Source: Clostridiaceae bacterium
GTDB taxonomy: Bacteria > Bacillota > Clostridia > Lachnospirales > Lachnospiraceae
Direction of reading: 5' to 3'
Length of the DNA: 64,000 nt
NCBI GenBank assembly: GCA_910575585.1
Contig: CAJTGF010000026.1
Coordinates: forward strand, 1-64,000
Shown: one piece after another, positions 1 through 64,000 of the stretch
How the letters are laid out: each line of letters begins with the position of its first letter
How positions within the stretch are numbered: position 1 is the first letter of the stretch
Made by a program: the position numbers and the translations under genes
Notes under the pieces: generated by a model
What the model was told of the DNA's origin: nothing
Databases searched by the model: none
The model's input: the letters and a program-made list of their open reading frames with translations, nothing else

Positions 1-236
1 AAAAACAGCCAGAATTGCGTATAACACAAATAATTCGAGAGCAACAGGATACGTCAGGAATCTATTGGGATTCCCTGGCTTCTTAGTAGTGTAAACTTTT
101 TACTCACAAGTAAGATAGAAGATTATTTAGAATATAAGACATATAAGGCTTTTGTCAATGAAAAACTTAGAATAGCAATTATTACTAAAAAATTTAGATG
201 ATAGGAATTAGATTTAGAATTAAAGGAGATTATTAA
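1..236 (+). other. Upstream stretch with possible 3' gene remnant
   Basis: No intact gene is seen before the methyltransferase. One frame is open from the window edge to a TAG at 84-86 and ends with residues IYWDSLAS, which looks protein-like. A different frame is open from about 34 to a TGA at 199-201. This could be the frameshifted tail of a gene that begins outside the window, perhaps another member of the restriction operon, but I do not recognise the family. A good Shine-Dalgarno (TAAAGGAG, about 222-229) serves the next gene. Confidence 0.25.
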
Positions 237-2087
237 ATGGACAAGTTACAAATGCAGACTGCAAATATGGCAGATGAGAATTACGAGACATTATTGAAAT
301 TGTTTCCAAATGCTTTGACTGAGATAATAACAGGTTATGATGAGTATGGTAGAGCTATCATTGACAGAGCTATTGATGTAGATGTTTTAAGACAAGAAAT
401 ATCGTGCAGAGTGATTGATAGTAGAGAAGAGAGGTATCAATTTACTTGGCCAGGTAAGAAAAAAGCTATGTTGTTAGCTAATGCACCTATTTCAGCAACA
501 CTAAGGCCATGTAAGGATGAAAGTGTTGATTTTGATAATACGGAAAATCTTTATATTGAGGGGGATAATTTGGATGTCCTTAAGGTACTTCAAGAAGCTT
601 ATTTGGGTAAAATTAAAATGGTATATATTGACCCACCATATAATACAGGAAATGATTTTGTATATAGTGATAATTTTACGGAGCATATTGATGAATACCT
701 TACAAATAGTGGACAATTTGATGATGAAGGAAATCGATTATTTCAGAATACAGAAAGTAATGGTAGATTCCATACAGATTGGTTGAATATGATATATCCA
801 AGGATAAAACTAGCAAAGAGCATACTGTCAGAGGATGGTGTTATATATATTTCAATTGATGAGACAGAACATGACAATTTACGAAAGATTTGCGATGAGA
901 TTTTTGGGGCGAATAACTTTATTGCGGATATTATTTGGAAACGAAAAAGGGGACGTGATAATAGTGCGAGATGGTTTAGCAAAGCACATGAATATTGTTT
1001 GTTATATGCAAAGAATAAGGAGATGTTCGAGACAGGATATTTGGCATTAGATGAAGAAACTAAAAAAGCATATAAAAATCCTGATAATGACCCAAGAGGA
1101 GATTATCGAATGCTTGGTTGTTGGGCAAGAGGAACTCAAGGGGGCGTTAAATATGATTTTACGACAAAAGATGGACAATATTTTTCAGAGAGATTGTGGT
1201 TGTTTAGTAAAGAAAATCTTAGTAAATTGGATGCTGATGATAAGCTAATTATACGAGGAGACAATATCTATAGAAAAATGTTTATTTATGAAAATAAGGG
1301 GAAGATTCCAGAAACCTTATGGGATGATGTGTCAAACGCTGCGAATGCTTCTGACGAAATAAAGAAGTTATTTGATGGAATAGTATTTGATACACCTAAG
1401 CCTACACCATATATTAAAAGAATGTTAGAGATTTCAACGCATAAAGATTCTATAATATTAGATTTCTTTTCGGGTTCGGCGACAACAGCTAATGCTGTAA
1501 TGACTTTGAATGCCGAGGATGGAGGAAATAGAAAGTATATTTTAGTTCAAGTACCTGAAAAAGTTGCTGAGGGTAGTAATGCAGCAAAATCTGGATATAC
1601 AAATATTTGTGAGATTGGTAAGGAACGAATTAGAAGAGCGGCAAAGAATATTATAAAAGATAATCCAAATTGCAACATTGATTATGGATTTAAAGTATTG
1701 AAATTAGCAACATCCAACATGAAAGATGTCTACTACAACCCTGCTCAAATGGAACAGCAGACATTATTTGCTTCTACTGATAACATCAAAGAAGACCGTA
1801 CACCGGAAGATTTATTATTTCAGGTAATGTTAGATTTAGGTGTCATGCTTTCAAGTAAAATCGAAGAAAAGGTAATTGCAGGTAAAAAGGTATTTAATGT
1901 AGCAGAAGGATTTTTAATGGCATGTTTTGATAGTGATATTACGGAAGAGACGGTGAAAGCGGTAGCACAGGAGAAGCCTTATTATGCAGTATTCCGAGAC
2001 AGCAGTATGGCAAATGATAGTGTTGCGACAAATTTTGAACAGATATTTGCCACTTACAGTCCTGAGACAGTAAGGAAGGTGCTGTAA
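237..2087 (+). CDS. mod: Type III restriction-modification DNA adenine methyltransferase (Mod)
   Basis: This is the modification and specificity subunit of a type III restriction system, which methylates adenine in an asymmetric site and recruits the Res helicase-nuclease. The catalytic motif DPPY is at residues 132-135 (context YIDPPYNTGNDF) and the S-adenosylmethionine-binding motif DFFSGS is at about 409-414. DPPY coming before the FxGxG-type motif is the beta-class order usual for type III Mod proteins. The region between them (about 150-400) should hold the target recognition domain. Its length of 616 residues is normal for the family. The ATG at 237 follows TAAAGGAG. Its stop overlaps the start of the next ORF (TAATG), and res follows 0.3 kb on, so this is an operon. 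The sequence is AT-rich compared with the core genes after 8.8 kb, consistent with acquisition. Confidence 0.93.
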   Translation: MDKLQMQTANMADENYETLLKLFPNALTEIITGYDEYGRAIIDRAIDVDVLRQEISCRVIDSREERYQFTWPGKKKAMLLANAPISATLRPCKDESVDFDNTENLYIEGDNLDVLKVLQEAYLGKIKMVYIDPPYNTGNDFVYSDNFTEHIDEYLTNSGQFDDEGNRLFQNTESNGRFHTDWLNMIYPRIKLAKSILSEDGVIYISIDETEHDNLRKICDEIFGANNFIADIIWKRKRGRDNSARWFSKAHEYCLLYAKNKEMFETGYLALDEETKKAYKNPDNDPRGDYRMLGCWARGTQGGVKYDFTTKDGQYFSERLWLFSKENLSKLDADDKLIIRGDNIYRKMFIYENKGKIPETLWDDVSNAANASDEIKKLFDGIVFDTPKPTPYIKRMLEISTHKDSIILDFFSGSATTANAVMTLNAEDGGNRKYILVQVPEKVAEGSNAAKSGYTNICEIGKERIRRAAKNIIKDNPNCNIDYGFKVLKLATSNMKDVYYNPAQMEQQTLFASTDNIKEDRTPEDLLFQVMLDLGVMLSSKIEEKVIAGKKVFNVAEGFLMACFDSDITEETVKAVAQEKPYYAVFRDSSMANDSVATNFEQIFATYSPETVRKVL

Positions 2088-2374
2088 TGAGTAAAAAATA
2101 TGAAATATCTGAGCTTGGAGATATGCTCATATATCAGGATGAAAAAGGTGATACCAAGGTAGAAGTGTATTTTTTTGAATCTGATGTATGGATGAGCCAG
2201 GGGGCTATTGCTCAGATGTATAACACAACACTACAAAACATAACCATGCCAGAGCTTAACCGGGTGGTTGCTATGTATCTTGATTTTGCAGAAGATCAGG
2301 CAAGAAGACATATTCCGATGTATATGAAAGACTGGGAAGGAAAGCTGAATGATTGTAGGAGGTGTTCGCTTTGA
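2087..2374 (+). pseudogene. RhuM-family gene with large internal deletion
   Basis: The 95-residue ORF starts at an ATG overlapping the mod stop. Residues 24-51 (VEVYFFESDVWMSQGAIAQM and following) match the N-terminus of RhuM-type virulence/DNA-binding proteins. From about residue 53 (MPELNRVVAMYLDFAEDQAR) the sequence matches the C-terminal part of the same family. Roughly 200 central residues are therefore missing and the two ends are joined in frame. The usual C-terminal tail beyond KLND is also lost. Intact RhuM genes occur near restriction systems. The remnant still keeps mod and res translationally connected, because its last codons overlap the res ribosome binding site. Family identity is from memory of the family pattern; the deletion is inferred. 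Confidence 0.6.
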
Positions 2375-5300
2375 AGTTTAATTTTAAAATTCAACAGTAT
2401 CAGACGGATGCCGCCCGCAGTGTGGTTGGAGTGTTTGAGGGACAGCCTTATTCCAATCCCGTAAATTATAGAAGGGATATTGGTAAGGTAAAGACAGGCG
2501 TTTCTTATTCTCAGATGTCTTTTGCGGATTCTATGTATGAACAGCAGGAATTGGCACTGACAGATGATTATGATGATGCAGGTTTTAAGAACGAGATAGT
2601 AGCATTACCTGATGCAGTATTGCTTTCCAATATTCGAGAGATTCAACAGAATAATAATGTGAAGCTTTCTGACAAGTTAGTAAATAACTTGGGCAGATGT
2701 TCTCTTGATGTGGAGATGGAAACAGGTACAGGTAAAACATATGTGTATATTAAGACTATGTATGAGCTGAATAAGCATTACGGTTGGTCTAAGTTTATTG
2801 TGGTTGTACCATCTATTGCAATCAGAGAAGGTGTAAAAAAATCCTTTGAAATTACTCAGGATCATTTTATGGAGCAGTATGGTAAAAAGGTTCGCTTCTT
2901 TGTATATAACAGTAGTAATCTGAATCAGCTGGATGCGTTTTCAAGCAATTCAGGTATCAATGTCATGATTATTAATATGCAGGCTTTTAATACATCCATG
3001 AAGGAAGGTGGCAAGAGCAAGGAAGCACGTATTATCTACGATAAGAGAGATGAGTTTGGAAGTAGAAGACCAATAGATGTAATTAAAGCGAATAATCCGA
3101 TAATTATTTTGGATGAGCCGCAGAAGATGGGTGGAGATGCAACACAGAAAGCATTACAAAATTTTAATCCTTTGTTTTGTTTGAATTATTCAGCAACCCA
3201 TAAGGAACATCATAATTTAGTATATGCATTGGATACGTTAGATGCATATAATCAGAGATTAGTTAAGAGGATTGAAGTAAAGGGCTTTCAAGTCAAGAAC
3301 TTCCGTGGTACGGATAAGTATCTGTATCTGGAGAGTATTATTGTATCGTCCAAGTATCCGCCAAGAGCACGCATTGAGTTCGAGGTGAAGTACGACAAAT
3401 CCATTAATCGGGAAATGAGAATCGTGAGTGTTGATGATAATTTGTATGAATTATCCAAGGGCATGGAGCAGTATAGAGGATATCGTATTTCAGAGATTAA
3501 CCCAATAGCAGGTTCTGTGATTTTTACTAATGGAGAAGTCATTTGTAAAGGTGATGTGGTTGGTGATATTTCTGAAAAGGATATGAGAAGAATCCAGATT
3601 CGAGAAACTATTATTTCCCATATGGAGAAGGAAGAAGAACTTTTTAATAGGGGCATTAAAACCCTGTCGCTATTTTTTGTTGATGAAGTTGCCAAGTATC
3701 GTGCATATGATGAGGAAGGTACAGAACTGCTTGGGGAGTATGGACAGATGTTCGAGGAAGAATATTGTGATGTGGTAAATGATTATATTACACTCTTTGA
3801 CACGCCTTATCAAAAATATTTAAAAAGTATTGAAGTAGAAGATACCCATAAGGGCTACTTTAGCATTGACAAGAAAGGTCGTGCGGTAAACAGTAGTATT
3901 AAACGGGGTTCCGATTTTTCGGATGATATTTCGGCTTATGATTTGATTCTGAAAAATAAGGAAAGATTGCTTAGTTTTGCTGAACCTACACGATTCATAT
4001 TCTCACATTCAGCACTTAGAGAAGGTTGGGATAATCCGAATGTATTCCAGATTTGCACCTTAAAACACAGTGACAGCACCACAATGAAGCGGCAGGAGAT
4101 TGGACGTGGACTGCGTTTGTGCGTAAATCAGGATGGCTTCAGAATGGACGAGCAGAGTCTTGGTAAAGATTTAGTACATAAGGTAAATAAGCTTACTGTT
4201 ATTGCCAGTGAGAGTTACAAAGAATTTGTGACAGATTTACAGAAACAGATTAAAGAGGTTCTGTATGACAGACCGACCAAGGCATCCAAGGAATACTTTG
4301 TCGGTAAGACAGTACAAGTGGATGGTATTCCACAGAGGATTTCTGACCAGCAGGCTACTGCCATTTACAGATATTTGCTTAAGAATGATTATATTGATGA
4401 CAATGAGCATATTACAGATCAGTATAGAGCTGATTTGGACAATAATGCTTTGGCACCGCTTGCGGACGAATTAAAACCGATATCAGAGGGTATCCATAAG
4501 CTGATTCAGAGCATCTTCAATGATAAGATACTTGAGGATATGATTGGCAATGGTAATGAAACTACGGTACCAAGCAATGAGTTAAATGAGAATTTTGCAA
4601 AGAAGGAATTTCAGACACTATGGAATTATATCAATCACAAATATGCTTATACCGTTGATTTTGATAGTATTGAGCTTATCAGAAAGTCAATAGAGCAGAT
4701 TGATAGGGAGTTATTTGTATCTCAGTTGCAATATACGGTATCGAAATCGGAGCAGAGGGATGTAATGGATGTTAATATGGTAAGGGAAAGCAATTTTTTC
4801 TACGAGGTAAAATCCAGTACTACAACATTGAGACATTCCGAAACCAGTCAGATTAAATATGACCTGATTGGTAAGATTGCAGAGGGTACAGTGCTTACCA
4901 GAAAGACAGTTGCTGCTATTTTACAGGGTATCAGTCCGATTAAGTTCGCTATGTTTAAGTATAATCCGGAAGAATTTATTACAAAGGTTATTAGGCTTAT
5001 CAAAGAGCAGAAAGCAACCATGATTGTGGAACATATTTCTTATGATCAAATTGAAGGGACTTATGATAGTTCTATTTTTACGGCAGAGAAACATGCAAGT
5101 TTTGATAAGGCATATAGGGCAGAAAAACATATTCAGGATTATGTATTTACAGATGGTACGGCTGAAAAGAGTGTGGAGCGGAAGTTTGCAGAAGAATTGG
5201 ACGGTGCAAAAGAAGTATGTGTATATGCTAAGTTACCAAAGGGATTCGCAATTCCGACCCCTGTAGGCAGTTATTCACCTGAATGGGCTATTGCATTCTA

Positions 5301-5499
5301 TGAAGATACGGTTAAGCATATTTATTTTATAGCAGAGACCAAAGGTACTATGGAAAGTCTGGAGCTTAGACCGATAGAAAAAGCAAAAATTTCTTGCGCA
5401 AGAAAGCTGTTTAATGAGATTTCCACAGAGAATGTGGTGTATCATGATGTGGATAGTTATCAGAGTCTGCTTAATATTATGAATAGTATTGAGAAGTGA
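2371..5499 (+). CDS. res: Type III restriction enzyme helicase/endonuclease subunit (Res)
   Basis: This is the ATP-dependent translocase and nuclease subunit that works with Mod. I chose the TTG at 2371 as start because AGGAGG (2357-2362) lies 8 bases upstream; the GTG at 2362 overlaps that site. The protein is then about 1042 residues. The superfamily 2 motor shows Walker A GTGKT at about residues 119-123, a DEAD-box-like DEPQ at about 248-251, an SAT-like motif shortly after (NYSATHK), and motif VI RQEIGRGLRL. Near the C-terminus SPEWAIAF followed by FIAETKG fits the PD-(D/E)xK nuclease core of type III Res proteins. All motifs look intact, so the pair is probably functional although the downstream defence genes are broken. 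Confidence 0.93.
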   Translation: MKFNFKIQQYQTDAARSVVGVFEGQPYSNPVNYRRDIGKVKTGVSYSQMSFADSMYEQQELALTDDYDDAGFKNEIVALPDAVLLSNIREIQQNNNVKLSDKLVNNLGRCSLDVEMETGTGKTYVYIKTMYELNKHYGWSKFIVVVPSIAIREGVKKSFEITQDHFMEQYGKKVRFFVYNSSNLNQLDAFSSNSGINVMIINMQAFNTSMKEGGKSKEARIIYDKRDEFGSRRPIDVIKANNPIIILDEPQKMGGDATQKALQNFNPLFCLNYSATHKEHHNLVYALDTLDAYNQRLVKRIEVKGFQVKNFRGTDKYLYLESIIVSSKYPPRARIEFEVKYDKSINREMRIVSVDDNLYELSKGMEQYRGYRISEINPIAGSVIFTNGEVICKGDVVGDISEKDMRRIQIRETIISHMEKEEELFNRGIKTLSLFFVDEVAKYRAYDEEGTELLGEYGQMFEEEYCDVVNDYITLFDTPYQKYLKSIEVEDTHKGYFSIDKKGRAVNSSIKRGSDFSDDISAYDLILKNKERLLSFAEPTRFIFSHSALREGWDNPNVFQICTLKHSDSTTMKRQEIGRGLRLCVNQDGFRMDEQSLGKDLVHKVNKLTVIASESYKEFVTDLQKQIKEVLYDRPTKASKEYFVGKTVQVDGIPQRISDQQATAIYRYLLKNDYIDDNEHITDQYRADLDNNALAPLADELKPISEGIHKLIQSIFNDKILEDMIGNGNETTVPSNELNENFAKKEFQTLWNYINHKYAYTVDFDSIELIRKSIEQIDRELFVSQLQYTVSKSEQRDVMDVNMVRESNFFYEVKSSTTTLRHSETSQIKYDLIGKIAEGTVLTRKTVAAILQGISPIKFAMFKYNPEEFITKVIRLIKEQKATMIVEHISYDQIEGTYDSSIFTAEKHASFDKAYRAEKHIQDYVFTDGTAEKSVERKFAEELDGAKEVCVYAKLPKGFAIPTPVGSYSPEWAIAFYEDTVKHIYFIAETKGTMESLELRPIEKAKISCARKLFNEISTENVVYHDVDSYQSLLNIMNSIEK

Positions 5500-5569
5500 G
5501 GATACAATTTGTGTTGAAATGAAAAAAGAGAGCATTGTTTAGAAAACTTGGAAATAAAGGAGCGGACAT

Positions 5570-5692
5570 ATGCATTTTACGATGAAATTAAAGGGGCAAG
5601 TAAATCAAATACGTTTTCCTAAAACTAAGGCTTTATGTGGTATATATAATGGTAAGGTACTGCTGATGTTGATGGAACTGGACATAGTGTGA
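5570..5692 (+). pseudogene. N-terminal stub, possibly of a GHKL-ATPase defence gene
   Basis: A 40-codon ORF starts at an ATG with AAAGGAG about 6 bases upstream. Its first residues, MKLKGQVNQIRFPKTKAL, resemble the opening of GHKL/HSP90-like ATP-binding proteins often found beside restriction systems, but the ATP-binding motifs that should follow are absent. In the overlapping frame a tail reading DVDGTGHSVRRYLKK followed by a stop appears about 5650-5710, as would be expected if a deletion joined the two ends of one gene. The family assignment is weak and comes only from the N-terminal pattern. Confidence 0.3.
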
Positions 5693-5809
5693 GACGGTAT
5701 TTGAAAAAATAAATCTTGGACTAAGCAATATATTTAGTTCAAGAGTTGGTTCAAGAATATGATGATTCTCGTGTTTAAGGCATATTTTTTTCTGCATGGG
5801 AGGTATATA

Positions 5810-7338
5810 ATGCGTGACCCGATTGAGAATATTAGCAAATTGCAAAAACAATTGAATGATTTGCAATTGGAAAATCAAATATTAAAAAATTACTGGATCA
5901 GGCAGGAGTATCTTATAAACAATCGATAGCTCGCTTGAAAGCGGCGGATGAGGGAAAAAACTATGATCCAGAGCAGCGAAAAAGAATTATACATCCTGAT
6001 GAAATTACGGACGAGATGGCAAATAATTTTTTTGCGATATTTTGGGGACGTCAGGATGTTTATGCTAAGAGAAATGAAAAGAAAGATACAGGAAAAGCCG
6101 GGTACTTTACGCAATGCAGGAATTTTTGGACAAGTGCGTGCTATAGGAAGTTAAAAACGGGTGTTTCATGTAAAAACTGTGAGTATTATGAATATAAACC
6201 CTTAACAAAGGAAGACATACTTGCTCATTTAAGAGGAAATGCCTATAATGCTTCCGGCACAGGATAAACTGCCGGAAGGCGGACTTGGCAATCTGATAGC
6301 TCTTCCGCTGCAAGGAAAGGCATTGAGGAATGGGAATAGTGCATTTGTTGACAGTAATTGGAATGCGTACAGGGAACAATGGGAAGCGTTATGGAGCAAG
6401 CCAAAACTGTCACAGGTATTTTTGGAGTTGAAAATAAAAGAATGGTCGCTATTACTTGGAGATATGAAGGAAAGTGAACAAGGAGAAAACCGTGAAAAGC
6501 CTTGGGAGCAGAATAGAAAGTTTGTAGTAAGTGATGTGGCCGGAAAGCTTAGTATTACATTATCAAATGGTATTTATATTGATAATACGAATGTAAAAGC
6601 TGCTATGCAAAATAAGATTCGAAGAATGGCTGCAATTAGTAATCCTATTTATTTCAAAAATCAGGCAATCGGTACATCTAATTATGATATCTCAAGATGG
6701 ATTTACTTAGGAGCAGACCATTTGGGCGGATATATAGAAATTCCACGAGGACTCTATGATAGCTTAATAGATAACTTAGAACAGGCGCACATTGAATATG
6801 AAATTCAGGACGAAAGGCAGGTCGGAAGAAATATTCACGTTGAATTTAAAGGACAATTAAGAGAAGAGCAGGTGCCTGCACTTGAAGGATTAACAAAGTT
6901 TGATAATGGAATATTACATGCTGCAACAGCTTTTGGAAAAACAGTTGTATGCAGTGCGATAATTGCCAAGAAAAAGGTAAATACACTTATTTTGTTGGAA
7001 TCATCTTCGTTAGTTGGACAATGGCAGGAATCCCTGGAAAAATTTTTGGAGATAGATGAAGAATTACCTACATATAAGACTAAGACGGGGAGAGTTAAAA
7101 CAAGAAAAAATATAATCGGCAGATTGCAAGGCGCACATGACTCCATGACTGGAATTATTGATATAGCTATGGTTGGTTCGCTATGCAAAAAGGGTGAATA
7201 CCATGATTTGTTGAATCAATATGGACTTGTGATATGCGACGAGTGCCATCATGCGGCTTCAGATACGATTTCAAATGTGTTAAAGAAAGTGAAAGCAAAA
7301 TATGTTTATGGAGTAACTGCAACTCCGAACAGGAGGTA
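5810..7338 (+). pseudogene. Broken TOTE-type primase-helicase gene
   Basis: The gene starts at the ATG at 5810 (GGGAGG just upstream) with a coiled-coil N-terminus. A lost A in the poly-A run at about 5884-5889 shifts the frame; reading resumes as LLDQAGVSYKQSIARLKAAD. The primase-type segment (GRQDVYAKR, GKAGYFTQC, a Cys pair at SCKNCEYYEY, ILAHLRG) ends at about 6240. A second junction then moves to the frame starting QDKLPEGGLGNLIALPLQ, so the part that should carry the primase catalytic acidic residues is deleted. The SF2 helicase follows with a Walker A-like ATAFGKT (about 6928-6948) and DECHH (7238-7252), and stops just after GVTATPNR. Domain pattern matches archaeo-eukaryotic primase/helicase proteins of TOTE conflict systems. 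Three independent lesions make it a relic. Confidence 0.65.
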
Positions 7339-7342
7339 GAAA

Positions 7343-7640
7343 ATGTTATTTTATGTTATCCAAAATGTTCAACTTGTCAGAAAGCCAAGAAATGGCTGGA
7401 TGAATACAATATAAAATATATAGAGCGTCATATTGTGGAGGATAATCCAACATATGACGAATTAAAGGCATGGTATAAGCAAAGCGGTTTGCCACTCAAG
7501 AAGTTTTTTAATACCAGTGGATTAGTTTACAAAGAAATGCAGTAAAGGTTAAGCTGCCGTCAATGAGTGAAGAGGAACAGCTAAAGCTGCTCGCTGCGAA
7601 TGGGATGCACATAAAGCGCCCGATGGTAATAGGCGAGGAT
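7343..7640 (+). pseudogene. Frameshifted and truncated ArsC/Spx-like gene
   Basis: The reading VILCYPKCSTCQKAKKWLDE has the thioredoxin-fold CxxC of ArsC/Spx-family proteins, followed by LPLKKFFNTSGLVYKEM, a family hallmark. The ATG at 7343 has AGGAGG upstream but is out of frame with this body; restoring one T in the following T/A run would give a normal start, so a 1-base deletion is likely. A second shift near 7541-7545 moves to the frame continuing KLPSMSEEEQLKLLAANGMH. The gene then ends abruptly at about 7640, where IS110 sequence begins. It directly abuts the cut helicase upstream, so both of its ends are recombination junctions. Confidence 0.6.
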
Positions 7641-7642
7641 AG

Positions 7643-8575
7643 ATTGCGGATCTTCTTCAGCATGGGCTGCTCCAGCCCAGTTACATCCCTGATAAAGAGC
7701 CGCGGGAACTGCGTGAGCTGGTCCGTTACCGCAAGAGCCTTGTCGGTGAACGCACCAGGGAGCTCAACCGCCTCCAGAAGATGCTGGAGGGCGCCAACAT
7801 CAAGCTGTCCGGTACCGTGTCGGATATCAACGGCAAGAGCGCGCGCAACATCCTGAAGTATCTGCTCACCGGGGCGTCCGTGGATGGACCGAAATATGAT
7901 GAGATGTATGAACAGAAGATCATCGCCCATAATCTCAAGGCCACCAAGGAGCAGATCATAGATGACCTCAATGGTGTGATGAGCCCTCTTCAGCGCCGGA
8001 TGATGAAGGAGCTCCTGGTACACCTGGACGAGCTTAATATCCACATCAAAAATCTGAATGATGAGATTGACAGCTTCATGAAGCCGGAGGAAAAACAGGC
8101 TTCCCATGCCATCCAGGATGTGACTGGTATAGGGAATACCAACGCGCAGGCCATCATTTCCGTCATTGGCACGGATATGGAACGTTTTCCTACGGACAGG
8201 CATATCTCGTCATGGGCCGGATTATGCCCTGGTGATAATGAAAGCGCCAGGAAGAGGAAGTCCGGCAAGACCAGAAAAGGGAACTCCCTTTTGCGGACAA
8301 CCCTGATTACCTGCGCACATTCAGCTGTAAAGAATAAAAAGTCCTATTTCCATGCGCAGTTCATGAGGATCAGCTCCCACAGGGGAAGGAAGAGGGCCTA
8401 TGTCGCAGCTGCCCATTCCATGCTCATAGCCATTTACCATATCCTCAAAGACGGAGTGGTGTTCAAGGATCTTGGAGCTGATTATTATAACCAGTTCAAC
8501 AAAGAACGCAAAATCAATGCGTATCTGAAAAAGTTAAAAGCACTTGGCTGGGAAGCCCCGGTAGTTGCCGCCTGA
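7643..8575 (+). pseudogene. IS110-family transposase, 5'-truncated
   Basis: Open frame from just after a TAG at 7640-7642 to the TGA at 8573. Residues IADLLQHGLLQPSYIPDKEP and RELRELVRYRKSLVGERTRE are typical of the region after the DEDD RuvC-like catalytic core of IS110 transposases. The C-terminal Transposase_20 part is complete (GIGNTNAQAIISVIG, SWAGLCPGDNESARKRKSGK, with the conserved serine region). About 100 or more N-terminal residues with the first catalytic acidic residues are missing, so it cannot act alone. An internal ATG at 7781 gives a 264-residue product. No upstream left end of the element is present. The 8576-8700 stretch after it may be the element's right end. Confidence 0.8.
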
Positions 8576-8744
8576 GTCTTCCAGACAGGGTCAGAAACTT
8601 CTTTTAAGCTTGGTAGGGGCAGTCTGCGCTTTTTTGGCTACCCGGAAGATTATGTTTCACAGTAAATAACGCCGATACGTTTTTGTGTTTATGTAAAATT
8701 TTATAGCCTCCTGATATTTTTAGTAGTAGTGAGAAGATGAAGTC
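8576..8744. other. Intergenic: possible IS110 right end
   Basis: No ORF with a ribosome binding site is seen. The first 120 bases follow the transposase directly and contain partly self-complementary G/C-rich segments (for example the block near 8611-8650), as expected for an IS110 terminal non-coding region. Core chromosome resumes at the spoIVB terminator. The exact end of the element cannot be placed by eye. Confidence 0.3.
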
Positions 8745-8781
8745 AAAGCCGGCCGAAAACTTTCGTTTTCCAACCGGCTTT
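8745..8781 (-). terminator. Stem-loop downstream of spoIVB
   Basis: AAAGCCGG pairs with CCGGCTTT, with an inner GAAAAC/GTTTTC stem around a 4-base loop. It lies 27 bases beyond the spoIVB stop on the minus strand. The T-run on that strand is short, so termination strength is uncertain. Confidence 0.6.
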
Positions 8782-8807
8782 TAAAGTGCTGGAAGCAAAC
8801 TGATTTT

Positions 8808-10082
8808 TCAGTGCTGCATCATATTTTCCACAAAGATCCCATATCCTCTGGTGCTGTCCTGTATAAAAACATGGGTTACGGCTCCGATAAGTTTTCCTTC
8901 CTGTATAATGGGGCTGCCGCTCATGCCCTGGACGATTCCGCCGGTTAGATCCAACAGTTCCGGGTCCGTGACCTGGATTACCAGGCTTTTGTTCTGGTGG
9001 GCAGTGGAGTAGTCTACCTTTTGGATCTCGATCTGGTAATCTTTGATCTCGCCTGAAATTCCGCTGCGGATGACGGCAGGCCCTTTTTTTACGTCTTGGC
9101 GGTATCCGATCTCCAAAGGCTGCATGTTGATGGCGGAGCGGAATTTGTCATTTGCCGTTCCGAAGATGCCCACATCAGAGTTGGCGTCAATCTCTCCAAG
9201 GAGGGAGCCGGGGCCATAGTAGATGACGCCGGACATGACGCCTGGGTTGCCGATGGAACCTTTTTCAATGCCGACGATTTCCGTATCATACAAAGCTCCC
9301 TGGGAGATCTGGACCACTTCTCCGGTGTCGCTGTCGCTGATGCCGTGGCCGAGAGCTCCGAATTTGCCGTTTAGATCCAGGTAGGTCAATGTGCCGATGC
9401 CCTGGGTGTCGCTTCTTACCCAGACTCCCAGTTTTTTTGTCCCGTCCTGGGCGATGACAGGGTCAATGGTCACATCCATCAGCTGATCATTGCGGCGGAT
9501 GGTCAGAACGGCGGGCTGGGCGTCCAGGCGGGAGACTTCTTGAGCCAGGTCCTCCTTGGTCTCCAGCATATGGCCGTTGATGGACTGGATGTAATCACCG
9601 GATTTTAGGATACCGGCAGCCGGTTCTGCGGGATTGCCGTCCTGACAGGTGATCTCTCCTGTACCAATGACCATGATGCCGTTGGATTTCAGATAAATGC
9701 CTACGGGCGCGCCGCAGGGGATGGCGTATTGGGTATTGACCACATCTACCTGGATCTCTTTAAAATGGATAAGCCCAAACAGATCCAGGGACAATAAGTA
9801 GCTGCCCTCAGCTTTGCCATAAAGGCTGAACTGCTGGGAGCGGGTGATGGTGATCTGCTCCTGGGGGATGTTGGAGCCATTGCCTAGAACTACCTCCTCG
9901 CTTTCACTTTGAAGCGTGGCGTGAAGGGGGAGAGGAAAACGCACGATCTCCTCCTGGTCCCGGATAATGTTGATCCTGTCGGGAATTACCCGTTCCATAT
10001 AATAGCAGAAAAAGCCTGCGAAGGACAAAACGGCGGTAAAAAATGTCCATAGCAGGAATCTTCCGACTCTGCGTTTTTTCAA
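8808..10082 (-). CDS. spoIVB: SpoIVB serine peptidase (stage IV sporulation)
   Basis: SpoIVB is the forespore signalling protease that crosses into the space between the two forespore membranes and triggers processing of pro-sigma-K by SpoIVFB. The 424-residue protein has a basic N-terminus and one membrane/signal segment (about 8-28), a PDZ domain (about 115-205) and an S55 peptidase domain. The histidine in ALGHGISD (H246) and the serine in GMSGSP (388/390) form the catalytic set. Length matches the roughly 425 residues usual for the family. The start is TTG (10080-10082) with AGGAGG about 9 bases upstream. It stands alone, divergent from the next gene; recN and spo0A, its neighbours in many Firmicutes, are not in the window. 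Confidence 0.95.
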   Translation of the reverse strand: MKKRRVGRFLLWTFFTAVLSFAGFFCYYMERVIPDRINIIRDQEEIVRFPLPLHATLQSESEEVVLGNGSNIPQEQITITRSQQFSLYGKAEGSYLLSLDLFGLIHFKEIQVDVVNTQYAIPCGAPVGIYLKSNGIMVIGTGEITCQDGNPAEPAAGILKSGDYIQSINGHMLETKEDLAQEVSRLDAQPAVLTIRRNDQLMDVTIDPVIAQDGTKKLGVWVRSDTQGIGTLTYLDLNGKFGALGHGISDSDTGEVVQISQGALYDTEIVGIEKGSIGNPGVMSGVIYYGPGSLLGEIDANSDVGIFGTANDKFRSAINMQPLEIGYRQDVKKGPAVIRSGISGEIKDYQIEIQKVDYSTAHQNKSLVIQVTDPELLDLTGGIVQGMSGSPIIQEGKLIGAVTHVFIQDSTRGYGIFVENMMQH

Positions 10083-10407
10083 TGTGACACACCTCCTGAA
10101 ATGAAATCTTCCTTTGTAGTATGTGTCAAGAATTGAAAAACACTCTGTAATTTTTTAGTTGTCACATTTTTCTTGTAAAATAGAGGCAGGATTTTTTAAG
10201 GATGAAAATGTATCGGATCATTTGAGTTACCGTAAGCAAATTTTAAGAAAATCCATCTTGCAATCCCCTGCCCTTTGTGGTGAAATAGACAGGAGGAAAC
10301 AGGGAAGAGAGCGGCACTTTCGGGCAGAGGGGATTGGCAGATTGGCAGATTGGCAGATTCGCAGATTCGCTCAAAGCGCCGGAGGGAATGAGGAGGAGTA
10401 CAATTTT
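10083..10407. other. Divergent intergenic region with octamer tandem repeat
   Basis: This 325-base gap separates spoIVB from the divergent BMP-domain gene. An in-frame extension of the right-hand gene to 10159 exists but lacks a ribosome binding site and has low-complexity translation, so I treat it as non-coding. A tandem octamer repeat occupies 10331-10370. TTGTCA and TAAAAT-like hexamers near 10157-10182 are poorly spaced and not claimed as a promoter. Confidence 0.5.
10331..10370. repeat. 8-bp tandem repeat (GGCAGATT)n
   Basis: Units GGCAGATT occur at 10336, 10344 and 10352, followed by CGCAGATT at 10360, with a partial unit before. The same degenerate octamer array recurs at 38190-38237. 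Confidence 0.9.
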
Positions 10408-12360
10408 ATGGCATTATACGACTATATGGGAGCGCTGAAGCGGGGGCGGAGGCAGTATCAGGAGGCTTTGAATAAAGGAGAGTATCCGTATCTTCCCGTA
10501 CTGGACAATATTTTGTCTTACACGAAGATCGTATCGGAAGTGAGTCTGGGGCTTATGGACATCCCTCTTGATAAGATCATCGGAACAAAGACGGAAGGCC
10601 GGACCAATGCGTTTGCCGGCAATTTCATGCCTCTTTTGACAGAGGAATCGGAGTTTGGGGCAAAGTGGGCGTCCCTGTACGACCACCAGATCGATGACGG
10701 CATTCAGGATCCCATTGTTGCCTTTGAATTTATGAACCGTTTCTATGTCCAGGAGGGGAATAAGAGGGTCAGCGTCATGAAATACGTGGGGGCCTACAGC
10801 ATTGCAGGCTATGTGACCCGCCTGATTCCTAAGAGGACAGAGGAGAAGGAGAATAAGCTGTACTATGAGTTTCTTGATTTTTATCAGGTATCCTTTAACT
10901 GCGACGTCTGGTTCAGCAAAGAGGGCAGCTACAAGAAACTTTTAAAGCTGATGGAGAAAAAGCCGGGGCAGGTGTGGGATAAGGAAGAGCAGGCCCTGTT
11001 TCGGTCGTCCTACGGCAGGTTTGCCAAGACCTTTAGCCAAAAGGGAGGGGATAAGCTGCCGCTGACGGCGTCGGACGCGTTTCTCATCTATGTCAATGTA
11101 TACGGCTATGAAAAGATAAAAGATCAGACGGAAAGCGGGATCGCCAAAGCGCTTGACCGGATCTGGGAAGAGATTGAGCTGGCGGCAGGCGGGAACCAGG
11201 TGGAACTGGTGGAAAGCCCGGAGGCGGTGGAAGTTCCGGCCCACAAGCCCTCCCTCTTAAACTGGCTTCGCCCGGTGGAGACCATTGAGCCGGAGATGTT
11301 AAAGATCGCGTTTATTTACAATAAGACAGCCAAGACCTCTCCGTGGACCTATGCCCATGAGCTGGGGCGCATGCACTTAGAGCAGGCATTTGGAGGCAGG
11401 TTAAAGACCATGGCCATTGACAATGTGACCACGGAGCCGGAGATCGAGAATGCCATAGAGCTGTCCATTGCCTCCGGGTGCAACACCATTTTCACCACAG
11501 CGCCTCAGATGGCGAATCAGAGCGTGCGGTCCGCGATCCTGCACCCGGAAGTGAAGATTTACAACTGCTCCATCAAGATGTCTTACTCTTCCATCTGCAC
11601 GTATTATGGAAGGATGTATGAGGCCAAGTTCCTTTTGGGGGCCATTGCGGCGGCTATGACCAAGTCGGATAAGCTGGGTTATGTGGCGGATTATCCCATC
11701 TACGGCACGGTGGCCAATATCAATGCGTTTGCCCTGGGGGCCAGGATGATCAACCCCTATGTGAAGGTGTATCTGGAGTGGTCCAGGATAAAAGATGCCG
11801 ACGCCGGCAACCGGTTAAGCAGGGAGGGGATCGCCTATATCTCCGGCGAGGAGATGATCACGCCCCAGAAGGAGTCCAGAGAGTACGGCCTGTATGTGAA
11901 GAATCCCGACGGGACTTTGGAGAATCTGGCCACGCCGATCTGGCACTGGGGAAAGTTTTATGAGAGGATCGTAAAGTCCATCTGCCGTGGCACAGGGGAG
12001 ATGCAGTCCATGAAAGGAAAGAAGGCGGTCAATTACTGGTGGGGGATGTCGGCGGAGGTAATCGACGTGATTTATTCCCAGAAGATGCCTCACGGCATCC
12101 ACCGTCTTATGGACTTTTTGAAAAATTCTGTCAGGGCAGGCAGCTTCCATCCCTTTGACGGGCTTATTTACTCACAGAACGGGAAGATCCAGTGCATGGA
12201 AGGCGGAAGCCTGACTGCGGAGGAGATCATTTCCATGGACTGGCTTGCGGAGAACGTGGTGGGAGTGATCCCGGAGTATAAGGATCTTACCCAGGAGGCA
12301 CAGACGCTTGTTCGGCTTCAGGGCGTTAAGGAGGATGAGCGGAAGGACGCGGGGGAATAA
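10408..12360 (+). CDS. BMP-domain (basic membrane protein) cytosolic protein
   Basis: The start at 10408 (MALYDYMGALKRGR) follows AGGAGGAG at the right distance and gives 650 residues. The second half (about 325-560) reads like a basic membrane protein/Med-type periplasmic-binding fold (LKIAFIYNKTAKTSPWTYAH, GCNTIFTTAPQMANQSVRSA, GYVADYPIYGTVANINAFAL). No signal peptide or lipobox is visible, so it is probably cytosolic rather than a transporter lipoprotein. The N-terminal third contains YVQEGNKRVSVMKY, similar to ParB/sulfiredoxin-like folds, so it may couple nucleoside or ligand sensing to another activity. It ends immediately before the phosphoesterase gene (4 bases), which suggests an operon. 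The ligand is unknown. Confidence 0.7.
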   Translation: MALYDYMGALKRGRRQYQEALNKGEYPYLPVLDNILSYTKIVSEVSLGLMDIPLDKIIGTKTEGRTNAFAGNFMPLLTEESEFGAKWASLYDHQIDDGIQDPIVAFEFMNRFYVQEGNKRVSVMKYVGAYSIAGYVTRLIPKRTEEKENKLYYEFLDFYQVSFNCDVWFSKEGSYKKLLKLMEKKPGQVWDKEEQALFRSSYGRFAKTFSQKGGDKLPLTASDAFLIYVNVYGYEKIKDQTESGIAKALDRIWEEIELAAGGNQVELVESPEAVEVPAHKPSLLNWLRPVETIEPEMLKIAFIYNKTAKTSPWTYAHELGRMHLEQAFGGRLKTMAIDNVTTEPEIENAIELSIASGCNTIFTTAPQMANQSVRSAILHPEVKIYNCSIKMSYSSICTYYGRMYEAKFLLGAIAAAMTKSDKLGYVADYPIYGTVANINAFALGARMINPYVKVYLEWSRIKDADAGNRLSREGIAYISGEEMITPQKESREYGLYVKNPDGTLENLATPIWHWGKFYERIVKSICRGTGEMQSMKGKKAVNYWWGMSAEVIDVIYSQKMPHGIHRLMDFLKNSVRAGSFHPFDGLIYSQNGKIQCMEGGSLTAEEIISMDWLAENVVGVIPEYKDLTQEAQTLVRLQGVKEDERKDAGE

Positions 12361-12364
12361 GAGG

Positions 12365-12964
12365 ATGAAGATTCTGTTGCTTGCAGACCAAAAATCGAAA
12401 GCACTGTACGATTATTATGAGCCGGAAAAGCTGGAGGGCGTTGAGCTGGTTATCTCCTGCGGAGATCTGGATCCGGGATATTTAAGCTTTTTCGCCACAG
12501 TCTGTCACGCTCCGCTCCTTTATGTCAGAGGGAACCATGATGAGGGGTACGCGGATCAGCCGCCGGAAGGGTGCATCTGTATAGAAGATACGATCTATGT
12601 CCATAATGGAGTCAGGATCATGGGGCTGGGCGGTTCCATGGAGTATATCCCAAGGTCAGCCAACCAATATACGGAGAGGGCCATGGCCAGACGGATACGG
12701 AAGATGAGATGGAAGCTGTGGAAGCATAAGGGGTTTGATATCTTGGTGACCCATGCTCCGGCATACCAGTTTCACGATATGGAAGATTTGCCCCACCGGG
12801 GATTTGCCTGCTTTCGGGGACTGATAGAGAAATACAGGCCCAAGATGTTTGTCCATGGACACGTTCATGCCAATTATGGCGGGGCATTTAAACGAAAGGA
12901 CAGATTTGGGGAGACTCTGGTGGTCAATGGGTTTGAATACTATATGGTAGAATATCCGGAGTAA
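12365..12964 (+). CDS. Calcineurin-like metallophosphoesterase
   Basis: A 199-residue protein from the ATG at 12365, just after the previous gene. Metal-binding motifs are CGDLDPG (about residue 32), GNHDE (about 57), a later THAP and HGHVHANYG. This is the order of the metallophosphoesterase superfamily. The first motif, normally DxH, reads LLADQKS here: the aspartate is present but the histidine is not, so one metal site may be altered. Close coupling with the BMP-domain gene suggests a shared role. The substrate cannot be predicted. Confidence 0.8.
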   Translation: MKILLLADQKSKALYDYYEPEKLEGVELVISCGDLDPGYLSFFATVCHAPLLYVRGNHDEGYADQPPEGCICIEDTIYVHNGVRIMGLGGSMEYIPRSANQYTERAMARRIRKMRWKLWKHKGFDILVTHAPAYQFHDMEDLPHRGFACFRGLIEKYRPKMFVHGHVHANYGGAFKRKDRFGETLVVNGFEYYMVEYPE

Positions 12965-13137
12965 ACCTTTATGGGGCCGGCTGTGGACGCGCCGTCACAT
13001 AGGAAAGCCAGGCGGGAACATTTGGCATCCGTGAACGGATGGCGTCGATTGGGCGGCGGGACTTTTCTTGGAAAGACCCCCGGACAAGTGAATAGATGAG
13101 AAAGAAAATGAAAGATGGAAGTTAAGGAGAGTTGTGG

Positions 13138-14526
13138 ATGAAGAATAGAAAAAAAGCAGGATTGTTGACGGCACTGGCGTTTATGGGATGTGTCTGGGCC
13201 ATGCCTGCCTACGGGGCGGAGGATAACACCTATGTGACAGGGACTTATCTTAACGGGGTTAATGTCAGCGGCCAGACCGTGGACGGTGCAAGGGCAGTTC
13301 TGGAGGATCCTGACAGCTACAGCCTGGAGATTGTGAAAAAAGACGGCACAAAGGATGTGATAAAGGGCAGCGAGATCGGGTATAAGGCAGTTGTCACCGG
13401 CGATCTGGCGGCCGTTCTGGCCGGGCAGAATGAAGGCGGGCGGGTAGCGGGGCCGGCGGTAAAGCACCAGTTTGCGGTGGCTGTCAATACTTCCTATGAC
13501 GCGGCTGCTGTGGAGGCCAGGATCCAGGGACTTTCCTGTATAAGCGGGGAGGGGATCAGGCGGACAGAGAACGCCCGGGTTTCCGCCTATGAAGAGGGGA
13601 AGCCGTTTACTATCGTAAAAGAGATCCAGGGCAATGATGTGGACCCGGAAAAGACGAAAGCCGCGATCCTGGCCGCGATCTCGGCGGGGCAGCAGACCGT
13701 GGATCTGGAGGAGCAGGGGTGTTATCGGCAGGTGACCATAAATTCCACAGACGCCGGTTTGAAAGATCTGCGCGATACCATGAACCGGTGCAGGGATATG
13801 GCGATTACCTATCAGTTCGGCGAGACAGAGGAAGTTTTGCCGGGGCAGGAGATCACTTCCTGGCTCACAGGCACTGTGGGCGGGGAGATCCAGGTGGATC
13901 GGGAGAAGGCGGCAGGGTTTGTGAAGGCCCTTGCCGACAAGTACGACACGGCGGGAAAGCCCAGGATCTTTAAGACGGTTTCCGGCAGGGACGTGGAGCT
14001 GAACGGGCCATTCGGCTGGAAGATTGATCAGGCTCAGGAGACGGACGCTCTCATAGGAATGATACGCACAGGCCAGAGCCAGTCCAGGGAGCCGCAGTAC
14101 GCCATGGCCGGGGCGGACAGAACCAGCGACTGGGGAGGCACCTACGCGGAGGTGGATCTAAGCGGCCAGCATGTGTACATGATAAAGGATGGCGTCGTGG
14201 TGTGGGACGCTCCCTGCGTTACCGGGGATGTGGCCAAAGGGTATGCTACGCCTGCCGGCATCTACAGCCTGACCTACAAGGAGACGGACAGGATCCTGCG
14301 GGGAAAGAAAAAGGCGGACGGAAGCTATGAGTATGAAAGCCATGTGGATTACTGGATGCCGTTTAACGGCGGCATCGGATTTCATGACGCTGACTGGAGG
14401 AGCAAGTTCGGCGGGACTATTTACCTGTACGGAGGAAGCCACGGCTGCATCAATCTGCCGCCGGATCGGGCCAAACTTTTGTATGATTATGTGTACAAGG
14501 GCATGCCGGTGATCTGCTATCAGTGA
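13138..14526 (+). CDS. Secreted L,D-transpeptidase (YkuD domain)
   Basis: The 462-residue protein begins at the ATG at 13138 (AAGGAG 8 bases upstream; the TTG at 13132 is too close). A signal peptide of about 27 residues ends near AYGAE. The middle has peptidoglycan-binding PG_binding_4-like segments (VTGTYLNGVNVSG; DLEEQGCYRQ). The C-terminal YkuD domain contains HVYMIKDGVVVWDAPCVTG and the catalytic SHGCINLP, with Cys437. Such enzymes make 3-3 cross-links in, or tether proteins to, peptidoglycan outside the membrane. The architecture, with PG-binding modules before YkuD, is common in Clostridia. It is separate from its neighbours, with a 170-base gap upstream. Confidence 0.9.
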   Translation: MKNRKKAGLLTALAFMGCVWAMPAYGAEDNTYVTGTYLNGVNVSGQTVDGARAVLEDPDSYSLEIVKKDGTKDVIKGSEIGYKAVVTGDLAAVLAGQNEGGRVAGPAVKHQFAVAVNTSYDAAAVEARIQGLSCISGEGIRRTENARVSAYEEGKPFTIVKEIQGNDVDPEKTKAAILAAISAGQQTVDLEEQGCYRQVTINSTDAGLKDLRDTMNRCRDMAITYQFGETEEVLPGQEITSWLTGTVGGEIQVDREKAAGFVKALADKYDTAGKPRIFKTVSGRDVELNGPFGWKIDQAQETDALIGMIRTGQSQSREPQYAMAGADRTSDWGGTYAEVDLSGQHVYMIKDGVVVWDAPCVTGDVAKGYATPAGIYSLTYKETDRILRGKKKADGSYEYESHVDYWMPFNGGIGFHDADWRSKFGGTIYLYGGSHGCINLPPDRAKLLYDYVYKGMPVICYQ

Positions 14527-14601
14527 CAGGAAGTCTGAAAGGGAGCGGGGAATGGCTTGGGGATAGTGGTTACGCATACTTGAGAGGAGAACAGAGGAAA
14601 A

Positions 14602-15081
14602 ATGGGAAAAGATATGAAGGCTTTGGAGAAAAAGCTGGAAGGAACCATGGGCGAGTTTAAAAAATTTATCTTAAAAGGCAATATCATCGATATGGCGGTT
14701 GGTGTGATCATCGGCGGGGCGTTCAGCAAGATCGTCACCTCCCTGGTCAACGATATTCTGATGCCGGCTTTGGGAGCCGTTACCGGCGGAGCCTCTTTCA
14801 ATACGCTGAAATACGTGATCCATCCGGCTGTAGTGGATGAGGCAGGCAATGTCATAACCGCGGAGGCGGCTATTTTGTACGGAAGCTTTATTCAGAATAT
14901 TATCGATTTTTTGATCATCGGGCTGTGCATGTTTTTTATGGTGAAAGCCATTGCCATGATAACGGCCAGATTCCGCCGCCAGGAGGAGGAATCGGCTGCG
15001 GCCCCGGCGCCGGAAGGGCCTACAACTCAGGAGCTGCTGGCGGAGATCCGGGATCTGCTGAAAGAAAAAGATAACGGATAA
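14602..15081 (+). CDS. mscL: Large-conductance mechanosensitive channel MscL
   Basis: MscL forms a pentameric pore that opens under membrane tension during hypo-osmotic shock. The conserved N-terminal signature EFKKFILKGNIIDMAVGVII leads into TM1, followed by IGGAFSKIVTSLVNDILMP. A periplasmic loop and TM2 (IIDFLIIGLCMFFMVKAI) follow, then a short charged C-terminal helix (TTQELLAEIRDLLKEK). The 159-residue length is slightly above the usual 130-150 because of an Ala/Pro/Glu linker. The ATG at 14602 has a weak purine-rich site; the in-frame ATG at 14614 is an alternative. A strong terminator follows directly. Confidence 0.96.
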   Translation: MGKDMKALEKKLEGTMGEFKKFILKGNIIDMAVGVIIGGAFSKIVTSLVNDILMPALGAVTGGASFNTLKYVIHPAVVDEAGNVITAEAAILYGSFIQNIIDFLIIGLCMFFMVKAIAMITARFRRQEEESAAAPAPEGPTTQELLAEIRDLLKEKDNG

Positions 15082-15090
15082 AAGATATAA

Positions 15091-15137
15091 AAGGGCTTGG
15101 GCTGTTTCGGTGAAGAAACAGCCCAAGCCCTTTTTTC
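15091..15137 (+). terminator. Rho-independent terminator after mscL
   Basis: An 18-bp perfect stem (AAGGGCTTGGGCTGTTTC with its complement) around a 5-base loop is followed by TTTTTTCG. It lies 9 bases after mscL and also faces the end of carB, so it could serve both. Confidence 0.95.
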
Positions 15138-15184
15138 GTTTCGGTCAAGAACGGGGGGAAGCGTTCTTTTATGGTCTATCCAGA

Positions 15185-18100
15185 TCACGCCTTGTCGTGG
15201 ATCTCGCTGTGAAGCTGCTGTAAGGATCTTACATCCCCGTGGCCGCAGGTCTTTACATAGTGGATCCCGCTGGCCGTAGCCCTGGCGGCAGCCATGGTGG
15301 TCATATAAGGGATCTTGGCCTTGATGGCGGCTTTTCTTAAATAGCTGTCGTCATGGCGGCTGTCCTTTCCGGCGGGAGAGTTGATGATAAGCTGGATCTG
15401 GCCGTTGGTTATCATATCCAGGATATTGGGACGGCCCTCATACAGTTTTTTCACTTTTTTGGCCGGAATACCTGCCTGGCAGATCAAATCGTAGGTGCGG
15501 CCCGTTGCCACGATGGTAAAGCCGTCCTGGGCAAAGCTTCTTGCGATATCGGTCACCTCCGGTTTATCCTTGGCGTTGACGGATATGAGTACCGTGCCTT
15601 CAAGAGGCAGCTTGGACTGGGTGGCTTCCTGGGCCTTATAGAAGGCTTCGCCGAAGGAGCGGGAAAGGCCAAGGACTTCCCCGGTGGAGCGCATCTCCGG
15701 CCCCAGGAGAGGATCCACCTCCTGGAACATGTTAAAGGGGAATACCGCCTCTTTGACTCCGTAGTTGGGGATCTCCTGCTCTGCCAGAGAGGGGACCGGC
15801 GACGGTTTTCCCGTCAGATTAGAGGTGATGATCTCCGTGGCCAGGGGGACCATGCGGATGTTGCACACCTTGGACACCAGGGGCACGGTGCGGGACGCTC
15901 TTGGATTGGCTTCCAGAACGTAAACCTTGCCGTTTTCGATGGCGTACTGCATGTTCATCAGGCCCTGAACGTGCATCTCTTCCGCGATCTTCCGGGTGTA
16001 TTCTTTGATGGTCTCCACATTTTCCGGGGAAATGTGTACGGAGGGGATGATGCAGGCGGAGTCTCCGGAGTGGACGCCGGCCAGCTCAATGTGTTCCATG
16101 ACCGCAGGCACAAAGGCATGGGTCCCGTCGCTGATGGCGTCGGCTTCACATTCCAGCGCGTGGTTTAAGAACCGGTCAATGAGGATCGGGCGGTCAGGAG
16201 TAACGCCTACTGCCGCATCCATATACTGGGTCATGGTCTCGTCGTCGTAGACCACCTCCATGCCCCGGCCTCCCAGCACGTAGGAGGGACGGACCATAAC
16301 CGGGTAGCCGATGCGGCCCGCTATGGCGATGGCTTCCTCCACGGTGGTGGCCATGCCGGATTCCGGCATGGGGATATCCAGCTTTTCCATCATGTCCCGG
16401 AACAGATCCCGGTCCTCCGCCAGGTCGATGACAGAGGGGGAGGTGCCGAGGATCTTTACGCCGTTCTTTTCCAGGTCAGCGGCCAGGTTAAGCGGTGTCT
16501 GGCCTCCGAACTGGGCAATAACGCCTGCCGGCTTTTCCTTATTGTAGATGCTTAACACATCTTCCAGAGTCAAAGGCTCAAAGTACAGTTTGTCGGAGGT
16601 GTCGTAGTCTGTGGACACGGTCTCCGGGTTGCAGTTGACGATAATGGTCTCAAAGCCCAGTTTCTTTAGCGCCAGGGACGCGTGAACGCAGCAGTAGTCA
16701 AACTCAATGCCCTGGCCGATGCGGTTGGGACCGCCGCCTAAGATCATGATCTTGGGCTTGTCTGTGCTGACCGGATTTTTGTCAGGGGCATTGTAGGTGG
16801 AGTAGTAGTAAGCGTTGTTTTCGGTGCCGCTTACATGGACGCCCTCCCAGGCTTCCTCCACGCCCAGGCTGATGCGGCGGCTGCGGATATCCTCCTCCGG
16901 GATCTCCAGGATCTGGCTTAGATACTTGTCGGAGAACCCGTCTTTTTTGGCCGCGGTCAGAAGGGCGTCGGAGGGCATATGGCCCTTGTCCTTAAGAAGC
17001 GTTTCCTCCTCCTCGACCAGCTCTTTCATCTGCTCAATAAACCAGGTTTTCACCTTGGTGATGTCGTAGATCTCCTCAACGGAAGCCCCCTTGCGCAAAG
17101 CCTCATACATGATGAAATGGCGTTCGCTGGAGGGCGTGATGAGCATTTTTAAAAGCTCGTCTTTTGTCTTTGTGTCAAAGTCTTTGGCGTGGCCCAGGCC
17201 ATAGCGCCCGGTCTCCAGGCTGCGGATGGCTTTCTGGAATGCCTCTTTGTAGTTTTTGCCGATGCTCATAACCTCGCCTACGGCCCGCATCTGGGTTCCC
17301 AGCTTGTCTTCCACGCCTTTGAACTTCTCAAATGCCCAGCGGGCGAATTTGATCACAACGTAGTCGCCGTCAGGGACGTATTTGTCCAGGGTCTTGTATT
17401 TGCCGCAGGGGATATCCTTTAAGGTCAGACCTGTGGCCAGCATGGCGGATACCAGAGCAATGGGGAAACCGGTGGCTTTAGACGCCAGGGCGGATGAGCG
17501 GGAAGTACGGGGATTGATCTCGATGACCACGATGCGGTCGCTTACAGGGTCATGGGCAAACTGCACGTTGGTGCCGCCGATGACCTGCACGGACTCTACA
17601 ATCTTGTAAGCCTGTTCCTGAAGCCGCTTCTGGCAATCTTCGGAAATAGTCAGCATGGGGGCCGCGCAGAAGGAGTCCCCGGTGTGTACCCCAAGAGGGT
17701 CGATATTTTCGATAAAACAGACGGTTATCATGTTGCCTTCGCAGTCGCGGACCACTTCCAGCTCCAGTTCTTCCCAGCCTAAAATGGATTCTTCCACCAG
17801 AACCTGGCCTACCAGGCTGGCCTGAAGGCCCCTGGCGCAGACAACCTTTAACTCTTCCTTATTATATACCAGGCCGCCTCCCGCGCCGCCCATGGTGTAG
17901 GCGGGACGGAGCACTACAGGGTAGCCCAGCCGTCCGGCGATGTCAAGGGCTTCCTCCACGGTGTAGGCCACTTCGCTGCGGGCCATCTCGATGCCAAGGC
18001 TGGCCATGGCTTTCTTGAACTCAATCCGGTCCTCGCCCCGCTCGATGGCGTCCACCTGAACGCCGATGACTTTTACGTTATATTTATCTAAAATGCCTTC

Positions 18101-18412
18101 TTTATACAGCTCGGCGCACAAGTTTAAGCCTGACTGGCCGCCCAGGTTGGGGAGAAGGGCATCGGGCCGTTCCTTGGCGATGATTTGTTCCAGACGCTCC
18201 ACGTTGAGGGGTTCAATGTAAGTAACATCAGCGGTTTCCGGGTCGGTCATGATGGTAGCCGGGTTGGAATTGACTAAAACGATCTCATAGCCAAGGCGGC
18301 GCAGCGCTTTGCATGCCTGGGTTCCGGAGTAGTCAAATTCACATGCCTGACCGATGATAATGGGGCCGGAGCCGATGATGAGTACTTTGTGAATGTCGGT
18401 TCTTTTTGGCAT
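15185..18412 (-). CDS. carB: Carbamoyl-phosphate synthase large subunit
   Basis: CarB makes carbamoyl phosphate from ammonia (delivered by CarA), bicarbonate and two ATP for pyrimidine and arginine synthesis. The 1075-residue protein shows duplicated ATP-grasp halves: the first starts KVLIIGSGPIIIGQACEFDY, the second around residue 555 with IMILGGGPNRIGQGIEFDY. The C-terminal MGS-like allosteric domain follows the second half (VLISVNAKDKPEVTDIARSF onward). Length and motifs are complete. The ATG at 18412 follows AAGGAGG. No carA lies next to it on either side, which is unusual because the pair is normally adjacent; the small subunit must be elsewhere in the genome. A sigma-A promoter lies upstream. 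Confidence 0.97.
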   Translation of the reverse strand: MPKRTDIHKVLIIGSGPIIIGQACEFDYSGTQACKALRRLGYEIVLVNSNPATIMTDPETADVTYIEPLNVERLEQIIAKERPDALLPNLGGQSGLNLCAELYKEGILDKYNVKVIGVQVDAIERGEDRIEFKKAMASLGIEMARSEVAYTVEEALDIAGRLGYPVVLRPAYTMGGAGGGLVYNKEELKVVCARGLQASLVGQVLVEESILGWEELELEVVRDCEGNMITVCFIENIDPLGVHTGDSFCAAPMLTISEDCQKRLQEQAYKIVESVQVIGGTNVQFAHDPVSDRIVVIEINPRTSRSSALASKATGFPIALVSAMLATGLTLKDIPCGKYKTLDKYVPDGDYVVIKFARWAFEKFKGVEDKLGTQMRAVGEVMSIGKNYKEAFQKAIRSLETGRYGLGHAKDFDTKTKDELLKMLITPSSERHFIMYEALRKGASVEEIYDITKVKTWFIEQMKELVEEEETLLKDKGHMPSDALLTAAKKDGFSDKYLSQILEIPEEDIRSRRISLGVEEAWEGVHVSGTENNAYYYSTYNAPDKNPVSTDKPKIMILGGGPNRIGQGIEFDYCCVHASLALKKLGFETIIVNCNPETVSTDYDTSDKLYFEPLTLEDVLSIYNKEKPAGVIAQFGGQTPLNLAADLEKNGVKILGTSPSVIDLAEDRDLFRDMMEKLDIPMPESGMATTVEEAIAIAGRIGYPVMVRPSYVLGGRGMEVVYDDETMTQYMDAAVGVTPDRPILIDRFLNHALECEADAISDGTHAFVPAVMEHIELAGVHSGDSACIIPSVHISPENVETIKEYTRKIAEEMHVQGLMNMQYAIENGKVYVLEANPRASRTVPLVSKVCNIRMVPLATEIITSNLTGKPSPVPSLAEQEIPNYGVKEAVFPFNMFQEVDPLLGPEMRSTGEVLGLSRSFGEAFYKAQEATQSKLPLEGTVLISVNAKDKPEVTDIARSFAQDGFTIVATGRTYDLICQAGIPAKKVKKLYEGRPNILDMITNGQIQLIINSPAGKDSRHDDSYLRKAAIKAKIPYMTTMAAARATASGIHYVKTCGHGDVRSLQQLHSEIHDKA

Positions 18413-18443
18413 TTTTTTATCCTCCTTGTTTTTTTCTCATTCT

Positions 18444-18471
18444 ATTATATAGAAAAATGGGAAAGGTGCAA
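18444..18471 (-). promoter_or_regulatory. Sigma-A promoter for carB
   Basis: On the minus strand TTGCAC (18471-18466) and TATAAT (18449-18444) are separated by 16 bases, about 30 bases upstream of the carB start. Confidence 0.75.
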
Positions 18472-18496
18472 GGACTTTCTGAAAAAAGTTGAGGGG

Positions 18497-18547
18497 TTGA
18501 CATGAGTATGATTTCGTACTATAATGTGTTGAGTCTGAAATCGTACT
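18497..18547 (+). promoter_or_regulatory. Sigma-A promoter and MarR operator
   Basis: TTGACA (18497-18502) and TATAAT (18520-18525) are separated by 17 bases. Inverted arms AGTATGATTTC (18505-18515) and GAAATCGTACT (18537-18547) match at 10 of 11 positions and bracket the -10 box and probable start site. This is the layout of a repressor operator for the marR gene that follows. Confidence 0.85.
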
Positions 18548-18560
18548 GGAGGTGATGGTT

Positions 18561-18995
18561 ATGGATGAGCATAATGGGAAGGTGAAAGAATTTAACGGGT
18601 TGAACCGGGAGATCGAGGGGGTGTACCACGTGGTCAGCAGAAAAGTGGGGCTGTCGGACGGCGCATTTACGGTGCTGTACAATATCTGGGATATGGGGGA
18701 AGGGTGTCTGCAAAAGGATATCTGCAGCGCGTCCTGTGTCAGCAAGCAGACCATACACTCGGTTGTCAAGAAGCTGGAGAAGGAGGGGATCTTGTATCTG
18801 AAGCCCGGGAAAGGGCGGGAGATGAGGATTTTTCTCACTGAGGGGGGGAGAACTTTGGTGAAGGAGAAGATCGCGCCGGTGGCGGCTATGGAGGAAGACG
18901 CGTTTGGGCAGCTGACAGAGGAAGAGTGGAGGCAGTATCTGCAGGGCATGAGGAGGTATCTGGAGTACTTTAAGATGAAAGTGAAGGAGTTGTAA
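18561..18995 (+). CDS. MarR-family transcriptional regulator
   Basis: A 144-residue winged-helix regulator: the recognition region reads LQKDICSASCVSKQTIHSVV and the wing KLEKEGILYLKPGKGREMRI. I chose the ATG at 18561, 8 bases after GGAGG; the GTG/ATG at 18552/18555 overlap that site. It is 7 bases upstream of the MATE exporter gene and preceded by a strong promoter that contains an inverted repeat. That arrangement suggests a repressor controlling its own operon and released by a drug-like ligand. The ligand is not known. Confidence 0.9.
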   Translation: MDEHNGKVKEFNGLNREIEGVYHVVSRKVGLSDGAFTVLYNIWDMGEGCLQKDICSASCVSKQTIHSVVKKLEKEGILYLKPGKGREMRIFLTEGGRTLVKEKIAPVAAMEEDAFGQLTEEEWRQYLQGMRRYLEYFKMKVKEL

Positions 18996-19002
18996 GGGAT
19001 TT

Positions 19003-20358
19003 ATGAGCAATACTGTGAAAAAGAGGGAAGAGATCCGGCTGTCCGACCATTTTACGGCCAAACGGCTGATCCGCTTTGTGATGCCCTCCATCATCATGAT
19101 GATATTTACGTCCATCTACAGTGTGGTAGACGGATTGTTTGTGTCCAATTATGTGGGGAAGACGGCTTTTGCGGCCCTGAACCTTATTTACCCGCCTCTG
19201 GCTATGCTTGGGGGACTGGGATTTATGATCGGAACCGGAGGGAGCGCCATTGTGGCCATGACTCTGGGAGAGGGGAAGAAGGACAAAGCCAATGAATATT
19301 TTTCGTTTTTGATCTATGTGACCATAGCCGTGGGGCTTACGCTGACTGTGGTTGGGTTCGGGGTTTTGCGGCCCATTGCGATGCTTTTAGGCGCCCAGGG
19401 GCGGATGCTTGAAAACTGCCTGGTTTACGGGTGGATCATTCTGGCGTTTCAGACGGCGTTTATGCTGCAGTTCGTGTTTCAGAGCTTTTTTGTGACAGCG
19501 GAGAAGCCGAAGCTGGGGCTGGCGGTGACCGTGGCCGCGGGTCTGACCAACGTGGTCCTGGATTATCTTTTGGTAGGCGTGTTCCGTTTCGGGCTTTTAG
19601 GGGCCGCAGTGGCCACAGGCATGAGCCAGGTAGTGGGAGGGGTGCTGCCTCTTGTGTATTTTGCCGGGAAGAATGGGAGCCTTCTGAAACTGACAAAGGC
19701 AAAGTGGAATAAATGGGTGCTGGTGAAGACATGCACCAACGGTTCTTCGGAGCTGATGAGCAACATTTCCGCGTCCGTGGTCAATATCCTTTATAATTAC
19801 CAGCTGATGCTTAGGGCTGGGGAGAACGGAGTGGCGGCTTACGGGGTGATGATGTACATGAGCTTTGTGTTTTCTGCCGTTTACCTGGGCTATGCCGTAG
19901 GCTGCGCGCCTATTATCAGTTTCCATTACGGAGCCGCTAACCGTGATGAGCTGAAAAATCTGTTTCGAAAAAGCATTGGGCTTAACGGGGCGGCAGGGCT
20001 TTTTATGATCGCGGCGGCCCAGCTGGCGGCCGATCCTCTTATGCGGATCTTTGTCGGGTATGACGGGGATCTTTTTGCCATGACAAGGGACGGTTTTCGG
20101 CTGTATGCCATGGCGTTTCTGATCACGGGGCTGAATATTTTCGGATCAGCGTTTTTTACGGCTCTGGGAAACGGAGGCGTGTCGGCGCTTATTTCGTTTT
20201 TAAGAACATTGGTGTTCCAGGTTTTGTCGGTGCTGATTCTGCCGGTTTACCTGGGGGTCAGCGGCATCTGGCTGGCTGTGGTCGTGGCGGAGGTGTTATC
20301 TCTGGCGGTGACGGCAGGGCTTTTGATGGTAAACCGGAAGAAGTACGGGTTTGGATGA
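19003..20358 (+). CDS. MATE-family multidrug/sodium antiporter
   Basis: The 451-residue membrane protein has about 12 hydrophobic segments. Its start (KRLIRFVMPSIIMMIFTSIYSVVDGLFVSNYVG) matches MATE exporters (the DinF/NorM-like branch), which extrude cationic drugs in exchange for Na+ or H+. The two six-helix halves are visible, the second opening near residue 230 (WVLVKTCTNGSSELMSNISA). Co-transcription with the marR gene is likely (7-base gap). Substrate unknown. Confidence 0.9.
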   Translation: MSNTVKKREEIRLSDHFTAKRLIRFVMPSIIMMIFTSIYSVVDGLFVSNYVGKTAFAALNLIYPPLAMLGGLGFMIGTGGSAIVAMTLGEGKKDKANEYFSFLIYVTIAVGLTLTVVGFGVLRPIAMLLGAQGRMLENCLVYGWIILAFQTAFMLQFVFQSFFVTAEKPKLGLAVTVAAGLTNVVLDYLLVGVFRFGLLGAAVATGMSQVVGGVLPLVYFAGKNGSLLKLTKAKWNKWVLVKTCTNGSSELMSNISASVVNILYNYQLMLRAGENGVAAYGVMMYMSFVFSAVYLGYAVGCAPIISFHYGAANRDELKNLFRKSIGLNGAAGLFMIAAAQLAADPLMRIFVGYDGDLFAMTRDGFRLYAMAFLITGLNIFGSAFFTALGNGGVSALISFLRTLVFQVLSVLILPVYLGVSGIWLAVVVAEVLSLAVTAGLLMVNRKKYGFG

Positions 20359-20364
20359 CAGCGT

Positions 20365-20450
20365 TTACATAATGGACCGGTTCTGCCGTCCATACTCCCT
20401 TGGCGTACACCCGAATGCCTTGTGGAACGCCTGGGAAATACAAGAAAATG
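20365..20450 (-). pseudogene. C-terminal remnant of an AraC-family regulator
   Basis: On the minus strand the frame reads ISQAFHKAFGCTPREYGRQN before a TAA at 20367-20365. This matches the last helix region of AraC/XylS DNA-binding domains (SxAFxRAFKxxxGxTPxEYR). Nothing upstream on that strand encodes the rest of the domain. It fills the short gap between the MATE and MFS genes and is probably the leftover of a deleted regulator gene. Confidence 0.5.
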
Positions 20451-20486
20451 TAGATGCAAAGGGAAGAGAGGTAGGAAAAGATCGTT

Positions 20487-21653
20487 ATGACATTGCTGCT
20501 TGGGATCATTTATGTTGCGTTTATCAGTCTGGGGCTTCCGGATGCCCTTTTGGGGGCGGCGTGGCCCAGTATCCAGGGGGAGATGGGGGTCCCGGTATCT
20601 TTTGCGGGGATCATTTCTATTATCATATCAGGAGGCACGATCATTTCCAGCTTGTTCAGCGACGCGCTGACGAAAAGGCTGGGGACGGGAAAGGTAACGG
20701 CCATCAGCGTGGCGGTGACTGCCGGGGCTTTGTGGGGATTTTCGGTGTCGAATTCTTTTTGGATGCTGTGTGTCATCGCGCTGCCCTACGGCCTGGGAGC
20801 CGGGGCGGTGGATGCGGCGCTGAACAATTATGTAGCCCTTCACTATGAGGCACGGCATATGAGCTGGCTTCACTGTTTTTGGGGTGTGGGGGCGTCTGTC
20901 GGACCTTATATCATGGGCGCGTGCCTGGTGGGAGGACTGCCCTGGACCGGGGGATATCGGATTATTTCCCTGCTGCAGATGGGGCTGACGGCAGCGCTGT
21001 TTGCCACGTTGTCTCTCTGGAAAAGCGGGAAGGCGGCAGAAGGGGAGCAGCAGGGGGCAAGAAGGGATATCGGGCTTCGGGAGGTTTTTAAGCTTTCGGG
21101 AGCAAAGGAAGCCATGGTGTCTTTTTTCTGCTACTGCGCTCTGGAGCTGACGGCAGGGCTTTGGGCGGCCAGCTATATGGTGCTGAACCGAGGGCTTTCG
21201 GCCAGCGCGGCGGCAAAGTGGGCGTCCCTGTTTTATCTGGGGATCACCATGGGACGGTTTGTCTGCGGGTTTATTACCATGAAGCTTAATGACAGGAACA
21301 TGGTCCGGCTGGGGCAGGCGGTGACCGTTGGGGGCATTGCTCTTTTGATGCTGCCTTTGGGCCAGGCCGTGACAGGCGCAGGACTTGTGATGGTGGGGGT
21401 AGGATGCGCGCCGGTGTATCCGGCTTTGCTCCATGAGACTCCGGCCAATTTCGGAGAAGATGTGTCCCAGGCCATTATGGGGATGCAGATGGCGTGCGCT
21501 TATGTGGGAAGTATGGTGATGCCGTCTTTGTTCGGCATGCTATCGGGAAAGACAGGGATCTGGCTGTATCCGTTTTATCTCCTGGCCATTATGGCGGTGA
21601 TGGTGGTGATGGTGGAGCGGTTAAACAAGCTGAAAAAGGAAGGGGAAGTTTAA
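20487..21653 (+). CDS. Major facilitator superfamily transporter
   Basis: The 388-residue protein has about 12 membrane segments in two halves, with the cytoplasmic linker near 175-205 (LWKSGKAAEGEQQGARRD). The opening ALLGAAWPSIQGEMGVPVS and the segment GLGAGAVDAALNNYVALHY are typical of the sugar/fucose-permease-like MFS branch. The start is the ATG at 20487. It overlaps in context with the HAD phosphatase gene (1-base gap), so the two are probably an operon; a sugar or sugar-phosphate role is possible but unproven. Confidence 0.85.
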   Translation: MTLLLGIIYVAFISLGLPDALLGAAWPSIQGEMGVPVSFAGIISIIISGGTIISSLFSDALTKRLGTGKVTAISVAVTAGALWGFSVSNSFWMLCVIALPYGLGAGAVDAALNNYVALHYEARHMSWLHCFWGVGASVGPYIMGACLVGGLPWTGGYRIISLLQMGLTAALFATLSLWKSGKAAEGEQQGARRDIGLREVFKLSGAKEAMVSFFCYCALELTAGLWAASYMVLNRGLSASAAAKWASLFYLGITMGRFVCGFITMKLNDRNMVRLGQAVTVGGIALLMLPLGQAVTGAGLVMVGVGCAPVYPALLHETPANFGEDVSQAIMGMQMACAYVGSMVMPSLFGMLSGKTGIWLYPFYLLAIMAVMVVMVERLNKLKKEGEV

Positions 21654-21654
21654 G

Positions 21655-22512
21655 ATGAAGATGAGGAAAGTGATCGCCATGGATATGGACGGGACGCTGT
21701 TAAACAGCCAAAAGAGGATCAGCTCAAGGACAAAGGAGGCTCTGATCAAGGCGCAGAGGGCAGGGGTTATGCTGATCCTGGCGTCAGGGCGGCCTACCAG
21801 CGGGCTGATGGAGTTTGCCGCGGAGCTTGGGATGGAGCGGCATCACGGGCTTTTGGTGTCCTATAACGGGTCTCAGGTGGTGGACTGTGAGACGGGGAAG
21901 GTGCTGTTTAACCAGGCCATGTCCGTGGAGGAGGGGAAAGCGGTTTTGGAGCACATGAAGAAGTTTGACAGGGTGCGGCCAATGATCGACAGGGGAACGT
22001 ACATGTATGTGACCAATGTGTATGACCAGTATATTATGGTAAACGGCAAGAAATTCAATGTGATGGAGTATGAGTCCAGAGGCGGGAATTTTAATCTGTG
22101 CGAGGAGCGGGATCTGGCGGCTTTTGTGGATTTTCCCCTGAACAAGATCCTGACCACGGCGGACCCGGAGTATCTTAAGGCCCACTATAAGGAGATGATG
22201 GAGCCTTTTAAGGACCAATTAAGCTGCATGTTCACGGGGCCGTTTTATTTTGAGTTTACGGCTAAGGGCATTGACAAGGCCAGGGCTTTGGGGGCTGTTT
22301 TGGAGCCTATGGGGTATAAGCGGGAGGATGTTATGGCTTTCGGTGACGGACACAATGACGCTTCCATGCTGCAATATGCAGGCTACGGGGTGGCCATGGC
22401 CAATGGGGTGGAGGAGTTAAAGGCGCAGGCGGACGAGGTGACGGCTTCTCTGGATGAGGACGGGATCGCGCTGACGGTGGAGCGGATGCTTGCCGGATGT
22501 TCGGAATTGTAG
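21655..22512 (+). CDS. Cof-type HAD-superfamily IIB phosphatase
   Basis: The 285-residue enzyme shows the HAD motifs: I DMDGTLL (aspartate nucleophile and acid/base), II LASGRP, III lysine near the KGIDKA segment, and IV GDGHNDASML. A type IIB cap sits between motifs II and III. This group dephosphorylates sugar phosphates, flavin mononucleotide and related small molecules; the exact substrate is unknown. It starts 1 base after the MFS stop. Confidence 0.93.
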   Translation: MKMRKVIAMDMDGTLLNSQKRISSRTKEALIKAQRAGVMLILASGRPTSGLMEFAAELGMERHHGLLVSYNGSQVVDCETGKVLFNQAMSVEEGKAVLEHMKKFDRVRPMIDRGTYMYVTNVYDQYIMVNGKKFNVMEYESRGGNFNLCEERDLAAFVDFPLNKILTTADPEYLKAHYKEMMEPFKDQLSCMFTGPFYFEFTAKGIDKARALGAVLEPMGYKREDVMAFGDGHNDASMLQYAGYGVAMANGVEELKAQADEVTASLDEDGIALTVERMLAGCSEL

Positions 22513-22618
22513 GTGAAACGTAATGGGAGAAGATGGGGATGGTGTGTAGAATGTCATGGGACCTTGACGAAATGGCGGGGAAATGGCATAATGGACAGAA
22601 AAAAGGAGGAGTGAAACG

Positions 22619-23080
22619 TTGATAAGCGAGGGAGTAAAAGCTCCGGATTTTACATTGCCGGATAAAGATGGAAACCAGGTGTCGCTGTCGGATCATCTTG
22701 GAAAAAAGGTGGTGGTGTATTTTTACCCCAGGGACAATACAGCCGGGTGTACGAAACAGGCGTGCGCCTTTGCAGGGGCTTATAAGGAGTTTGAGAAGTT
22801 GGGAGTAACGGTTATGGGCATCAGCAAGGACAGCGTAAAATCCCATCAGAATTTTGCGGCTAAATATGAGCTGCCTTTTATCCTTCTTTCGGACCCGGAA
22901 TTGAAAGCCATCCAGGCGTATGATGTGTGGAAAGAGAAGAAGCTGTATGGCAAGGTGTCCATGGGCGTGGTGCGCAGCAGCTTTATCATAGATGAGAAGG
23001 GAATGATCGAGAAGGTCATGGAAAAGGTGAAGCCGGACAGCAATGCGGCGGAGATTTTGGAGTATTTGACAAAAGAATGA
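22619..23080 (+). CDS. bcp: Thioredoxin-dependent peroxiredoxin (Bcp type)
   Basis: A 153-residue peroxiredoxin that reduces peroxides in the cytoplasm using thioredoxin. The active region NTAGCTKQACAF carries both the peroxidatic and the resolving cysteine five residues apart, typical of atypical 2-Cys Bcp proteins. APDFTLPDKDGNQVSLSD at the N-terminus and GVVRSSFIIDEKG later are also family marks. The start is TTG at 22619, supported by a nearby AAGGAGG. Monocistronic, with a terminator after it. Confidence 0.95.
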   Translation: MISEGVKAPDFTLPDKDGNQVSLSDHLGKKVVVYFYPRDNTAGCTKQACAFAGAYKEFEKLGVTVMGISKDSVKSHQNFAAKYELPFILLSDPELKAIQAYDVWKEKKLYGKVSMGVVRSSFIIDEKGMIEKVMEKVKPDSNAAEILEYLTKE

Positions 23081-23104
23081 GAAGAGGCTGCGGGGCAGCA
23101 TTTT

Positions 23105-23146
23105 GAGACCCATCAGATGCATTGGCGCATTTTGGTGGGTCTTTTA
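23105..23146 (+). terminator. Terminator after bcp
   Basis: AGACCCA pairs with TGGGTCT around a loop that itself can pair (GATGC/GCATT region), followed by TTTT. It lies about 25 bases after the bcp stop. Confidence 0.75.
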
Positions 23147-23192
23147 TGAGGGGGAGGGAAATCAATGTGACCATGGAAATTTAGGTTTCCTG

Positions 23193-23221
23193 TTGACACC
23201 AAATACGATACCACATATAAT
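23193..23221 (+). promoter_or_regulatory. Sigma-A promoter for hicAB
   Basis: TTGACA (23193-23198) and TATAAT (23216-23221) with exactly 17 bases between. The hicA ribosome binding site AGGAGG follows at about 23228. Confidence 0.9.
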
Positions 23222-23241
23222 ATAGATAGGAGGTATTCAGA

Positions 23242-23499
23242 ATGTCAAAGTGGGAAAAACTATTGGCACGTATTTGCGCTTTATCAAAAGATATTCGGTT
23301 TGATGAATTGCGTAAGGTGTTAGAGAACTGTGGATATGTGATGAATGCCCCAAGAAGTGGAAGCAGTCATTATACGTTTAGAAAAAAAGGGTGCAAGCCA
23401 ATTACGATACCAAAGCATGAACCAATTAAGAAAGTTAATGTTGAGATGGTGAAACAGATCGTAGAAAGTGAGGAAAGAAACGATGAAAACGCTGAATGA
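23242..23499 (+). CDS. hicA: HicA-family mRNA interferase toxin
   Basis: HicA cleaves mRNA and is blocked by HicB. The 85-residue protein has a dsRBD-like fold; the catalytic histidine lies in GSSHYTFRKKG (H43) and the family ending ITIPKHEPIKK is present. The start ATG at 23242 follows AGGAGG. It overlaps the antitoxin gene by 17 bases. The N-terminal extension of about 15 residues (KWEKLLARICALSK) is longer than in the smallest family members. Confidence 0.92.
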   Translation: MSKWEKLLARICALSKDIRFDELRKVLENCGYVMNAPRSGSSHYTFRKKGCKPITIPKHEPIKKVNVEMVKQIVESEERNDENAE

Positions 23500-23845
23500 T
23501 TATATGGCAATGTCTTATCGGATGGAGATTGTGGAGGATAAGGATGAAGGCGGTTTTGTGGTTTCTTACCCTGACCTGCCGGGATGCATTACTTGTGGTG
23601 AAACAGTAGAAAAAGCGGTGGCTAATGCATTGGATGCAAAAAGGGAGTGGATGGAAGCCGCGCTTGAAGAGGGGATCAAAATTAATGAACCAGACAGCTT
23701 AGAAAATTATTCTGGACAGTTTAAATTAAGATTACCCCGTAGCCTGCATCGCATATTGGCAGAGCAGTCCAAAAGGGAAGGCATCAGCATGAATCAGTAT
23801 TGTGTGTATCTTCTTTCGAGAAATGATGCTGTTTATTCAAAGTAA
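23483..23845 (+). CDS. hicB: HicB-family antitoxin
   Basis: A 120-residue antitoxin: the partially degraded RNase H-like domain shows GGFVVSYPDLPGCITCGET, and the C-terminus (LRLPRSLHRILAEQSKREGISMNQY) is a ribbon-helix-helix/HTH DNA-binding segment used for autoregulation. I chose ATG 23483 with AGGAAAG upstream; GTG 23468 would add five residues. Order hicA-hicB with overlap is standard. The opposite-strand gene overlaps its 3' end. Confidence 0.92.
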   Translation: MKTLNDYMAMSYRMEIVEDKDEGGFVVSYPDLPGCITCGETVEKAVANALDAKREWMEAALEEGIKINEPDSLENYSGQFKLRLPRSLHRILAEQSKREGISMNQYCVYLLSRNDAVYSK

Positions 23846-24116
23846 AAGCAACCGGAACCGGGGTGATAAACTCCGGCTTTTCCGAATTTTGCACAACAGC
23901 CCGTTTCCCTTTCTCCACAGCGTTTGCGGCTGCTTTTCTTACCTCAATGCGCACCAGTGTCTGGATGACCTTGACTGCCAAAAGGATGATGATCACAGGC
24001 AGAACGCAGGTGAGAAAGAGCTTGGTTTTCAGGAAAAATGCTTTCCGCTTCAGTAATTTTTTCTTTTTCAATAATTCCCGGTGTTTCCGGTCTATAAATG
24101 CCTGCAGGTTCCTCAT
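23784..24116 (-). CDS. Small single-pass membrane protein, unknown
   Basis: A 110-residue protein from the ATG at 24116 (AGGAGG upstream on the minus strand). It has a strongly basic N-terminus (RKHRELLKKKKLLKRK), one transmembrane helix (LFLTCVLPVIIILLAVKVIQ) and a basic/polar tail. I do not recognise a family. The 3' end overlaps the hicB coding region by 62 bases on the other strand; the last 25 residues may therefore be incidental. The start and ribosome site make it credible. Confidence 0.5.
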   Translation of the reverse strand: MRNLQAFIDRKHRELLKKKKLLKRKAFFLKTKLFLTCVLPVIIILLAVKVIQTLVRIEVRKAAANAVEKGKRAVVQNSEKPEFITPVPVAFTLNKQHHFSKEDTHNTDSC

Positions 24117-24173
24117 CGTTTTCTTCCTCCTAACCCGGATAAACCGGAACTTTAAATTTGTCATGTTGTTGTA

Positions 24174-24435
24174 TTGTTGAGTGAGCAAAGGGCGAGTTTT
24201 GTGGTGGGCCAGGGAGGGAAGGCAGGCTGTGTGCCGTTCGGGTTCAGATATGCCAGACATTCCGATGAGCCCTTAAAGCGGAAATCAGTCGGGTATCATC
24301 CCTCCTGCTTTCCTGGTCTCATCTCCATGGCATATATTCACCCGCCCGGCACACAGCCTGCCTTCCCTCCCGGGCAAAAGCAGAATTCGCCGGCCGAGAT
24401 TTGCTCACGTAAGGTGGTTCCTATAGGGAACGCTG
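24174..24435. repeat. Large palindromic repeat, copy A
   Basis: The element opens with TTGTTGAGTGAGCAAA and closes with TTTGCTCAC at 24408, with similarity to copy B running on to about 24435. It contains GTTCAGATATGCCAGACATT and a long fold-back. Outer arms carry the module CCAGGGAGGGAAGGCAGGCT on the left and its complement on the right. It forms an inverted pair with copy B at 24606-24860. Copy C lies at 36515-36708. No gene is encoded. Confidence 0.85.
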
Positions 24436-24605
24436 TTTCGACTCTGTGGTGAAAAGATAACTGCTTTGTCTGCAGTCATAGGTTGTGCATAATATTTATG
24501 GGAGCGAATCCTACTTCTATATTTTTGTGTGAGTCAATGACTGTCTTGGCTGCCATATGTTTAATTGCCCATAAAAAACAGCTATTTTTTCGCTGCAAAG
24601 TTGAG
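24436..24605. other. Spacer between inverted repeat copies
   Basis: This 170-base segment lies between repeats A and B. It has no convincing ORF or ribosome binding site and no recognisable RNA. It is AT-richer than the repeats. Confidence 0.5.
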
Positions 24606-24860
24606 GCAGCGCCCCCTACCGGAAACACCTTAAGTGAGCAAACCTTAGCCAGCGAATTCTGGTTTTGCCAGTCAGAGAAGGAGAGATGTCCCGGCAGGGT
24701 GAATATATGCCATGGAGATGAGACCAGGAAAGCAGGAGGGCCTAACCCCGACTGATTTCCGCTTTGGGCTCATCGGAATGTTTGGCATATCTGAACCCGG
24801 ACGGGACATCTCTCCTTCTCTGACTGGCTTCACGACGAAATCCGCCCTTTGCCCACTTAA
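24606..24860. repeat. Large palindromic repeat, copy B (inverted)
   Basis: This is copy A in reverse orientation: the core on the minus strand reads GTTCAGATATGCCAAACATT. Its outer arms carry a different module from copy A, CCAGTCAGAGAAGGAGAGAT, on both sides. It ends directly at the DUF4364 stop codon. Confidence 0.85.
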
Positions 24861-25385
24861 CTAATCAGATCCCATCAGCGTTCTCACAATAAACGAATAG
24901 ATCTCCGGACTTTTTTCCCTCCACTGGTTGCACATGGCTTCGGCCTGTTTTTTATCCGGCACCGATAAGCTTAGATCCAGAATGGTGGCTTTCCCCTCCC
25001 GAAGCTCGCAGTGGACGATATAATCCTGGTTGGTGGATTTGTAGAAATCCGTAATGACCCCGGCCTCGTCCCGCATGCGGAAGCGGTTTTCTTTCAGGTA
25101 GCGGTTCATGTCGTCTACAATGGCAGGGGGGATGTTTTTTCCGAAAAAATCCAGGGTGTCTTCCCCTTCACGGGTGATCTCGTAGCGGGTGGTGTTGTGG
25201 CTGGAGTGGACGTTTATGAGGCCGGATTCGGCCAGTTCGTTTAAAGCCTGCTGAAGAGTAAAATAGGTGGCATATTCGTGTACAAGAAAAAAATCCGTCA
25301 ACTGCGAATTGGCCAGCGGAAAATTAACCTGTTTTAACATATAGAGATTCATCAGCTTGTACAATGTCATAGGGTCTGACAACAT
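24861..25385 (-). CDS. DUF4364-family winged-helix protein
   Basis: A 174-residue protein of the DUF4364 family found in Clostridia. The N-terminal half looks like a winged helix (LTDFFLVHEYATYFTLQQAL, LAESGLINVHSS); the C-terminal half is a beta-rich domain (CELREGKATILDLSLSVP). It probably binds DNA, but no target is established. The ATG at 25385 follows AGGAGTG; the GTG at 25394 overlaps this site. Its stop directly abuts palindromic repeat B. Confidence 0.8.
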   Translation of the reverse strand: MLSDPMTLYKLMNLYMLKQVNFPLANSQLTDFFLVHEYATYFTLQQALNELAESGLINVHSSHNTTRYEITREGEDTLDFFGKNIPPAIVDDMNRYLKENRFRMRDEAGVITDFYKSTNQDYIVHCELREGKATILDLSLSVPDKKQAEAMCNQWREKSPEIYSFIVRTLMGSD

Positions 25386-25548
25386 CGCGAACACTCCTAT
25401 CAGGCATCAGGCTTTCGATATGACCCGCAGGTACGGAGCATATGGGGCTGTCCCTGGCATATCATAATTGCGTCCATGTCCGGGCGGGACACAAAATCTG
25501 CTTCTCATGGCAACAAAGCGACGGGGAACATGGATAGATACAAAAGAG

Positions 25549-25588
25549 GCTGTCACACCGCTAATAAAAATCACAGGTGTGACAGCCC
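25549..25588 (-). terminator. Terminator downstream of the tRNA pair
   Basis: GGCTGTCACACC and GGTGTGACAGCC form a perfect 12-bp stem with a 16-base loop. On the minus strand it is followed by TCTTTTG, 20 bases after tRNA-Val. Confidence 0.85.
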
Positions 25589-25607
25589 CCTGCACTGCAA
25601 TAAAAAA

Positions 25608-25681
25608 TGGAAGCAATGGGGCTCGAACCCATGACCTCTCGCGTGTGAGGCGAACGCTCATCCCAGCTGAGCTATGCTTCC
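25608..25681 (-). tRNA. tRNA-Val (CAC)
   Basis: On the minus strand a full cloverleaf folds: acceptor GGAAGCA/TGCTTCC, D stem GCTC/GAGC, anticodon stem TTCGC/GCGAG with loop CTCACAC (anticodon CAC), T arm ATGGG-TTCGAGC-CCCAT, discriminator A. CCA is not encoded. Confidence 0.96.
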
Positions 25682-25801
25682 CTGTGTGGAGTTAACATCC
25701 GCTCCCTCAAAGTCTGTGTATCTGACGGACAACCGACCGGGGCGAAGCCGATGCAAGGCCCTGCGTGTCTACTCCCTGGCACACAGGCATCTGCTCTGAG
25801 G

Positions 25802-25830
25802 TAAGATCTCCTCCTGCCGGAGAGATCTTA
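25802..25830. terminator. Palindrome between the two tRNAs
   Basis: TAAGATCTC and GAGATCTTA form a perfect 9-bp stem around an 11-base loop. It lies in the 159-base spacer between tRNA-Ala and tRNA-Val and may be a processing or termination signal. Confidence 0.45.
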
Positions 25831-25840
25831 TCCCAAAGAC

Positions 25841-25913
25841 TGGAGCATATGGGATTCGAACCCACGGCCTCAACAATGCGAATGTTGCGCGCTCCCAACT
25901 GCGCTAATGCCCC
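25841..25913 (-). tRNA. tRNA-Ala (CGC)
   Basis: Cloverleaf on the minus strand: acceptor GGGGCAT/ATGCTCC with the alanine identity pair G3-U70, D stem GCGC/GCGC, anticodon stem CAACA/TGTTG with loop TTCGCAT (anticodon CGC), T arm GTGGG-TTCGAAT-CCCAT, discriminator A. CCA not encoded. Confidence 0.96.
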
Positions 25914-26082
25914 ATGTCCCTATTTTATCACGTTATGAAAAAAATGCAAGCCCTGTTTTTGCTGAATTTCGTCGAAATTTGCAGTATGAGACTTTTTTCA
26001 TGTAGTAAAACGGAAAAAAGTGTGTTAAAATGAGGGAAACAAAGAAATGGAAGATGAGAAGGCAAAAGACAGGTGAGGAAAC

Positions 26083-29000
26083 ATGAGAGAGCGGATCAAC
26101 CGCCTTGCAAAGGGTATCATAGATATGGATGTGCCACAGCTGACGGTACAGCCTTTGATCATAGATGAGGAGATAAAGACAGGGGAGCGAAAAAGAGGAG
26201 ACCTGGTGGTGTCCAGCGACAACGGCATCCACGGCAAGGGACTGGTATATTCTTCCAATTACAGAGTAAAAGTGCTGAATTCCTCCTTCGGAGGGATGCG
26301 GTGCTATATCGGTTATGAAGTGAACAGCAAGTATCTGGAATACGGAGAGACAATCGAGGGATCTTTTTATCTGGTGACCAATGGAGGGGAAAAAGAGGTT
26401 CCTTATTCTTTTCGCCTGGAGGCGGGCAATTCCGGAAAGATTCTGTCCCAGTTAAAAGAAGCCAAGGACTTTGCGGCCCTGGCAAGGCGGGATTATGATC
26501 TGGCGCTGCGGCTCTTTGAGTTTCGGGATTTTGCGGAAGCTCCGTTTATGCAGGATATGGGCATCCGGGCGGTGTATGACGGCCTTAGAGGCCAGGGGAA
26601 CCGGTTCGGGCAGCTGGAACAGTTTTTTATTGCCTTAAGGATCAAGGAGCCGGTGAAGCTCCATGTGGAGGGGACAAAGAGAGAGTACTACGCGTCGGAT
26701 CAGATCATCTCCGACATGGTGGAGATCCGGAAAGAGGGCTGGGGGTATCTGCCGGTGACGGTGAAGGTGGAAGGGGGATTTATCCAGAGCCTGAACCGGA
26801 CCATACAGGACGAGGACTTTGTGGACGGGATCTGCAGATTTCCCTATGAGATCAATCCGGTGTCCCTCCATGGCGGGAAAAACTACGGGAGCATTACCGT
26901 GGAGACCATGTACGAATCCATTGCGGTGGACATTGAGGCCCACGGCATGCCGGAAAAAGAGGGGGATCCGGGCCATAGGAAGCGGGGCCGGTACGGCAGG
27001 TATCTTTCCCTGCGGCTGGAATACGAGGCGGGGAAAGGAAAGAAAGAGGATTTGGAGCGGCTTATGGCAGAGGAGCTGGAACAGCTGCGCATGAGCGGAA
27101 ACGAGTCTATGGGGCAGGAGGAGTCGGCCCGGCTTTCCCTGATGCAGGCGGAACTTATGGTGCTTCTGAAACAATATGAGGAGGCAAAGCCCCTGCTTGA
27201 GGCATGCAAAGATCTTATTTTTGAACAGCGCATGGAAGAACCCCAATGGTACTGTCTGTATGAGTATGTGTCGGTGGCGGTTTATCCGGACAAGGAAAAG
27301 AGGGAGTCCCTGCGAAGGCTTCTGGGCAAATACGTGGAGGAAGGCAGGGCCGATTACCTTCTTTTTTATCTGTGTACCATGTGTGACGAGACCTGGAGTT
27401 TCGAGAATCCGGGGGAGGTCTTAAGCAGGCTGAAGGTACTCTACGGCGAGGGATGCCGCAGCCCCTTTATGTACCAGCAGGCCCTTAGTCTGTGGAATCA
27501 GATGCCCCAGCTTTTGTACGGCATCGGGGCCATGGAGCTGCAGGCCCTTAATTTTGGGGCCAAGAGACATCTGGTCAGCGAGGAATTGGCAGTGAAGGCG
27601 GCTAAGCTTTCCGGGGTCAACAGACATTTTAAACCTCTGTGCTGCAGGATGCTAAAGAACCTTTATGAGTGTTATGAGCGGACGGAGATCCTGGAGGCAG
27701 TGTGCAGCCTGATGATCCGGGGCGGCTGTCAGAAAGAGTCGGATTTTATCTGGTATGACAGGGCAGTGAAAAAACAGTTAAGCCTTACCAGATTGTACGA
27801 ATATTTTCTGTACTCCCTGCCGAAAGATTATAAGCAGGCCATACCAAAACATGTGCTGCTGTATTTTTCCTATGAACACGATTTGGAGCGGGGGTGCAGG
27901 GAGGCCCTGTACGAGAATCTGATCCGCTATGTCAGCGCGGAGAGTTCCGTGTACAAGGAGTATGAGCGGAGCATCAGCCAGTTTGCGGTGGAGCAGGCCC
28001 TGGAGTCCAGGATCAGCAGCCGGCTGGCCGTGATCTATGAAGAGATGATCTATGCCGACATGATCGATTCGGCCCTGGCCAGGGCGCTGCCTGCCCTTCT
28101 GCGGTCTTACCGCATCAGCTGTTCCAACCGGCGGATGAAATATGTGGTGATCTGCTATGAGGAGCTGACGGAGGAGGCGGTGTATCCTTTGGAGGACGGG
28201 GTGGTCTATGTGCCGATCTTTTCCAAAGAGGTGCGGATCTTGTTTCAGGATGCCTATGGCAACCGCTATACGGGGATCGGCCATGTGAAGACCAGGGTGC
28301 TGGACAAGCCGGAGCTGGAGAAGCGGTGTTTTGAGATGGAGCCGGATCAGCCCATGCTCCTTTTGGCAGCCTGCAAAGAGGCGGCTGCAAAGGAGCTTGA
28401 CGAGGAAGGGCGGCAGATCCTGGAGCGGGCCATCAGCAGCCTGCCGCTGCACAATCTGTACCGGAAGAAGCTGATGGACAAACTGATCCAGTATTATAAA
28501 GCAGAAGGGACGTCGGGGGAGGAAAGCAGGATCCTTCCTGTTCTGGCGGGGGACGCGGGATTTTTATCAAAGTCCCAGAAAGACAATCTGTGCCAGGCGC
28601 TGGTAAACCATGGGTATATGAAGGAAGCCTATGATATGCTGACCCGGTTTGGGGCTTCTTTGCAGGAGGACAGCCTTCAGAAGCTGTGCAGCCGCATGAT
28701 CCTGGATCAGATGTTTGACCAGGACGATTTCCTTCTGGCTGCGGGATTTGCGGTGTTCGAGGCAGAGAACGCGGACAGCGTGATCCTGGACTATTTGTGC
28801 GAGCATTTTAACGGGAGCTGCCAGCAGATGTACGGCGTGCTGTTAAAAGGCGTAAAGGACAGGGTGGAGACCTATGATCTGGAGGAGCGGCTTTTGGGCC
28901 AGATGATGTTTACGGGGAACGTGGGGCAGATCGACAAGGTATTTGCCCTGTATGTCACCAGGAAAAAGACCGGGGAGAGTATTGTCCGGGCTTACTTTAC

Positions 29001-29655
29001 CATTAAGAGTTCCGAGTATTTCCTGCGGGATGTGCCGGCTATGGATAAGGTGTTCTCCCATCTGGAAGGGCTTTTTCAAAATGCCATCGACAAGGGGAGT
29101 ATTTCCACCATCTATCTGCTGGCGCTGAGCAAGTATTACAGCGGTCTGCCTAAGCTTACGGATGACCAGAAGAAGCTTTGCCAGATGATCGTGGATCAGC
29201 TTCTGGAGGATGGCATGGTGTTTCCGTATTTTAAGCTTTTGGGCCAGCAGATCCGGATCCCGGAGGAGATTATGGACAAGGCCATCTTCCAGTATGTGGG
29301 GCCGAGAGACGGGGACGTAGAGCTGCAGATCCGCATACTTCCTCAGGAGGAGCGGTTCCACAGGGACGAGATGCGGCGGATGTATCAGGGGATCTTCGTT
29401 AAACAGAAGGTTTTGTTTGAGGGAGAGATCATGGAGTATGAGATCTATGAGCGCAAAGGCGGTGAGCGGGTCCTGGTAAAAGAGGGGAGCGTTGCCTGCG
29501 ATGTCCGGGACCCTAAGGATAAGAACAGCCGGTTTTGCCTGCTGAATCAGATGTCTTTGTGCCTGAATGTAAAAGAGGAAGAGGGGCTTAGGGAAGCCAT
29601 GGCAGAGTATGTGCAGCGAAACGCGGCGGCGGAACAGCTGTTTAAGCTGCTTTGA
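26083..29655 (+). CDS. Giant DUF5717-family protein
   Basis: The 1190-residue protein matches what I know as the DUF5717 family, largely confined to Lachnospiraceae. No signal peptide or membrane helix is seen. The N-terminal 300 residues are beta-rich and look like stacked Ig-like domains (GSFYLVTNGGEKEVPYSFRL; YLPVTVKVEGGFIQSL). From about 340 to 1000 the sequence is helical and repetitive in the manner of TPR/alpha-solenoid repeats (EEAKPLLEACKDLIFEQ; MKEAYDMLTRFGASLQ). The C-terminus returns to beta structure (VLFEGEIMEYEIYERKGGER). It heads a cassette with DUF5716 and a TPR protein. A large scaffold is the natural guess; no enzymatic motif is visible. Confidence 0.75.
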   Translation: MRERINRLAKGIIDMDVPQLTVQPLIIDEEIKTGERKRGDLVVSSDNGIHGKGLVYSSNYRVKVLNSSFGGMRCYIGYEVNSKYLEYGETIEGSFYLVTNGGEKEVPYSFRLEAGNSGKILSQLKEAKDFAALARRDYDLALRLFEFRDFAEAPFMQDMGIRAVYDGLRGQGNRFGQLEQFFIALRIKEPVKLHVEGTKREYYASDQIISDMVEIRKEGWGYLPVTVKVEGGFIQSLNRTIQDEDFVDGICRFPYEINPVSLHGGKNYGSITVETMYESIAVDIEAHGMPEKEGDPGHRKRGRYGRYLSLRLEYEAGKGKKEDLERLMAEELEQLRMSGNESMGQEESARLSLMQAELMVLLKQYEEAKPLLEACKDLIFEQRMEEPQWYCLYEYVSVAVYPDKEKRESLRRLLGKYVEEGRADYLLFYLCTMCDETWSFENPGEVLSRLKVLYGEGCRSPFMYQQALSLWNQMPQLLYGIGAMELQALNFGAKRHLVSEELAVKAAKLSGVNRHFKPLCCRMLKNLYECYERTEILEAVCSLMIRGGCQKESDFIWYDRAVKKQLSLTRLYEYFLYSLPKDYKQAIPKHVLLYFSYEHDLERGCREALYENLIRYVSAESSVYKEYERSISQFAVEQALESRISSRLAVIYEEMIYADMIDSALARALPALLRSYRISCSNRRMKYVVICYEELTEEAVYPLEDGVVYVPIFSKEVRILFQDAYGNRYTGIGHVKTRVLDKPELEKRCFEMEPDQPMLLLAACKEAAAKELDEEGRQILERAISSLPLHNLYRKKLMDKLIQYYKAEGTSGEESRILPVLAGDAGFLSKSQKDNLCQALVNHGYMKEAYDMLTRFGASLQEDSLQKLCSRMILDQMFDQDDFLLAAGFAVFEAENADSVILDYLCEHFNGSCQQMYGVLLKGVKDRVETYDLEERLLGQMMFTGNVGQIDKVFALYVTRKKTGESIVRAYFTIKSSEYFLRDVPAMDKVFSHLEGLFQNAIDKGSISTIYLLALSKYYSGLPKLTDDQKKLCQMIVDQLLEDGMVFPYFKLLGQQIRIPEEIMDKAIFQYVGPRDGDVELQIRILPQEERFHRDEMRRMYQGIFVKQKVLFEGEIMEYEIYERKGGERVLVKEGSVACDVRDPKDKNSRFCLLNQMSLCLNVKEEEGLREAMAEYVQRNAAAEQLFKLL

Positions 29656-29741
29656 TCTTAGGAAATGTGCGGCGCGCTTTTGGAGGCTCTTTGGGGGAAG
29701 GGGACTTACAGAGCGCAGATACGGAGAAAAAGGGGAAATTG

Positions 29742-30965
29742 ATGGATGGACTGATACTTGGATTGGATCTGTGTGACGCCTACACGCAGCTTGTGTGTGA
29801 CCAGGGGGAGAGATCCTGGACACTGCCGACGGTGATCTGCAGGAAAAAGGAGGAGGAATCCTGGATGGTGGGGGAGCCGGCCTATGCCAGCGCTCTGGCC
29901 GGAGACGGGGTTATGGTGGATAAGCTGGTGAAACTGGTGATCAAGGACGGCACATCCACCATCGGAGGCATCCGGTACGGCGGAGCCCAGCTGCTGACGC
30001 AGTTTTTGATCCAGGTGGTGGCATTGGCAAAAAAGGAGTACAACACGGACCAGATCAAACAGCTGGTGTTTTCCGTGCCGCGGATCCATACGCGGCTTCT
30101 GGAGTGTCTTAGAGGGTGCGGGGAGTACCTTGGAGCTGCCAGGGAGGATATCCATATCATGAGCCATACCGAAAGCTTTATGTACTATGTTTTGAGCCAG
30201 AAGCGGGAGGTATGGAACAATCAGGTGGGCATGTTTGACCTGTCGGGAGAAGGGCTGTGTTACTTTGAGATGAAGGTTCAGAGAGGTCTTAGGCAAACGA
30301 CGGTCATGGCGGAGAAGGAAAGGCTGGAGGAAGGGTTTTCTCTTGACATCCTAAGTTCTCCGGCCGGGCGGAAGATGGCGGACCGGATTTTATGCTCCTG
30401 CGGGAACCGGATGATGCAGAAAAAGCTGTTTTCCTCCGTGTTCCTTATGGGGAAGGGATTTGAGGAGCGGGACTGGGCCGAAGGGTTTATGAAGCTGGTG
30501 TGCAGCCGGCGGCGGGTGTACGTGGAGACGGAGCTGTTTGCCCGGGGCGCGGCATACCGGGCCGTGGATTTTTTGAGGGACAAAAGCGCCTACCCTTATG
30601 TGTGCATCTGTGAAGGGCGGCTGGATTCCAGCGTGTCCATGAAAGTGCTGTACAAGGATCAGGACAATCAGCTGATGTTAGCCAATGCCGGGGTCAGCTG
30701 GTACGAGGCGTCCAAGGAGGTGGAGCTGATCCTGGACGGCCAGGATTACCTGGAGTTTATGATCACGCCCCCGGACCAGAGAAAGAAAAAGACGGTAAAG
30801 ATGGAGCTGGAGGGATTTCCCAAAAGGGGAGAGAAGACGCTGCGGATCTTAGTCCAGATCGGCTTTCTGGATGAGCGGACCATGACGGTGACGGTGACGG
30901 ACCAGGGGTTTGGGGAATTATTTCCCTCTACTGGAGCCGTGTTAAGGCAAGAGGTTATGATATGA
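29742..30965 (+). CDS. DUF5716-family protein, possible actin/Hsp70-like fold
   Basis: A 407-residue protein from the ATG at 29742 (AAAAAGGGGAAA upstream; the open frame back to 29652 has no ribosome site). It resembles the DUF5716 family. LILGLDLCDAYTQLVCD at the N-terminus looks like a phosphate-1 loop of ASKHA ATPases, MFDLSGEGLCYFEMK (about 165) resembles phosphate-2, and SSVFLMGKGFEERDW (about 230) resembles the adenosine motif. This suggests an Hsp70/FtsA-type nucleotide-binding fold. It lies 86 bases after the giant gene and overlaps the next gene by 4 bases (ATGA). The fold is inference from motif spacing. Confidence 0.7.
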   Translation: MDGLILGLDLCDAYTQLVCDQGERSWTLPTVICRKKEEESWMVGEPAYASALAGDGVMVDKLVKLVIKDGTSTIGGIRYGGAQLLTQFLIQVVALAKKEYNTDQIKQLVFSVPRIHTRLLECLRGCGEYLGAAREDIHIMSHTESFMYYVLSQKREVWNNQVGMFDLSGEGLCYFEMKVQRGLRQTTVMAEKERLEEGFSLDILSSPAGRKMADRILCSCGNRMMQKKLFSSVFLMGKGFEERDWAEGFMKLVCSRRRVYVETELFARGAAYRAVDFLRDKSAYPYVCICEGRLDSSVSMKVLYKDQDNQLMLANAGVSWYEASKEVELILDGQDYLEFMITPPDQRKKKTVKMELEGFPKRGEKTLRILVQIGFLDERTMTVTVTDQGFGELFPSTGAVLRQEVMI

Positions 30966-31771
30966 GCGTAATTGTGTGCGGACAGAAGCGGGCGGAGCAT
31001 CCGTTTTATCTTGAAGAGCTGGGGATAAATATTTACAGCTGCCAGGAGCTTTGTTATGTGGTGTACCACCATCCGCTGTTGTTCATGGACGGGATCATGG
31101 ATCAGAGCCTGGTGGATTTTATCAGGAATGAATTTAATATGGGCTTTGTGGCGGCACGGCTGGAGCAGCGGATGAAAAGCGGTGAGAAACAGGAGGATAT
31201 CCTTCTGTTTTTTATGCAGGAATGCAACTACTACACCACCGCGGAGTTAAATAAGTTAAGACAGACCCTTATGTCCTTTAAAAAGCTGTCCGTATTTGAG
31301 TATGCAAAGAAAAAGGCGGACTATCTGGCGCAGTTTAAGCAGTACGGGCGGGCCATTGCCGGGTATGAGGAGATCCTGGAGGAGCGGGACGGGCGGGCGG
31401 ACGACCAGTTTGTCAGCCGGGTCCTGAACAATCTTGGGGCGTGCTATGCCCGCGTCTTTCAGTTTCGCAAGGCCATGGATGCCTATGACAAAGCCTATGA
31501 AAAGCGCAAGGATATGAGCATTTTGGAGAGGATGTACCATCTGACCCTGATGGACGGCGGCCTGGCCTTAAAAGACCGGTATCAGCCCATGGTGTCCGGG
31601 GAGCTGATGGAAAAGTGGAAGCGGGAGTTTGACCAGATCCAGGAGGCGGCCAAGGGATCGCCGGAGGTGGAGCAGATCCGGGTCCTGTTTGAGAAAGATT
31701 CGGTCAGAAGGATGGAGGGAGCCGCCAAGCTGGTGGAGGAGTGGAAACAGGAATACCGGGGAATGGCGTAA
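30962..31771 (+). CDS. TPR-containing protein of the DUF5716/DUF5717 cassette
   Basis: A 269-residue soluble protein overlapping the DUF5716 stop (ATGA), so translation is coupled. The N-terminus (YLEELGINIYSCQELCYVVY) begins a helical domain, and about 120-190 contain TPR-like repeats (YGRAIAGYEEILEERDGRAD; VLNNLGACYARVFQFRKAMD AYDKAYEKR). It is probably the partner or adaptor of the two upstream proteins. No catalytic motif is visible. Confidence 0.75.
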   Translation: MSVIVCGQKRAEHPFYLEELGINIYSCQELCYVVYHHPLLFMDGIMDQSLVDFIRNEFNMGFVAARLEQRMKSGEKQEDILLFFMQECNYYTTAELNKLRQTLMSFKKLSVFEYAKKKADYLAQFKQYGRAIAGYEEILEERDGRADDQFVSRVLNNLGACYARVFQFRKAMDAYDKAYEKRKDMSILERMYHLTLMDGGLALKDRYQPMVSGELMEKWKREFDQIQEAAKGSPEVEQIRVLFEKDSVRRMEGAAKLVEEWKQEYRGMA

Positions 31772-31807
31772 AGCCGTGCATAGGGGCGAAGATCATGGGA
31801 GGAAGCT

Positions 31808-33166
31808 ATGAAAACGGGAAAACAATCGAAAGTTTATGAGCTGGATATGTGCAACGGCCCTATCTTTATTAAGATCGTGGTCTTTGCCATTCCGCTTATT
31901 TTATCAGGCATCTTGCAGCTTTTGTTCAACGCGGCGGATATCGTGGTAGTAGGGCGGTTTGCGGGGAGCGAGTCCCTGGCGGCGGTGGGTTCCACTTCGG
32001 CGCTGATCAATATGCTGGTAAATGTATTTATCGGCCTGTCTGTGGGAGCCAACGTGATGGTGGCCCGGTTTTACGGGGCGGGGCAGCAGCGGGATCTGGA
32101 AGAGACGGTGCATACGGCCATGGCCATGGCTGTGGCAGGAGGGCTCTTTCTGATATTTGCGGGCGTTATCCTGGCAGACCCGCTTCTGGCCCTTATGGGA
32201 ACGCCGGAAGATGTGCTGCCGCTGTCGGCCCTGTACATGAAGATCTTTTTTCTGGGCATGCCGGTGAATCTGATCTACAATTTCGGAAGCGCTGTTTTAA
32301 GGGCTGTGGGGGATACCAGAAGGCCCTTATACTTTCTTTTGATGGCCGGGATCGTGAATGTAATTCTTAACCTGTTTTTCGTTATCGCCCTGTCCATGGG
32401 CGTGGCGGGGGTGGCTTTGGCTACGGTTTTGTCCCAGTGTATTTCCGCCGGACTGATTGTCCGGTGTCTGATGAAGACCGATGGGGGATATAAGCTGGAT
32501 GTGAGAAAGCTTAGGATAGTGAAGAACAAGGCCCGCTCCATCATAAAGATCGGGCTTCCGGCAGGTCTGCAGGGGGCTATTTTTTCCGTGTCCAACGTGC
32601 TGATCCAGTCATCGGTCAATTCCTTTGGGGCTGTGGCCATGGCGGGAAATACGGCTGCCCAGAATATCGAGGGGTTTGTGTACACGTCTATGAACGCGGT
32701 CTATCAGACGGCCTTAAGCTTTACCAGCCAGAATTACGGGGCAAAGAAGCTGGGGCGCATGAGGCGGATCCTGGTTTACTGCCTGATCCTGACCACGGTG
32801 GTGGGGCTTGTGATGGGCGGAGGAGCCGTAGCGCTGGGACAGCAGCTGCTGGGAATCTACTCTTCTGATGGGGAGGTGATCCGGTACGGGATGAACCGGC
32901 TTAGGATCATTGGGACTACGTACTGCATCTGCGGGCTGATGGAATGCATGGTGGGAAGTCTGCGGGGCATGGGATACTCGGTGATGCCTATGATCGTGGC
33001 TCTGACCGGGGCCTGCGTGTTCCGGGTGGTGTGGATCTACACGGTGTTTGCCTTAAATCGGACTTTGCAGACCCTATATATTTCGTACCCGGTGTCGTGG
33101 GGGATCACGTTTGCGGCTCATTTGGTCTGCTACATAGTGGTGATGCGAAAGGTTAAAAGGATGTAA
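31808..33166 (+). CDS. MATE-family efflux transporter
   Basis: The 452-residue membrane protein has about 12 transmembrane segments. GPIFIKIVVFAIPLILSGIL followed by LFNAADIVVVGRFAGSESLA is the canonical MATE opening, and FGSAVLRAVGDTRRPLYFL is the conserved loop. It is a different subtype from the marR-linked MATE at 19 kb. It starts 36 bases after the TPR gene with GGGAGG upstream, so it may share that transcript, though functional linkage is not implied. Confidence 0.9.
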   Translation: MKTGKQSKVYELDMCNGPIFIKIVVFAIPLILSGILQLLFNAADIVVVGRFAGSESLAAVGSTSALINMLVNVFIGLSVGANVMVARFYGAGQQRDLEETVHTAMAMAVAGGLFLIFAGVILADPLLALMGTPEDVLPLSALYMKIFFLGMPVNLIYNFGSAVLRAVGDTRRPLYFLLMAGIVNVILNLFFVIALSMGVAGVALATVLSQCISAGLIVRCLMKTDGGYKLDVRKLRIVKNKARSIIKIGLPAGLQGAIFSVSNVLIQSSVNSFGAVAMAGNTAAQNIEGFVYTSMNAVYQTALSFTSQNYGAKKLGRMRRILVYCLILTTVVGLVMGGGAVALGQQLLGIYSSDGEVIRYGMNRLRIIGTTYCICGLMECMVGSLRGMGYSVMPMIVALTGACVFRVVWIYTVFALNRTLQTLYISYPVSWGITFAAHLVCYIVVMRKVKRM

Positions 33167-33185
33167 CCTAAAAACGAGATAGGCA

Positions 33186-33214
33186 TTGACAAACGCGGAA
33201 AAATTGTCTATAGT
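33186..33214 (+). promoter_or_regulatory. Sigma-A promoter of the valS T-box transcript
   Basis: TTGACA (33186-33191) and TATAGT (33209-33214) with 17 bases between; the T-box leader begins right after. Confidence 0.85.
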
Positions 33215-33220
33215 ACATAG

Positions 33221-33481
33221 AAAGAAAACGAAAAAGGTTAGGAAAAAGAGGAGTACGCTTAAGGACCCTGTCAGAGAGAACCGCCCGTTGGCTGGAAGGC
33301 GGTTTCAGGAAGAGGAGGCGGAAGGTAGCTTTGGAACCGGGGCGGTGAAAGGATCAGTAGCCGTCTTCGTCTGGTCAGCGTTAAAGGACCGCGAGATGTG
33401 CGGCGCGAGCCGCATAAAAAAGGTGGTACCGCGGAGTAGTTCGCCCTTTGCATGAGAGATCATGGAAAGGGCGATTTTTTT
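33221..33481 (+). promoter_or_regulatory. T-box riboswitch (valine tRNA-responsive)
   Basis: T-box leaders bind uncharged tRNA and then disfavour a terminator. The conserved T-box sequence AAGGTGGTACCGCGG is at 33420-33434, before a strong terminator stem (33442-33481: TCGCCCTTT with AAAGGGCGA then T7). The AGAGAGAACC and GGCTGGAAGG elements of stem I are upstream (33275-33300). Position before valS implies a valine specifier; GTA at 33325-33327 is one candidate but I cannot place the specifier loop with confidence. The transcript runs through the small DUF6472 gene into valS. Confidence 0.93.
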
Positions 33482-33519
33482 GGGGGAGAATCCCGGCATG
33501 GCGAGAGGCAGGTGAGTGA

Positions 33520-33717
33520 ATGGATAGAAAGAACAGGGGAACATCCTCCGGGTGCGACAGCTGCGCCAATTATGTGTACGACGAGGAATATGAGTACTAT
33601 GTGTGTGAAGCTGACCTGGATGAAGATGAGATGGCCCGCTTTATGCTTGAGAGAAGGTTTGACTGCCCCTACTATCATCCGGCAGACGAATACCTGGTCG
33701 TCCGCCGCCAGATGTGA
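33520..33717 (+). CDS. Small DUF6472-type cysteine-containing protein
   Basis: A 65-residue acidic protein with the pattern CDSCANYVYDEEYEYYVC and a later FDCPYYHPADEY. Four cysteines could bind a metal. It corresponds to the DUF6472 family of short proteins in Lachnospiraceae. It starts 39 bases after the T-box terminator, with GGCAGGTGAG upstream, and precedes valS by 93 bases, so it is under T-box control. Function unknown. Confidence 0.7.
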   Translation: MDRKNRGTSSGCDSCANYVYDEEYEYYVCEADLDEDEMARFMLERRFDCPYYHPADEYLVVRRQM

Positions 33718-33810
33718 GGCTGGTGAGACAGCAGGAGACAGGCAGTTTGGCCTGATTGGGAATGACTCATGGGAAACGCTGTATTTTATGAAAAAGAAAG
33801 AGGGAATACT

Positions 33811-36453
33811 ATGAAAGAACTGGAAAAAACCTATAATCCTTCGGCCATAGAAGGAAAACTGTATCAAAAGTGGCTGGATAAAAAATATTTTCACGCAGAG
33901 CCAAATCCGGACAAGAAGCCGTTTACCATCGTGATGCCGCCGCCAAACATCACCGGGCAGCTGCATATGGGCCACGCCCTGGACAATGCGATGCAGGATA
34001 TTCTGACCCGGTACAAGAGGATGCAGGGGTATGAGGCTCTTTGGCAGCCGGGGACGGACCATGCGGCCATTGCCACGGAGGTAAAGGTGATCGAGAGCCT
34101 GAAAAAGCAGGGGATCGAGAAGGCGGATCTGGGACGGGACGGATTTTTGGAGAAGTGCTGGGACTGGAGAAAGGAGTACGGCGGAAAGATCATCAACCAG
34201 CTTCACAAGTTAGGCTCCAGCGCGGATTGGGACCGGGAGCGGTTTACCATGGACGAGGGCTGTTCCCAGGCGGTCCAGGAGGTATTTATTAAGCTGTACA
34301 ACAAAGGATATATTTATAAAGGGTCCCGCATCATCAACTGGTGTCCTGTATGCAAGACTTCCATCTCCGACGCGGAGGTGCTTCATGAGGATCAGGACGG
34401 ATTTTTCTGGCATATCAATTATCCCATTGCCGGGGAAGAAGGCCGGTTTGTGGAGATCGCCACCACCAGGCCGGAAACGCTTTTGGGCGACACGGCGGTG
34501 GCGGTGAATCCGGAGGATGAGCGGTATCAGGATCTTATTGGCAAGACGTTAATGCTGCCGCTGACGGACCGCAAGATCCCGGTGGTCGCCGATTCCTATG
34601 TGGACAAGGAATTTGGGACAGGGTGCGTGAAGATCACCCCGGCCCATGACCCCAATGACTTTGAGGTGGGAAAACGCCACGGTCTGGCGGAGATCAATAT
34701 CATGCATGACGACGCCACCATAGACCTTCCCGGCAGCAAGTATCACGGCATGGACCGGTATGAGGCCCGCAAGGCTATGGTAGAGGATCTTAAGAAGCTG
34801 GGACTTTTGGTGAAGGTAGTTCCCCACGCCCACGCCGTAGGGATCCATGACCGGTGCAAGACCACAGTGGAGCCTATGGTAAAGCCCCAATGGTTTGTGA
34901 AGATGGACGAGATGGCAAAGCCTGCCATTGAGGCGTTGAAGACAGGGGAATTGAAATTTGTGCCGGAGAGTTTTGGAAAGACCTATCTTCACTGGCTGGA
35001 GGGGATTCGGGATTGGTGCATCTCCAGGCAGCTGTGGTGGGGCCACAGGATCCCGGCCTACTACTGCGACCATTGCGGGGAATTGGTGGTTGGAGTCCAA
35101 AAGCCGGAGACATGCCCCAAATGCGGCTGCAGCCATCTGACTCAGGATGAGGATACCCTGGACACCTGGTTCAGCTCCGCGCTGTGGCCATTCTCCACCT
35201 TGGGATGGCCGAAGGATACGAAAGATCTGGAATATTTTTATCCCACGGATGTGCTGGTGACCGGGTATGACATTATATTCTTCTGGGTTATCCGCATGGT
35301 ATTTTCCGGCATTGAGCAGACGGGGAAGATCCCGTTCCATACGGTGCTGATCCATGGCCTTGTGCGGGATTCCCAGGGGCGCAAGATGAGCAAATCTCTG
35401 GGCAACGGCATTGATCCTCTGGAGGTGATCGAGAAATACGGGGCGGACGCCCTGCGCATGACGCTGCTTACAGGCAATGCCCCGGGCAATGATATGCGGT
35501 TTTACTGGGAACGCGTGGAGAACAGCCGGAATTTTGCCAACAAGATCTGGAATGCCTCCCGGTTTATCATGATGAACATGGAAAAGGCTCCGAACGCGTC
35601 GCCAAAACTTGAGGATCTTACCATGGCGGACCGGTGGATTCTGTCAAAAGCCAATGCCCTGGCCAAAGAGGTGACAGATAACATGGACCGCTATGAGCTG
35701 GGGATCGCGCTGCAGAAGGTGTATGATTTTGTGTGGGAGGAGTTCTGCGACTGGTACATCGAGATGGTGAAGGCCAGGCTGTGGAGCGATGAGGATACCA
35801 CCAAGGAGGCGGCTGTGTGGACCCTTAAGACGGTGCTGATCCAGTCCTTAAAGCTTCTGCACCCCTATATTCCTTTTGTGACGGAGGAGATCTTCTGCAA
35901 CCTGCAGGAGGAAGAGGAGTCGATCATGATATCCCAATGGCCCCGTTTTTGCCAGGAGTGGGATTTCCCCCAGGAGGAGCATGAGGTTGAGACAATGAAG
36001 GAGGCGGTAAGGAGCATCCGCAACGTGCGCTCCTCTATGAACGTTCCGCCCGGCAAGAAGGCCAAGGTGTACGTGGTTTCCCAGAAACAGGAGATATTGG
36101 ATATCTTTGAGCGGGGAAAGGCATTTTTCGCCATGCTGGGGTATGCCAGTCAGGTGGTGCTGCAGAAGGATAAGGCCGGTATCGGGGATGACGCGGTGTC
36201 CGCAGTGATCCATCAGGCCAGCATCTATATGCCTTTTGCGGAACTGGTGGATATGGACAAGGAGATTGAACGGCTTAAGAAGGAAGAGCAGCGGCTTTCC
36301 AATGAGCTGGCCAGGGTTGACGGGATGCTGAACAATGAGAAGTTTGTCAGCAGAGCGCCGGAGGCCAAGATCGCCCAGGAAAGGGAAAAACAGGCCAAGT
36401 ACCGCCAGATGATGGAGCAGGTAAAGGAAAGGCTTGGTCAGCTGGGGCAGTGA
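33811..36453 (+). CDS. valS: Valyl-tRNA synthetase
   Basis: ValRS charges tRNA-Val and edits threonine. The 880-residue class I enzyme has HMGH at 52-55 (PPPNITGQLHMGHALDNA), KMSKS at 525-529, a zinc-type Cys set around CDHCGELVVG and CPKCGC, the editing CP1 insertion between them (TTRPETLLGDTAVAVNPED), and a C-terminal coiled coil (ELVDMDKEIERLKKEEQRLS). I chose the ATG at 33811 (AAAGAGGGAA upstream) rather than 33769, which would add 14 unconserved residues. Expression is governed by the T-box leader upstream. Confidence 0.97.
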   Translation: MKELEKTYNPSAIEGKLYQKWLDKKYFHAEPNPDKKPFTIVMPPPNITGQLHMGHALDNAMQDILTRYKRMQGYEALWQPGTDHAAIATEVKVIESLKKQGIEKADLGRDGFLEKCWDWRKEYGGKIINQLHKLGSSADWDRERFTMDEGCSQAVQEVFIKLYNKGYIYKGSRIINWCPVCKTSISDAEVLHEDQDGFFWHINYPIAGEEGRFVEIATTRPETLLGDTAVAVNPEDERYQDLIGKTLMLPLTDRKIPVVADSYVDKEFGTGCVKITPAHDPNDFEVGKRHGLAEINIMHDDATIDLPGSKYHGMDRYEARKAMVEDLKKLGLLVKVVPHAHAVGIHDRCKTTVEPMVKPQWFVKMDEMAKPAIEALKTGELKFVPESFGKTYLHWLEGIRDWCISRQLWWGHRIPAYYCDHCGELVVGVQKPETCPKCGCSHLTQDEDTLDTWFSSALWPFSTLGWPKDTKDLEYFYPTDVLVTGYDIIFFWVIRMVFSGIEQTGKIPFHTVLIHGLVRDSQGRKMSKSLGNGIDPLEVIEKYGADALRMTLLTGNAPGNDMRFYWERVENSRNFANKIWNASRFIMMNMEKAPNASPKLEDLTMADRWILSKANALAKEVTDNMDRYELGIALQKVYDFVWEEFCDWYIEMVKARLWSDEDTTKEAAVWTLKTVLIQSLKLLHPYIPFVTEEIFCNLQEEEESIMISQWPRFCQEWDFPQEEHEVETMKEAVRSIRNVRSSMNVPPGKKAKVYVVSQKQEILDIFERGKAFFAMLGYASQVVLQKDKAGIGDDAVSAVIHQASIYMPFAELVDMDKEIERLKKEEQRLSNELARVDGMLNNEKFVSRAPEAKIAQEREKQAKYRQMMEQVKERLGQLGQ

Positions 36454-36482
36454 GAAAAGCGGGGGTTTTGATGTGTGTAACG

Positions 36483-36510
36483 GCAGGGATCGTTTGCGGG
36501 CGATCCCTGC
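36483..36510 (+). terminator. Stem-loop after valS
   Basis: GCAGGGATCG and CGATCCCTGC pair perfectly around an 8-base loop, 30 bases after valS. There is no T-run, so it may be a processing or stability element rather than an intrinsic terminator. Confidence 0.55.
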
Positions 36511-36514
36511 TGTA

Positions 36515-36708
36515 TTGTTGAGTGAGCAATGTAGGGGCGGGGATTGTCGTGAGGCCAGTCAGAGGAGAGATGTGCCGTCCGGGTTCAGATATGCCAAACA
36601 TTCCGATGAGCCCAAGGCGGAATGTTTGGCATATCTGAACCCGAACGGCACACAGCCTGCCTTCCATCCCTGGCCCACCACGAAATCCGCCCATTGCTCA
36701 CTCAACAA
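36515..36708. repeat. Large palindromic repeat, copy C
   Basis: A 194-base fold-back bounded by TTGTTGAGTGAGCAA and TTGCTCACTCAACAA, nearly perfect inverted termini. The centre is a long hairpin, GTTCAGATATGCCAAACATT with its complement. The left arm has the CCAGTCAGAG-GAGAGATGT module seen in copy B; the right arm has the CACACAGCCTGCCTTCC module seen in copy A, making it a mosaic of the two. Confidence 0.9.
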
Positions 36709-36787
36709 TCCAGCAATTTAGTTATCTTCCATTTTGCATAAGAAATAAACATGTCAGTTTATGTGAATATTCTTCGAAAAAAAAAGG

Positions 36788-36815
36788 TTGCATATTGGTT
36801 TACATATATTATAAT
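36788..36815 (+). promoter_or_regulatory. Sigma-A promoter for folC
   Basis: TTGCAT (36788-36793) and TATAAT (36810-36815) separated by 16 bases, about 70 bases upstream of the folC ATG. Confidence 0.7.
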
Positions 36816-36884
36816 AAAACATAGCCGGTATGTGCCATTTGGCGGATATGCAAAAAGGCCGGCAAAGACAGGGAGCGGATAAGG

Positions 36885-38207
36885 ATGATACAGGCGGAGC
36901 GGTATTTGGAAGAGATCCCTATGTGGGCGGCAAAGAAAAACAGCCTTGAGGCCATAAGGGATTTTCTGGGAAGGATGGGTCACCCGGACAGGGAGATGAA
37001 GATTGTCCATGTGGCGGGGACCAACGGGAAAGGTTCCGTGTGTACGTTTCTGGCTTCCATACTAAGGCAGGCGGGATATGATACGGCGGTTTTCATCTCC
37101 CCTCATCTGATCAATGTCAGGGAGAGATTCCTCCACAATGGCAGTCCTGTGGGGGAAACGGATTTTCTGGGCGCTTTTGAAACGGTGAAGGGATTGTCCC
37201 AGGCAATGGCCGCAGATGGCTATGCCTGGCCTACGTATTTTGAATTTTTGTTTTACATGTTTCTGGAGATGGCCCGGGGGTGGAAGCCGGACGCCGTGAT
37301 CCTGGAGACGGGCCTTGGCGGGCTTTTGGATACCACCAATGTGGTGGAGCATCCCCTGATATCCGTGATCACGTCCGTCAGCATGGACCATATGCAGTAT
37401 CTGGGCAGCGCCATCCAGGAGATCGCGGCTTCCAAGGCCGGGATCCTGAAATACAAGACGCCTGTGGTCTACGACGGGAACTGCGCAGAAAGCCGCCAGG
37501 TCATTGAGAACACAGGACAGAGGCTTTGCTGCGCCATGTACCCGGTGGAAGACAAGGATATACAGGTAGTCAGCCGAGATGGAGCGGGGATGGACGTTGT
37601 CATGAACATGGAGGGAGGATCCTTAAAGATCCAAGTCCCTTCCCAGGCCGATTATCAGGCCATAAACGCCGGCGTGGCGGTAAGGGCGGCCCAGGTGATA
37701 AACGGCATGGGCGGATTTCGGATATCGAAAAAAGCCATGGAAGAGGGTATTCGGACAAGCTTCTGGCCGGGACGGATGGAAGAGGTCCTTCCGGGGGTCT
37801 TTCTTGACGGCGCCCACAATACAGGCGGCATGGAAGCGCTGACCCGGACCATTGTGAGGATGCAGGGGATAAAGGGGAGGCCGGTGTTTTTGATGTTCGG
37901 CGTGGCGGAAGATAAGGAGTACCACCAGATGATAGAGGAACTGTGCAGCCGCGTAGCTGTCAGCCGGGTGATCGTGGCTCATATGGATACAGAGCGAAGC
38001 GCAAAAGCCGGGGTTGTGGCAGGAGAATTTGAAAAAAGGCTTTCCTGTCCGGTGAAGGCTTTTGACACGGTGGCCGAGGCATGGGACTGTCTGATCCAAA
38101 CAAAGGGAGAGGACCTGGCTTTCTGCGCGGGATCCCTTTATCTGGTAGGGGAAGTGAAAGCGCTGCTGGAGGAACGCTCTGGGACGCATGGCAGATTGGC
38201 AGATTAG
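36885..38207 (+). CDS. folC: Folylpolyglutamate synthase/dihydrofolate synthase
   Basis: FolC adds glutamates to folates and can make dihydrofolate from dihydropteroate. The 440-residue protein has the Mur-ligase-type P-loop GTNGKGS (45-51), the omega-loop region SPHLINVRERF, and LETGLGGLLDTTNV and SMDHMQYLG, both conserved. The C-terminal Mur-ligase domain contains FLDGAHNTGGM. Its position after valS matches many Firmicutes. The last few codons (HGRLAD) lie inside the octamer repeat at 38190, so the C-terminal tail has been rewritten by the repeat. Confidence 0.95.
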   Translation: MIQAERYLEEIPMWAAKKNSLEAIRDFLGRMGHPDREMKIVHVAGTNGKGSVCTFLASILRQAGYDTAVFISPHLINVRERFLHNGSPVGETDFLGAFETVKGLSQAMAADGYAWPTYFEFLFYMFLEMARGWKPDAVILETGLGGLLDTTNVVEHPLISVITSVSMDHMQYLGSAIQEIAASKAGILKYKTPVVYDGNCAESRQVIENTGQRLCCAMYPVEDKDIQVVSRDGAGMDVVMNMEGGSLKIQVPSQADYQAINAGVAVRAAQVINGMGGFRISKKAMEEGIRTSFWPGRMEEVLPGVFLDGAHNTGGMEALTRTIVRMQGIKGRPVFLMFGVAEDKEYHQMIEELCSRVAVSRVIVAHMDTERSAKAGVVAGEFEKRLSCPVKAFDTVAEAWDCLIQTKGEDLAFCAGSLYLVGEVKALLEERSGTHGRLAD

Positions 38208-38237
38208 CGGATTAGTGGATTAGTGGATTGGCAGAAG
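38190..38237. repeat. 8-bp tandem repeat, second array
   Basis: Six octamers: GGCAGATT at 38190 and 38198, AGCGGATT at 38206, AGTGGATT at 38214 and 38222, GGCAGAAG at 38230. It matches the array at 10331-10370 and includes the folC stop codon. Confidence 0.9.
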
Positions 38238-38253
38238 AGGAAAGTGAAGGTCT

Positions 38254-38391
38254 ATGATCGATTTTGATGAAGAGTTAAGTTATTATAAACCAAGCCTGGA
38301 GATTGAGGCCATTGAGGACGCTATTGTAAAGAGCGATCTGACAGATATGACGGATATTATGATGGAACTGATCAAAGAGAGAAAAGAGTAA
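38254..38391 (+). CDS. 45-residue acidic protein upstream of TPR gene
   Basis: A short ORF starting at ATG 38254 after purine-rich AGAGGAAAGTGAAGG. The product is strongly acidic and amphipathic (LEIEAIEDAIVKSDLTDMTD). Its stop TAA is 4 bases before the ATG of the TPR membrane protein, so the two are translationally coupled. I do not recognise a family. Confidence 0.6.
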   Translation: MIDFDEELSYYKPSLEIEAIEDAIVKSDLTDMTDIMMELIKERKE

Positions 38392-38394
38392 TGT

Positions 38395-39699
38395 ATGGAT
38401 TATGCAAATAGATGCCGGCGGATAGCCAACGGTTACTACAACCAGGGGCTTGAAAAGGCGAAGATACGGGATCTGTCCGGGGCGGCGGAGTGCCTGAAAA
38501 AGAGCCTGCATTTTCACAAATACCAGACGGACGCCAGAAATCTCCTGGGACTGATCTATTATGAGATGGGGGAGACTGCGGAGAGTTTGGTACAGTGGAT
38601 CATCAGCCTGAACCTGCAGCCAGAGGACAACCGGGCCGCGGAGTACATGGGCAGGATACAGGGAAAGCTGGGAAGGCTGGACGCGGAGAGCCAGAATATC
38701 AGGAAGTACAATCAGTCTTTGGGGCTGGCAAGGGCCGGCAACGACGACCTGGCTATCCTGCAGCTTAACCGGGTGGTGGAGATAAATCCCCATTTTGTCA
38801 AGGCCCATCTGGTGCTGGCCCTGCTGTATATGAGGCGGGGGGACTATACCAAAGCGGGAAAGTCCTTATACAAAGTGCTGCAGATCGACAAGAGCCATCC
38901 AAAGGCCCTGTGGTACATGTCCATTGCCAAGGCCCACACAGGCCGGGCGGAGGTGGAGCGCAAAAAGCTGAACAACGCTTTCTCCCACAGACAGATGCAG
39001 GACGACGATATTATCCTGCCTCCTACCTACAAGGAGACTACGGGATGGATGACCATCATCAATATCGTGGTAGGTCTGGCTTTGGGGGCGGCGGTGATCT
39101 GGTTTTTGGTGATGCCGGCTATGGAACGGCAGTTAAACCACAGGCACAACCAGGAGATGACAAAGGTTCTGGAGCAGGTGAACCAGAAAAACCAGGAGAT
39201 CGACGCCCTGGAGCAGGAAAAGAGCGCCATGGAGGCGGAGCGTAATGAGGCGGTCACAAGCTTACAGTCCATGGAGGAGAACGAGCAGAGCGTTGTCTTT
39301 CAGTATCAGCGTCTGGTGCAGATCCTGAAAGCCCGTGAGGCCCAGGATATGAATACGGTGGCCCTGGTGTACTCGGATCTGGACGGGGCGCTGATTACGG
39401 ACGAGCAGTCCGCGGCCGCGGTGGCGGAGATCCGGACCTACATGGAGACGGAAGGCTTTCAGGTGCTGGCAGATCTGGGCAATGGAGCCAGGGACAGCGG
39501 GGACCAGGAAGCGGCGCTGGGGTATTATCAGAAGAGCCTGAACATTAAGGGGGACAACCCTCAGGTGATCTACGATATGGCCCTTATTTATCAGGCCAGG
39601 GAGGAGCGTGATACGGCCAACGAACTGTTCGGCCAGGTGATTATGAATTATCCCAATACGGAGCTGGCGGTTTTGGCCAAGGAGGCCAGAGGATATTAG
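38395..39699 (+). CDS. Membrane-anchored TPR protein
   Basis: A 434-residue protein with two TPR regions around one membrane helix. The N-terminal part (about 1-190) has TPR repeats (GAAECLKKSLHFHKYQTDAR; AILQLNRVVEINPHFVKAHL). A transmembrane helix lies at about 220-242 (IINIVVGLALGAAVIWFLVM), followed by a coiled coil (MTKVLEQVNQKNQEIDALEQ) and C-terminal TPR repeats (EAALGYYQKSLNIKGDNPQV; EERDTANELFGQVIMNYPNT). It resembles envelope-assembly TPR adaptors. A terminator follows, before the spoIIA operon. Function unknown. Confidence 0.8.
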   Translation: MDYANRCRRIANGYYNQGLEKAKIRDLSGAAECLKKSLHFHKYQTDARNLLGLIYYEMGETAESLVQWIISLNLQPEDNRAAEYMGRIQGKLGRLDAESQNIRKYNQSLGLARAGNDDLAILQLNRVVEINPHFVKAHLVLALLYMRRGDYTKAGKSLYKVLQIDKSHPKALWYMSIAKAHTGRAEVERKKLNNAFSHRQMQDDDIILPPTYKETTGWMTIINIVVGLALGAAVIWFLVMPAMERQLNHRHNQEMTKVLEQVNQKNQEIDALEQEKSAMEAERNEAVTSLQSMEENEQSVVFQYQRLVQILKAREAQDMNTVALVYSDLDGALITDEQSAAAVAEIRTYMETEGFQVLADLGNGARDSGDQEAALGYYQKSLNIKGDNPQVIYDMALIYQAREERDTANELFGQVIMNYPNTELAVLAKEARGY

Positions 39700-39720
39700 T
39701 CCAGGTTGGACGCGGCGGTG

Positions 39721-39758
39721 AGACACTACAAAGGATAAGGATTTGTGGTGTCTTTTTG
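39721..39758 (+). terminator. Terminator before the spoIIA operon
   Basis: AGACAC-TACAAA pairs with TTTGT-GGTGTCT around a 9-base loop, then TTTTTG. It isolates spoIIAA from the TPR gene. Confidence 0.85.
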
Positions 39759-39810
39759 TTTTCGCCAAAAGGAGCGCAGGCGTGAAGCATATGGAAAGTG
39801 AGGGAACGAT

Positions 39811-40152
39811 ATGATGGAGCAGGAGTTTAGCTATGAGGCAAAAGGGCAGGCGCTGGTGATCCATCTGCCAAAGGAACTGGACCACCATAACTGCAGGAAC
39901 CTGAAAGTGGAGACAGACCTTTTGCTGGCGGAGAATTATATCACCAAGATCGTGTTTGATTTTTCAGGCACTGTATTTATGGACTCGTCGGGGATCGGGG
40001 TTTTGCTGAACCGCTATAAGCAGATGGAGCGGAGCGGTGGGAAGGTGGCCATCTGCGGGGCCGGGGCTCAGATCACAAGGGTCTTAAACATCGGGGGCAT
40101 CGGGAAACTGGTGCCCAGGTACGATTCCATCGAAGCGGCGATTGCAGGATAG
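39811..40152 (+). CDS. spoIIAA: Anti-anti-sigma factor SpoIIAA
   Basis: SpoIIAA (STAS domain, 113 residues) releases sigma-F from SpoIIAB in the forespore when dephosphorylated by SpoIIE. The phosphorylatable serine lies in FMDSSGIGVLL (about residue 59). The ATG at 39811 or the next ATG at 39814 could be used. A sigma-H type promoter is expected upstream but I do not see a convincing match. First gene of the spoIIA operon. Confidence 0.96.
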   Translation: MMEQEFSYEAKGQALVIHLPKELDHHNCRNLKVETDLLLAENYITKIVFDFSGTVFMDSSGIGVLLNRYKQMERSGGKVAICGAGAQITRVLNIGGIGKLVPRYDSIEAAIAG

Positions 40153-40168
40153 GAAGGGGGAGAGGGCT

Positions 40169-40711
40169 GTGGAACAGATCAAAAGACAGACGCCGGAAAA
40201 TGGCGGATACAAGGAAACGGATCGGGAGCTTAGGGAAGGCAGCAGAAGTGAAAGGAAAGGGGAGGCAATGGAGGGATTGGAAAAGGAAGAGGACAGGGAA
40301 ATCTTGCGGATGGAGGTGGAGAGCCGGTCAAGCAATGAGGAATTTGCCAGGGTGGCTGTGGCTGTTTTTATGAGCCGGCTGGACCCTACCATGGAGGAGA
40401 TCGACGACGTAAAGACCGCCGTGTCGGAGGCTGTGACCAATGCCGTGATCCACGGATACCAGGGAGAGAGCGGGATCATTTACATACAGGTGACCATAGA
40501 GGGGCGTCTTTTGTCCGTGGAGGTGGAGGACCGGGGCGTAGGGATCGGGGATGTTAAAAAAGCCATGGAGCCTATGTACACCACCGATACCACCGGGGAG
40601 CGGTCCGGCATGGGATTTTCTTTTATGGAGGCGTTTATGGACCAGGTGCAGGTGAAATCCGCGCCGGGCAAGGGAACCTGTGTGATGATGAAGAAGCGTA
40701 TAGGCAGGTAA
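40169..40711 (+). CDS. spoIIAB: Anti-sigma-F factor/serine kinase SpoIIAB
   Basis: SpoIIAB binds sigma-F and phosphorylates SpoIIAA. The GHKL-fold motifs are present: N box AVSEAVTNAVIHGY, G1 VEDRGVGIGD, G2 RSGMGFSFMEAF. The family is normally about 145 residues, starting near MEVESRSSNEEFARVAV. Here a start at GTG 40169 (GGGGGAGAGGG just before, 16 bases after spoIIAA) gives 180 residues with a charged 33-residue extension; the ATG at 40268 would give the usual size but its ribosome site is too close. The start is therefore uncertain. Confidence 0.93.
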   Translation: MEQIKRQTPENGGYKETDRELREGSRSERKGEAMEGLEKEEDREILRMEVESRSSNEEFARVAVAVFMSRLDPTMEEIDDVKTAVSEAVTNAVIHGYQGESGIIYIQVTIEGRLLSVEVEDRGVGIGDVKKAMEPMYTTDTTGERSGMGFSFMEAFMDQVQVKSAPGKGTCVMMKKRIGR

Positions 40712-40716
40712 ATGGC

Positions 40717-41430
40717 ATGGACGAGACGATGAACTTGATTGACAGAGCGCACCAGGGGGATAAAGAGGCCAGAGACCGGCTGGTACTGGACAATATGGGA
40801 TTGATCTGGAGCATCGTCCGGAGATTTGCGGGGCGGGGCCATGACCTTGAGGACCTGTTCCAAATCGGGAGCATCGGTCTGATGAAAGCTATCGACAAAT
40901 TTGACTTGTCCTACGAGGTGCGGTTTTCTACGTATGCGGTGCCGATGATAGCCGGTGAGGTGAAACGGTTCCTTAGGGATGACGGGATGATCAAGGTAAG
41001 CCGTTCCCTAAAGGAGATGGCCATAAAAGCCAGGGCGGCCAGGGAAAGTCTGACCTGTGCTCTGGGGCGGGAACCTACGGTGGAGGAGATTGCCAAGGAG
41101 ATGGGGGTCAGCAAGGAGGAGGTGGCGGCTTCCATGGAGGCGGGGGCAGAGGTGGAGTCCCTGTACAAGACCATCCAGAAGGAGGATGAAAATGGGCTGT
41201 GCCTTATGGATAAGATCGAGGATGAGAACCAGGACCAGGAAAGGCTGCTGAACCACATGGTCTTAAAGGAGCTGATCCGGGGGCTGGGGGCAAAGGAGAG
41301 GGAGATTATCTTAAGGCGTTATTTTGAAAATCAGACCCAGACGGAGATCGCCAAGGCGCTGAATATCTCCCAGGTCCAGGTGTCCAGGCTGGAGAAGCGG
41401 ATCTTAAAACAGATGCGGGAGCGGATGTAG
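40717..41430 (+). CDS. sigF: Sporulation sigma factor SigF
   Basis: Sigma-F is the first forespore-specific sigma factor. The 237-residue sigma-70 protein contains region 2 (DLEDLFQIGSIGLMKAIDKF; YEVRFSTYAVPMIAGEVKRF), region 3 (LTCALGREPTVEEIAKEMG) and region 4 with the HTH (TQTEIAKALNISQVQVSRLE). It lies 5 bases after spoIIAB in the classical operon order. Downstream genes spoVAA and spoVAB probably share sigma-F/G control. Confidence 0.97.
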   Translation: MDETMNLIDRAHQGDKEARDRLVLDNMGLIWSIVRRFAGRGHDLEDLFQIGSIGLMKAIDKFDLSYEVRFSTYAVPMIAGEVKRFLRDDGMIKVSRSLKEMAIKARAARESLTCALGREPTVEEIAKEMGVSKEEVAASMEAGAEVESLYKTIQKEDENGLCLMDKIEDENQDQERLLNHMVLKELIRGLGAKEREIILRRYFENQTQTEIAKALNISQVQVSRLEKRILKQMRERM

Positions 41431-41541
41431 GCATTCCCGCGTATTTTTTCATGCATATTTTGTGACGAAAAACGCCATACTGTGTTTAAACCCTGCTGTT
41501 TGCACGGGGAAATCAGGAAAGAGGAATGGATGTGAGATCGT

Positions 41542-41700
41542 ATGGGTTTTTTGAAACATTTGTGGGGATTTCTGTTTGCCGTGGCGCTGCTCCTCATTGC
41601 CGGCGGCGTGGTGTGGTATCTGCTGTTTTACAGCGGCCAAAGGGATTATACCGGAGGGATGCTGGTGCAGGCTTTCGATATGGCAAAGGGGATGATGTGA
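41542..41700 (+). CDS. Small membrane protein between sigF and spoVAA
   Basis: A 52-residue ORF (MGFLKHLWGFLFAVALLLIA) with one transmembrane helix and a short polar tail ending AFDMAKGMM. The ribosome site is weak (GAGGAATGGATG). Its stop is one base before the spoVAA GTG, suggesting coupling. No family is recognised. Confidence 0.55.
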   Translation: MGFLKHLWGFLFAVALLLIAGGVVWYLLFYSGQRDYTGGMLVQAFDMAKGMM

Positions 41701-41701
41701 C

Positions 41702-42328
41702 GTGAGTAAAAGCTTGTATCTGAAATTGAACCAGATCTCTGAGGTCCATGAAAAGGATGTATATCTGAAAGATATTGCCGCTCTTTACAGCGACGATCCC
41801 GCTCTGCTGGCCAAGTGCCTGGCCGTTAAGGTCAAGAAGATCTCCTCGGACCGGGATCATCGGTATGTGGGGTCTGTGCTGGATGTGATCCGGCTGATCA
41901 CCCAAACGGACCCTTCCATCCAGGTGGAAAATCTGGGGGAAAAGGATTTTATCATTGATTATCAGAAGACAAAAGCGCCTAAGATCCCATGGGAGTGGCT
42001 GAAGACCGGTTTTGTGTGCGTGATCTGTTTCTGCGGCGCGGCATTTGCCATCATGACGTTTAACAATGACGCCAGCGTCACGGACGTGTTCGGAGAGATC
42101 TACCGAATGGTGCTGGGGCAGGAGGCCGGGGAGTTTACGGTTCTGGAATTGTCCTATTCGATTGGGCTGGCTCTGGGAGTTATCCTGTTTTTTAATCATT
42201 TTTGCGCATGGAAGGTCAACACGGACCCGACGCCTCTGGAGGTGGAAATGCGTCTGTATGAGGATAATATCTCTAAGACCGTGATCCAGAATGACGGGAG
42301 AAAGGAGTCAGGGATCGATGTTGATTAA
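41702..42328 (+). CDS. spoVAA: Stage V sporulation protein AA
   Basis: SpoVAA belongs to the forespore inner-membrane channel complex for dipicolinic acid. The 208-residue protein has a cytoplasmic N-terminal domain (LYLKLNQISEVHEKDVYLKD IAALYS) and two membrane helices (GFVCVICFCGAAFAIMTF; LSYSIGLALGVILFFNHF). The start is GTG 41702. It overlaps spoVAB. Confidence 0.93.
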   Translation: MSKSLYLKLNQISEVHEKDVYLKDIAALYSDDPALLAKCLAVKVKKISSDRDHRYVGSVLDVIRLITQTDPSIQVENLGEKDFIIDYQKTKAPKIPWEWLKTGFVCVICFCGAAFAIMTFNNDASVTDVFGEIYRMVLGQEAGEFTVLELSYSIGLALGVILFFNHFCAWKVNTDPTPLEVEMRLYEDNISKTVIQNDGRKESGIDVD

Positions 42329-42740
42329 GCTGGCTTTTCTGGCCGTGTTCGGGCTTTGCGCCGGGGGTATCATTGCTGCCGGCGTTTTTGCGTTTTTGGC
42401 CATTATCGGCGTGTTCCCCAGGCTGATCGGAAAGACCGGGACGAAGAGGCATATTATGCTGTATGAGACGGTGATCATCCTTGGAGGCATAGCGGGCAAC
42501 GGGGCGGATCTGTTTGAGTTTTCCATACCGGCAGGGCGGTGGTTTCTGGCGGTGTTCGGCGGGGCGGTGGGCATCTTTGTGGGATGTCTTGTGATGTCTT
42601 TGGCGGAGACGTTAAAGACGCTTCCGGTGATTAACCGAAGGATCCATCTGGCCGTGGGGCTGCAGTATGTGATCCTGGCTATAGGGCTGGGGAAGATGCT
42701 GGGGTCTATCTTGTATTTTTCGGCGGGGATGGGACTGTGA
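42318..42740 (+). CDS. spoVAB: Stage V sporulation protein AB
   Basis: A 140-residue four-helix membrane protein (LIKLAFLAVFGLCAGGIIAA; IFVGCLVMSLAETLKTLPVI). ATG 42318 with AAAGGAG at 42301-42307 gives the usual family length of about 140. It overlaps spoVAA by 11 bases. It works with SpoVAA in the spore DPA channel. A terminator follows, so spoVAC and later genes are not in the same transcript. Confidence 0.92.
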   Translation: MLIKLAFLAVFGLCAGGIIAAGVFAFLAIIGVFPRLIGKTGTKRHIMLYETVIILGGIAGNGADLFEFSIPAGRWFLAVFGGAVGIFVGCLVMSLAETLKTLPVINRRIHLAVGLQYVILAIGLGKMLGSILYFSAGMGL

Positions 42741-42773
42741 GGCAAGATGGGATGAGATGAACTGGAATGAGAT

Positions 42774-42804
42774 AAGGGCTGCGGCTGAAAGGCAGCAGCC
42801 TTTT
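42774..42804 (+). terminator. Terminator after spoVAB
   Basis: AAGGGCTGC pairs imperfectly with GCAGCAGCCTT, followed by TTTT. Confidence 0.7.
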
Positions 42805-42852
42805 GGATGGAAGGGATGTGTAATCTGCTGTGTAAGCTGCTGATGAAAATCA

Positions 42853-42882
42853 TTGAAATGTTTTATGGGAGTGTGGTATAAT
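42853..42882 (+). promoter_or_regulatory. Promoter of the sodium symporter gene
   Basis: TTGAAA (42853-42858) and TATAAT (42877-42882) with 18 bases between, and a TG just before the -10 box. Confidence 0.65.
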
Positions 42883-42938
42883 AGGTGACTATAACGTGAA
42901 GTTATGTCAAATATGAAAAAAAGGAATGGAAACAGAAG

Positions 42939-44261
42939 ATGAAAACAAATGTACAGTGGGCAAGCAGGCTGGGATTTATTATGGCGACGACAGGGGCGGC
43001 TATCGGCCTTGGAAACCTGTGGAAATTTCCCTATCTTATGGGAAGGAACGGCGGGTTTCCGTTTTTGATAGCCTACCTGTTTTTTATTGTGGTATTAGGG
43101 CTTCCGGTAATGATCACGGAGATGTCCCTGGGACGGAAGACCCGCCACGATCCGGTGCAGGCTTACAGGGATATCGATCCTCACGCAGGGATCGTGGGTA
43201 TTTTCGGAGTTTTGGCGGCTTTTATCATTTTGTCGTATTACAGCGTCATCGGCGGCTGGATCATGAAGTACATTTTTAGTTATGGGACTACCATGGAGGG
43301 CGTGGCGGATTTTGACGGGTTTATCGGCAGCAGAGAACCGGTGCTGTGGCATTTTCTGTTTATGGCCATCACTACAGGGGTCTGCTATTTTGGGATCAAG
43401 GGCATCGAGAGGGCCAGCAAGGTGATGATGCCGCTTTTGTTTGCGCTGCTTTTGGTCATCATTGTCCGCAGCGTGACGCTTCCGGGGGCAATGGAAGGGA
43501 TCAAATTTATATTTAGCCCCAATTTTTCGGCGTTCAGCCTGAATTCCATCAGCGGGGCTTTGGGGCAGGTGTTCTATTCCTTGAGTCTGTGTATGGGGAT
43601 CACCATCACTTATGGAAGCTATCTGGGCGAGAAGGAAAATATCCCCAAAAGCTGCGTGTCTGTGGCGGGGCTGGACACTTTGATCGCCGTTTTGGCCGGG
43701 ATCGCTATTTTTCCGGCAGTGTTTGCCTTCGGGTTGGAGCCGGGACAGGGGCCGGGGCTGATCTTCGGAACGCTGCCTAAGGTGTTTTCCGCTATTGCGG
43801 GAGGCGGCATTTTCGCGTGTCTGTTTTTCGCTTTGGTGTTTTTCGCGGCTGTAACCAGCGCCATTGCTCTTTTGGAGGTTTCGGTGTCGTTTGCCATTGA
43901 CACGCTGCGGTGGACAAGGAAAAAGGCAACGCTTGTGATCGGAGCGGCTATTTTTGTTTTGGGCATCCCCAGCGCGCTTTCGTTTGGGGATCTGGGGCAG
44001 GTGCAGATCCTGAATTACAGCGTGTTTGATTTTGTGGGGATGATAACGGATAATATCCTTCTGCCCTTTGGCGGCCTTACGATGTGCTACTATGTGGGGT
44101 GGAAATGGCATCCGGAGTATCTGGTGGCGGAGATCGAGCGGGACGGAACCCCGTTTAGGGTGAAGCGTTTGTGGGTGGCGTGCATCCGGTTTCTGACCCC
44201 GGTTTTGGTGGGGATCGTGACGTTGACTGGGTTTTATAATATTTATCAGGTTGTGTGGTAA
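42939..44261 (+). CDS. Neurotransmitter:sodium symporter family transporter
   Basis: The 440-residue protein matches the NSS/SNF family, which imports amino acids or related amines with Na+. The signature WASRLGFIMATTGAAIGLGN LWKFPYL at the N-terminus forms the TM1 substrate/Na+ site; GRNGGFPFLIAYLFF (TM2) and the TM6 region FYSLSLCMGITITYGSYL follow. About 11-12 helices are visible, as in bacterial members. It separates spoVAB from spoVAC, an unusual insertion in a sporulation cluster. Substrate unknown. Confidence 0.92.
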   Translation: MKTNVQWASRLGFIMATTGAAIGLGNLWKFPYLMGRNGGFPFLIAYLFFIVVLGLPVMITEMSLGRKTRHDPVQAYRDIDPHAGIVGIFGVLAAFIILSYYSVIGGWIMKYIFSYGTTMEGVADFDGFIGSREPVLWHFLFMAITTGVCYFGIKGIERASKVMMPLLFALLLVIIVRSVTLPGAMEGIKFIFSPNFSAFSLNSISGALGQVFYSLSLCMGITITYGSYLGEKENIPKSCVSVAGLDTLIAVLAGIAIFPAVFAFGLEPGQGPGLIFGTLPKVFSAIAGGGIFACLFFALVFFAAVTSAIALLEVSVSFAIDTLRWTRKKATLVIGAAIFVLGIPSALSFGDLGQVQILNYSVFDFVGMITDNILLPFGGLTMCYYVGWKWHPEYLVAEIERDGTPFRVKRLWVACIRFLTPVLVGIVTLTGFYNIYQVVW

Positions 44262-44512
44262 ACACGCTCTAAGGCGCGGGGCTGGAAAGTTTTGCGGGGG
44301 TAAGTGACGACGGATGGCAGTATTTTTTTGCAGGGATTGGGGATAATGACAGGGAGAGGAACGGCGGAGGTTTTAAAGCATTGGAATGGTCCTGCCGGAG
44401 GGAAAGTGACTGGTCCATGTGGTGATTTGGGGAAATAACGGAGGACGGAGCAATGGGGTGCGCCAAACTTTGAAACGGATGCTGGATTTTATGCGTTTGG
44501 AGGTTGATGTTT
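44262..44512. other. Intergenic before spoVAC fragment
   Basis: No ORF with a ribosome binding site is seen in these 250 bases. A sigma-F/G promoter would be expected here but none is evident to me. TTGGAGG (44498-44503) is the ribosome site of the next gene. Confidence 0.4.
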
Positions 44513-44845
44513 ATGGAGATGAACAAGGATGCGTATAATGCTTATGTCAAGGAGGTGACTCCTGTAAACCCGGTCTGGAAAAATATTGTCAGGGCGTTTG
44601 TGACCGGGGGGATTATCTGTACGGTGGGTCAGGTGATGATGAACTGGCTGACGGCTTATGGGATGGATGAGAAGACTGCCGGAGCCTGGAATCTGCTGGC
44701 GCTGATTCTGGGGAGTATTGTGCTGACGGGATTTAATGTTTATCCCAAGATCGTGAAGTGGGGCGGTGCGGGGGCGCTGGTACCCATTACCGGGTTTGCT
44801 AATTCGGTGGTTTCGCCGGCGATTGAGTATCGGGCGGACGAATGA
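44513..44845 (+). pseudogene. spoVAC: 3'-truncated spoVAC
   Basis: SpoVAC is a mechanosensitive membrane component of the spore DPA channel, normally about 150 residues. Here the protein is 110 residues: the first part is well conserved (AFVTGGIICTVGQVMMNWLT; LLALILGSIVLTGFNVYPKI; WGGAGALVPITGFANSVVSP AIEYRAD) but it stops at TGA 44843, where family members continue with a glycine-rich stretch and the last two helices. No frame downstream restores the missing part. The ATG at 44513 (TTGGAGG 9 bases upstream) is a good start. Mobile-element sequence begins right after, so the gene may be split by insertion. Confidence 0.8.
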
Positions 44846-45291
44846 GTTATAATAGGGACAAGTCAGAAACACCGCGAAAAACGTGGATGTGCTGGTTTAG
44901 CCCCTATTTTTTTATGCAATGAGCAGGGCCGGCATGAAACTTTGGATATCAGGCGGGAAGCTTGCTCACCGAATGATGTCCAGAGTTTCAGGACGATGCG
45001 GCGAATCAAGGTGAATTGGCCGAAGGCCAAGAGAAGGCAGTCTGGACTGGCCGCAAAGCGAGGAAAACCGCAGGTTTTTCGAGCTTGAGTCCTGCGGAGT
45101 AGCTGCTTGATTACAAATTATTCTACCACACAAAGGAGGGCAGAGGCTACTTGTTTTAAAAATATTTTCTGAGGCCGTTCTGGCAGGTGTAAGGTTCTTT
45201 CATTCTGGTGATACTTTACATAATAAGGTTCCGCAAATTCTCATGCGGAACCATTTATCTAATGGGATTGTATGAAGGAGGTTAGCTGGGA
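44846..45291. other. Left boundary region of the mobile element
   Basis: No credible ORF. The segment 44990-45110 contains nested self-complementary blocks (TTGGCCGAAGGCCAA; GAAAAACC/GGTTTTTC region; CTGCGG/CCGCAG), suggesting a structured RNA or a recombination/transfer site. A terminator-like hairpin around 45223-45262 (GGTTCCGCAAATTCT and AGAATTTGCGGAACC-type pairing, GGTTCCGCA with TGCGGAACC) precedes the next gene. Any att site should be close to 44845. Confidence 0.45.
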
Positions 45292-45708
45292 ATGGATAGA
45301 GGAAAGAAGAAAATCATTTTCAGGAATAAAGAACATGAGGATTTTTATTGGACGCATTTTTTGAAATGCCGATATCAGGATGCCTACCATGCAGCGCTGG
45401 TGTATTGTCTGGGAATCGACAGGGATACAAGAGATCATGTAAACGAGATCTATGATTTTAAGACAGGGTTCGTGAAGACTGAGTGTCTGCATGACGGGTG
45501 GCAGACTTCCGGGAGTAAGAAGATTGTCCGTATGGCTTACAACCTATATAACAATGGAACGCCAAGCGTGTTCGATTATGAGGATTCGGAGGAGCAGTTG
45601 ACGGAGTGTGGGCGGTATACAGTGGAGGAATTGTTTTGCTGTGGGTATGCGCCTTATTTCTGGCAGGCGGTGAAGATTCGGTATCCGGAGTATTGTGGAG
45701 CAGCTTAG
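45292..45708 (+). CDS. DUF6075-type protein
   Basis: A 138-residue soluble protein (KIIFRNKEHEDFYWTHFLKC; YHAALVYCLGIDRDTRDHVN) like the DUF6075 family often found at the start of Clostridia ICEs. ATG 45292 has AAGGAGG 11 bases upstream. No catalytic motif is recognised. It precedes parA by 29 bases and is probably in its operon. Confidence 0.65.
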   Translation: MDRGKKKIIFRNKEHEDFYWTHFLKCRYQDAYHAALVYCLGIDRDTRDHVNEIYDFKTGFVKTECLHDGWQTSGSKKIVRMAYNLYNNGTPSVFDYEDSEEQLTECGRYTVEELFCCGYAPYFWQAVKIRYPEYCGAA

Positions 45709-45737
45709 AAAGAGAAGAGAGTAACGGAGGAAAAAAG

Positions 45738-46526
45738 ATGGCAAAGGTCATAACCATAGCTTCGCAGAAAGGCGGAGTGGGAAAAAGTACAACTTGTGTA
45801 AATCTGGGCATTGGGCTGGCCAGGGAGGGAAAGAGAGTCCTTTTGCTTGACGCGGATGCCCAGGGCAGTATGACAGCGTGTCTGGGGATAGGGGAACCAG
45901 ATGAGCTGGATGTTACCTTGGTGAATCTGATGGAAAAGGTGGTCAATGATGACCCCTGGGAACCAGGTGAGGGGATTCTTCACCATGAGGAGGGCGTGGA
46001 TTTCCTTCCGGCAAATATCGAACTGGCGGGAATGGAGACCACCCTGGTGAATATGATGAGCCGGGAGACGATTCTGAGGCAGTATATTGATAAGGTTCGG
46101 GAACGATATGATTTTATTTTGCTGGATACCATGCCTTCTCTGGGGATGATAACGATTAATGCCCTGGTGGCGGCAGATAGTGTTCTGATCCCGGTGGAAT
46201 CGGCTTATTTGTCGGTGAAGGGGCTTCAGCAGCTGATCAAGACCATTGGACGGGTGAAGCGGCAGTTAAACAGGAACCTGGAGATAGAAGGGATTTTGCT
46301 TACAAAGGTGGACCGCAGAACAAATTACGCAAAGGATATCTCGGACCGGCTTCGGGAAGCTTATGGGGACAGGATACATATATTTGAGAATTGTATCCCG
46401 TTATCCATTAAGGCGGCAGAGACCAGTGCGGAAGGGAAGAGCATTTTTATCCATGCTCCCAGAGGAATTGTGGCAGAAGGGTATGGGGCGCTGACAAAGG
46501 AGGTGCTTGCCCGTGGGGAGTCGTAG
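45738..46526 (+). CDS. parA: ParA/Soj-type partition ATPase
   Basis: A 262-residue Walker-type ATPase: deviant Walker A KGGVGKST at 11-18 (after ITIASQ), Walker A-prime LLDADAQGS, Walker B FILLDTMPS. ParA drives segregation of plasmids or circular ICE forms along the nucleoid together with ParB. The start ATG 45738 follows GGAGG. It overlaps parB by 14 bases. Its presence suggests that the element has an extrachromosomal replicating phase. Confidence 0.93.
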   Translation: MAKVITIASQKGGVGKSTTCVNLGIGLAREGKRVLLLDADAQGSMTACLGIGEPDELDVTLVNLMEKVVNDDPWEPGEGILHHEEGVDFLPANIELAGMETTLVNMMSRETILRQYIDKVRERYDFILLDTMPSLGMITINALVAADSVLIPVESAYLSVKGLQQLIKTIGRVKRQLNRNLEIEGILLTKVDRRTNYAKDISDRLREAYGDRIHIFENCIPLSIKAAETSAEGKSIFIHAPRGIVAEGYGALTKEVLARGES

Positions 46527-47406
46527 TGCGGATAAGATTAAGTTCCGTTCCTTTGATGATCTGTTTGGGGAGCAGGAGCCGAAAGGGGCAGAAAAAGAAA
46601 TAACAGAGGATCAGGTGGTCAGAATGCCTCTGGCAGAACTTCATCCATTTAAGGGACATCCGTTTCGTGTTATAGAAGACGAAGAGATGATGGAAATGGT
46701 GGAGAGTGTGAAACAGTTTGGTGTTCTGGTGCCTGTGATTGTCCGGCCGGATCAGAATGGGGGATATGAGGTCATTGCAGGCCATAGGAGGAAACGGGCC
46801 AGTGAGCTGGCCGGGTGTTCGGATATTCCGGTGATTGTCCGGGATCTGACGGATGATGAGTCGGTTATCGCTATGGTGGATTCCAATATTCAGAGGCTGA
46901 ATATTCTTCCTTCGGAGAAAGCACGGGCTTACCGGATGAAAATGGAAGCTATGGAACATCAGGGAGTGAAGGGAGGACAGCACACGGCAGCGGTTTTGGG
47001 GGAGGCTTCGGGTGAGAGTGCCAGGACGGTTCATAGGTATATCCGGCTTACCTATCTGGTGCCGGAACTGCTGGAACTGGTAGATCAGAAACGGATTCCT
47101 ATTGTTGTGGGGGAGAGTCTTTCTTTTTTGAAGGAAAGAGAGCAGGAGTTAGTGAGGGATTATGTGGTGCAAAGGCAGGTGTTTCCGTCAAAAGGTGAAG
47201 CAGAACTGCTGCGGGCAGAAAGCAGTAAGGGGGAGCTGAGTGCCCAAAAGGTTCAGGAGACTTTGCGTAGAAATGTGAAAGCGGCGGGAATCACGATTTC
47301 GGCAAAGAGAATTCGGGATTATTTTCCGGAGAGTTATACGAAGGAGGAGATAGAAAAGATCGTGTATAGCCTTTTGGACTCCTGGAGGGCAAATGGGAGT
47401 GGGTAG
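46513..47406 (+). CDS. parB: ParB/RepB/Spo0J-type partition protein
   Basis: A 297-residue ParB: the N-terminal CTPase/nuclease-fold domain has LHPFKGHPFRVIED, VPVIVRPDQNGGYEVIAGHR RKRAS (the ENGxYxxIxGxRR box) and the HTH domain lies at about 150-200 (GEASGESARTVHRYIRLTYL). I chose GTG 46513 (AAAGGAGG 9 bases upstream) over TTG 46507. Five near-identical palindromes directly follow the gene and are its likely binding sites. Confidence 0.92.
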   Translation: MGSRSADKIKFRSFDDLFGEQEPKGAEKEITEDQVVRMPLAELHPFKGHPFRVIEDEEMMEMVESVKQFGVLVPVIVRPDQNGGYEVIAGHRRKRASELAGCSDIPVIVRDLTDDESVIAMVDSNIQRLNILPSEKARAYRMKMEAMEHQGVKGGQHTAAVLGEASGESARTVHRYIRLTYLVPELLELVDQKRIPIVVGESLSFLKEREQELVRDYVVQRQVFPSKGEAELLRAESSKGELSAQKVQETLRRNVKAAGITISAKRIRDYFPESYTKEEIEKIVYSLLDSWRANGSG

Positions 47407-47421
47407 AAAAAATAGTGGTTT

Positions 47422-47586
47422 CTTTGTGCCATGGTGGCATAAAGTGAATATGGAAACCTTGTGCCACGGTGGCAGAAAGCATGGATGGGAATCCTTGTGC
47501 CATGGTGGCACAAAGTATATTTAGGAGCCTTGTGCCATGGTGGCATAAAGTAAGGCTGGGAACCTTTGTGCCACGGTGGCAGAAAG
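47422..47586. repeat. Palindromic iteron array, candidate parS
   Basis: Five copies of a 23-bp palindrome start at 47422, 47457, 47493, 47528 and 47564, spaced 35-36 bases. Arms are cTTTGTGCCA and TGGCAnAAAG around a central T/C-GG. Spacers are not conserved. Immediate position after parB makes them the best candidates for the centromere. Confidence 0.85.
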
Positions 47587-47589
47587 ATT

Positions 47590-47905
47590 TCTTTTTGCGG
47601 ATAAAGACTGTACCCATCTGGTGGCGATGCACTGGGAACATCGTTTCAATCATATGGCCAAGCGTTACAATGAGATTTGCCGGGTGCAGATGTCGAATAT
47701 TACGTCCTATGTCTGTCTCCATATGTATTGTAGCAACATGGCGAAGTCGGGCATGAACCCAAAGACGCTTCAATATCTGATGGGGCATAGCGATAAAGGG
47801 GTAACGCTGAATACATATACTCACCCCGGAATGGAGGATGCCGCAGATGAACTGAAACGGATGGAGAATTTGGAGATACGAGGAGTTGGAAAAGAAGAAG
47901 GGTGA
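47590..47905 (+). pseudogene. C-terminal fragment of a tyrosine recombinase
   Basis: The frame matches the end of ICE tyrosine integrases: HWEHRFNHMAKRYNEICRVQ, then NMAKSGMNPKTLQYLMGHSD and the tyrosine motif TLNTYTH. The N-terminal two thirds are absent; the last iteron lies at its edge. In the box where integrases have HxCRH, this reads YVCLHMYCSN, so the catalytic His and Arg are replaced by Tyr and Leu. The fragment is therefore inactive and another integrase must mobilise the element. Confidence 0.8.
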
Positions 47906-47956
47906 AAGTCCATGTTGCAGAAAATGTTTCGGGTAATTTAATAAGGAGATGGCAAG

Positions 47957-47982
47957 ACGCTCTGCTTCGGCGGGGCGTTTTT
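47957..47982 (+). terminator. Terminator after integrase fragment
   Basis: ACGCTCTGC pairs with GCGGGGCGT around TTCG, then TTTTT. Confidence 0.8.
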
Positions 47983-48003
47983 GAAGTTTAAGAATCTGGC
48001 GAT

Positions 48004-48060
48004 ATAACAGAAGATGTAGTGGTATAAGAATTTATTTTCTGTTATACTTTAAGTTATAAT
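48004..48060 (+). promoter_or_regulatory. Inverted repeat and -10 box upstream of HEPN-like gene
   Basis: Arms ATAACAGAA (48004-48012) and TTCTGTTAT (48037-48045) are perfect complements, and TATAAT lies at 48055-48060. The -35 region is poor. The inverted repeat just upstream of the -10 box could be an operator. Confidence 0.5.
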
Positions 48061-48087
48061 AGAAAACATAGAAAAGGCGGAAATAAT

Positions 48088-49374
48088 ATGGTATACAATT
48101 GTTTTATAAAATGCCAGGTTTGCGGAAGTATAACAAGAATTCGCTTGCAGGTTGGATGGCAAAACGAACATCCTGTTGTAGTGACATGCGGTAAGTGTGG
48201 GACATCTGTATCTGGACATGTTAAAATTGGTCAGTCCACACCAAGTTTGGAGTTCGACTTTGATAATGCTGATATGATCAATAAGGTAGATAAAGCTGAT
48301 TATATGGTTGAATGTTCCGGTGAGTTTCCAACTATCAAACAGTGTGAAGCTAATGGTGTAGATGATATTATAGTTACCCCTTTCATTAGAGCAATGCATT
48401 GTATGAAGGATGAAGATTCATATGAAGTGTTTGGAAAGAGCGTGTCGCAGCTAAATGCAGCTGCAGCTAAATGGAAAGATTATGAAAGAATATTAAATCT
48501 TTTTCAGAACAATAGCGAATATTTGGTTCAGGAAATCAAGAAAGAATTTAAGGGAGAATATTTTCAGTGTCGGGATGAGTTAGAAATCCTAAGAGCTGTG
48601 CATATGATTGAAGTTCATAGTTTTTATTCTCCGCTCAAAAAAGAGATATTGGATAACTTATCCTTTAGCAGCGATATCCTAAAATTAGATAGTACTCAGA
48701 TGAAAAAGATGATTGATTTTTTAAATATGCATGATGGATATCATCTTGATGAAATGCAGGCGCTTATTTATAAACTATATGGGGAGTTCGTGGATGTATA
48801 TCAGGCACTTATTCCGGCATTGCTTTTACAATATTGCAAAGATGGAACTTTTGATTTTGAAAGTGAAGGCTCAACTACAAGCACATTTGGTACCGTTAAA
48901 CAATTTTACTTAGATGTTTATGAGGCACTTGGAAATTTGTTGATTATCCCTGTCGCATTGAATAATGTCAAATACAGAGCAGATGTAGAAAAGTTGGCAT
49001 TGATTGAAAAAAATGTGACATCTTTAGAAGAATTTATTGGCTTAACAAAGGCAACGAGATATCATTTTAGTCTGAAGAATGAAATATATACTGATTTTTT
49101 AGGTCTTATCGTTAATCCTAAATTACGTAATGCAATTGGACATAATGATGTGGAGTATGATACAGCATCACAGCTTATTACATATATTCCAAATCCAAAG
49201 GATAGAACGAAGAAAAAGACAGAATATTTATTAGAATTTGAAAACGAAGCGATTCATATGTTTCAGGGTGTTTTGGCTATTTCAGAATATATATATCGGT
49301 TACGTGAATTGGAGCTTATATTTGATGGCAAAATACCTTTCACAGCGCGAATGCCTATTAATACATTAAAGTAG
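48088..49374 (+). CDS. Zinc-ribbon protein with C-terminal HEPN-like motif
   Basis: A 428-residue AT-rich gene that I do not recognise as a named family. The N-terminus has two CxxC pairs (C9/C12 and C34/C37), a zinc ribbon. The middle (110-320) is helical. Near the C-terminus KLRNAIGHNDVEYD carries the R-x4-H pattern (R347, H352) followed by helices, as in HEPN ribonucleases of toxin and abortive-infection systems. It has its own promoter region, lies between the two iteron arrays and differs sharply in base composition from the transfer genes, consistent with cargo. A defence role is inference. Confidence 0.55.
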   Translation: MVYNCFIKCQVCGSITRIRLQVGWQNEHPVVVTCGKCGTSVSGHVKIGQSTPSLEFDFDNADMINKVDKADYMVECSGEFPTIKQCEANGVDDIIVTPFIRAMHCMKDEDSYEVFGKSVSQLNAAAAKWKDYERILNLFQNNSEYLVQEIKKEFKGEYFQCRDELEILRAVHMIEVHSFYSPLKKEILDNLSFSSDILKLDSTQMKKMIDFLNMHDGYHLDEMQALIYKLYGEFVDVYQALIPALLLQYCKDGTFDFESEGSTTSTFGTVKQFYLDVYEALGNLLIIPVALNNVKYRADVEKLALIEKNVTSLEEFIGLTKATRYHFSLKNEIYTDFLGLIVNPKLRNAIGHNDVEYDTASQLITYIPNPKDRTKKKTEYLLEFENEAIHMFQGVLAISEYIYRLRELELIFDGKIPFTARMPINTLK

Positions 49375-49832
49375 ATAGGAAGAAATTTCCCTATTTTGCA
49401 TATTCTGTGATTTTTTAACAATTTTTGTTGAAAAATTAAACCTCACAAAACGTGCCAAAATACGGAAAATCGATGCATTTTAAGAGGAATTTTTATCAAT
49501 TTTTATCATGATTAAGATACTTTTGTCTGCCACGGCAGCAGAAAGCAGGGAAAAGCCCTTGTGCCATGGTAGCACGAAGTATGTTTAAGAGATTTATACT
49601 ATGGAAGTTAAAAGTGAAGCTGGATATTTTGTGTCATAAAGGTATTAAGTGGATGTAAAAGATTCCTTGTATTAGGAGGGAAAAGCAGAATAAGAGGCAG
49701 TATTAAAATAACAAAAAGAGGATACAGCATTTTCAGGTGATTATAGGTAGCAGACCATTCATTCTCCAAAGCAAATTTTGAAACGAAACAAAGTAGTTTG
49801 TTTGATTTTTTTATTTGATTTGGAGGATTATT
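49375..49832. repeat. Gap with decayed second iteron array
   Basis: Two clear but imperfect copies of the parB-linked palindrome start at 49521 (TTTTGTCTGCCACGGCAGCA) and 49556 (CCTTGTGCCATGGTAGCACG). Three weaker copies follow with the same step near 49592, 49627 and 49664. No gene is present. Spacing of about 35-37 bases equals that of the first array, so this is a degenerate duplicate. Confidence 0.7.
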
Positions 49833-50387
49833 ATGGGTAAGAGCGGAGTTATTACGGAGAAAAGCAAAGAAAACAAGGCATATCATAATGTGATCATACT
49901 GTTTAAAATTTATCGTTCAGTTTCTTGGCGCATGCAGGTGCAGATCGGGCAGGTGAAGCATCGTTTCCAGAAGGAGTATGGGACGGATGTGGACAGTTTT
50001 CTGGAATCTATTTATCAAGCAGGAATGGATCTGAATGATGATGAAGCGAATATTAAGCCAAGGGTGGAAGCGATCAGCAGCTCCAATAAGTTCTTAAAAT
50101 TGATTGATGAATCGGTGGAATTGATGAGGTTGTATCATCCTCAAGGAGAGAGGTATTACTGGGTTTTGTATTATACATATATGACACCGCACCAGCTGAG
50201 TAATATTTCGGAGATTATGGAGAAATTGGAGCCGCATTTGTCTCAGGGAGTAGGGATTAACCGGAGTACTTATTTCCGGTGGAGGGATAGCGCCCTGAAG
50301 GCAGTGGAAGGGATTTTGTGGGGGTATGAGGAAGAAAGCCGGAGGTTGTTGGAGCATTACCGGGATACGTGGAAAGAAGTTGATTGA
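49833..50387 (+). CDS. Putative ArpU/sigma-like regulator
   Basis: A 184-residue protein from ATG 49833 (TTGGAGG 6 bases upstream). The C-terminal part, RYYWVLYYTYMTPHQLSN then INRSTYFRWRDSALKAVEGI, resembles the helix-turn-helix end of ArpU/RinA-type phage regulators or sigma region 4 (SRSTYYRxRxxAI). The N-terminus is helical and undefined. It may activate transfer genes. The hairpin at 50405 follows. Family call is tentative. Confidence 0.5.
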   Translation: MGKSGVITEKSKENKAYHNVIILFKIYRSVSWRMQVQIGQVKHRFQKEYGTDVDSFLESIYQAGMDLNDDEANIKPRVEAISSSNKFLKLIDESVELMRLYHPQGERYYWVLYYTYMTPHQLSNISEIMEKLEPHLSQGVGINRSTYFRWRDSALKAVEGILWGYEEESRRLLEHYRDTWKEVD

Positions 50388-50404
50388 AATGGCATTTGTT
50401 TCAT

Positions 50405-50423
50405 GGTAAAATCTGCTTTTACC
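50405..50423 (+). terminator. Small hairpin after the regulator gene
   Basis: GGTAAAA and TTTTACC form a perfect 7-bp stem around TCTGC; weak T content afterward. Confidence 0.5.
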
Positions 50424-50478
50424 TTACGTTTAGAAAATATATTATAAATAAAAATGATACTAAGTTAAGGAGATATAT

Positions 50479-51384
50479 ATGGCAAAGAATTTATTATTGG
50501 GAAATGGAATCAATATGCGTTTGAAAATAAAAGGGCTTCAAGAGCAGGAAATAGCAGAGCGTTTTTTTCAAGATCTTATTCGCTCTAGTTGTTTATTTGA
50601 GTTATTGTTTGGTGTGAGATTTACAGAGGATATTTGCAAAGCATTATTAATGAAGACAAACAAAAAGGGTATAGAGTCTCTTTCGTACTTTGTTTATGAT
50701 TATGTTTTGGAAAATATGAGAATTCCAAAATCTATTAATGTGCGGATGCGTTTATTAGATGCAGTTATTTGCTGTGCAATAAGTGCTATATTTTATAAGG
50801 ATAACGAACGGTTAGGGGAGTTTTTTGAAGAAAAAAATCTTCCCAATATTGAATTGTATGATAATATCTTTACACTAAACTATATAGAATATTGGGATAA
50901 GGAAGAAAGAAGTATTTATTTGCATGGTAAATATGATTTTGATAAAGTAAAATGTAATAATAAACCTGTTTTACATTATAGTTATGAGAGATATTTGGGA
51001 TATAAGGGATATAAAGAACTGATTGATAAAATGAATCGTGAATATAATATGTGTGAATTATACACAAGGCCTATTGTTTTTTCACCAGAATTTTATAAAA
51101 AAATAGAAATGATGTCTATGGGGGCATATCCTTCAGAACAATTATACCCCTCAGAGGACTTATTTTTAGTCGATATGCCAGAATTATATGAGCAATTGAA
51201 AGACATTTATGAATTGGATGTTTTTGGAGTGTCGCCTTATGGGGATGATGATTTAATTAAGTGTTTAAATACAATGAATAATGTTGTAGTGTATGTTTAC
51301 AATAAAGAAAATAATGTAGAAACAACAGTATGGGAAAGGGCTCTTGTATGCCCGCATATTATAAAGGATTCAAAAGAGCTATAA
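50479..51384 (+). CDS. SIR2/AbiH-like protein, candidate phage-defence effector
   Basis: A 301-residue very AT-rich gene. LLLGNGINMRL (5-15) matches the nucleotide-binding glycine motif of AbiH and SIR2-like proteins (LIxGNGFD). IFTLNYIEYWD (T132-Y135) corresponds to the TxNYD box, and YLHGKYDF (about 148-150) to the LHG box. GVSPYGDDDLIKCLN (about 250) corresponds to the GxSxxxxD box. These four in order are the SIR2-like core of NAD-degrading defence effectors. It is a single gene with its own ribosome site (TAAGGAG) and no obvious partner. Activity is inferred from motifs. Confidence 0.6.
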   Translation: MAKNLLLGNGINMRLKIKGLQEQEIAERFFQDLIRSSCLFELLFGVRFTEDICKALLMKTNKKGIESLSYFVYDYVLENMRIPKSINVRMRLLDAVICCAISAIFYKDNERLGEFFEEKNLPNIELYDNIFTLNYIEYWDKEERSIYLHGKYDFDKVKCNNKPVLHYSYERYLGYKGYKELIDKMNREYNMCELYTRPIVFSPEFYKKIEMMSMGAYPSEQLYPSEDLFLVDMPELYEQLKDIYELDVFGVSPYGDDDLIKCLNTMNNVVVYVYNKENNVETTVWERALVCPHIIKDSKEL

Positions 51385-51459
51385 TATTTTGGATTTTATA
51401 TTAATTTTATTATTATTTGATAAAAGAATGTAAATAATACTATATACAGATAAAAAATG

Positions 51460-51488
51460 TTGACATATACTATATATAGTGCTATTAT
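51460..51488 (+). promoter_or_regulatory. Promoter with palindromic operator between -35 and -10
   Basis: TTGACA (51460-51465) and TATTAT (51483-51488) with 17 bases between. The spacer holds the perfect palindrome ACTATATATAGT (51469-51480); a related half-site (ACTATATAC) lies upstream near 51439. Confidence 0.8.
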
Positions 51489-51554
51489 ACAAAAGTATTG
51501 ATTTATATATCTTTCAGGTGAAGGATATAATAAAAATTTGTTCCTGTATGCACA

Positions 51555-51655
51555 AGCAGGAAGCTGAACGGTGAATATCTTACCGGGTTGCTTTTGTTTA
51601 TTTATGAATCAAAGAATGACGCTCATTTTGTTATGGAAATGCGGCGTCTTTTTTT
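51555..51655 (+). terminator. Leader hairpins/attenuator candidates
   Basis: Between the promoter and the next gene, two hairpins occur: AAGCAG...CGGT/ACCG...TTGCTTTTG (about 51555-51600), and GACGC pairing with GCGTC followed by TTTTTTT (51618-51655). Both would stop transcription before the gene at 51735 unless read through. Confidence 0.6.
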
Positions 51656-51734
51656 GTGCAAAAAAGGGACGGCAATATGGAAGGAGGGCAGAAGCAGGAT
51701 TTTATCAAAGGGTAGCAAAGCGAAGGAGGGGCGA

Positions 51735-52184
51735 ATGAAACGGGACAAATTCAAAAAAATGAAGCTTCAGCTGGAGACGTTGAAGCCTGCGAAAGCGGAC
51801 GACTGTGCGCTGCTTTTGCAGGGGCTGACCATGGAGACATCGGAGACGTCAAATTTTTCTATGGAGTCTGTGGAGCAGAAAAAGAGGGAGTTGAAAAACG
51901 GCATTCTGACAGTGGAAATGGAGGCCAGGGGAATCCGGATGGATGATAAACGTCTGGCTCATTTAAAGACAGGAAAGCAGGCGGAAATTTTGGATTATAA
52001 TTATTTTAAATCCAGAATGCCGGAAATGGTGATTACGGATATTCAGGCGGAGGTGTTTGATTTCCGTAAAAATAGGGTGGTTCCGTTTGCAGTAAAGAGA
52101 TTGGAGTTTTCTTTCGGCAATGGGAAAAAGGTTGATATGACAGATAGGGTGAGTGTGTTGTCGCTTAATCGTCTGGCAGGCTGA
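51735..52184 (+). CDS. ICE protein of unknown function
   Basis: A 149-residue basic, mainly soluble protein starting at ATG 51735 with AAGGAGGGG upstream (the longer frame to 51588 has no ribosome site and crosses the terminator). Features are a lysine-rich N-terminus (KRDKFKKMKLQLETLKPA) and a compact C-terminal domain ending VDMTDRVSVLSLNRLAG. No recognised family. It is the first gene of the leader-controlled block and overlaps in operon with the next one (16-base gap). Confidence 0.55.
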   Translation: MKRDKFKKMKLQLETLKPAKADDCALLLQGLTMETSETSNFSMESVEQKKRELKNGILTVEMEARGIRMDDKRLAHLKTGKQAEILDYNYFKSRMPEMVITDIQAEVFDFRKNRVVPFAVKRLEFSFGNGKKVDMTDRVSVLSLNRLAG

Positions 52185-52200
52185 GGAAAGGGGAAATTTT

Positions 52201-52440
52201 ATGATGAAGGATGTAAAACTGCAGGCAAAGAGAAGTGTTCATGTGACGGGGCAAGTCCAGTTTCCGGTGAAGATCGGGGAGGAAGCTTGTTATCTGTATG
52301 GGGGTAGCATATGGTGGACGGACCGGGTGAAAAGGATTCTTGAGATCGCGGCAGATTATATCCGCATTGAGACTACGCATTATTATTATACGATTGTGTG
52401 GAATGACAGGGGGCAGGGACAGATACGTGCCGCTGCATAA
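52201..52440 (+). CDS. Small ICE protein, unknown
   Basis: A 79-residue protein starting at ATG 52201 (GGAAAGGGGAAA upstream). It is beta-rich (VHVTGQVQFPVKIGEEACYL; RIETTHYYYTIVWNDRGQGQ). No family is recognised. It is followed by an imperfect terminator at 52463-52490. Confidence 0.5.
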   Translation: MMKDVKLQAKRSVHVTGQVQFPVKIGEEACYLYGGSIWWTDRVKRILEIAADYIRIETTHYYYTIVWNDRGQGQIRAAA

Positions 52441-52462
52441 TAGGAAGGGAGTATGTGGAGGG

Positions 52463-52490
52463 AGCAACCATTTGGGTGGCTGCTTTTTCC
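52463..52490 (+). terminator. Terminator before the T4SS promoter
   Basis: AGCAACCA pairs with TGGCTGCT (one mismatch), then TTTTT. Confidence 0.7.
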
Positions 52491-52533
52491 TTTTGAGGGG
52501 AGGAAACTTGGAAAAGAGTGTAGACTGGGGGAC

Positions 52534-52557
52534 ACTTTCTGCCACGGTGGCACAAGG
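52534..52557. repeat. Solitary iteron near T4SS promoter
   Basis: ACTTTCTGCCACGGTGGCAC followed by AAGG matches the parB-linked palindrome and lies about 45 bases upstream of the promoter at 52602. Confidence 0.8.
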
Positions 52558-52601
52558 TGGAATTGGGACTGAAAAGAGACTACATTGGGACGGCTGGTCT
52601 A

Positions 52602-52630
52602 TTGACTTGCGATTTTTAATCTTTTATAAT
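52602..52630 (+). promoter_or_regulatory. Promoter of the type IV secretion operon
   Basis: TTGACT (52602-52607) and TATAAT (52625-52630) with 17 bases between. Confidence 0.85.
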
Positions 52631-52706
52631 GGTATCATCAATTTTTATGCATGGTTAAGACATGGAGAGCCATAGGAATTGAAACCGAATATTGCAATAA
52701 TTGGGA

Positions 52707-52738
52707 AGCAATCATCAGATTTGGTGGTTGCTTTTTTT
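52707..52738 (+). terminator. Leader terminator inside the T4SS 5' region
   Basis: AGCAATCA pairs with TGGTTGCT, then TTTTTTT. It lies about 70 bases after the expected transcription start and before the first structural gene, so it can act as an attenuator. Confidence 0.75.
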
Positions 52739-52771
52739 GCGCCCAAAAGGGCGGAAAGGAGGCTGGTGGTA

Positions 52772-53155
52772 TTGGTTCGAAAGTTGAAAAACGGCCTGGA
52801 GGCTGTGGGCAGAAGGGTGGGGAATCAGATTCCCCGGATGGCGGGTGGCGCTTATGCTGTGGGAATAATGGCGGTTCTGATGTGTCAGACGGCATACGCA
52901 ACGGATATTTTTGGGGTAGCGAAAGGCGCTATGCAGCAGGTATATACGGATGTGGCTGGTCTGGCGACCGTGGGGGCTGTGGTGTGCGCGGCTGTGTGTT
53001 TGTTCCTGATGAATTTCTCCAAGTCAGGAAAGACCGTGGATGAGTCCAGGGCGTGGCTGAAGCGGATTATTATCTGTTGGGCGGCGCTGATGACGCTGGG
53101 AGCCATTGTGACCTATATGGAGAAGATCATTCCACAGAGTTCATTTACACCATAA
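52772..53155 (+). CDS. VirB2/Maff2-like small membrane protein
   Basis: A 127-residue protein, probably starting at TTG 52772 (AAAGGAGG 9 bases upstream). An N-terminal signal-like helix (GAYAVGIMAVLMCQTAYATD) is followed by two membrane segments (ATVGAVVCAAVCLFLMNF; RIIICWAALMTLGAIVTYME). Position first in the transfer operon and this topology fit a VirB2-type pilin or the Maff2 family of Gram-positive ICEs. The longer frame to 52679 runs through the leader terminator and is unlikely. Confidence 0.65.
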   Translation: MVRKLKNGLEAVGRRVGNQIPRMAGGAYAVGIMAVLMCQTAYATDIFGVAKGAMQQVYTDVAGLATVGAVVCAAVCLFLMNFSKSGKTVDESRAWLKRIIICWAALMTLGAIVTYMEKIIPQSSFTP

Positions 53156-53472
53156 ACAGGGGAGCCGGACAGGGAAACTTGTCTGGCATTTGTTTTACGG
53201 GGTGGTGAAAGTTCTGGGTAGCTTTCAGGCGGGTTGACGGGCAACATTTGTGGATGGACTGGATAGAAGTGTCTGGAATCATCTGGGAGCAGGACAAGTA
53301 TAAGACACTGCTGATTTTGAAAGAAAAGAAAAAGGCCGGCGCTCTCCCGGCAGGAAGGAGGTGGACGGCTCTCTGAAGGAAGAAAATAGAATAAGGCGTG
53401 TTTTTGGAGCTTCCAGCGGTCTGGCAGATAGCGGGAAGGGAGGGATGCGTGCCTAGAAAATAGGAGGAATGA
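53156..53472. other. Gap between pilin-like and VirB6-like genes
   Basis: No ORF with a good ribosome site. A 40-codon ORF at 53254-53376 (MDWIEVSGIIWEQDKYKTLL) is possible but unsupported. The block AGCCGGACAGG-AACTTGTCTGGC near 53162-53187 could pair as a weak hairpin. AATAGGAGG at 53460 serves the next gene. Confidence 0.4.
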
Positions 53473-56142
53473 ATGGGCTGGTTATTGGAATTGCTGTTTG
53501 AGTCTGTGAGTGAAATGTGTTCCAAGTTTATTGTGGACATGATGGACGTTGCCAGTGGGATGTTTACGGAGATTTTGTCTTGTGATCTGGATTTGTTTGA
53601 GGAATTGTTTGGGGTGGCGGGGGATTTGTACCGGAATGCGGTTGTGCCTATGGGGGTGGCCCTGCTTTTGATGATCCTGGTGTGGCAGCTGTTTAAGTCT
53701 ATGTTTGGGAAGCTGGGGACTGCTTCGGAGGACCCGGTGGAGCTGGTGTTCCGTTCTTGTTTTTGTCTGTTTATGATCTTGTTTGCCAAGGATATTGTGA
53801 ATTATATCCTGGAGGTTGCGGGGACGCCTTACGACTGGGTGGTGGGGACTGTGATCACCGTGGATTCGTTCAGTGAGTATGTGACGGCGGCGGAAGGGGT
53901 GATGTCGGCTCTGGGTATTGACGTGATGACGATTTCCATGCTGAAGCTGCTGTTACAGCTGGTGGTGGCCTGGAATTATTTTAAGATGTTGTTTATTTTG
54001 GCGGAGCGGTATGTGCTGCTGGGGATTTTTTCTTATACGTCACCGCTGGCGTTTGCGGCGGGCGGGTCTAAGGCGACCAACAACGTGCTTGGCTCCTGGA
54101 CGAAGATGTTTGGTGGCCAGGTGCTGGTGGTGATCCTGGATGCCTGGTGTGTGAAGATGTTTTTGTCGGCTTACGGGAACATGATGGCAAGCTCTTATGG
54201 GTTTACGAAATTTTTTGCGGCTAATATGTGTCTCATCGGGTTCTGCAAGATTACGGCGAAGCTGGATTCTTATATGGGGTCTCTGGGTGTGAACCTGGGG
54301 CGGATCGGCGGCGGTATGAGCGGGCTGGGAGCATTGCTTATGGCTGGGCGGCTTATGAATTTTGGCGGCGGAAGGAAAGAGGCTGCACAAGGGAGTCATG
54401 GCGGCCACATGAATTTTGGTTCTGGGAAGACGATTCCTTTGGGGAATGGAAGTCCGGGATTTGCGGGAGGCGGAATGACTGGAGGAGCGGGACAGCCGGG
54501 AGGCGGCATTGGCGGAATGGGTGCGGATGGTTTTGGAGGCCAGGCGCCGGAGTTTATGGGAAGTGGAGAGAAACCTGGAGAATCTGCGGGATTTGGAGAT
54601 TTCGGCGGGGATATGGAGCCTGGGGAGGGGCAGAATCTTCCTTTTGGCATGCCGGAAGAGGATTCTGCTGTGTCTATGGGAACGGAAAGTGGAGATATGG
54701 ATTTTGGAAACAATGGGGTGGAAGATGGACCCTTTGGATCGGTCATGGATATGGGGGAGGATATGCCGGCAGGCGTGGATTCCTTTGGAACGGAAATGGG
54801 TGCGGAAAGTATGGCGCCTTTTGGGCAGGAAATGGGTGCGGATGGCGCAGCGCCTTTTGGGCAGGAAATGGAAGACGGAGGCATGGGGGTTCATGGCCAG
54901 GGTATGGGTTCAGGGGATATGGAACTGGATGGCGGCGGAATTCCTATGGAGGATATGAGCGGTATGGAAGGCTATGCCGGATTGTCCGGGGAGGATACGG
55001 CTTTGGATGGAATGTTTGAGGATATGGCAGGCATGGAAGGCAGTGTCTCTTGTATGTCCGGAGAGGATTTTGAACCGGCAGATATGGGCGGTTTTGGGGG
55101 CTCTTTTGCCAGGGGCATGGATGGCTTTCCGGAGGCTGTGGGAGACTTTGACCATGGGGAAGCCGGATATGATGGAGCAGATGTGGAAAACGGTGGTATG
55201 GGATATGGAGCCGGAGGTATTTCTGGAATGGAGGAAGGCGGAGTATCGGCCGGGGCGATTGGCATGGCTGGAGGTCTGGGCAGTGCGGAGATTGGAATTG
55301 GAGGGGCAGGTATTGGAAGGATCGGCGCCGGGAGCGTGGGTGCTGGAAGTTTAGGGTCTGGAAACGCAGGTTCTGGGAATGGAGGTGTTGGAGAAACAGG
55401 CATTGGAAGTATTGCAGGTGTGGAAAACGGGTTTGGAACGGGCGGTTCCCAGCGGATTGGCAGTGTGTCTGGGGCCGGAATCGGGACTGGAACTGGATAT
55501 TCGGCTGGAAGTGGTTCTGGACAGGGTGTTGCCAATGGTGCTGGAATGGCTTTTGGAGCGGAAGGCGGCATGGCAGGCAGTTCTGCTTCTGGTGCAGGAA
55601 ATATGGATAGTGTAGTGCATGGAATGCCGGGCGCGGGAGAGTATGGGAGCGGAATGCCTGGAGTGTACAGGGCAGAGAGGGACGGCGAAGGGTATCTGCG
55701 TTATGACGCTTCCCGGTATGAGAGGCCCCGGGGAGCGTATCAGACAATCCATGAGAACGGGAAGACTTTTTATGAGCTTCCGGAAAGAGCGAAGGTACCG
55801 GGAATCCTTCCGGAAACAAGGGCGTCTCTGGAAAAGGACGGGACTCTTAAGGTGGAAAAGATTTACAGGGAACAGAGGTCTGTGCCGGGGAGCCCAAGGG
55901 ACAGGGCGGAAACCGGGAGTGGAATGGAGAGGCCGGAGACTGGAAGGGAAAAAGGGAAGGCCGGGACAAGAGACGGATATGAAAAATCAGGTGAGGGATT
56001 TGGTGAGAGGAAGCCGGGATTGAGGGCGAAGCCTGAGGGAAAGCAGGGAGTGAAACAGCGGAGGAACGGCCAGGGGGCTGCTGGAAATGAGGGGCAGCCG
56101 GAGAGAGGCCGTGATCAGAGGAAGGGGGACGGCAGGAGATAG
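53473..56142 (+). CDS. VirB6/TrbL-like transfer protein with long low-complexity tail
   Basis: The 889-residue protein has a membrane half (about 1-290) with five or six helices (VVPMGVALLLMILVWQLF; LVFRSCFCLFMILFAKDI; MLKLLLQLVVAWNYFKMLFI) like polytopic VirB6/TrbL channel proteins. From about 295 to 740 the chain is low complexity: first Gly/Met/acidic repeats (FGQEMGADGAAPFGQEMEDG) and then Gly-Ile-Ala-Ser repeats (GIGGAGIGRIGAGSVGAGSL). The last 150 residues are basic. The whole is much longer than usual 300-450-residue VirB6-like proteins. It starts 5 bases after TAGGAGG. The tail could be extracellular. Confidence 0.8.
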   Translation: MGWLLELLFESVSEMCSKFIVDMMDVASGMFTEILSCDLDLFEELFGVAGDLYRNAVVPMGVALLLMILVWQLFKSMFGKLGTASEDPVELVFRSCFCLFMILFAKDIVNYILEVAGTPYDWVVGTVITVDSFSEYVTAAEGVMSALGIDVMTISMLKLLLQLVVAWNYFKMLFILAERYVLLGIFSYTSPLAFAAGGSKATNNVLGSWTKMFGGQVLVVILDAWCVKMFLSAYGNMMASSYGFTKFFAANMCLIGFCKITAKLDSYMGSLGVNLGRIGGGMSGLGALLMAGRLMNFGGGRKEAAQGSHGGHMNFGSGKTIPLGNGSPGFAGGGMTGGAGQPGGGIGGMGADGFGGQAPEFMGSGEKPGESAGFGDFGGDMEPGEGQNLPFGMPEEDSAVSMGTESGDMDFGNNGVEDGPFGSVMDMGEDMPAGVDSFGTEMGAESMAPFGQEMGADGAAPFGQEMEDGGMGVHGQGMGSGDMELDGGGIPMEDMSGMEGYAGLSGEDTALDGMFEDMAGMEGSVSCMSGEDFEPADMGGFGGSFARGMDGFPEAVGDFDHGEAGYDGADVENGGMGYGAGGISGMEEGGVSAGAIGMAGGLGSAEIGIGGAGIGRIGAGSVGAGSLGSGNAGSGNGGVGETGIGSIAGVENGFGTGGSQRIGSVSGAGIGTGTGYSAGSGSGQGVANGAGMAFGAEGGMAGSSASGAGNMDSVVHGMPGAGEYGSGMPGVYRAERDGEGYLRYDASRYERPRGAYQTIHENGKTFYELPERAKVPGILPETRASLEKDGTLKVEKIYREQRSVPGSPRDRAETGSGMERPETGREKGKAGTRDGYEKSGEGFGERKPGLRAKPEGKQGVKQRRNGQGAAGNEGQPERGRDQRKGDGRR

Positions 56143-56173
56143 ATCCTGCGGGTTTCCAATATAAGGAGAGGTT

Positions 56174-58312
56174 ATGTCGGAGGATTGGAGGGACAATGGG
56201 CCGCTTGACAAAGCGGCAGAAATGGCTGCCCGGGGAGCCCGGGCAGCGGGGCAGGCGGAACGGATAGCCCAGGCGGTACAGTCGGCTCATGGAGCCATGG
56301 CAGCGGCAGGTGCTGGCGGGGCGGTAGGGGGGATGGCTGTGGGAAGCGCGCTGGCAGGGCCTTTGGGGGCTGCTGTGGGAGCTTTGGTTACAAGCAGGAC
56401 GTTTTGGAAGGTGGTTCTTTCGCTTTTTTTGTCGGTTTTGTTATTTGTGTTTGTGATTGTCAATGGGGTGGGTCTTATCCTGGCTTATCTGGGGTTTGGG
56501 GACGCGGACAGCTATGCGGCCCAGGCCAGAGAGGCGGAGTATAGGAATATTAAAGATCAGATTGAGACTCTTTTGGAGGAGGATTCCCGGCTGGCAGAGG
56601 AGATTTACGGGCTGATTGAGGCGGAGAGGGATTTGCTGTATGAGGAGATTGGGGAGGATTTTGATGGGAACTGGGAGGATTATGACGGGTATGAGGTGGA
56701 GACGGATGAGTATGAAACGGTGCTGAAGCGGAATCTGAGCCGTTATTTGGCGGTACTGATTGAGGAGGAGTGGAGCGGGAGCCGGATTGTGGGTTTTAAT
56801 GGGTATGGTTCTTATGGGGGAGTGGAGGGGAACCTGACCAGTGTGTATGATGAGTATTTTGCTCTGGCAGCTGCTACATACCAAGTGCCGGAGGCGCTTT
56901 TGAAGGCTATGGCAAAGGTGGAGTCGGATTTTAACCCCAATGCGGTTTCGGGAGCCGGGGCTGTGGGGATTATGCAGCTTATGCCGGCTACGGCGGCCAA
57001 TCTGGGAGTGACGAATCCTTATGATCCGAAGGAGAACATTATGGGAGGGGCCAAGTACATAGGGGAGATGCTGCGGACGTTTTCTGCGTATCCGAATGGA
57101 CTGGATCTGGCTCTTGCAGCTTATAATGCGGGGCCGGGGGCGGTGAGACGGGCAGGGTATCGGATTCCCCAGAACGGGGAGACGCCTGCTTATGTGGAGA
57201 AGGTGAAGGGGTATCTGATTTTTACGGATATGGCTGAGAGAACTGGGAATGGAAGCCTGTGGGATGAGAATTTGGAGTTGAACGGTGACGATTCTGGTGA
57301 ACCTGGAGAAATGGTGATTGGAGAAGGGCTGCAGGGGATAGAGGCAACAGAGGGTAAGGATGGAAATGGGATAACAAGGATTGAAGATATAGGTGGGAGT
57401 TTGGAAGTGTCGGGAATGCTGTTAAAGTCCTTGGTGGAGGAGCGGGCTTCGGAATTTCTGGGCTGGACACAGACGGGGACTCATACAGAGACGGAAGGGG
57501 CCGGGGAGGATGAGGTGGAAAGGGAGATTGTGGATTACGCCATTGTGGTGCTGCTGGAGCCGGAGCTTTCGGAGATGAAAGGGGGCTATCAGTACCGGAT
57601 GGTTACGGATCAGACGTCATTTCATTATGTGCTGACCTTGTTTCAGCTGGCCGGCCAGGGAGTGGAGGGAGCCCAGGATCTGGTGCTGCGGGCGGCAAGC
57701 TGGAAGAATTACGTGCTGGGGGAAGGGGCTTCGGAAGATATTTATACGGGGACCATTTCCACGGAAGGGGACCGGATTGTCTATGATACGGTGGATGGCT
57801 GTGTGGGGGAGGCGGTTTACTACAACCAGGGGGAGGAACCCTGGGCTTCTCTGCCTTATGGGGGAAGCAATATCCGGTCGTCCGGGTGCGGGCCTACGGC
57901 GCTGGCGATTGTGATCTCTACTTTGACGGGGGAGGCGGTTACGCCGGAGCTGACGGGGAGGTTTGCCATTTCGGGAGGGCATTATGTGAAGGGGAAAGGG
58001 ACAAGCCATGCTTTTCCGGCTGCTGCAGCAGTCCACTGGGGGCTTTCTGTGGTGAGGGTGAAGCGGGAACGGATGAATGAGGTGGTGAAGGGGCTTAAGG
58101 AAGGAAAAATGGCGGTGGTGATCTGTGCGGAGAACACGATCTCCGGAAGCAGCGGGCATTATATTGTGCTGACCGGGGTGACAGATAGCGGATATCTGAC
58201 CATTGCTGACCCTGGGAGCCGAACCAGGACGGGGAATTTGTACAGTGCGGCCACGATCCAGTCTTATGCCAGGGATTTGGCGGATGGGAGTATCTGGTTG
58301 ATTGGGAAGTAA
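56174..58312 (+). CDS. Conjugation lytic transglycosylase / C39-like peptidase
   Basis: A 712-residue cell-wall hydrolase that would open peptidoglycan for the transfer channel. Order: cytoplasmic Ala/Gly-rich segment, one membrane helix (77-107, FWKVVLSLFLSVLLFVFVIV), a coiled region, a soluble transglycosylase domain (catalytic E250 in AKVESDFNPNAVSGAGAVGI; ALAAYNAGPGAVRRAGY), an acidic linker, and a C-terminal C39-type cysteine peptidase fold (C572 in SGCGPTALAI, H662 in GHYIVLTG, D679 in ADPGS). Most Gram-positive ICEs pair the transglycosylase with an NlpC/P60 domain instead. Ribosome site AAGGAGAGG is upstream. Confidence 0.85.
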   Translation: MSEDWRDNGPLDKAAEMAARGARAAGQAERIAQAVQSAHGAMAAAGAGGAVGGMAVGSALAGPLGAAVGALVTSRTFWKVVLSLFLSVLLFVFVIVNGVGLILAYLGFGDADSYAAQAREAEYRNIKDQIETLLEEDSRLAEEIYGLIEAERDLLYEEIGEDFDGNWEDYDGYEVETDEYETVLKRNLSRYLAVLIEEEWSGSRIVGFNGYGSYGGVEGNLTSVYDEYFALAAATYQVPEALLKAMAKVESDFNPNAVSGAGAVGIMQLMPATAANLGVTNPYDPKENIMGGAKYIGEMLRTFSAYPNGLDLALAAYNAGPGAVRRAGYRIPQNGETPAYVEKVKGYLIFTDMAERTGNGSLWDENLELNGDDSGEPGEMVIGEGLQGIEATEGKDGNGITRIEDIGGSLEVSGMLLKSLVEERASEFLGWTQTGTHTETEGAGEDEVEREIVDYAIVVLLEPELSEMKGGYQYRMVTDQTSFHYVLTLFQLAGQGVEGAQDLVLRAASWKNYVLGEGASEDIYTGTISTEGDRIVYDTVDGCVGEAVYYNQGEEPWASLPYGGSNIRSSGCGPTALAIVISTLTGEAVTPELTGRFAISGGHYVKGKGTSHAFPAAAAVHWGLSVVRVKRERMNEVVKGLKEGKMAVVICAENTISGSSGHYIVLTGVTDSGYLTIADPGSRTRTGNLYSAATIQSYARDLADGSIWLIGK

Positions 58313-58427
58313 GGGCGGCAAAGAGGAGGAAGCGGGAAAACGGATTTGACAGGTGGATCATACATGACGGATTTGCGGTTTATGGGGGATTGGTGTTTTG
58401 AGCGGAAGAAGGGAAAAGTGGTGGAAA

Positions 58428-59207
58428 ATGGCAGGAAAGCGGAGTTTGGTACGGCAAGGGAAGGTATGGATTGTATGGCTGTTGATTGGATTGGGTGTGG
58501 CTTTTATAAATCCAGGGGATTGTTTTGGGGCAGGCTTGGTGTGGGGGATAAACCAAGGGGGACAGCAATTAGAGAGGGTAAATGGGGATTTGCCGGAGAT
58601 TGCAGAGGCGGCGGAAGAGGAGAATGTGGAAGGGGAAATGGATTGGGAGGAGGAATTTACGGATACGGATACAAGGAGAGGTATCCTGGCTGTGAGGGGA
58701 GCGGTTTTTCAGGGATTCGGCGGCAGGGTACGGGTTGTGGTGAAGGAGATGGAGGGCGGAAGAGAGACGGTTATTTTGCTGGCTGGGGAAGAGGGTTATA
58801 TGGCGAATCAGGAGCTGCGGCCGGGGCGGTATCAGGTAGTGGCTGTGGAGGCGGATTCGGATGGGAGAAAGTTTGACTGTCATGTGGAAGCAGAGGAAAT
58901 GGAGGTGGATACGGACAGGGTAAGGATGTGCCGGGTTTTTGTTGGTCCTGCGAGTGTGTATCAGGTGATTTATGAAGCGGAGGATGAAATGCGGGGAATG
59001 AAGAGTGGGGATGAGAGTATGGAGCAGACTTTGGAAGCAGCGGAAGGGACAGTGGATAGAAATGGGAGAACTGAATCGGGTGTTAGGGAAGGAGAGTTTT
59101 ATTTGGAAGGACAACAAGGGATTCCAATGGTTTTATTAATTGCATTTTTGGGGATAGCGGTTAGCTTTTATGGTGCTGTGTGGGTGATCAGGGGACATCA
59201 CAAATGA
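58428..59207 (+). CDS. Membrane-anchored ICE protein with beta domain
   Basis: A 259-residue protein from ATG 58428; the longer start TTG 58398 cannot be excluded. It has an N-terminal signal/anchor (GKVWIVWLLIGLGVAFINPG), an acidic linker, a beta-sandwich-like domain (GILAVRGAVFQGFGGRVRVV; LRPGRYQVVAVEADSDGRK, like CnaB/transthyretin-type domains) and a C-terminal transmembrane helix (PMVLLIAFLGIAVSFYGAVW). It lies inside the T4SS operon and may be a surface component. No specific family is recognised. Confidence 0.65.
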   Translation: MAGKRSLVRQGKVWIVWLLIGLGVAFINPGDCFGAGLVWGINQGGQQLERVNGDLPEIAEAAEEENVEGEMDWEEEFTDTDTRRGILAVRGAVFQGFGGRVRVVVKEMEGGRETVILLAGEEGYMANQELRPGRYQVVAVEADSDGRKFDCHVEAEEMEVDTDRVRMCRVFVGPASVYQVIYEAEDEMRGMKSGDESMEQTLEAAEGTVDRNGRTESGVREGEFYLEGQQGIPMVLLIAFLGIAVSFYGAVWVIRGHHK

Positions 59208-59236
59208 TTTGGTTTTGAGGAAAGAAGGTGAACGTT

Positions 59237-59686
59237 ATGGAGCAGGAGGACCGGATTGACATTTATACCATACCTCCCAATTTTGCGGAGGAGGGGACGC
59301 TGCTGTCCGGGCGGATTAAGACAAGGAATGGGGTGGAGACAGGGGTGATCCTCCTGGTGCTTGTGCCGATTCTGCTGTCACTCAATACAACGGCAAGGGT
59401 AAAGATGTACATTGGCATGATCGTCCTGGTTCCGGTGGTGATTTTGAGTGTCATCGGAGTTCAGGGGGAGAGCCTGTTTGGGTTTATTGGGAGCTTTTTT
59501 CGGTATGTGGGCCGGAGAAGGTATCTGGCGCCGCCGGATGAGCGTTACCGGATGGAGCAGAACCGGAGGAAGAAGAGGCTTTTGAGAGAGGAAATTCAGA
59601 AGGAGAGCTTTGGGAAAGAGGAGGGACAGAGGCGGGGAAGGAAGAACGGCCGGGGAAAGCGGGAGATGAAGGAAGGGGAAATGTGA
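59237..59686 (+). CDS. PrgI-family (VirB3-like) transfer protein
   Basis: A 149-residue protein with the PrgI opening IYTIPPNFAEEGTLLSGRIK, two membrane helices (VETGVILLVLVPILLSLN; MYIGMIVLVPVVILSVIG) and a basic tail. Its place directly before VirB4 is the standard order. ATG 59237 is chosen; GTG 59228 is possible. Confidence 0.85.
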   Translation: MEQEDRIDIYTIPPNFAEEGTLLSGRIKTRNGVETGVILLVLVPILLSLNTTARVKMYIGMIVLVPVVILSVIGVQGESLFGFIGSFFRYVGRRRYLAPPDERYRMEQNRRKKRLLREEIQKESFGKEEGQRRGRKNGRGKREMKEGEM

Positions 59687-59687
59687 G

Positions 59688-62384
59688 ATGGTCATGAGAA
59701 AAGGGACGCAGGAAGCAGGCAGAGAATGGAGAAATTCGGAGGATAAGAAAGGGCTGGCAGAGCAGAAGCGGCAGTGGAAACGGGAACTGAGACGGGCGGA
59801 GAGGGATTTAAGAAGGGAGCGGAAAAAAGGGGCGGGCAGCCGGAAGGAAAGGGAGGAAAAGGGGGAAGGAAGGGGGCAAAAGGGCAGGAAAGGCAGAGCG
59901 GTTTGGAGGGAAAGGGACGGAGGAATGTTGTATGACCTGCCTTTTACCAGGGCGGGCAGGGAGATTCCTGTTAAGGCCATTAAGGAGGGGATTATTTATA
60001 CGGAGGATGGCAGGTATGTGAAGATCCTGGAGGTGCTGCCGATTAATTTCCTTCACCGGAGTGCCAGTGAACAGAGGAACATTATCTATTCGTTTATGGG
60101 GTATTTGAAGATTGCGCCGCCTCAGCTGCAGATGAAGTCTGTTTCCAAGAAGGCGGATATTTCCGGGTATCTGGAGGATCTGCGGGAGGATATGAGGACG
60201 GAGACGGATGAGCGGTGCCGGATGTTGCAGCAGGACTATGGGGAGCTTTTGTGTACGGTGGGGTATAAGGAGGCAGTGACCAGGCGGTTCTTTCTGGTGT
60301 TCCAGGTGGAGGCGCGGAAGGGGGAGAAGGAGGCTGTGGGGCTTTTGAATTCTTATGCCCAGACGGCGAAAAAGTATCTGTACCAGTGTGGAAATGAGGT
60401 GGTCTTCTCGGAGAATCCTACGGTGGAGACGGCGGAGCTTCTCTATACTTTGCTGAACCGGAAATCCAGCCAGACGGTGGGGTTTGGGGAGAGGCTGAAT
60501 GAGGTGGCGGACTGGTATTTGAGAGAGAACGGGGAGAGGAGCCTGGAGCGGATTCCCATTGGAGAGTGTGTGGCTCCGAAAGAAATGGATTTCAGGCATG
60601 GGAATTATGTAGTGCTGGACGGGGTGTACCATGGGTATCTGTTTATTCCTTCGGGGCGGTATCGGTTTCGGGTTCCGGCTGGGTGGATGTCGCTTCTGAT
60701 CAATGCCGGGGAGGGGATTGATGTGGACTTGTTTTTATATAGGCAGGACAAGGGGAAGACTCTGGAGCGGATTGGGAGGCGGATACGGCTGAACCGCTCT
60801 AAGATTAAGGACGCTTCGGATACCAACTCGGATTTTGATGATCTGGCGGAGTCGATTCAGGCGGGGTATTACTTAAAGAACGGGCTGTCTTCCAGTGAGG
60901 AGTTTTATTATCTGTGCGTGCTGGTGACGGTGACGGGGTACAGCGCCAGGGAGGTGGAGTGGCGGGCCAGGGAGATGAAAAAGCTGTTGAACGCCCAGGA
61001 CATGGATGTGGTGTCTTGTATTTTTAAGGAGGAGCAGGCGTTTCGGTCGGCACTGCCGCTGCTGGATTTGGATAGGAGCATTTATGAGAGGTCGAAACGG
61101 AATGTGCTGACTTCCGGGGCGGCGGGGTGTTATCCGTTTACGTCTTTTGAGATGTCGGATCGGAACGGGATTCTTATGGGGGTGAACACGGCAAACAGTT
61201 CTCTGGTGATCGTGGATATTTTTAATTCGGCGGTGTACAAGAACGCCAATATTTCCATAATGGGGACTACGGGGGCGGGGAAGACGTTTCTTTTGCAGCT
61301 GATGGCGCTGCGCATGAGAAGAAAGAAGATTCAGGTGTTTATTATCGCGCCGGACAAGGGCCATGAGTTTGCCAGGGCATGTACGAACATTGGAGGGGAG
61401 TTTATTAAGATTTCTTCGGCTTCGGCCAACTGTATTAATGTGATGGAGATACGGAAGAGGGATCAGGAGGCCAGTGATTTGCTGGACGGGGCGGTGACGG
61501 AGAGGTCGGAGCTGGCGGCGAAGATTCAGGATTTACATATTTTCTTTTCCCTTCTGGTGCCGGATATGGACCATGAGGAGAAGCAGCTTTTGGATGAGGC
61601 TTTGGTGACGGCGTATTACCGGAAGGGAATTACTCATGATAATGGGAGTCTGGTGGAACTTAGGGATGGGGGAAGGTATAGGGAAATGCCGGTTTTGGGG
61701 GATGTGTATGACATTCTCTGTGAGAAGCCGGAGACCAGGCGGATGGCCAACATTGTGAACCGGCTGGTCCATGGGTCGGCTTCCAGTTTTAACCAGCAGA
61801 CCAATGTGGATTTGGGGAACAAGTATGTGGTGCTGGATATTTCGGAGCTGACCGGGGATTTACTGCCGGTGGGGATGTTTGTGGCTTTGGATTATGTGTG
61901 GTCCAAGGTGAAGGAGGACCGGACGGTGGAGAAGGCGGTGTTTCTGGATGAGGTGTGGCAGCTTATTGGGGCGTCTTCTAATGAGATGGCGGCGGAGTAT
62001 GTGCTGGAGATTTTTAAGATTATCCGGGGATATGGCGGTTCGGCGGTGTGCGCTACCCAGGATTTGTCGGATTTTATGGCGTTAAAGGACGGGAAGTACG
62101 GGAGGGGGATCATCAATGCCTGCAAGACGAAGGTGGTTCTGAATCTGGAGAATGATGAGGCGAAAAAGGTGCAGGAGCTTCTTCATCTGTCGGAGGCGGA
62201 GCGGATGGAGATTGTGCATTTTGAGAGGGGGAAGGGGATGATTTCTACCAACAGCAATAATCTGACCCTGGAGTTTAAGGCAAGCCAGTTGGAGAAGGAC
62301 CTGGTTACCACGGACAGGAAGGATTTGAAGGAGTTAAAGGAGAGGCTGGCCAGGTTTGGCAGCGTGGCGTATGGCAGGCGGTGA
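59688..62384 (+). CDS. virB4: VirB4-family conjugation ATPase
   Basis: An 898-residue transfer ATPase: Walker A GTTGAGKTF at 526-533, Walker B KAVFLDEVWQLIG at about 750, then the arginine/RAS-like motif IIRGYGGSAVCATQDLSDF. An N-terminal CagE/VirB4 domain (residues 80-480) precedes. An unusually basic first 75 residues (RRAERDLRRERKKGAGSRKE) is not part of the family. It starts one base after the PrgI stop region. It energises assembly of the conjugation channel at the membrane. Confidence 0.93.
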   Translation: MVMRKGTQEAGREWRNSEDKKGLAEQKRQWKRELRRAERDLRRERKKGAGSRKEREEKGEGRGQKGRKGRAVWRERDGGMLYDLPFTRAGREIPVKAIKEGIIYTEDGRYVKILEVLPINFLHRSASEQRNIIYSFMGYLKIAPPQLQMKSVSKKADISGYLEDLREDMRTETDERCRMLQQDYGELLCTVGYKEAVTRRFFLVFQVEARKGEKEAVGLLNSYAQTAKKYLYQCGNEVVFSENPTVETAELLYTLLNRKSSQTVGFGERLNEVADWYLRENGERSLERIPIGECVAPKEMDFRHGNYVVLDGVYHGYLFIPSGRYRFRVPAGWMSLLINAGEGIDVDLFLYRQDKGKTLERIGRRIRLNRSKIKDASDTNSDFDDLAESIQAGYYLKNGLSSSEEFYYLCVLVTVTGYSAREVEWRAREMKKLLNAQDMDVVSCIFKEEQAFRSALPLLDLDRSIYERSKRNVLTSGAAGCYPFTSFEMSDRNGILMGVNTANSSLVIVDIFNSAVYKNANISIMGTTGAGKTFLLQLMALRMRRKKIQVFIIAPDKGHEFARACTNIGGEFIKISSASANCINVMEIRKRDQEASDLLDGAVTERSELAAKIQDLHIFFSLLVPDMDHEEKQLLDEALVTAYYRKGITHDNGSLVELRDGGRYREMPVLGDVYDILCEKPETRRMANIVNRLVHGSASSFNQQTNVDLGNKYVVLDISELTGDLLPVGMFVALDYVWSKVKEDRTVEKAVFLDEVWQLIGASSNEMAAEYVLEIFKIIRGYGGSAVCATQDLSDFMALKDGKYGRGIINACKTKVVLNLENDEAKKVQELLHLSEAERMEIVHFERGKGMISTNSNNLTLEFKASQLEKDLVTTDRKDLKELKERLARFGSVAYGRR

Positions 62385-62496
62385 ATGGCGGGGAATAGGC
62401 TGGAGGGGTGTTTTATGGTGAAAAAGGAAAGGGGAGAACGGAACAATAGAGAGGCAGCAGGAGGAAGGAGAAAGCTGGCAGGAGGTGAGGGAAAAC

Positions 62497-63135
62497 ATGG
62501 GTACATACCGGAACCCGGAGGTGATGTCTGGGAGGGTGCTGGAGTTGATACGGAAGTATAACGTTATGGAGCGGGGGCAGGTGGAACTGTTTTTTCCGGG
62601 GGAGAGGACCGGGGTGGTTCGGGCGATGAAACGGCTGGAGAAGAACCGGCAGATTTACTGCAATCCTTATACGGGGCTGGTTTCTTCCAGTGAGTTTGCC
62701 TATTCGTTGAAGGATGAGGGGACGATTGGGGCTTTGTGGGTGCTTGGGGATATGATGGGAAAACGGCAGGTGGAGGGACATTTTCTGGCACAGAGGGAGG
62801 AGTTTCCGGTGCGGATCGTGTTTTTTGACAGCGGGGAGATTTATGACATCTTGTATGTGGGGGCAGGGGATGTGAAGCTGGTGAATGGGATTTATGGGAA
62901 AATGAGAAGGCCGGAGGGAAGGCATATCGTGGCCATAGAGGATAAGGAGCTAATGGGGCAGATTCGGATACCGGACGTGGTTGGTTTCTGCCTGGTGAGA
63001 GATTGCGGGGAGGTGGAATATTATCGAAAGAGAGAAGAGAACGGAGGCCCAAGGGCTGGCCGGGGACCGGCTGAAGGAGGCCCAGAAGCTGGCTGGGGTT
63101 ATGCAGGAACATCTGGCGGAGGCGGCCGGGATTAA
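62497..63135 (+). CDS. DUF5697-type ICE protein
   Basis: A 212-residue protein (MSGRVLELIRKYNVMERGQV ELFF at the N-terminus, suggesting a winged helix; later VVGFCLVRDCGEVEYYRKRE) like DUF5697 proteins that follow VirB4 in Clostridia ICEs. ATG 62497 is chosen over GTG 62485, which overlaps the AGGAGG. The Gly/Ala-rich last 30 residues overlap the next gene. Role unknown, perhaps regulatory. Confidence 0.65.
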   Translation: MGTYRNPEVMSGRVLELIRKYNVMERGQVELFFPGERTGVVRAMKRLEKNRQIYCNPYTGLVSSSEFAYSLKDEGTIGALWVLGDMMGKRQVEGHFLAQREEFPVRIVFFDSGEIYDILYVGAGDVKLVNGIYGKMRRPEGRHIVAIEDKELMGQIRIPDVVGFCLVRDCGEVEYYRKREENGGPRAGRGPAEGGPEAGWGYAGTSGGGGRD

Positions 63136-63727
63136 AGCGGCTTATGAGCGGTTCGCCTCGGAGTTTCAGTATGAGCGATATGGGGAGGAGGTGGAGAAGG
63201 CTTCCCTCTGCGGGGAGCGGCTGACGGAGCGGTTGAGGCGTCTGGCAATGGAGAGCCTGGCGGAGCCGGGGAGACAGAGAGTCTATGAGGAGAGGCTGAT
63301 TCGGAGTCACTGGATCACGGCCGGGTATGAGGAGGGGATCTTGCGGGTGGAGCTGCCGTTTCTTTTGCCTCACAGGAAGAGTAAGTATACGGATTATATT
63401 TATCAGCCCCTGTTTCTGGCCATGGAGAAGTGGTGCGGGGAGAGAGGGAAGGCAGGGGCGGAGGTTCCGGCTTTTCGGGAGGCTGTGGTCGGTTTTTGCC
63501 ATGTCTATGATAAGGGGAAGCCGCAAGTCCGGGTGAGGGACCATGACAACATTGAGGAGAAACAGGTGGTGGACGCTCTGGGGACTTTTTTTCTGGAGTC
63601 TGACGGGGGACTGTATCTGGATACGTTCCACACCACGGTTATGGGGGATGGGGACCGGACGGAGGTGTTTCTTATGGAGAAGGGGAGGTTTGGGGAGTGG
63701 GTGAAAGCGTTTTATGTGGGAGAATGA
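63101..63727 (+). CDS. DUF6100-type ICE protein
   Basis: A 208-residue protein (RRLAMESLAEPGRQRVYEER; LRVELPFLLPHRKSKYTDYI; FREAVVGFCHVYDKGKPQVR VRDHDNIEEKQVVDAL) like the DUF6100 family of ICE proteins. The ATG at 63101 has a poor ribosome site. The frame stays open upstream to 63020 where ATT follows GGGGAGG by 6-7 bases, giving 27 more helical residues (IERE KRTEAQGLAGDRLKEAQ). The reading overlaps DUF5697. Function unknown. Confidence 0.65.
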   Translation: MQEHLAEAAGIKAAYERFASEFQYERYGEEVEKASLCGERLTERLRRLAMESLAEPGRQRVYEERLIRSHWITAGYEEGILRVELPFLLPHRKSKYTDYIYQPLFLAMEKWCGERGKAGAEVPAFREAVVGFCHVYDKGKPQVRVRDHDNIEEKQVVDALGTFFLESDGGLYLDTFHTTVMGDGDRTEVFLMEKGRFGEWVKAFYVGE

Positions 63728-63898
63728 GGTATCGAAAGATGAGGGCTGTGGGGGAGCGGTCAAATCGACAGGGTAAGAGTTGCCAAAAAATGCCGTGGTT
63801 TGTGTAAAAATTGGGGATTGACAGGTGGGAAATGTTACCCAGGGATAGAGCCAACAGGGTAGGAAAGAGAAGATTACGGAAAGAAATGAGGGGTGGTT

Positions 63899-64000
63899 AT
63901 GAGGAAACGGGAGAAACGGGATGAGCTGCTTTTACTTATGGCGGTAAGCGGGGAAATACCGGCGGACTGGATGGGGGAGGCGGCTGGTTCTAAGGACTAT
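63899..64000 (+). CDS. Partial ICE ORF, runs off window
   Basis: ATG 63899 after GAGGGGTGG opens a frame MRKREKRDELLLLMAVSGEI that continues to the window end without a stop. It looks like the start of a replication/transfer-associated helix-turn-helix protein common in Clostridia ICEs (LLLLMAxSGExPADW). The family cannot be fixed from 34 codons. The gap 63728-63898 before it shows no gene. Confidence 0.55.
   Translation, partial: MRKREKRDELLLLMAVSGEIPADWMGEAAGSKDY

Follow-up and report, generated by a model that had tools for sequence, protein, structure and literature searches.

Known sporulation intervening elements excise in the mother cell, a compartment that is not passed on (PMC4191935). 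Two of them, skin in sigK and SP-beta in spsM, resemble the locus described below in that each brings about a reversible, site-specific split of a sporulation gene (PMC4191935). The gin element is also similar – it is non-phage, encodes three serine recombinases, and splits a sporulation gene, Bacillus cereus gerE, at a short repeat (PMC5595907). The spoVA genes are known as island cargo and, in the cited part of PMC6907783, not as an insertion target; in the open-access literature, we found no description of an insertion that splits spoVAC.

Our analyses concern a 64,000-nucleotide window (C26:1-64000) in a 6.13 Mb draft genome of 253 contigs (G000). We consider it very probable that an ICE-like element of ~114 kb was inserted by its own serine recombinase into an attB site within spoVAC, that the insertion is reversible in principle, and that the same site has been hit recurrently. 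The features that define the insertion and its host flank are:

41702..42328, + strand: spoVAA, host flank (PF12164)
42291..42740, + strand: spoVAB, host flank (PF13782)
44513..44838, + strand: 5' part of spoVAC, C-terminally truncated (PF03862 E 1.3e-31, TIGR02838 E 4.4e-31)
44816..44859, no strand: attL, compared with C8:91305-91348; host half 44816-44836, core GA 44837-44838, element arm PR 44839-44859
44839..64000, + strand: left portion of the ICE-like element (~114.4 kb in all), continuing to C26:67936 and then, by inference, over C8:1-91325

The spoVAC ORF of the window (44504-44845) has its ATG at 44513, followed by 110 codons and a stop. The reading frame enters the element by 7 bases past the core and stops at 44845, giving a protein that ends in ...SPAIEYRADE and lacks ~40 C-terminal residues. 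Coverage of the PF03862 profile (1-85 of 117) and of TIGR02838 (2-104 of 141) bears out an earlier sequence-only reading, in which SpoVAC was conserved up to AIEYRAD and then cut. The gene terminates at a serine-recombinase-type attachment site. A PF03862 search of the genome identified three places: a gene beside spoVAD on C96, the 5' part in the window, and C8:91317-91421, which covers profile positions 83-117 only – the part absent from the window. The split is thus not a matter of chance, as the missing part of the profile is found once elsewhere in the same genome, and the search returned no spoVAC match beyond the two halves. The place on C8 reads EGQIFGIGCKIFTIAGPVILYGILSSWVLGVIYWIGGVMGVI followed by a stop; the 3' part, at C8:91326, is in frame with the 5' part, as had been predicted for the far end of the element.

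We found that the two junctions have CGGA in common (44835-44838 in the window), which agrees with the short direct repeat that had been anticipated; the core GA recurs at C8:91326-91327. When the host halves are rejoined at the shared CGGA, they encode an unbroken SpoVAC of 150 codons. The element ends, once joined, form a deduced attP, GTGCCTATATTGACACACTCG-GA-CGAATGAGTTATAATAGGGAC, with arms that are inverted repeats symmetric at 15 of 21 positions. Large serine integrases use a short core within inverted-repeat arms. The symmetry of the deduced attB (6 of 21) is far below that of attP. Across 1975 offsets in the 2 kb to the right of attL, only the deduced centre reaches 15 and two others reach 13, while the maximum against the right arm is 11 across 1975 offsets in the 2 kb to the left of attR (true site left out). 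Together, the in-frame 3' part at the far end and the short shared core support the original proposal of an ICE-like element inserted in spoVAC. Neither attP (allowing up to three mismatches) nor a rejoined spoVAC was found in the assembly, which shows the major form only.

The element, as we reconstruct it, comprises 23,098 bp on C26 and 91,325 bp on C8, plus an unassembled intron. Its annotated features on C26, and those at the start of C8, are:

45292..45708, + strand: DUF6075 protein, the first gene of the element (PF19552 E 3.5e-56)
45738..46526, + strand: parA (PF13614 E 5.9e-56)
46507..47406, + strand: parB (PF02195 E 6.3e-21)
47417..47586, no strand: five 28-nt palindromic repeats with a spacing of 35/36 nt, directly after parB
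47576..47905, + strand: C-terminal fragment of a tyrosine integrase (PF00589 positions 94-169 of 172 only)
53473..62384, + strand: T4SS region
53473-56142, + strand: large membrane protein of the T4SS region, without a Pfam match
56174-58312, + strand: SLT/C39 protein of the T4SS region (PF01464, PF13529)
59688-62384, + strand: VirB4/TraG-type ATPase of the T4SS region (PF19044)
C26:66582-67936 (L006): 5' half of virD4, at the right end of C26 (PF02534 45-312)
C8:1-941 (L037): 3' half of virD4, at the start of C8 (PF02534 318-458)
C8:11-107: 3' end of a group II intron (RF00029 E 4.3e-9)

Mobile-element genes – DUF6075, ParA, ParB, a partial tyrosine integrase, and a T4SS – thus lie to the right of the cut, as the sequence-only reading had stated. 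The two halves of virD4 are complementary, and this, along with the 3' end of a group II intron ahead of the second half on C8, leads us to infer that C26 and C8 carry parts of one element. The ends of the two contigs have no overlap, and the end of C26 has no Rfam match to an intron start. From their position beside parAB, the palindromic repeats at 47417-47586 are a possible partition site of the element. A DUF6017 protein is encoded near the C26 end, and the C8 part of the element encodes YqaJ and ERF proteins, a RecD2-type helicase, and many others (20 element proteins plus nine more were scanned). We also observed on C8 an ORF of 4028 aa (C8:36645-48731; L038, L039) and a protein with a CNYSCNCC stretch that, judged by eye, is radical-SAM-like (C8:70357-71283; L040).

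In common with ICEs, the element has an integrase, bounded att sites, and a T4SS with VirB4 and VirD4 (the latter in two halves). The label 'conjugative' rests on the T4SS genes, since PF03432 – the only relaxase family tried – has 14 matches in the genome and none on C26 or C8. As virD4 carries an intron, transfer may be impaired. At E<=1e-200, 26 of 397 family genomes encode relatives of the VirB4-type ATPase (best identity 78%), and at E<=1e-100 so do 2 of 26 genus genomes; both counts include G000.

Three large serine recombinases (554, 563, and 536 aa) are encoded in tandem 1.6-6.6 kb from attR, and each has Resolvase and Recombinase domains over almost the whole profiles. Like an intervening element, this element thus encodes site-specific recombinases and splits a sporulation gene, the halves of which rejoin in frame. 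The likely integrase is among these three full-length serine recombinases close to the element's far end, rather than the tyrosine-integrase fragment in the window, which has only positions 94-169 of 172 in PF00589. The gene between the third recombinase and attR (L004 9024-9992) gives a sub-threshold PDDEXK_2 match (22.9 bits against a cut-off of 27.4). In the mechanism that we propose, one of the element's large serine recombinases would insert it at attB (core GA) in spoVAC, leaving two undamaged gene halves at attL and attR. Recombination of attL with attR would in principle rejoin a full-length spoVAC and release a circular element with attP.

In the host flank, three ORFs upstream of spoVAA have the domain order STAS, HATPase, sigma-70, as in spoIIA-sigF. 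Contrary to the earlier expectation that spoVAD and spoVAE would follow at the far end of the element, both genes are on C96, and neither is among the ORFs of the window at 40-52 kb:

C96, L005 4364-5386, - strand: SpoVAD (PF07451 E 1.1e-139)
C96, L005 3910-4266, - strand: SpoVAE, assigned by its position beside SpoVAD (PF03862)

The absence of spoVAD and spoVAE beside spoVAC need not stem from the insertion, as other members of the genus have similarly distant genes. The spoVAC and SpoVAE-like genes are far apart in G005 (G005:C11:117132, - strand, and 76564, + strand) and close in G006. Besides the spoIIAA/spoIIAB/sigF-like ORFs, the sporulation genes that we checked were spoVAA, spoVAB, spoVAD, spoVAE, and spoIVA, all of which are open and match their families.

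We then asked how spoVAC appears in related genomes. A short spoVAC shared by relatives, which the sequence-only reading had named as evidence against an insertion, is not the pattern within the genus, where the spoVAC match is full-length in 20 of 26 genomes. Among the others, G000 is split, the contig that carries the gene in G012 ends 7 bases beyond the core, and no 5' part is present in G003 (which has a 3' end in a displaced position), G004, G007, or G024. A sample of 200 family genomes contains 135 with a TIGR02838 match, and the best E-value is <=1.4e-39 in 125 of these, among the matches listed. The remaining ten are G000, three genomes with partial genes (G062, G110, and G173), and six with weak matches only (best E 1.8e-10 to 3.0e-7). 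Partial spoVAC genes in four genomes were considered as insertions at the core and rejected: G173 has a run of N, G110 has frameshifts, G062 has two in-frame stops, and G205 is cut by contig ends. A second occupied, undamaged site was not found among the matches listed for the 26 genus and 200 family genomes.

Traces of other insertions are more widespread. A search of the genome_contigs collection for the left arm of attP plus the core (CCTATATTGACWCACTCRRA) gave 12 stretches, and in nine of these, from eight genomes, the arm is fused to a spoVAC 3' end; the other three are unrelated. G003, with one base different, brings the genomes with such scars to nine besides G000. On the strength of these fusions of the attP left arm to displaced spoVAC 3' ends in nine other genomes, spoVAC is, as judged from sequence, a recurrent insertion target in related Lachnospiraceae. 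Seven of the nine (G002, G005, G008, 1XD21-29, D16-56, G423, and G428/G044) have a full-length spoVAC, which was not found in G003 and G424. In G002, G008, 1XD21-29, and G428 the full-length gene is upstream of the scar on the same contig and strand, and in G005, D16-56, and G423 the arm-bearing scar is on a different contig. One contig of 1XD21-29 has a full-length spoVAC at 146.1 kb and three 3' ends displaced to 153.7, 156.9, and 164.0 kb, the first with a single changed base in its arm. All four lie within 18 kb, and the only recombinase-like genes among the ORFs scanned there are without a catalytic domain. A left-arm search of 397 family genomes with two mismatches allowed gave three matches: G000, the spoVAC scar of G044, and a match in G077 with two mismatches. 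In viral_contigs the left-arm pattern gave six matches, none joined to a spoVAC 3' end. We also observed that DNA like the PDDEXK_2-candidate gene borders the G008 scar (77% over 801 bp, spanning the arm and the spoVAC 3' end).

The scars would have been made by other, or now lost, enzymes, as the recombinase nearest attR has no close relatives in the collections searched. With this protein as the sole query, nothing above 39% identity apart from itself was found in the 26 genus genomes (E<=1e-80) or among the few candidates scored per genome in 397 family genomes (E<=1e-120). One relative at 25% was found in viral_contigs, and three plasmid records are at 29-39%. We propose that, wherever a displaced spoVAC 3' end is fused to this attP left arm, an element once ended there, and that accretion could have left behind the segments between spoVAC copies as decayed or cis-mobilizable elements, some of them with defence genes. 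An element integrated beside an older attR would leave with or without the older segment, and by leaving with it could deliver a 3'-headed cassette to the next host. Accretion of this kind, a notion built on CIMEs (PMC5704250, in part), would explain scars that have a whole spoVAC in front.

Several of these segments encode defence systems. Our scan for defence genes covered 1XD21-29, G002, G008, and the right flank of G000. Between its full-length spoVAC and the displaced 3' ends, 1XD21-29 encodes Gabija (GajA E 1.4e-217, GajB E 4.7e-199) along with DUF3990, AlbA_2, caspase-like, and RmrT-like proteins. G002 encodes a Gabija of the same kind and an uncalled 493-aa protein with no PADLOC match, while the Gabija pair of G008 is different from that of 1XD21-29 and G002. 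In G000, the flank to the right of the element encodes an AlbA_2 protein and Hachiman (HamA E 9.3e-99, HamB E 0). In G002 and, twice, in 1XD21-29, the spoVAC 3' end is followed by a conserved protein of 225-229 aa that has Recombinase and zinc-ribbon domains and lacks a Resolvase domain; an 84% homologue is present in G005 and pieces in G423, and none was found in G008. This protein could be a helper, decoy, or regulator of serine integrases. Copies are located at:

L043 10675-11364, - strand: 225-229 aa recombinase-like protein
L046 11231-11911, - strand: 225-229 aa recombinase-like protein
G421:C228 146753-147442 and 157230-157907 (L096, L097): 225-229 aa recombinase-like protein

Sequence comparisons point to exchange of the DNA around the core. 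The G000 flank that starts at attR and includes Hachiman shares 99.5% identity with G002 over 4821 bp, whereas the left flank, from spoIIA to spoVAC, is 79-86% identical – a difference that implies movement of the attR-Hachiman segment between species. Compared with G025, 1XD21-29 is 60 and 83% identical in two 150-bp blocks before the core and 91.5% in the 130 bp after it; G005 and G001 are 95% identical just before the core and 76% after. Of 36 genome pairs, 20 show greater similarity over the 130 bp after the core than over the 150 bp before it, and 16 show less. Exchange around the core thus has no set direction, and spoVAC is mosaic. Several cassette identity blocks begin inside spoVAC, upstream of the core, which indicates that homologous recombination is likely also involved; with mosaic exchange both ways, this led us to reject site-specific movement at the core as the sole route.

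A related element in G071 has a VirB4-type ATPase that is 76% identical and has one internal stop. It adjoins a short ORF (L150 10187-10498; G071:C1 about 5450186-5450497) with Pfam helicase domains only (ResIII E 6e-15), which by eye resembles a uvrB 5' fragment. Neither the rest of uvrB nor a recombinase like the three of G000 was found in the 195 kb analysed. Further members of the element group might use other conserved genes as targets.

SpoVAC acts in the forespore and serves DPA uptake inside the future spore. This role argues against a classical mother-cell intervening element. SpoVAC is needed in the forespore, and excision in that compartment would deprive the lineage of the element unless the excised circle were retained. 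A cell with the element in spoVAC should make no working SpoVAC, and under our preferred explanation the host presumably sporulates through element-free cells. A true sporulation intervening element, with excision switched on in sporulation to rebuild SpoVAC as in skin, gin, and SP-beta, would be a sub-case of that explanation with regulation added, and the probabilities of the two overlap. We regard it as unlikely, even though neither half of spoVAC is damaged, the two can be rejoined in frame, the remaining sporulation genes that we checked are open, and gin in gerE likewise has three serine recombinases (PMC5595907, in part). It is weakened by the lack of a second occupied, undamaged site among the matches noted above, and by the known cases acting in the mother cell, so that the spore keeps the element (PMC4191935, in part). 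A crude promoter scan of five regions found a single sigE-like match, ahead of attR, and a single sigF-like match, upstream of the first of the recombinases, but missed its positive control upstream of spoVAA, and so carries no weight either way. More speculative, and in our estimate quite improbable, is a forespore-compatible intervening ICE that at sporulation exits from spoVAC in mother cell and forespore alike, is kept as a circle by ParA/ParB and the repeats, is possibly replicated, re-integrates after germination, and shuttles spoVAC-3'-headed defence cassettes between species. If this were true, the spore would gain a working SpoVAC yet inherit the element.

The insertion might also be a dead end, in which SpoVAC is unrestorable, DPA uptake is lost, and the halves are intact only because the event is recent. 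As this shares the structural claims of our preferred explanation, the probabilities of the two overlap, and we judge a dead end possible but doubtful. A split in only 1 of 26 genus genomes, the interrupted virD4, and the lack of an excised junction in the assembly are consistent with it; complete catalytic domains in all three recombinases, undamaged attL and attR, and the full-length spoVAC in seven of nine scar-bearing relatives are not what it would lead us to expect. An assembly or binning artefact that joins unrelated pieces is conceivable in a 253-contig draft with an estimated contamination of 4.08%. However, both junctions contain one and the same core, the element arms join into a symmetric attP, each virD4 half complements the other, and the genome has no further spoVAC match – making an artefact very improbable.

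As spoVAC serves DPA uptake in the future spore, its split provides a clear-cut way to ask if a forespore gene, too, can be served by an intervening element. From the recurrent scars, serine-recombinase insertions among gut Lachnospiraceae can be read off spoVAC, and in several genomes the scars also record the gain of defence genes. We found no open-access paper on defence islands or integration hotspots with serine recombinases in Lachnospiraceae.

Unlike the spoVAC element, skin and SP-beta are phage or phage-like, reside in mother-cell genes, and have been shown to excise (PMC4191935, in part). For gin, the cited part of the source describes a 28.6 kb element with 9 bp shared between its ends and a demonstrated excision from the mother-cell gene gerE during sporulation, and mentions no T4SS (PMC5595907); the spoVAC element is ~114 kb, has a T4SS and a 4-bp shared core, occupies a forespore gene, and is known from sequence alone. 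Streptococcus ICEs have a similar serine-integrase triplet, T4SS, and insertion in a gene, though their targets hsdM, traG, and mutT, unlike spoVAC, are not sporulation genes (PMC4701971, in part). The cassettes of the relatives, as putatively non-autonomous, att-bounded segments stacked at one target gene, are like CIME accretion tandems (PMC5704250, in part), and differ from CIMEs in being headed by duplicated spoVAC 3' ends, some with defence genes.
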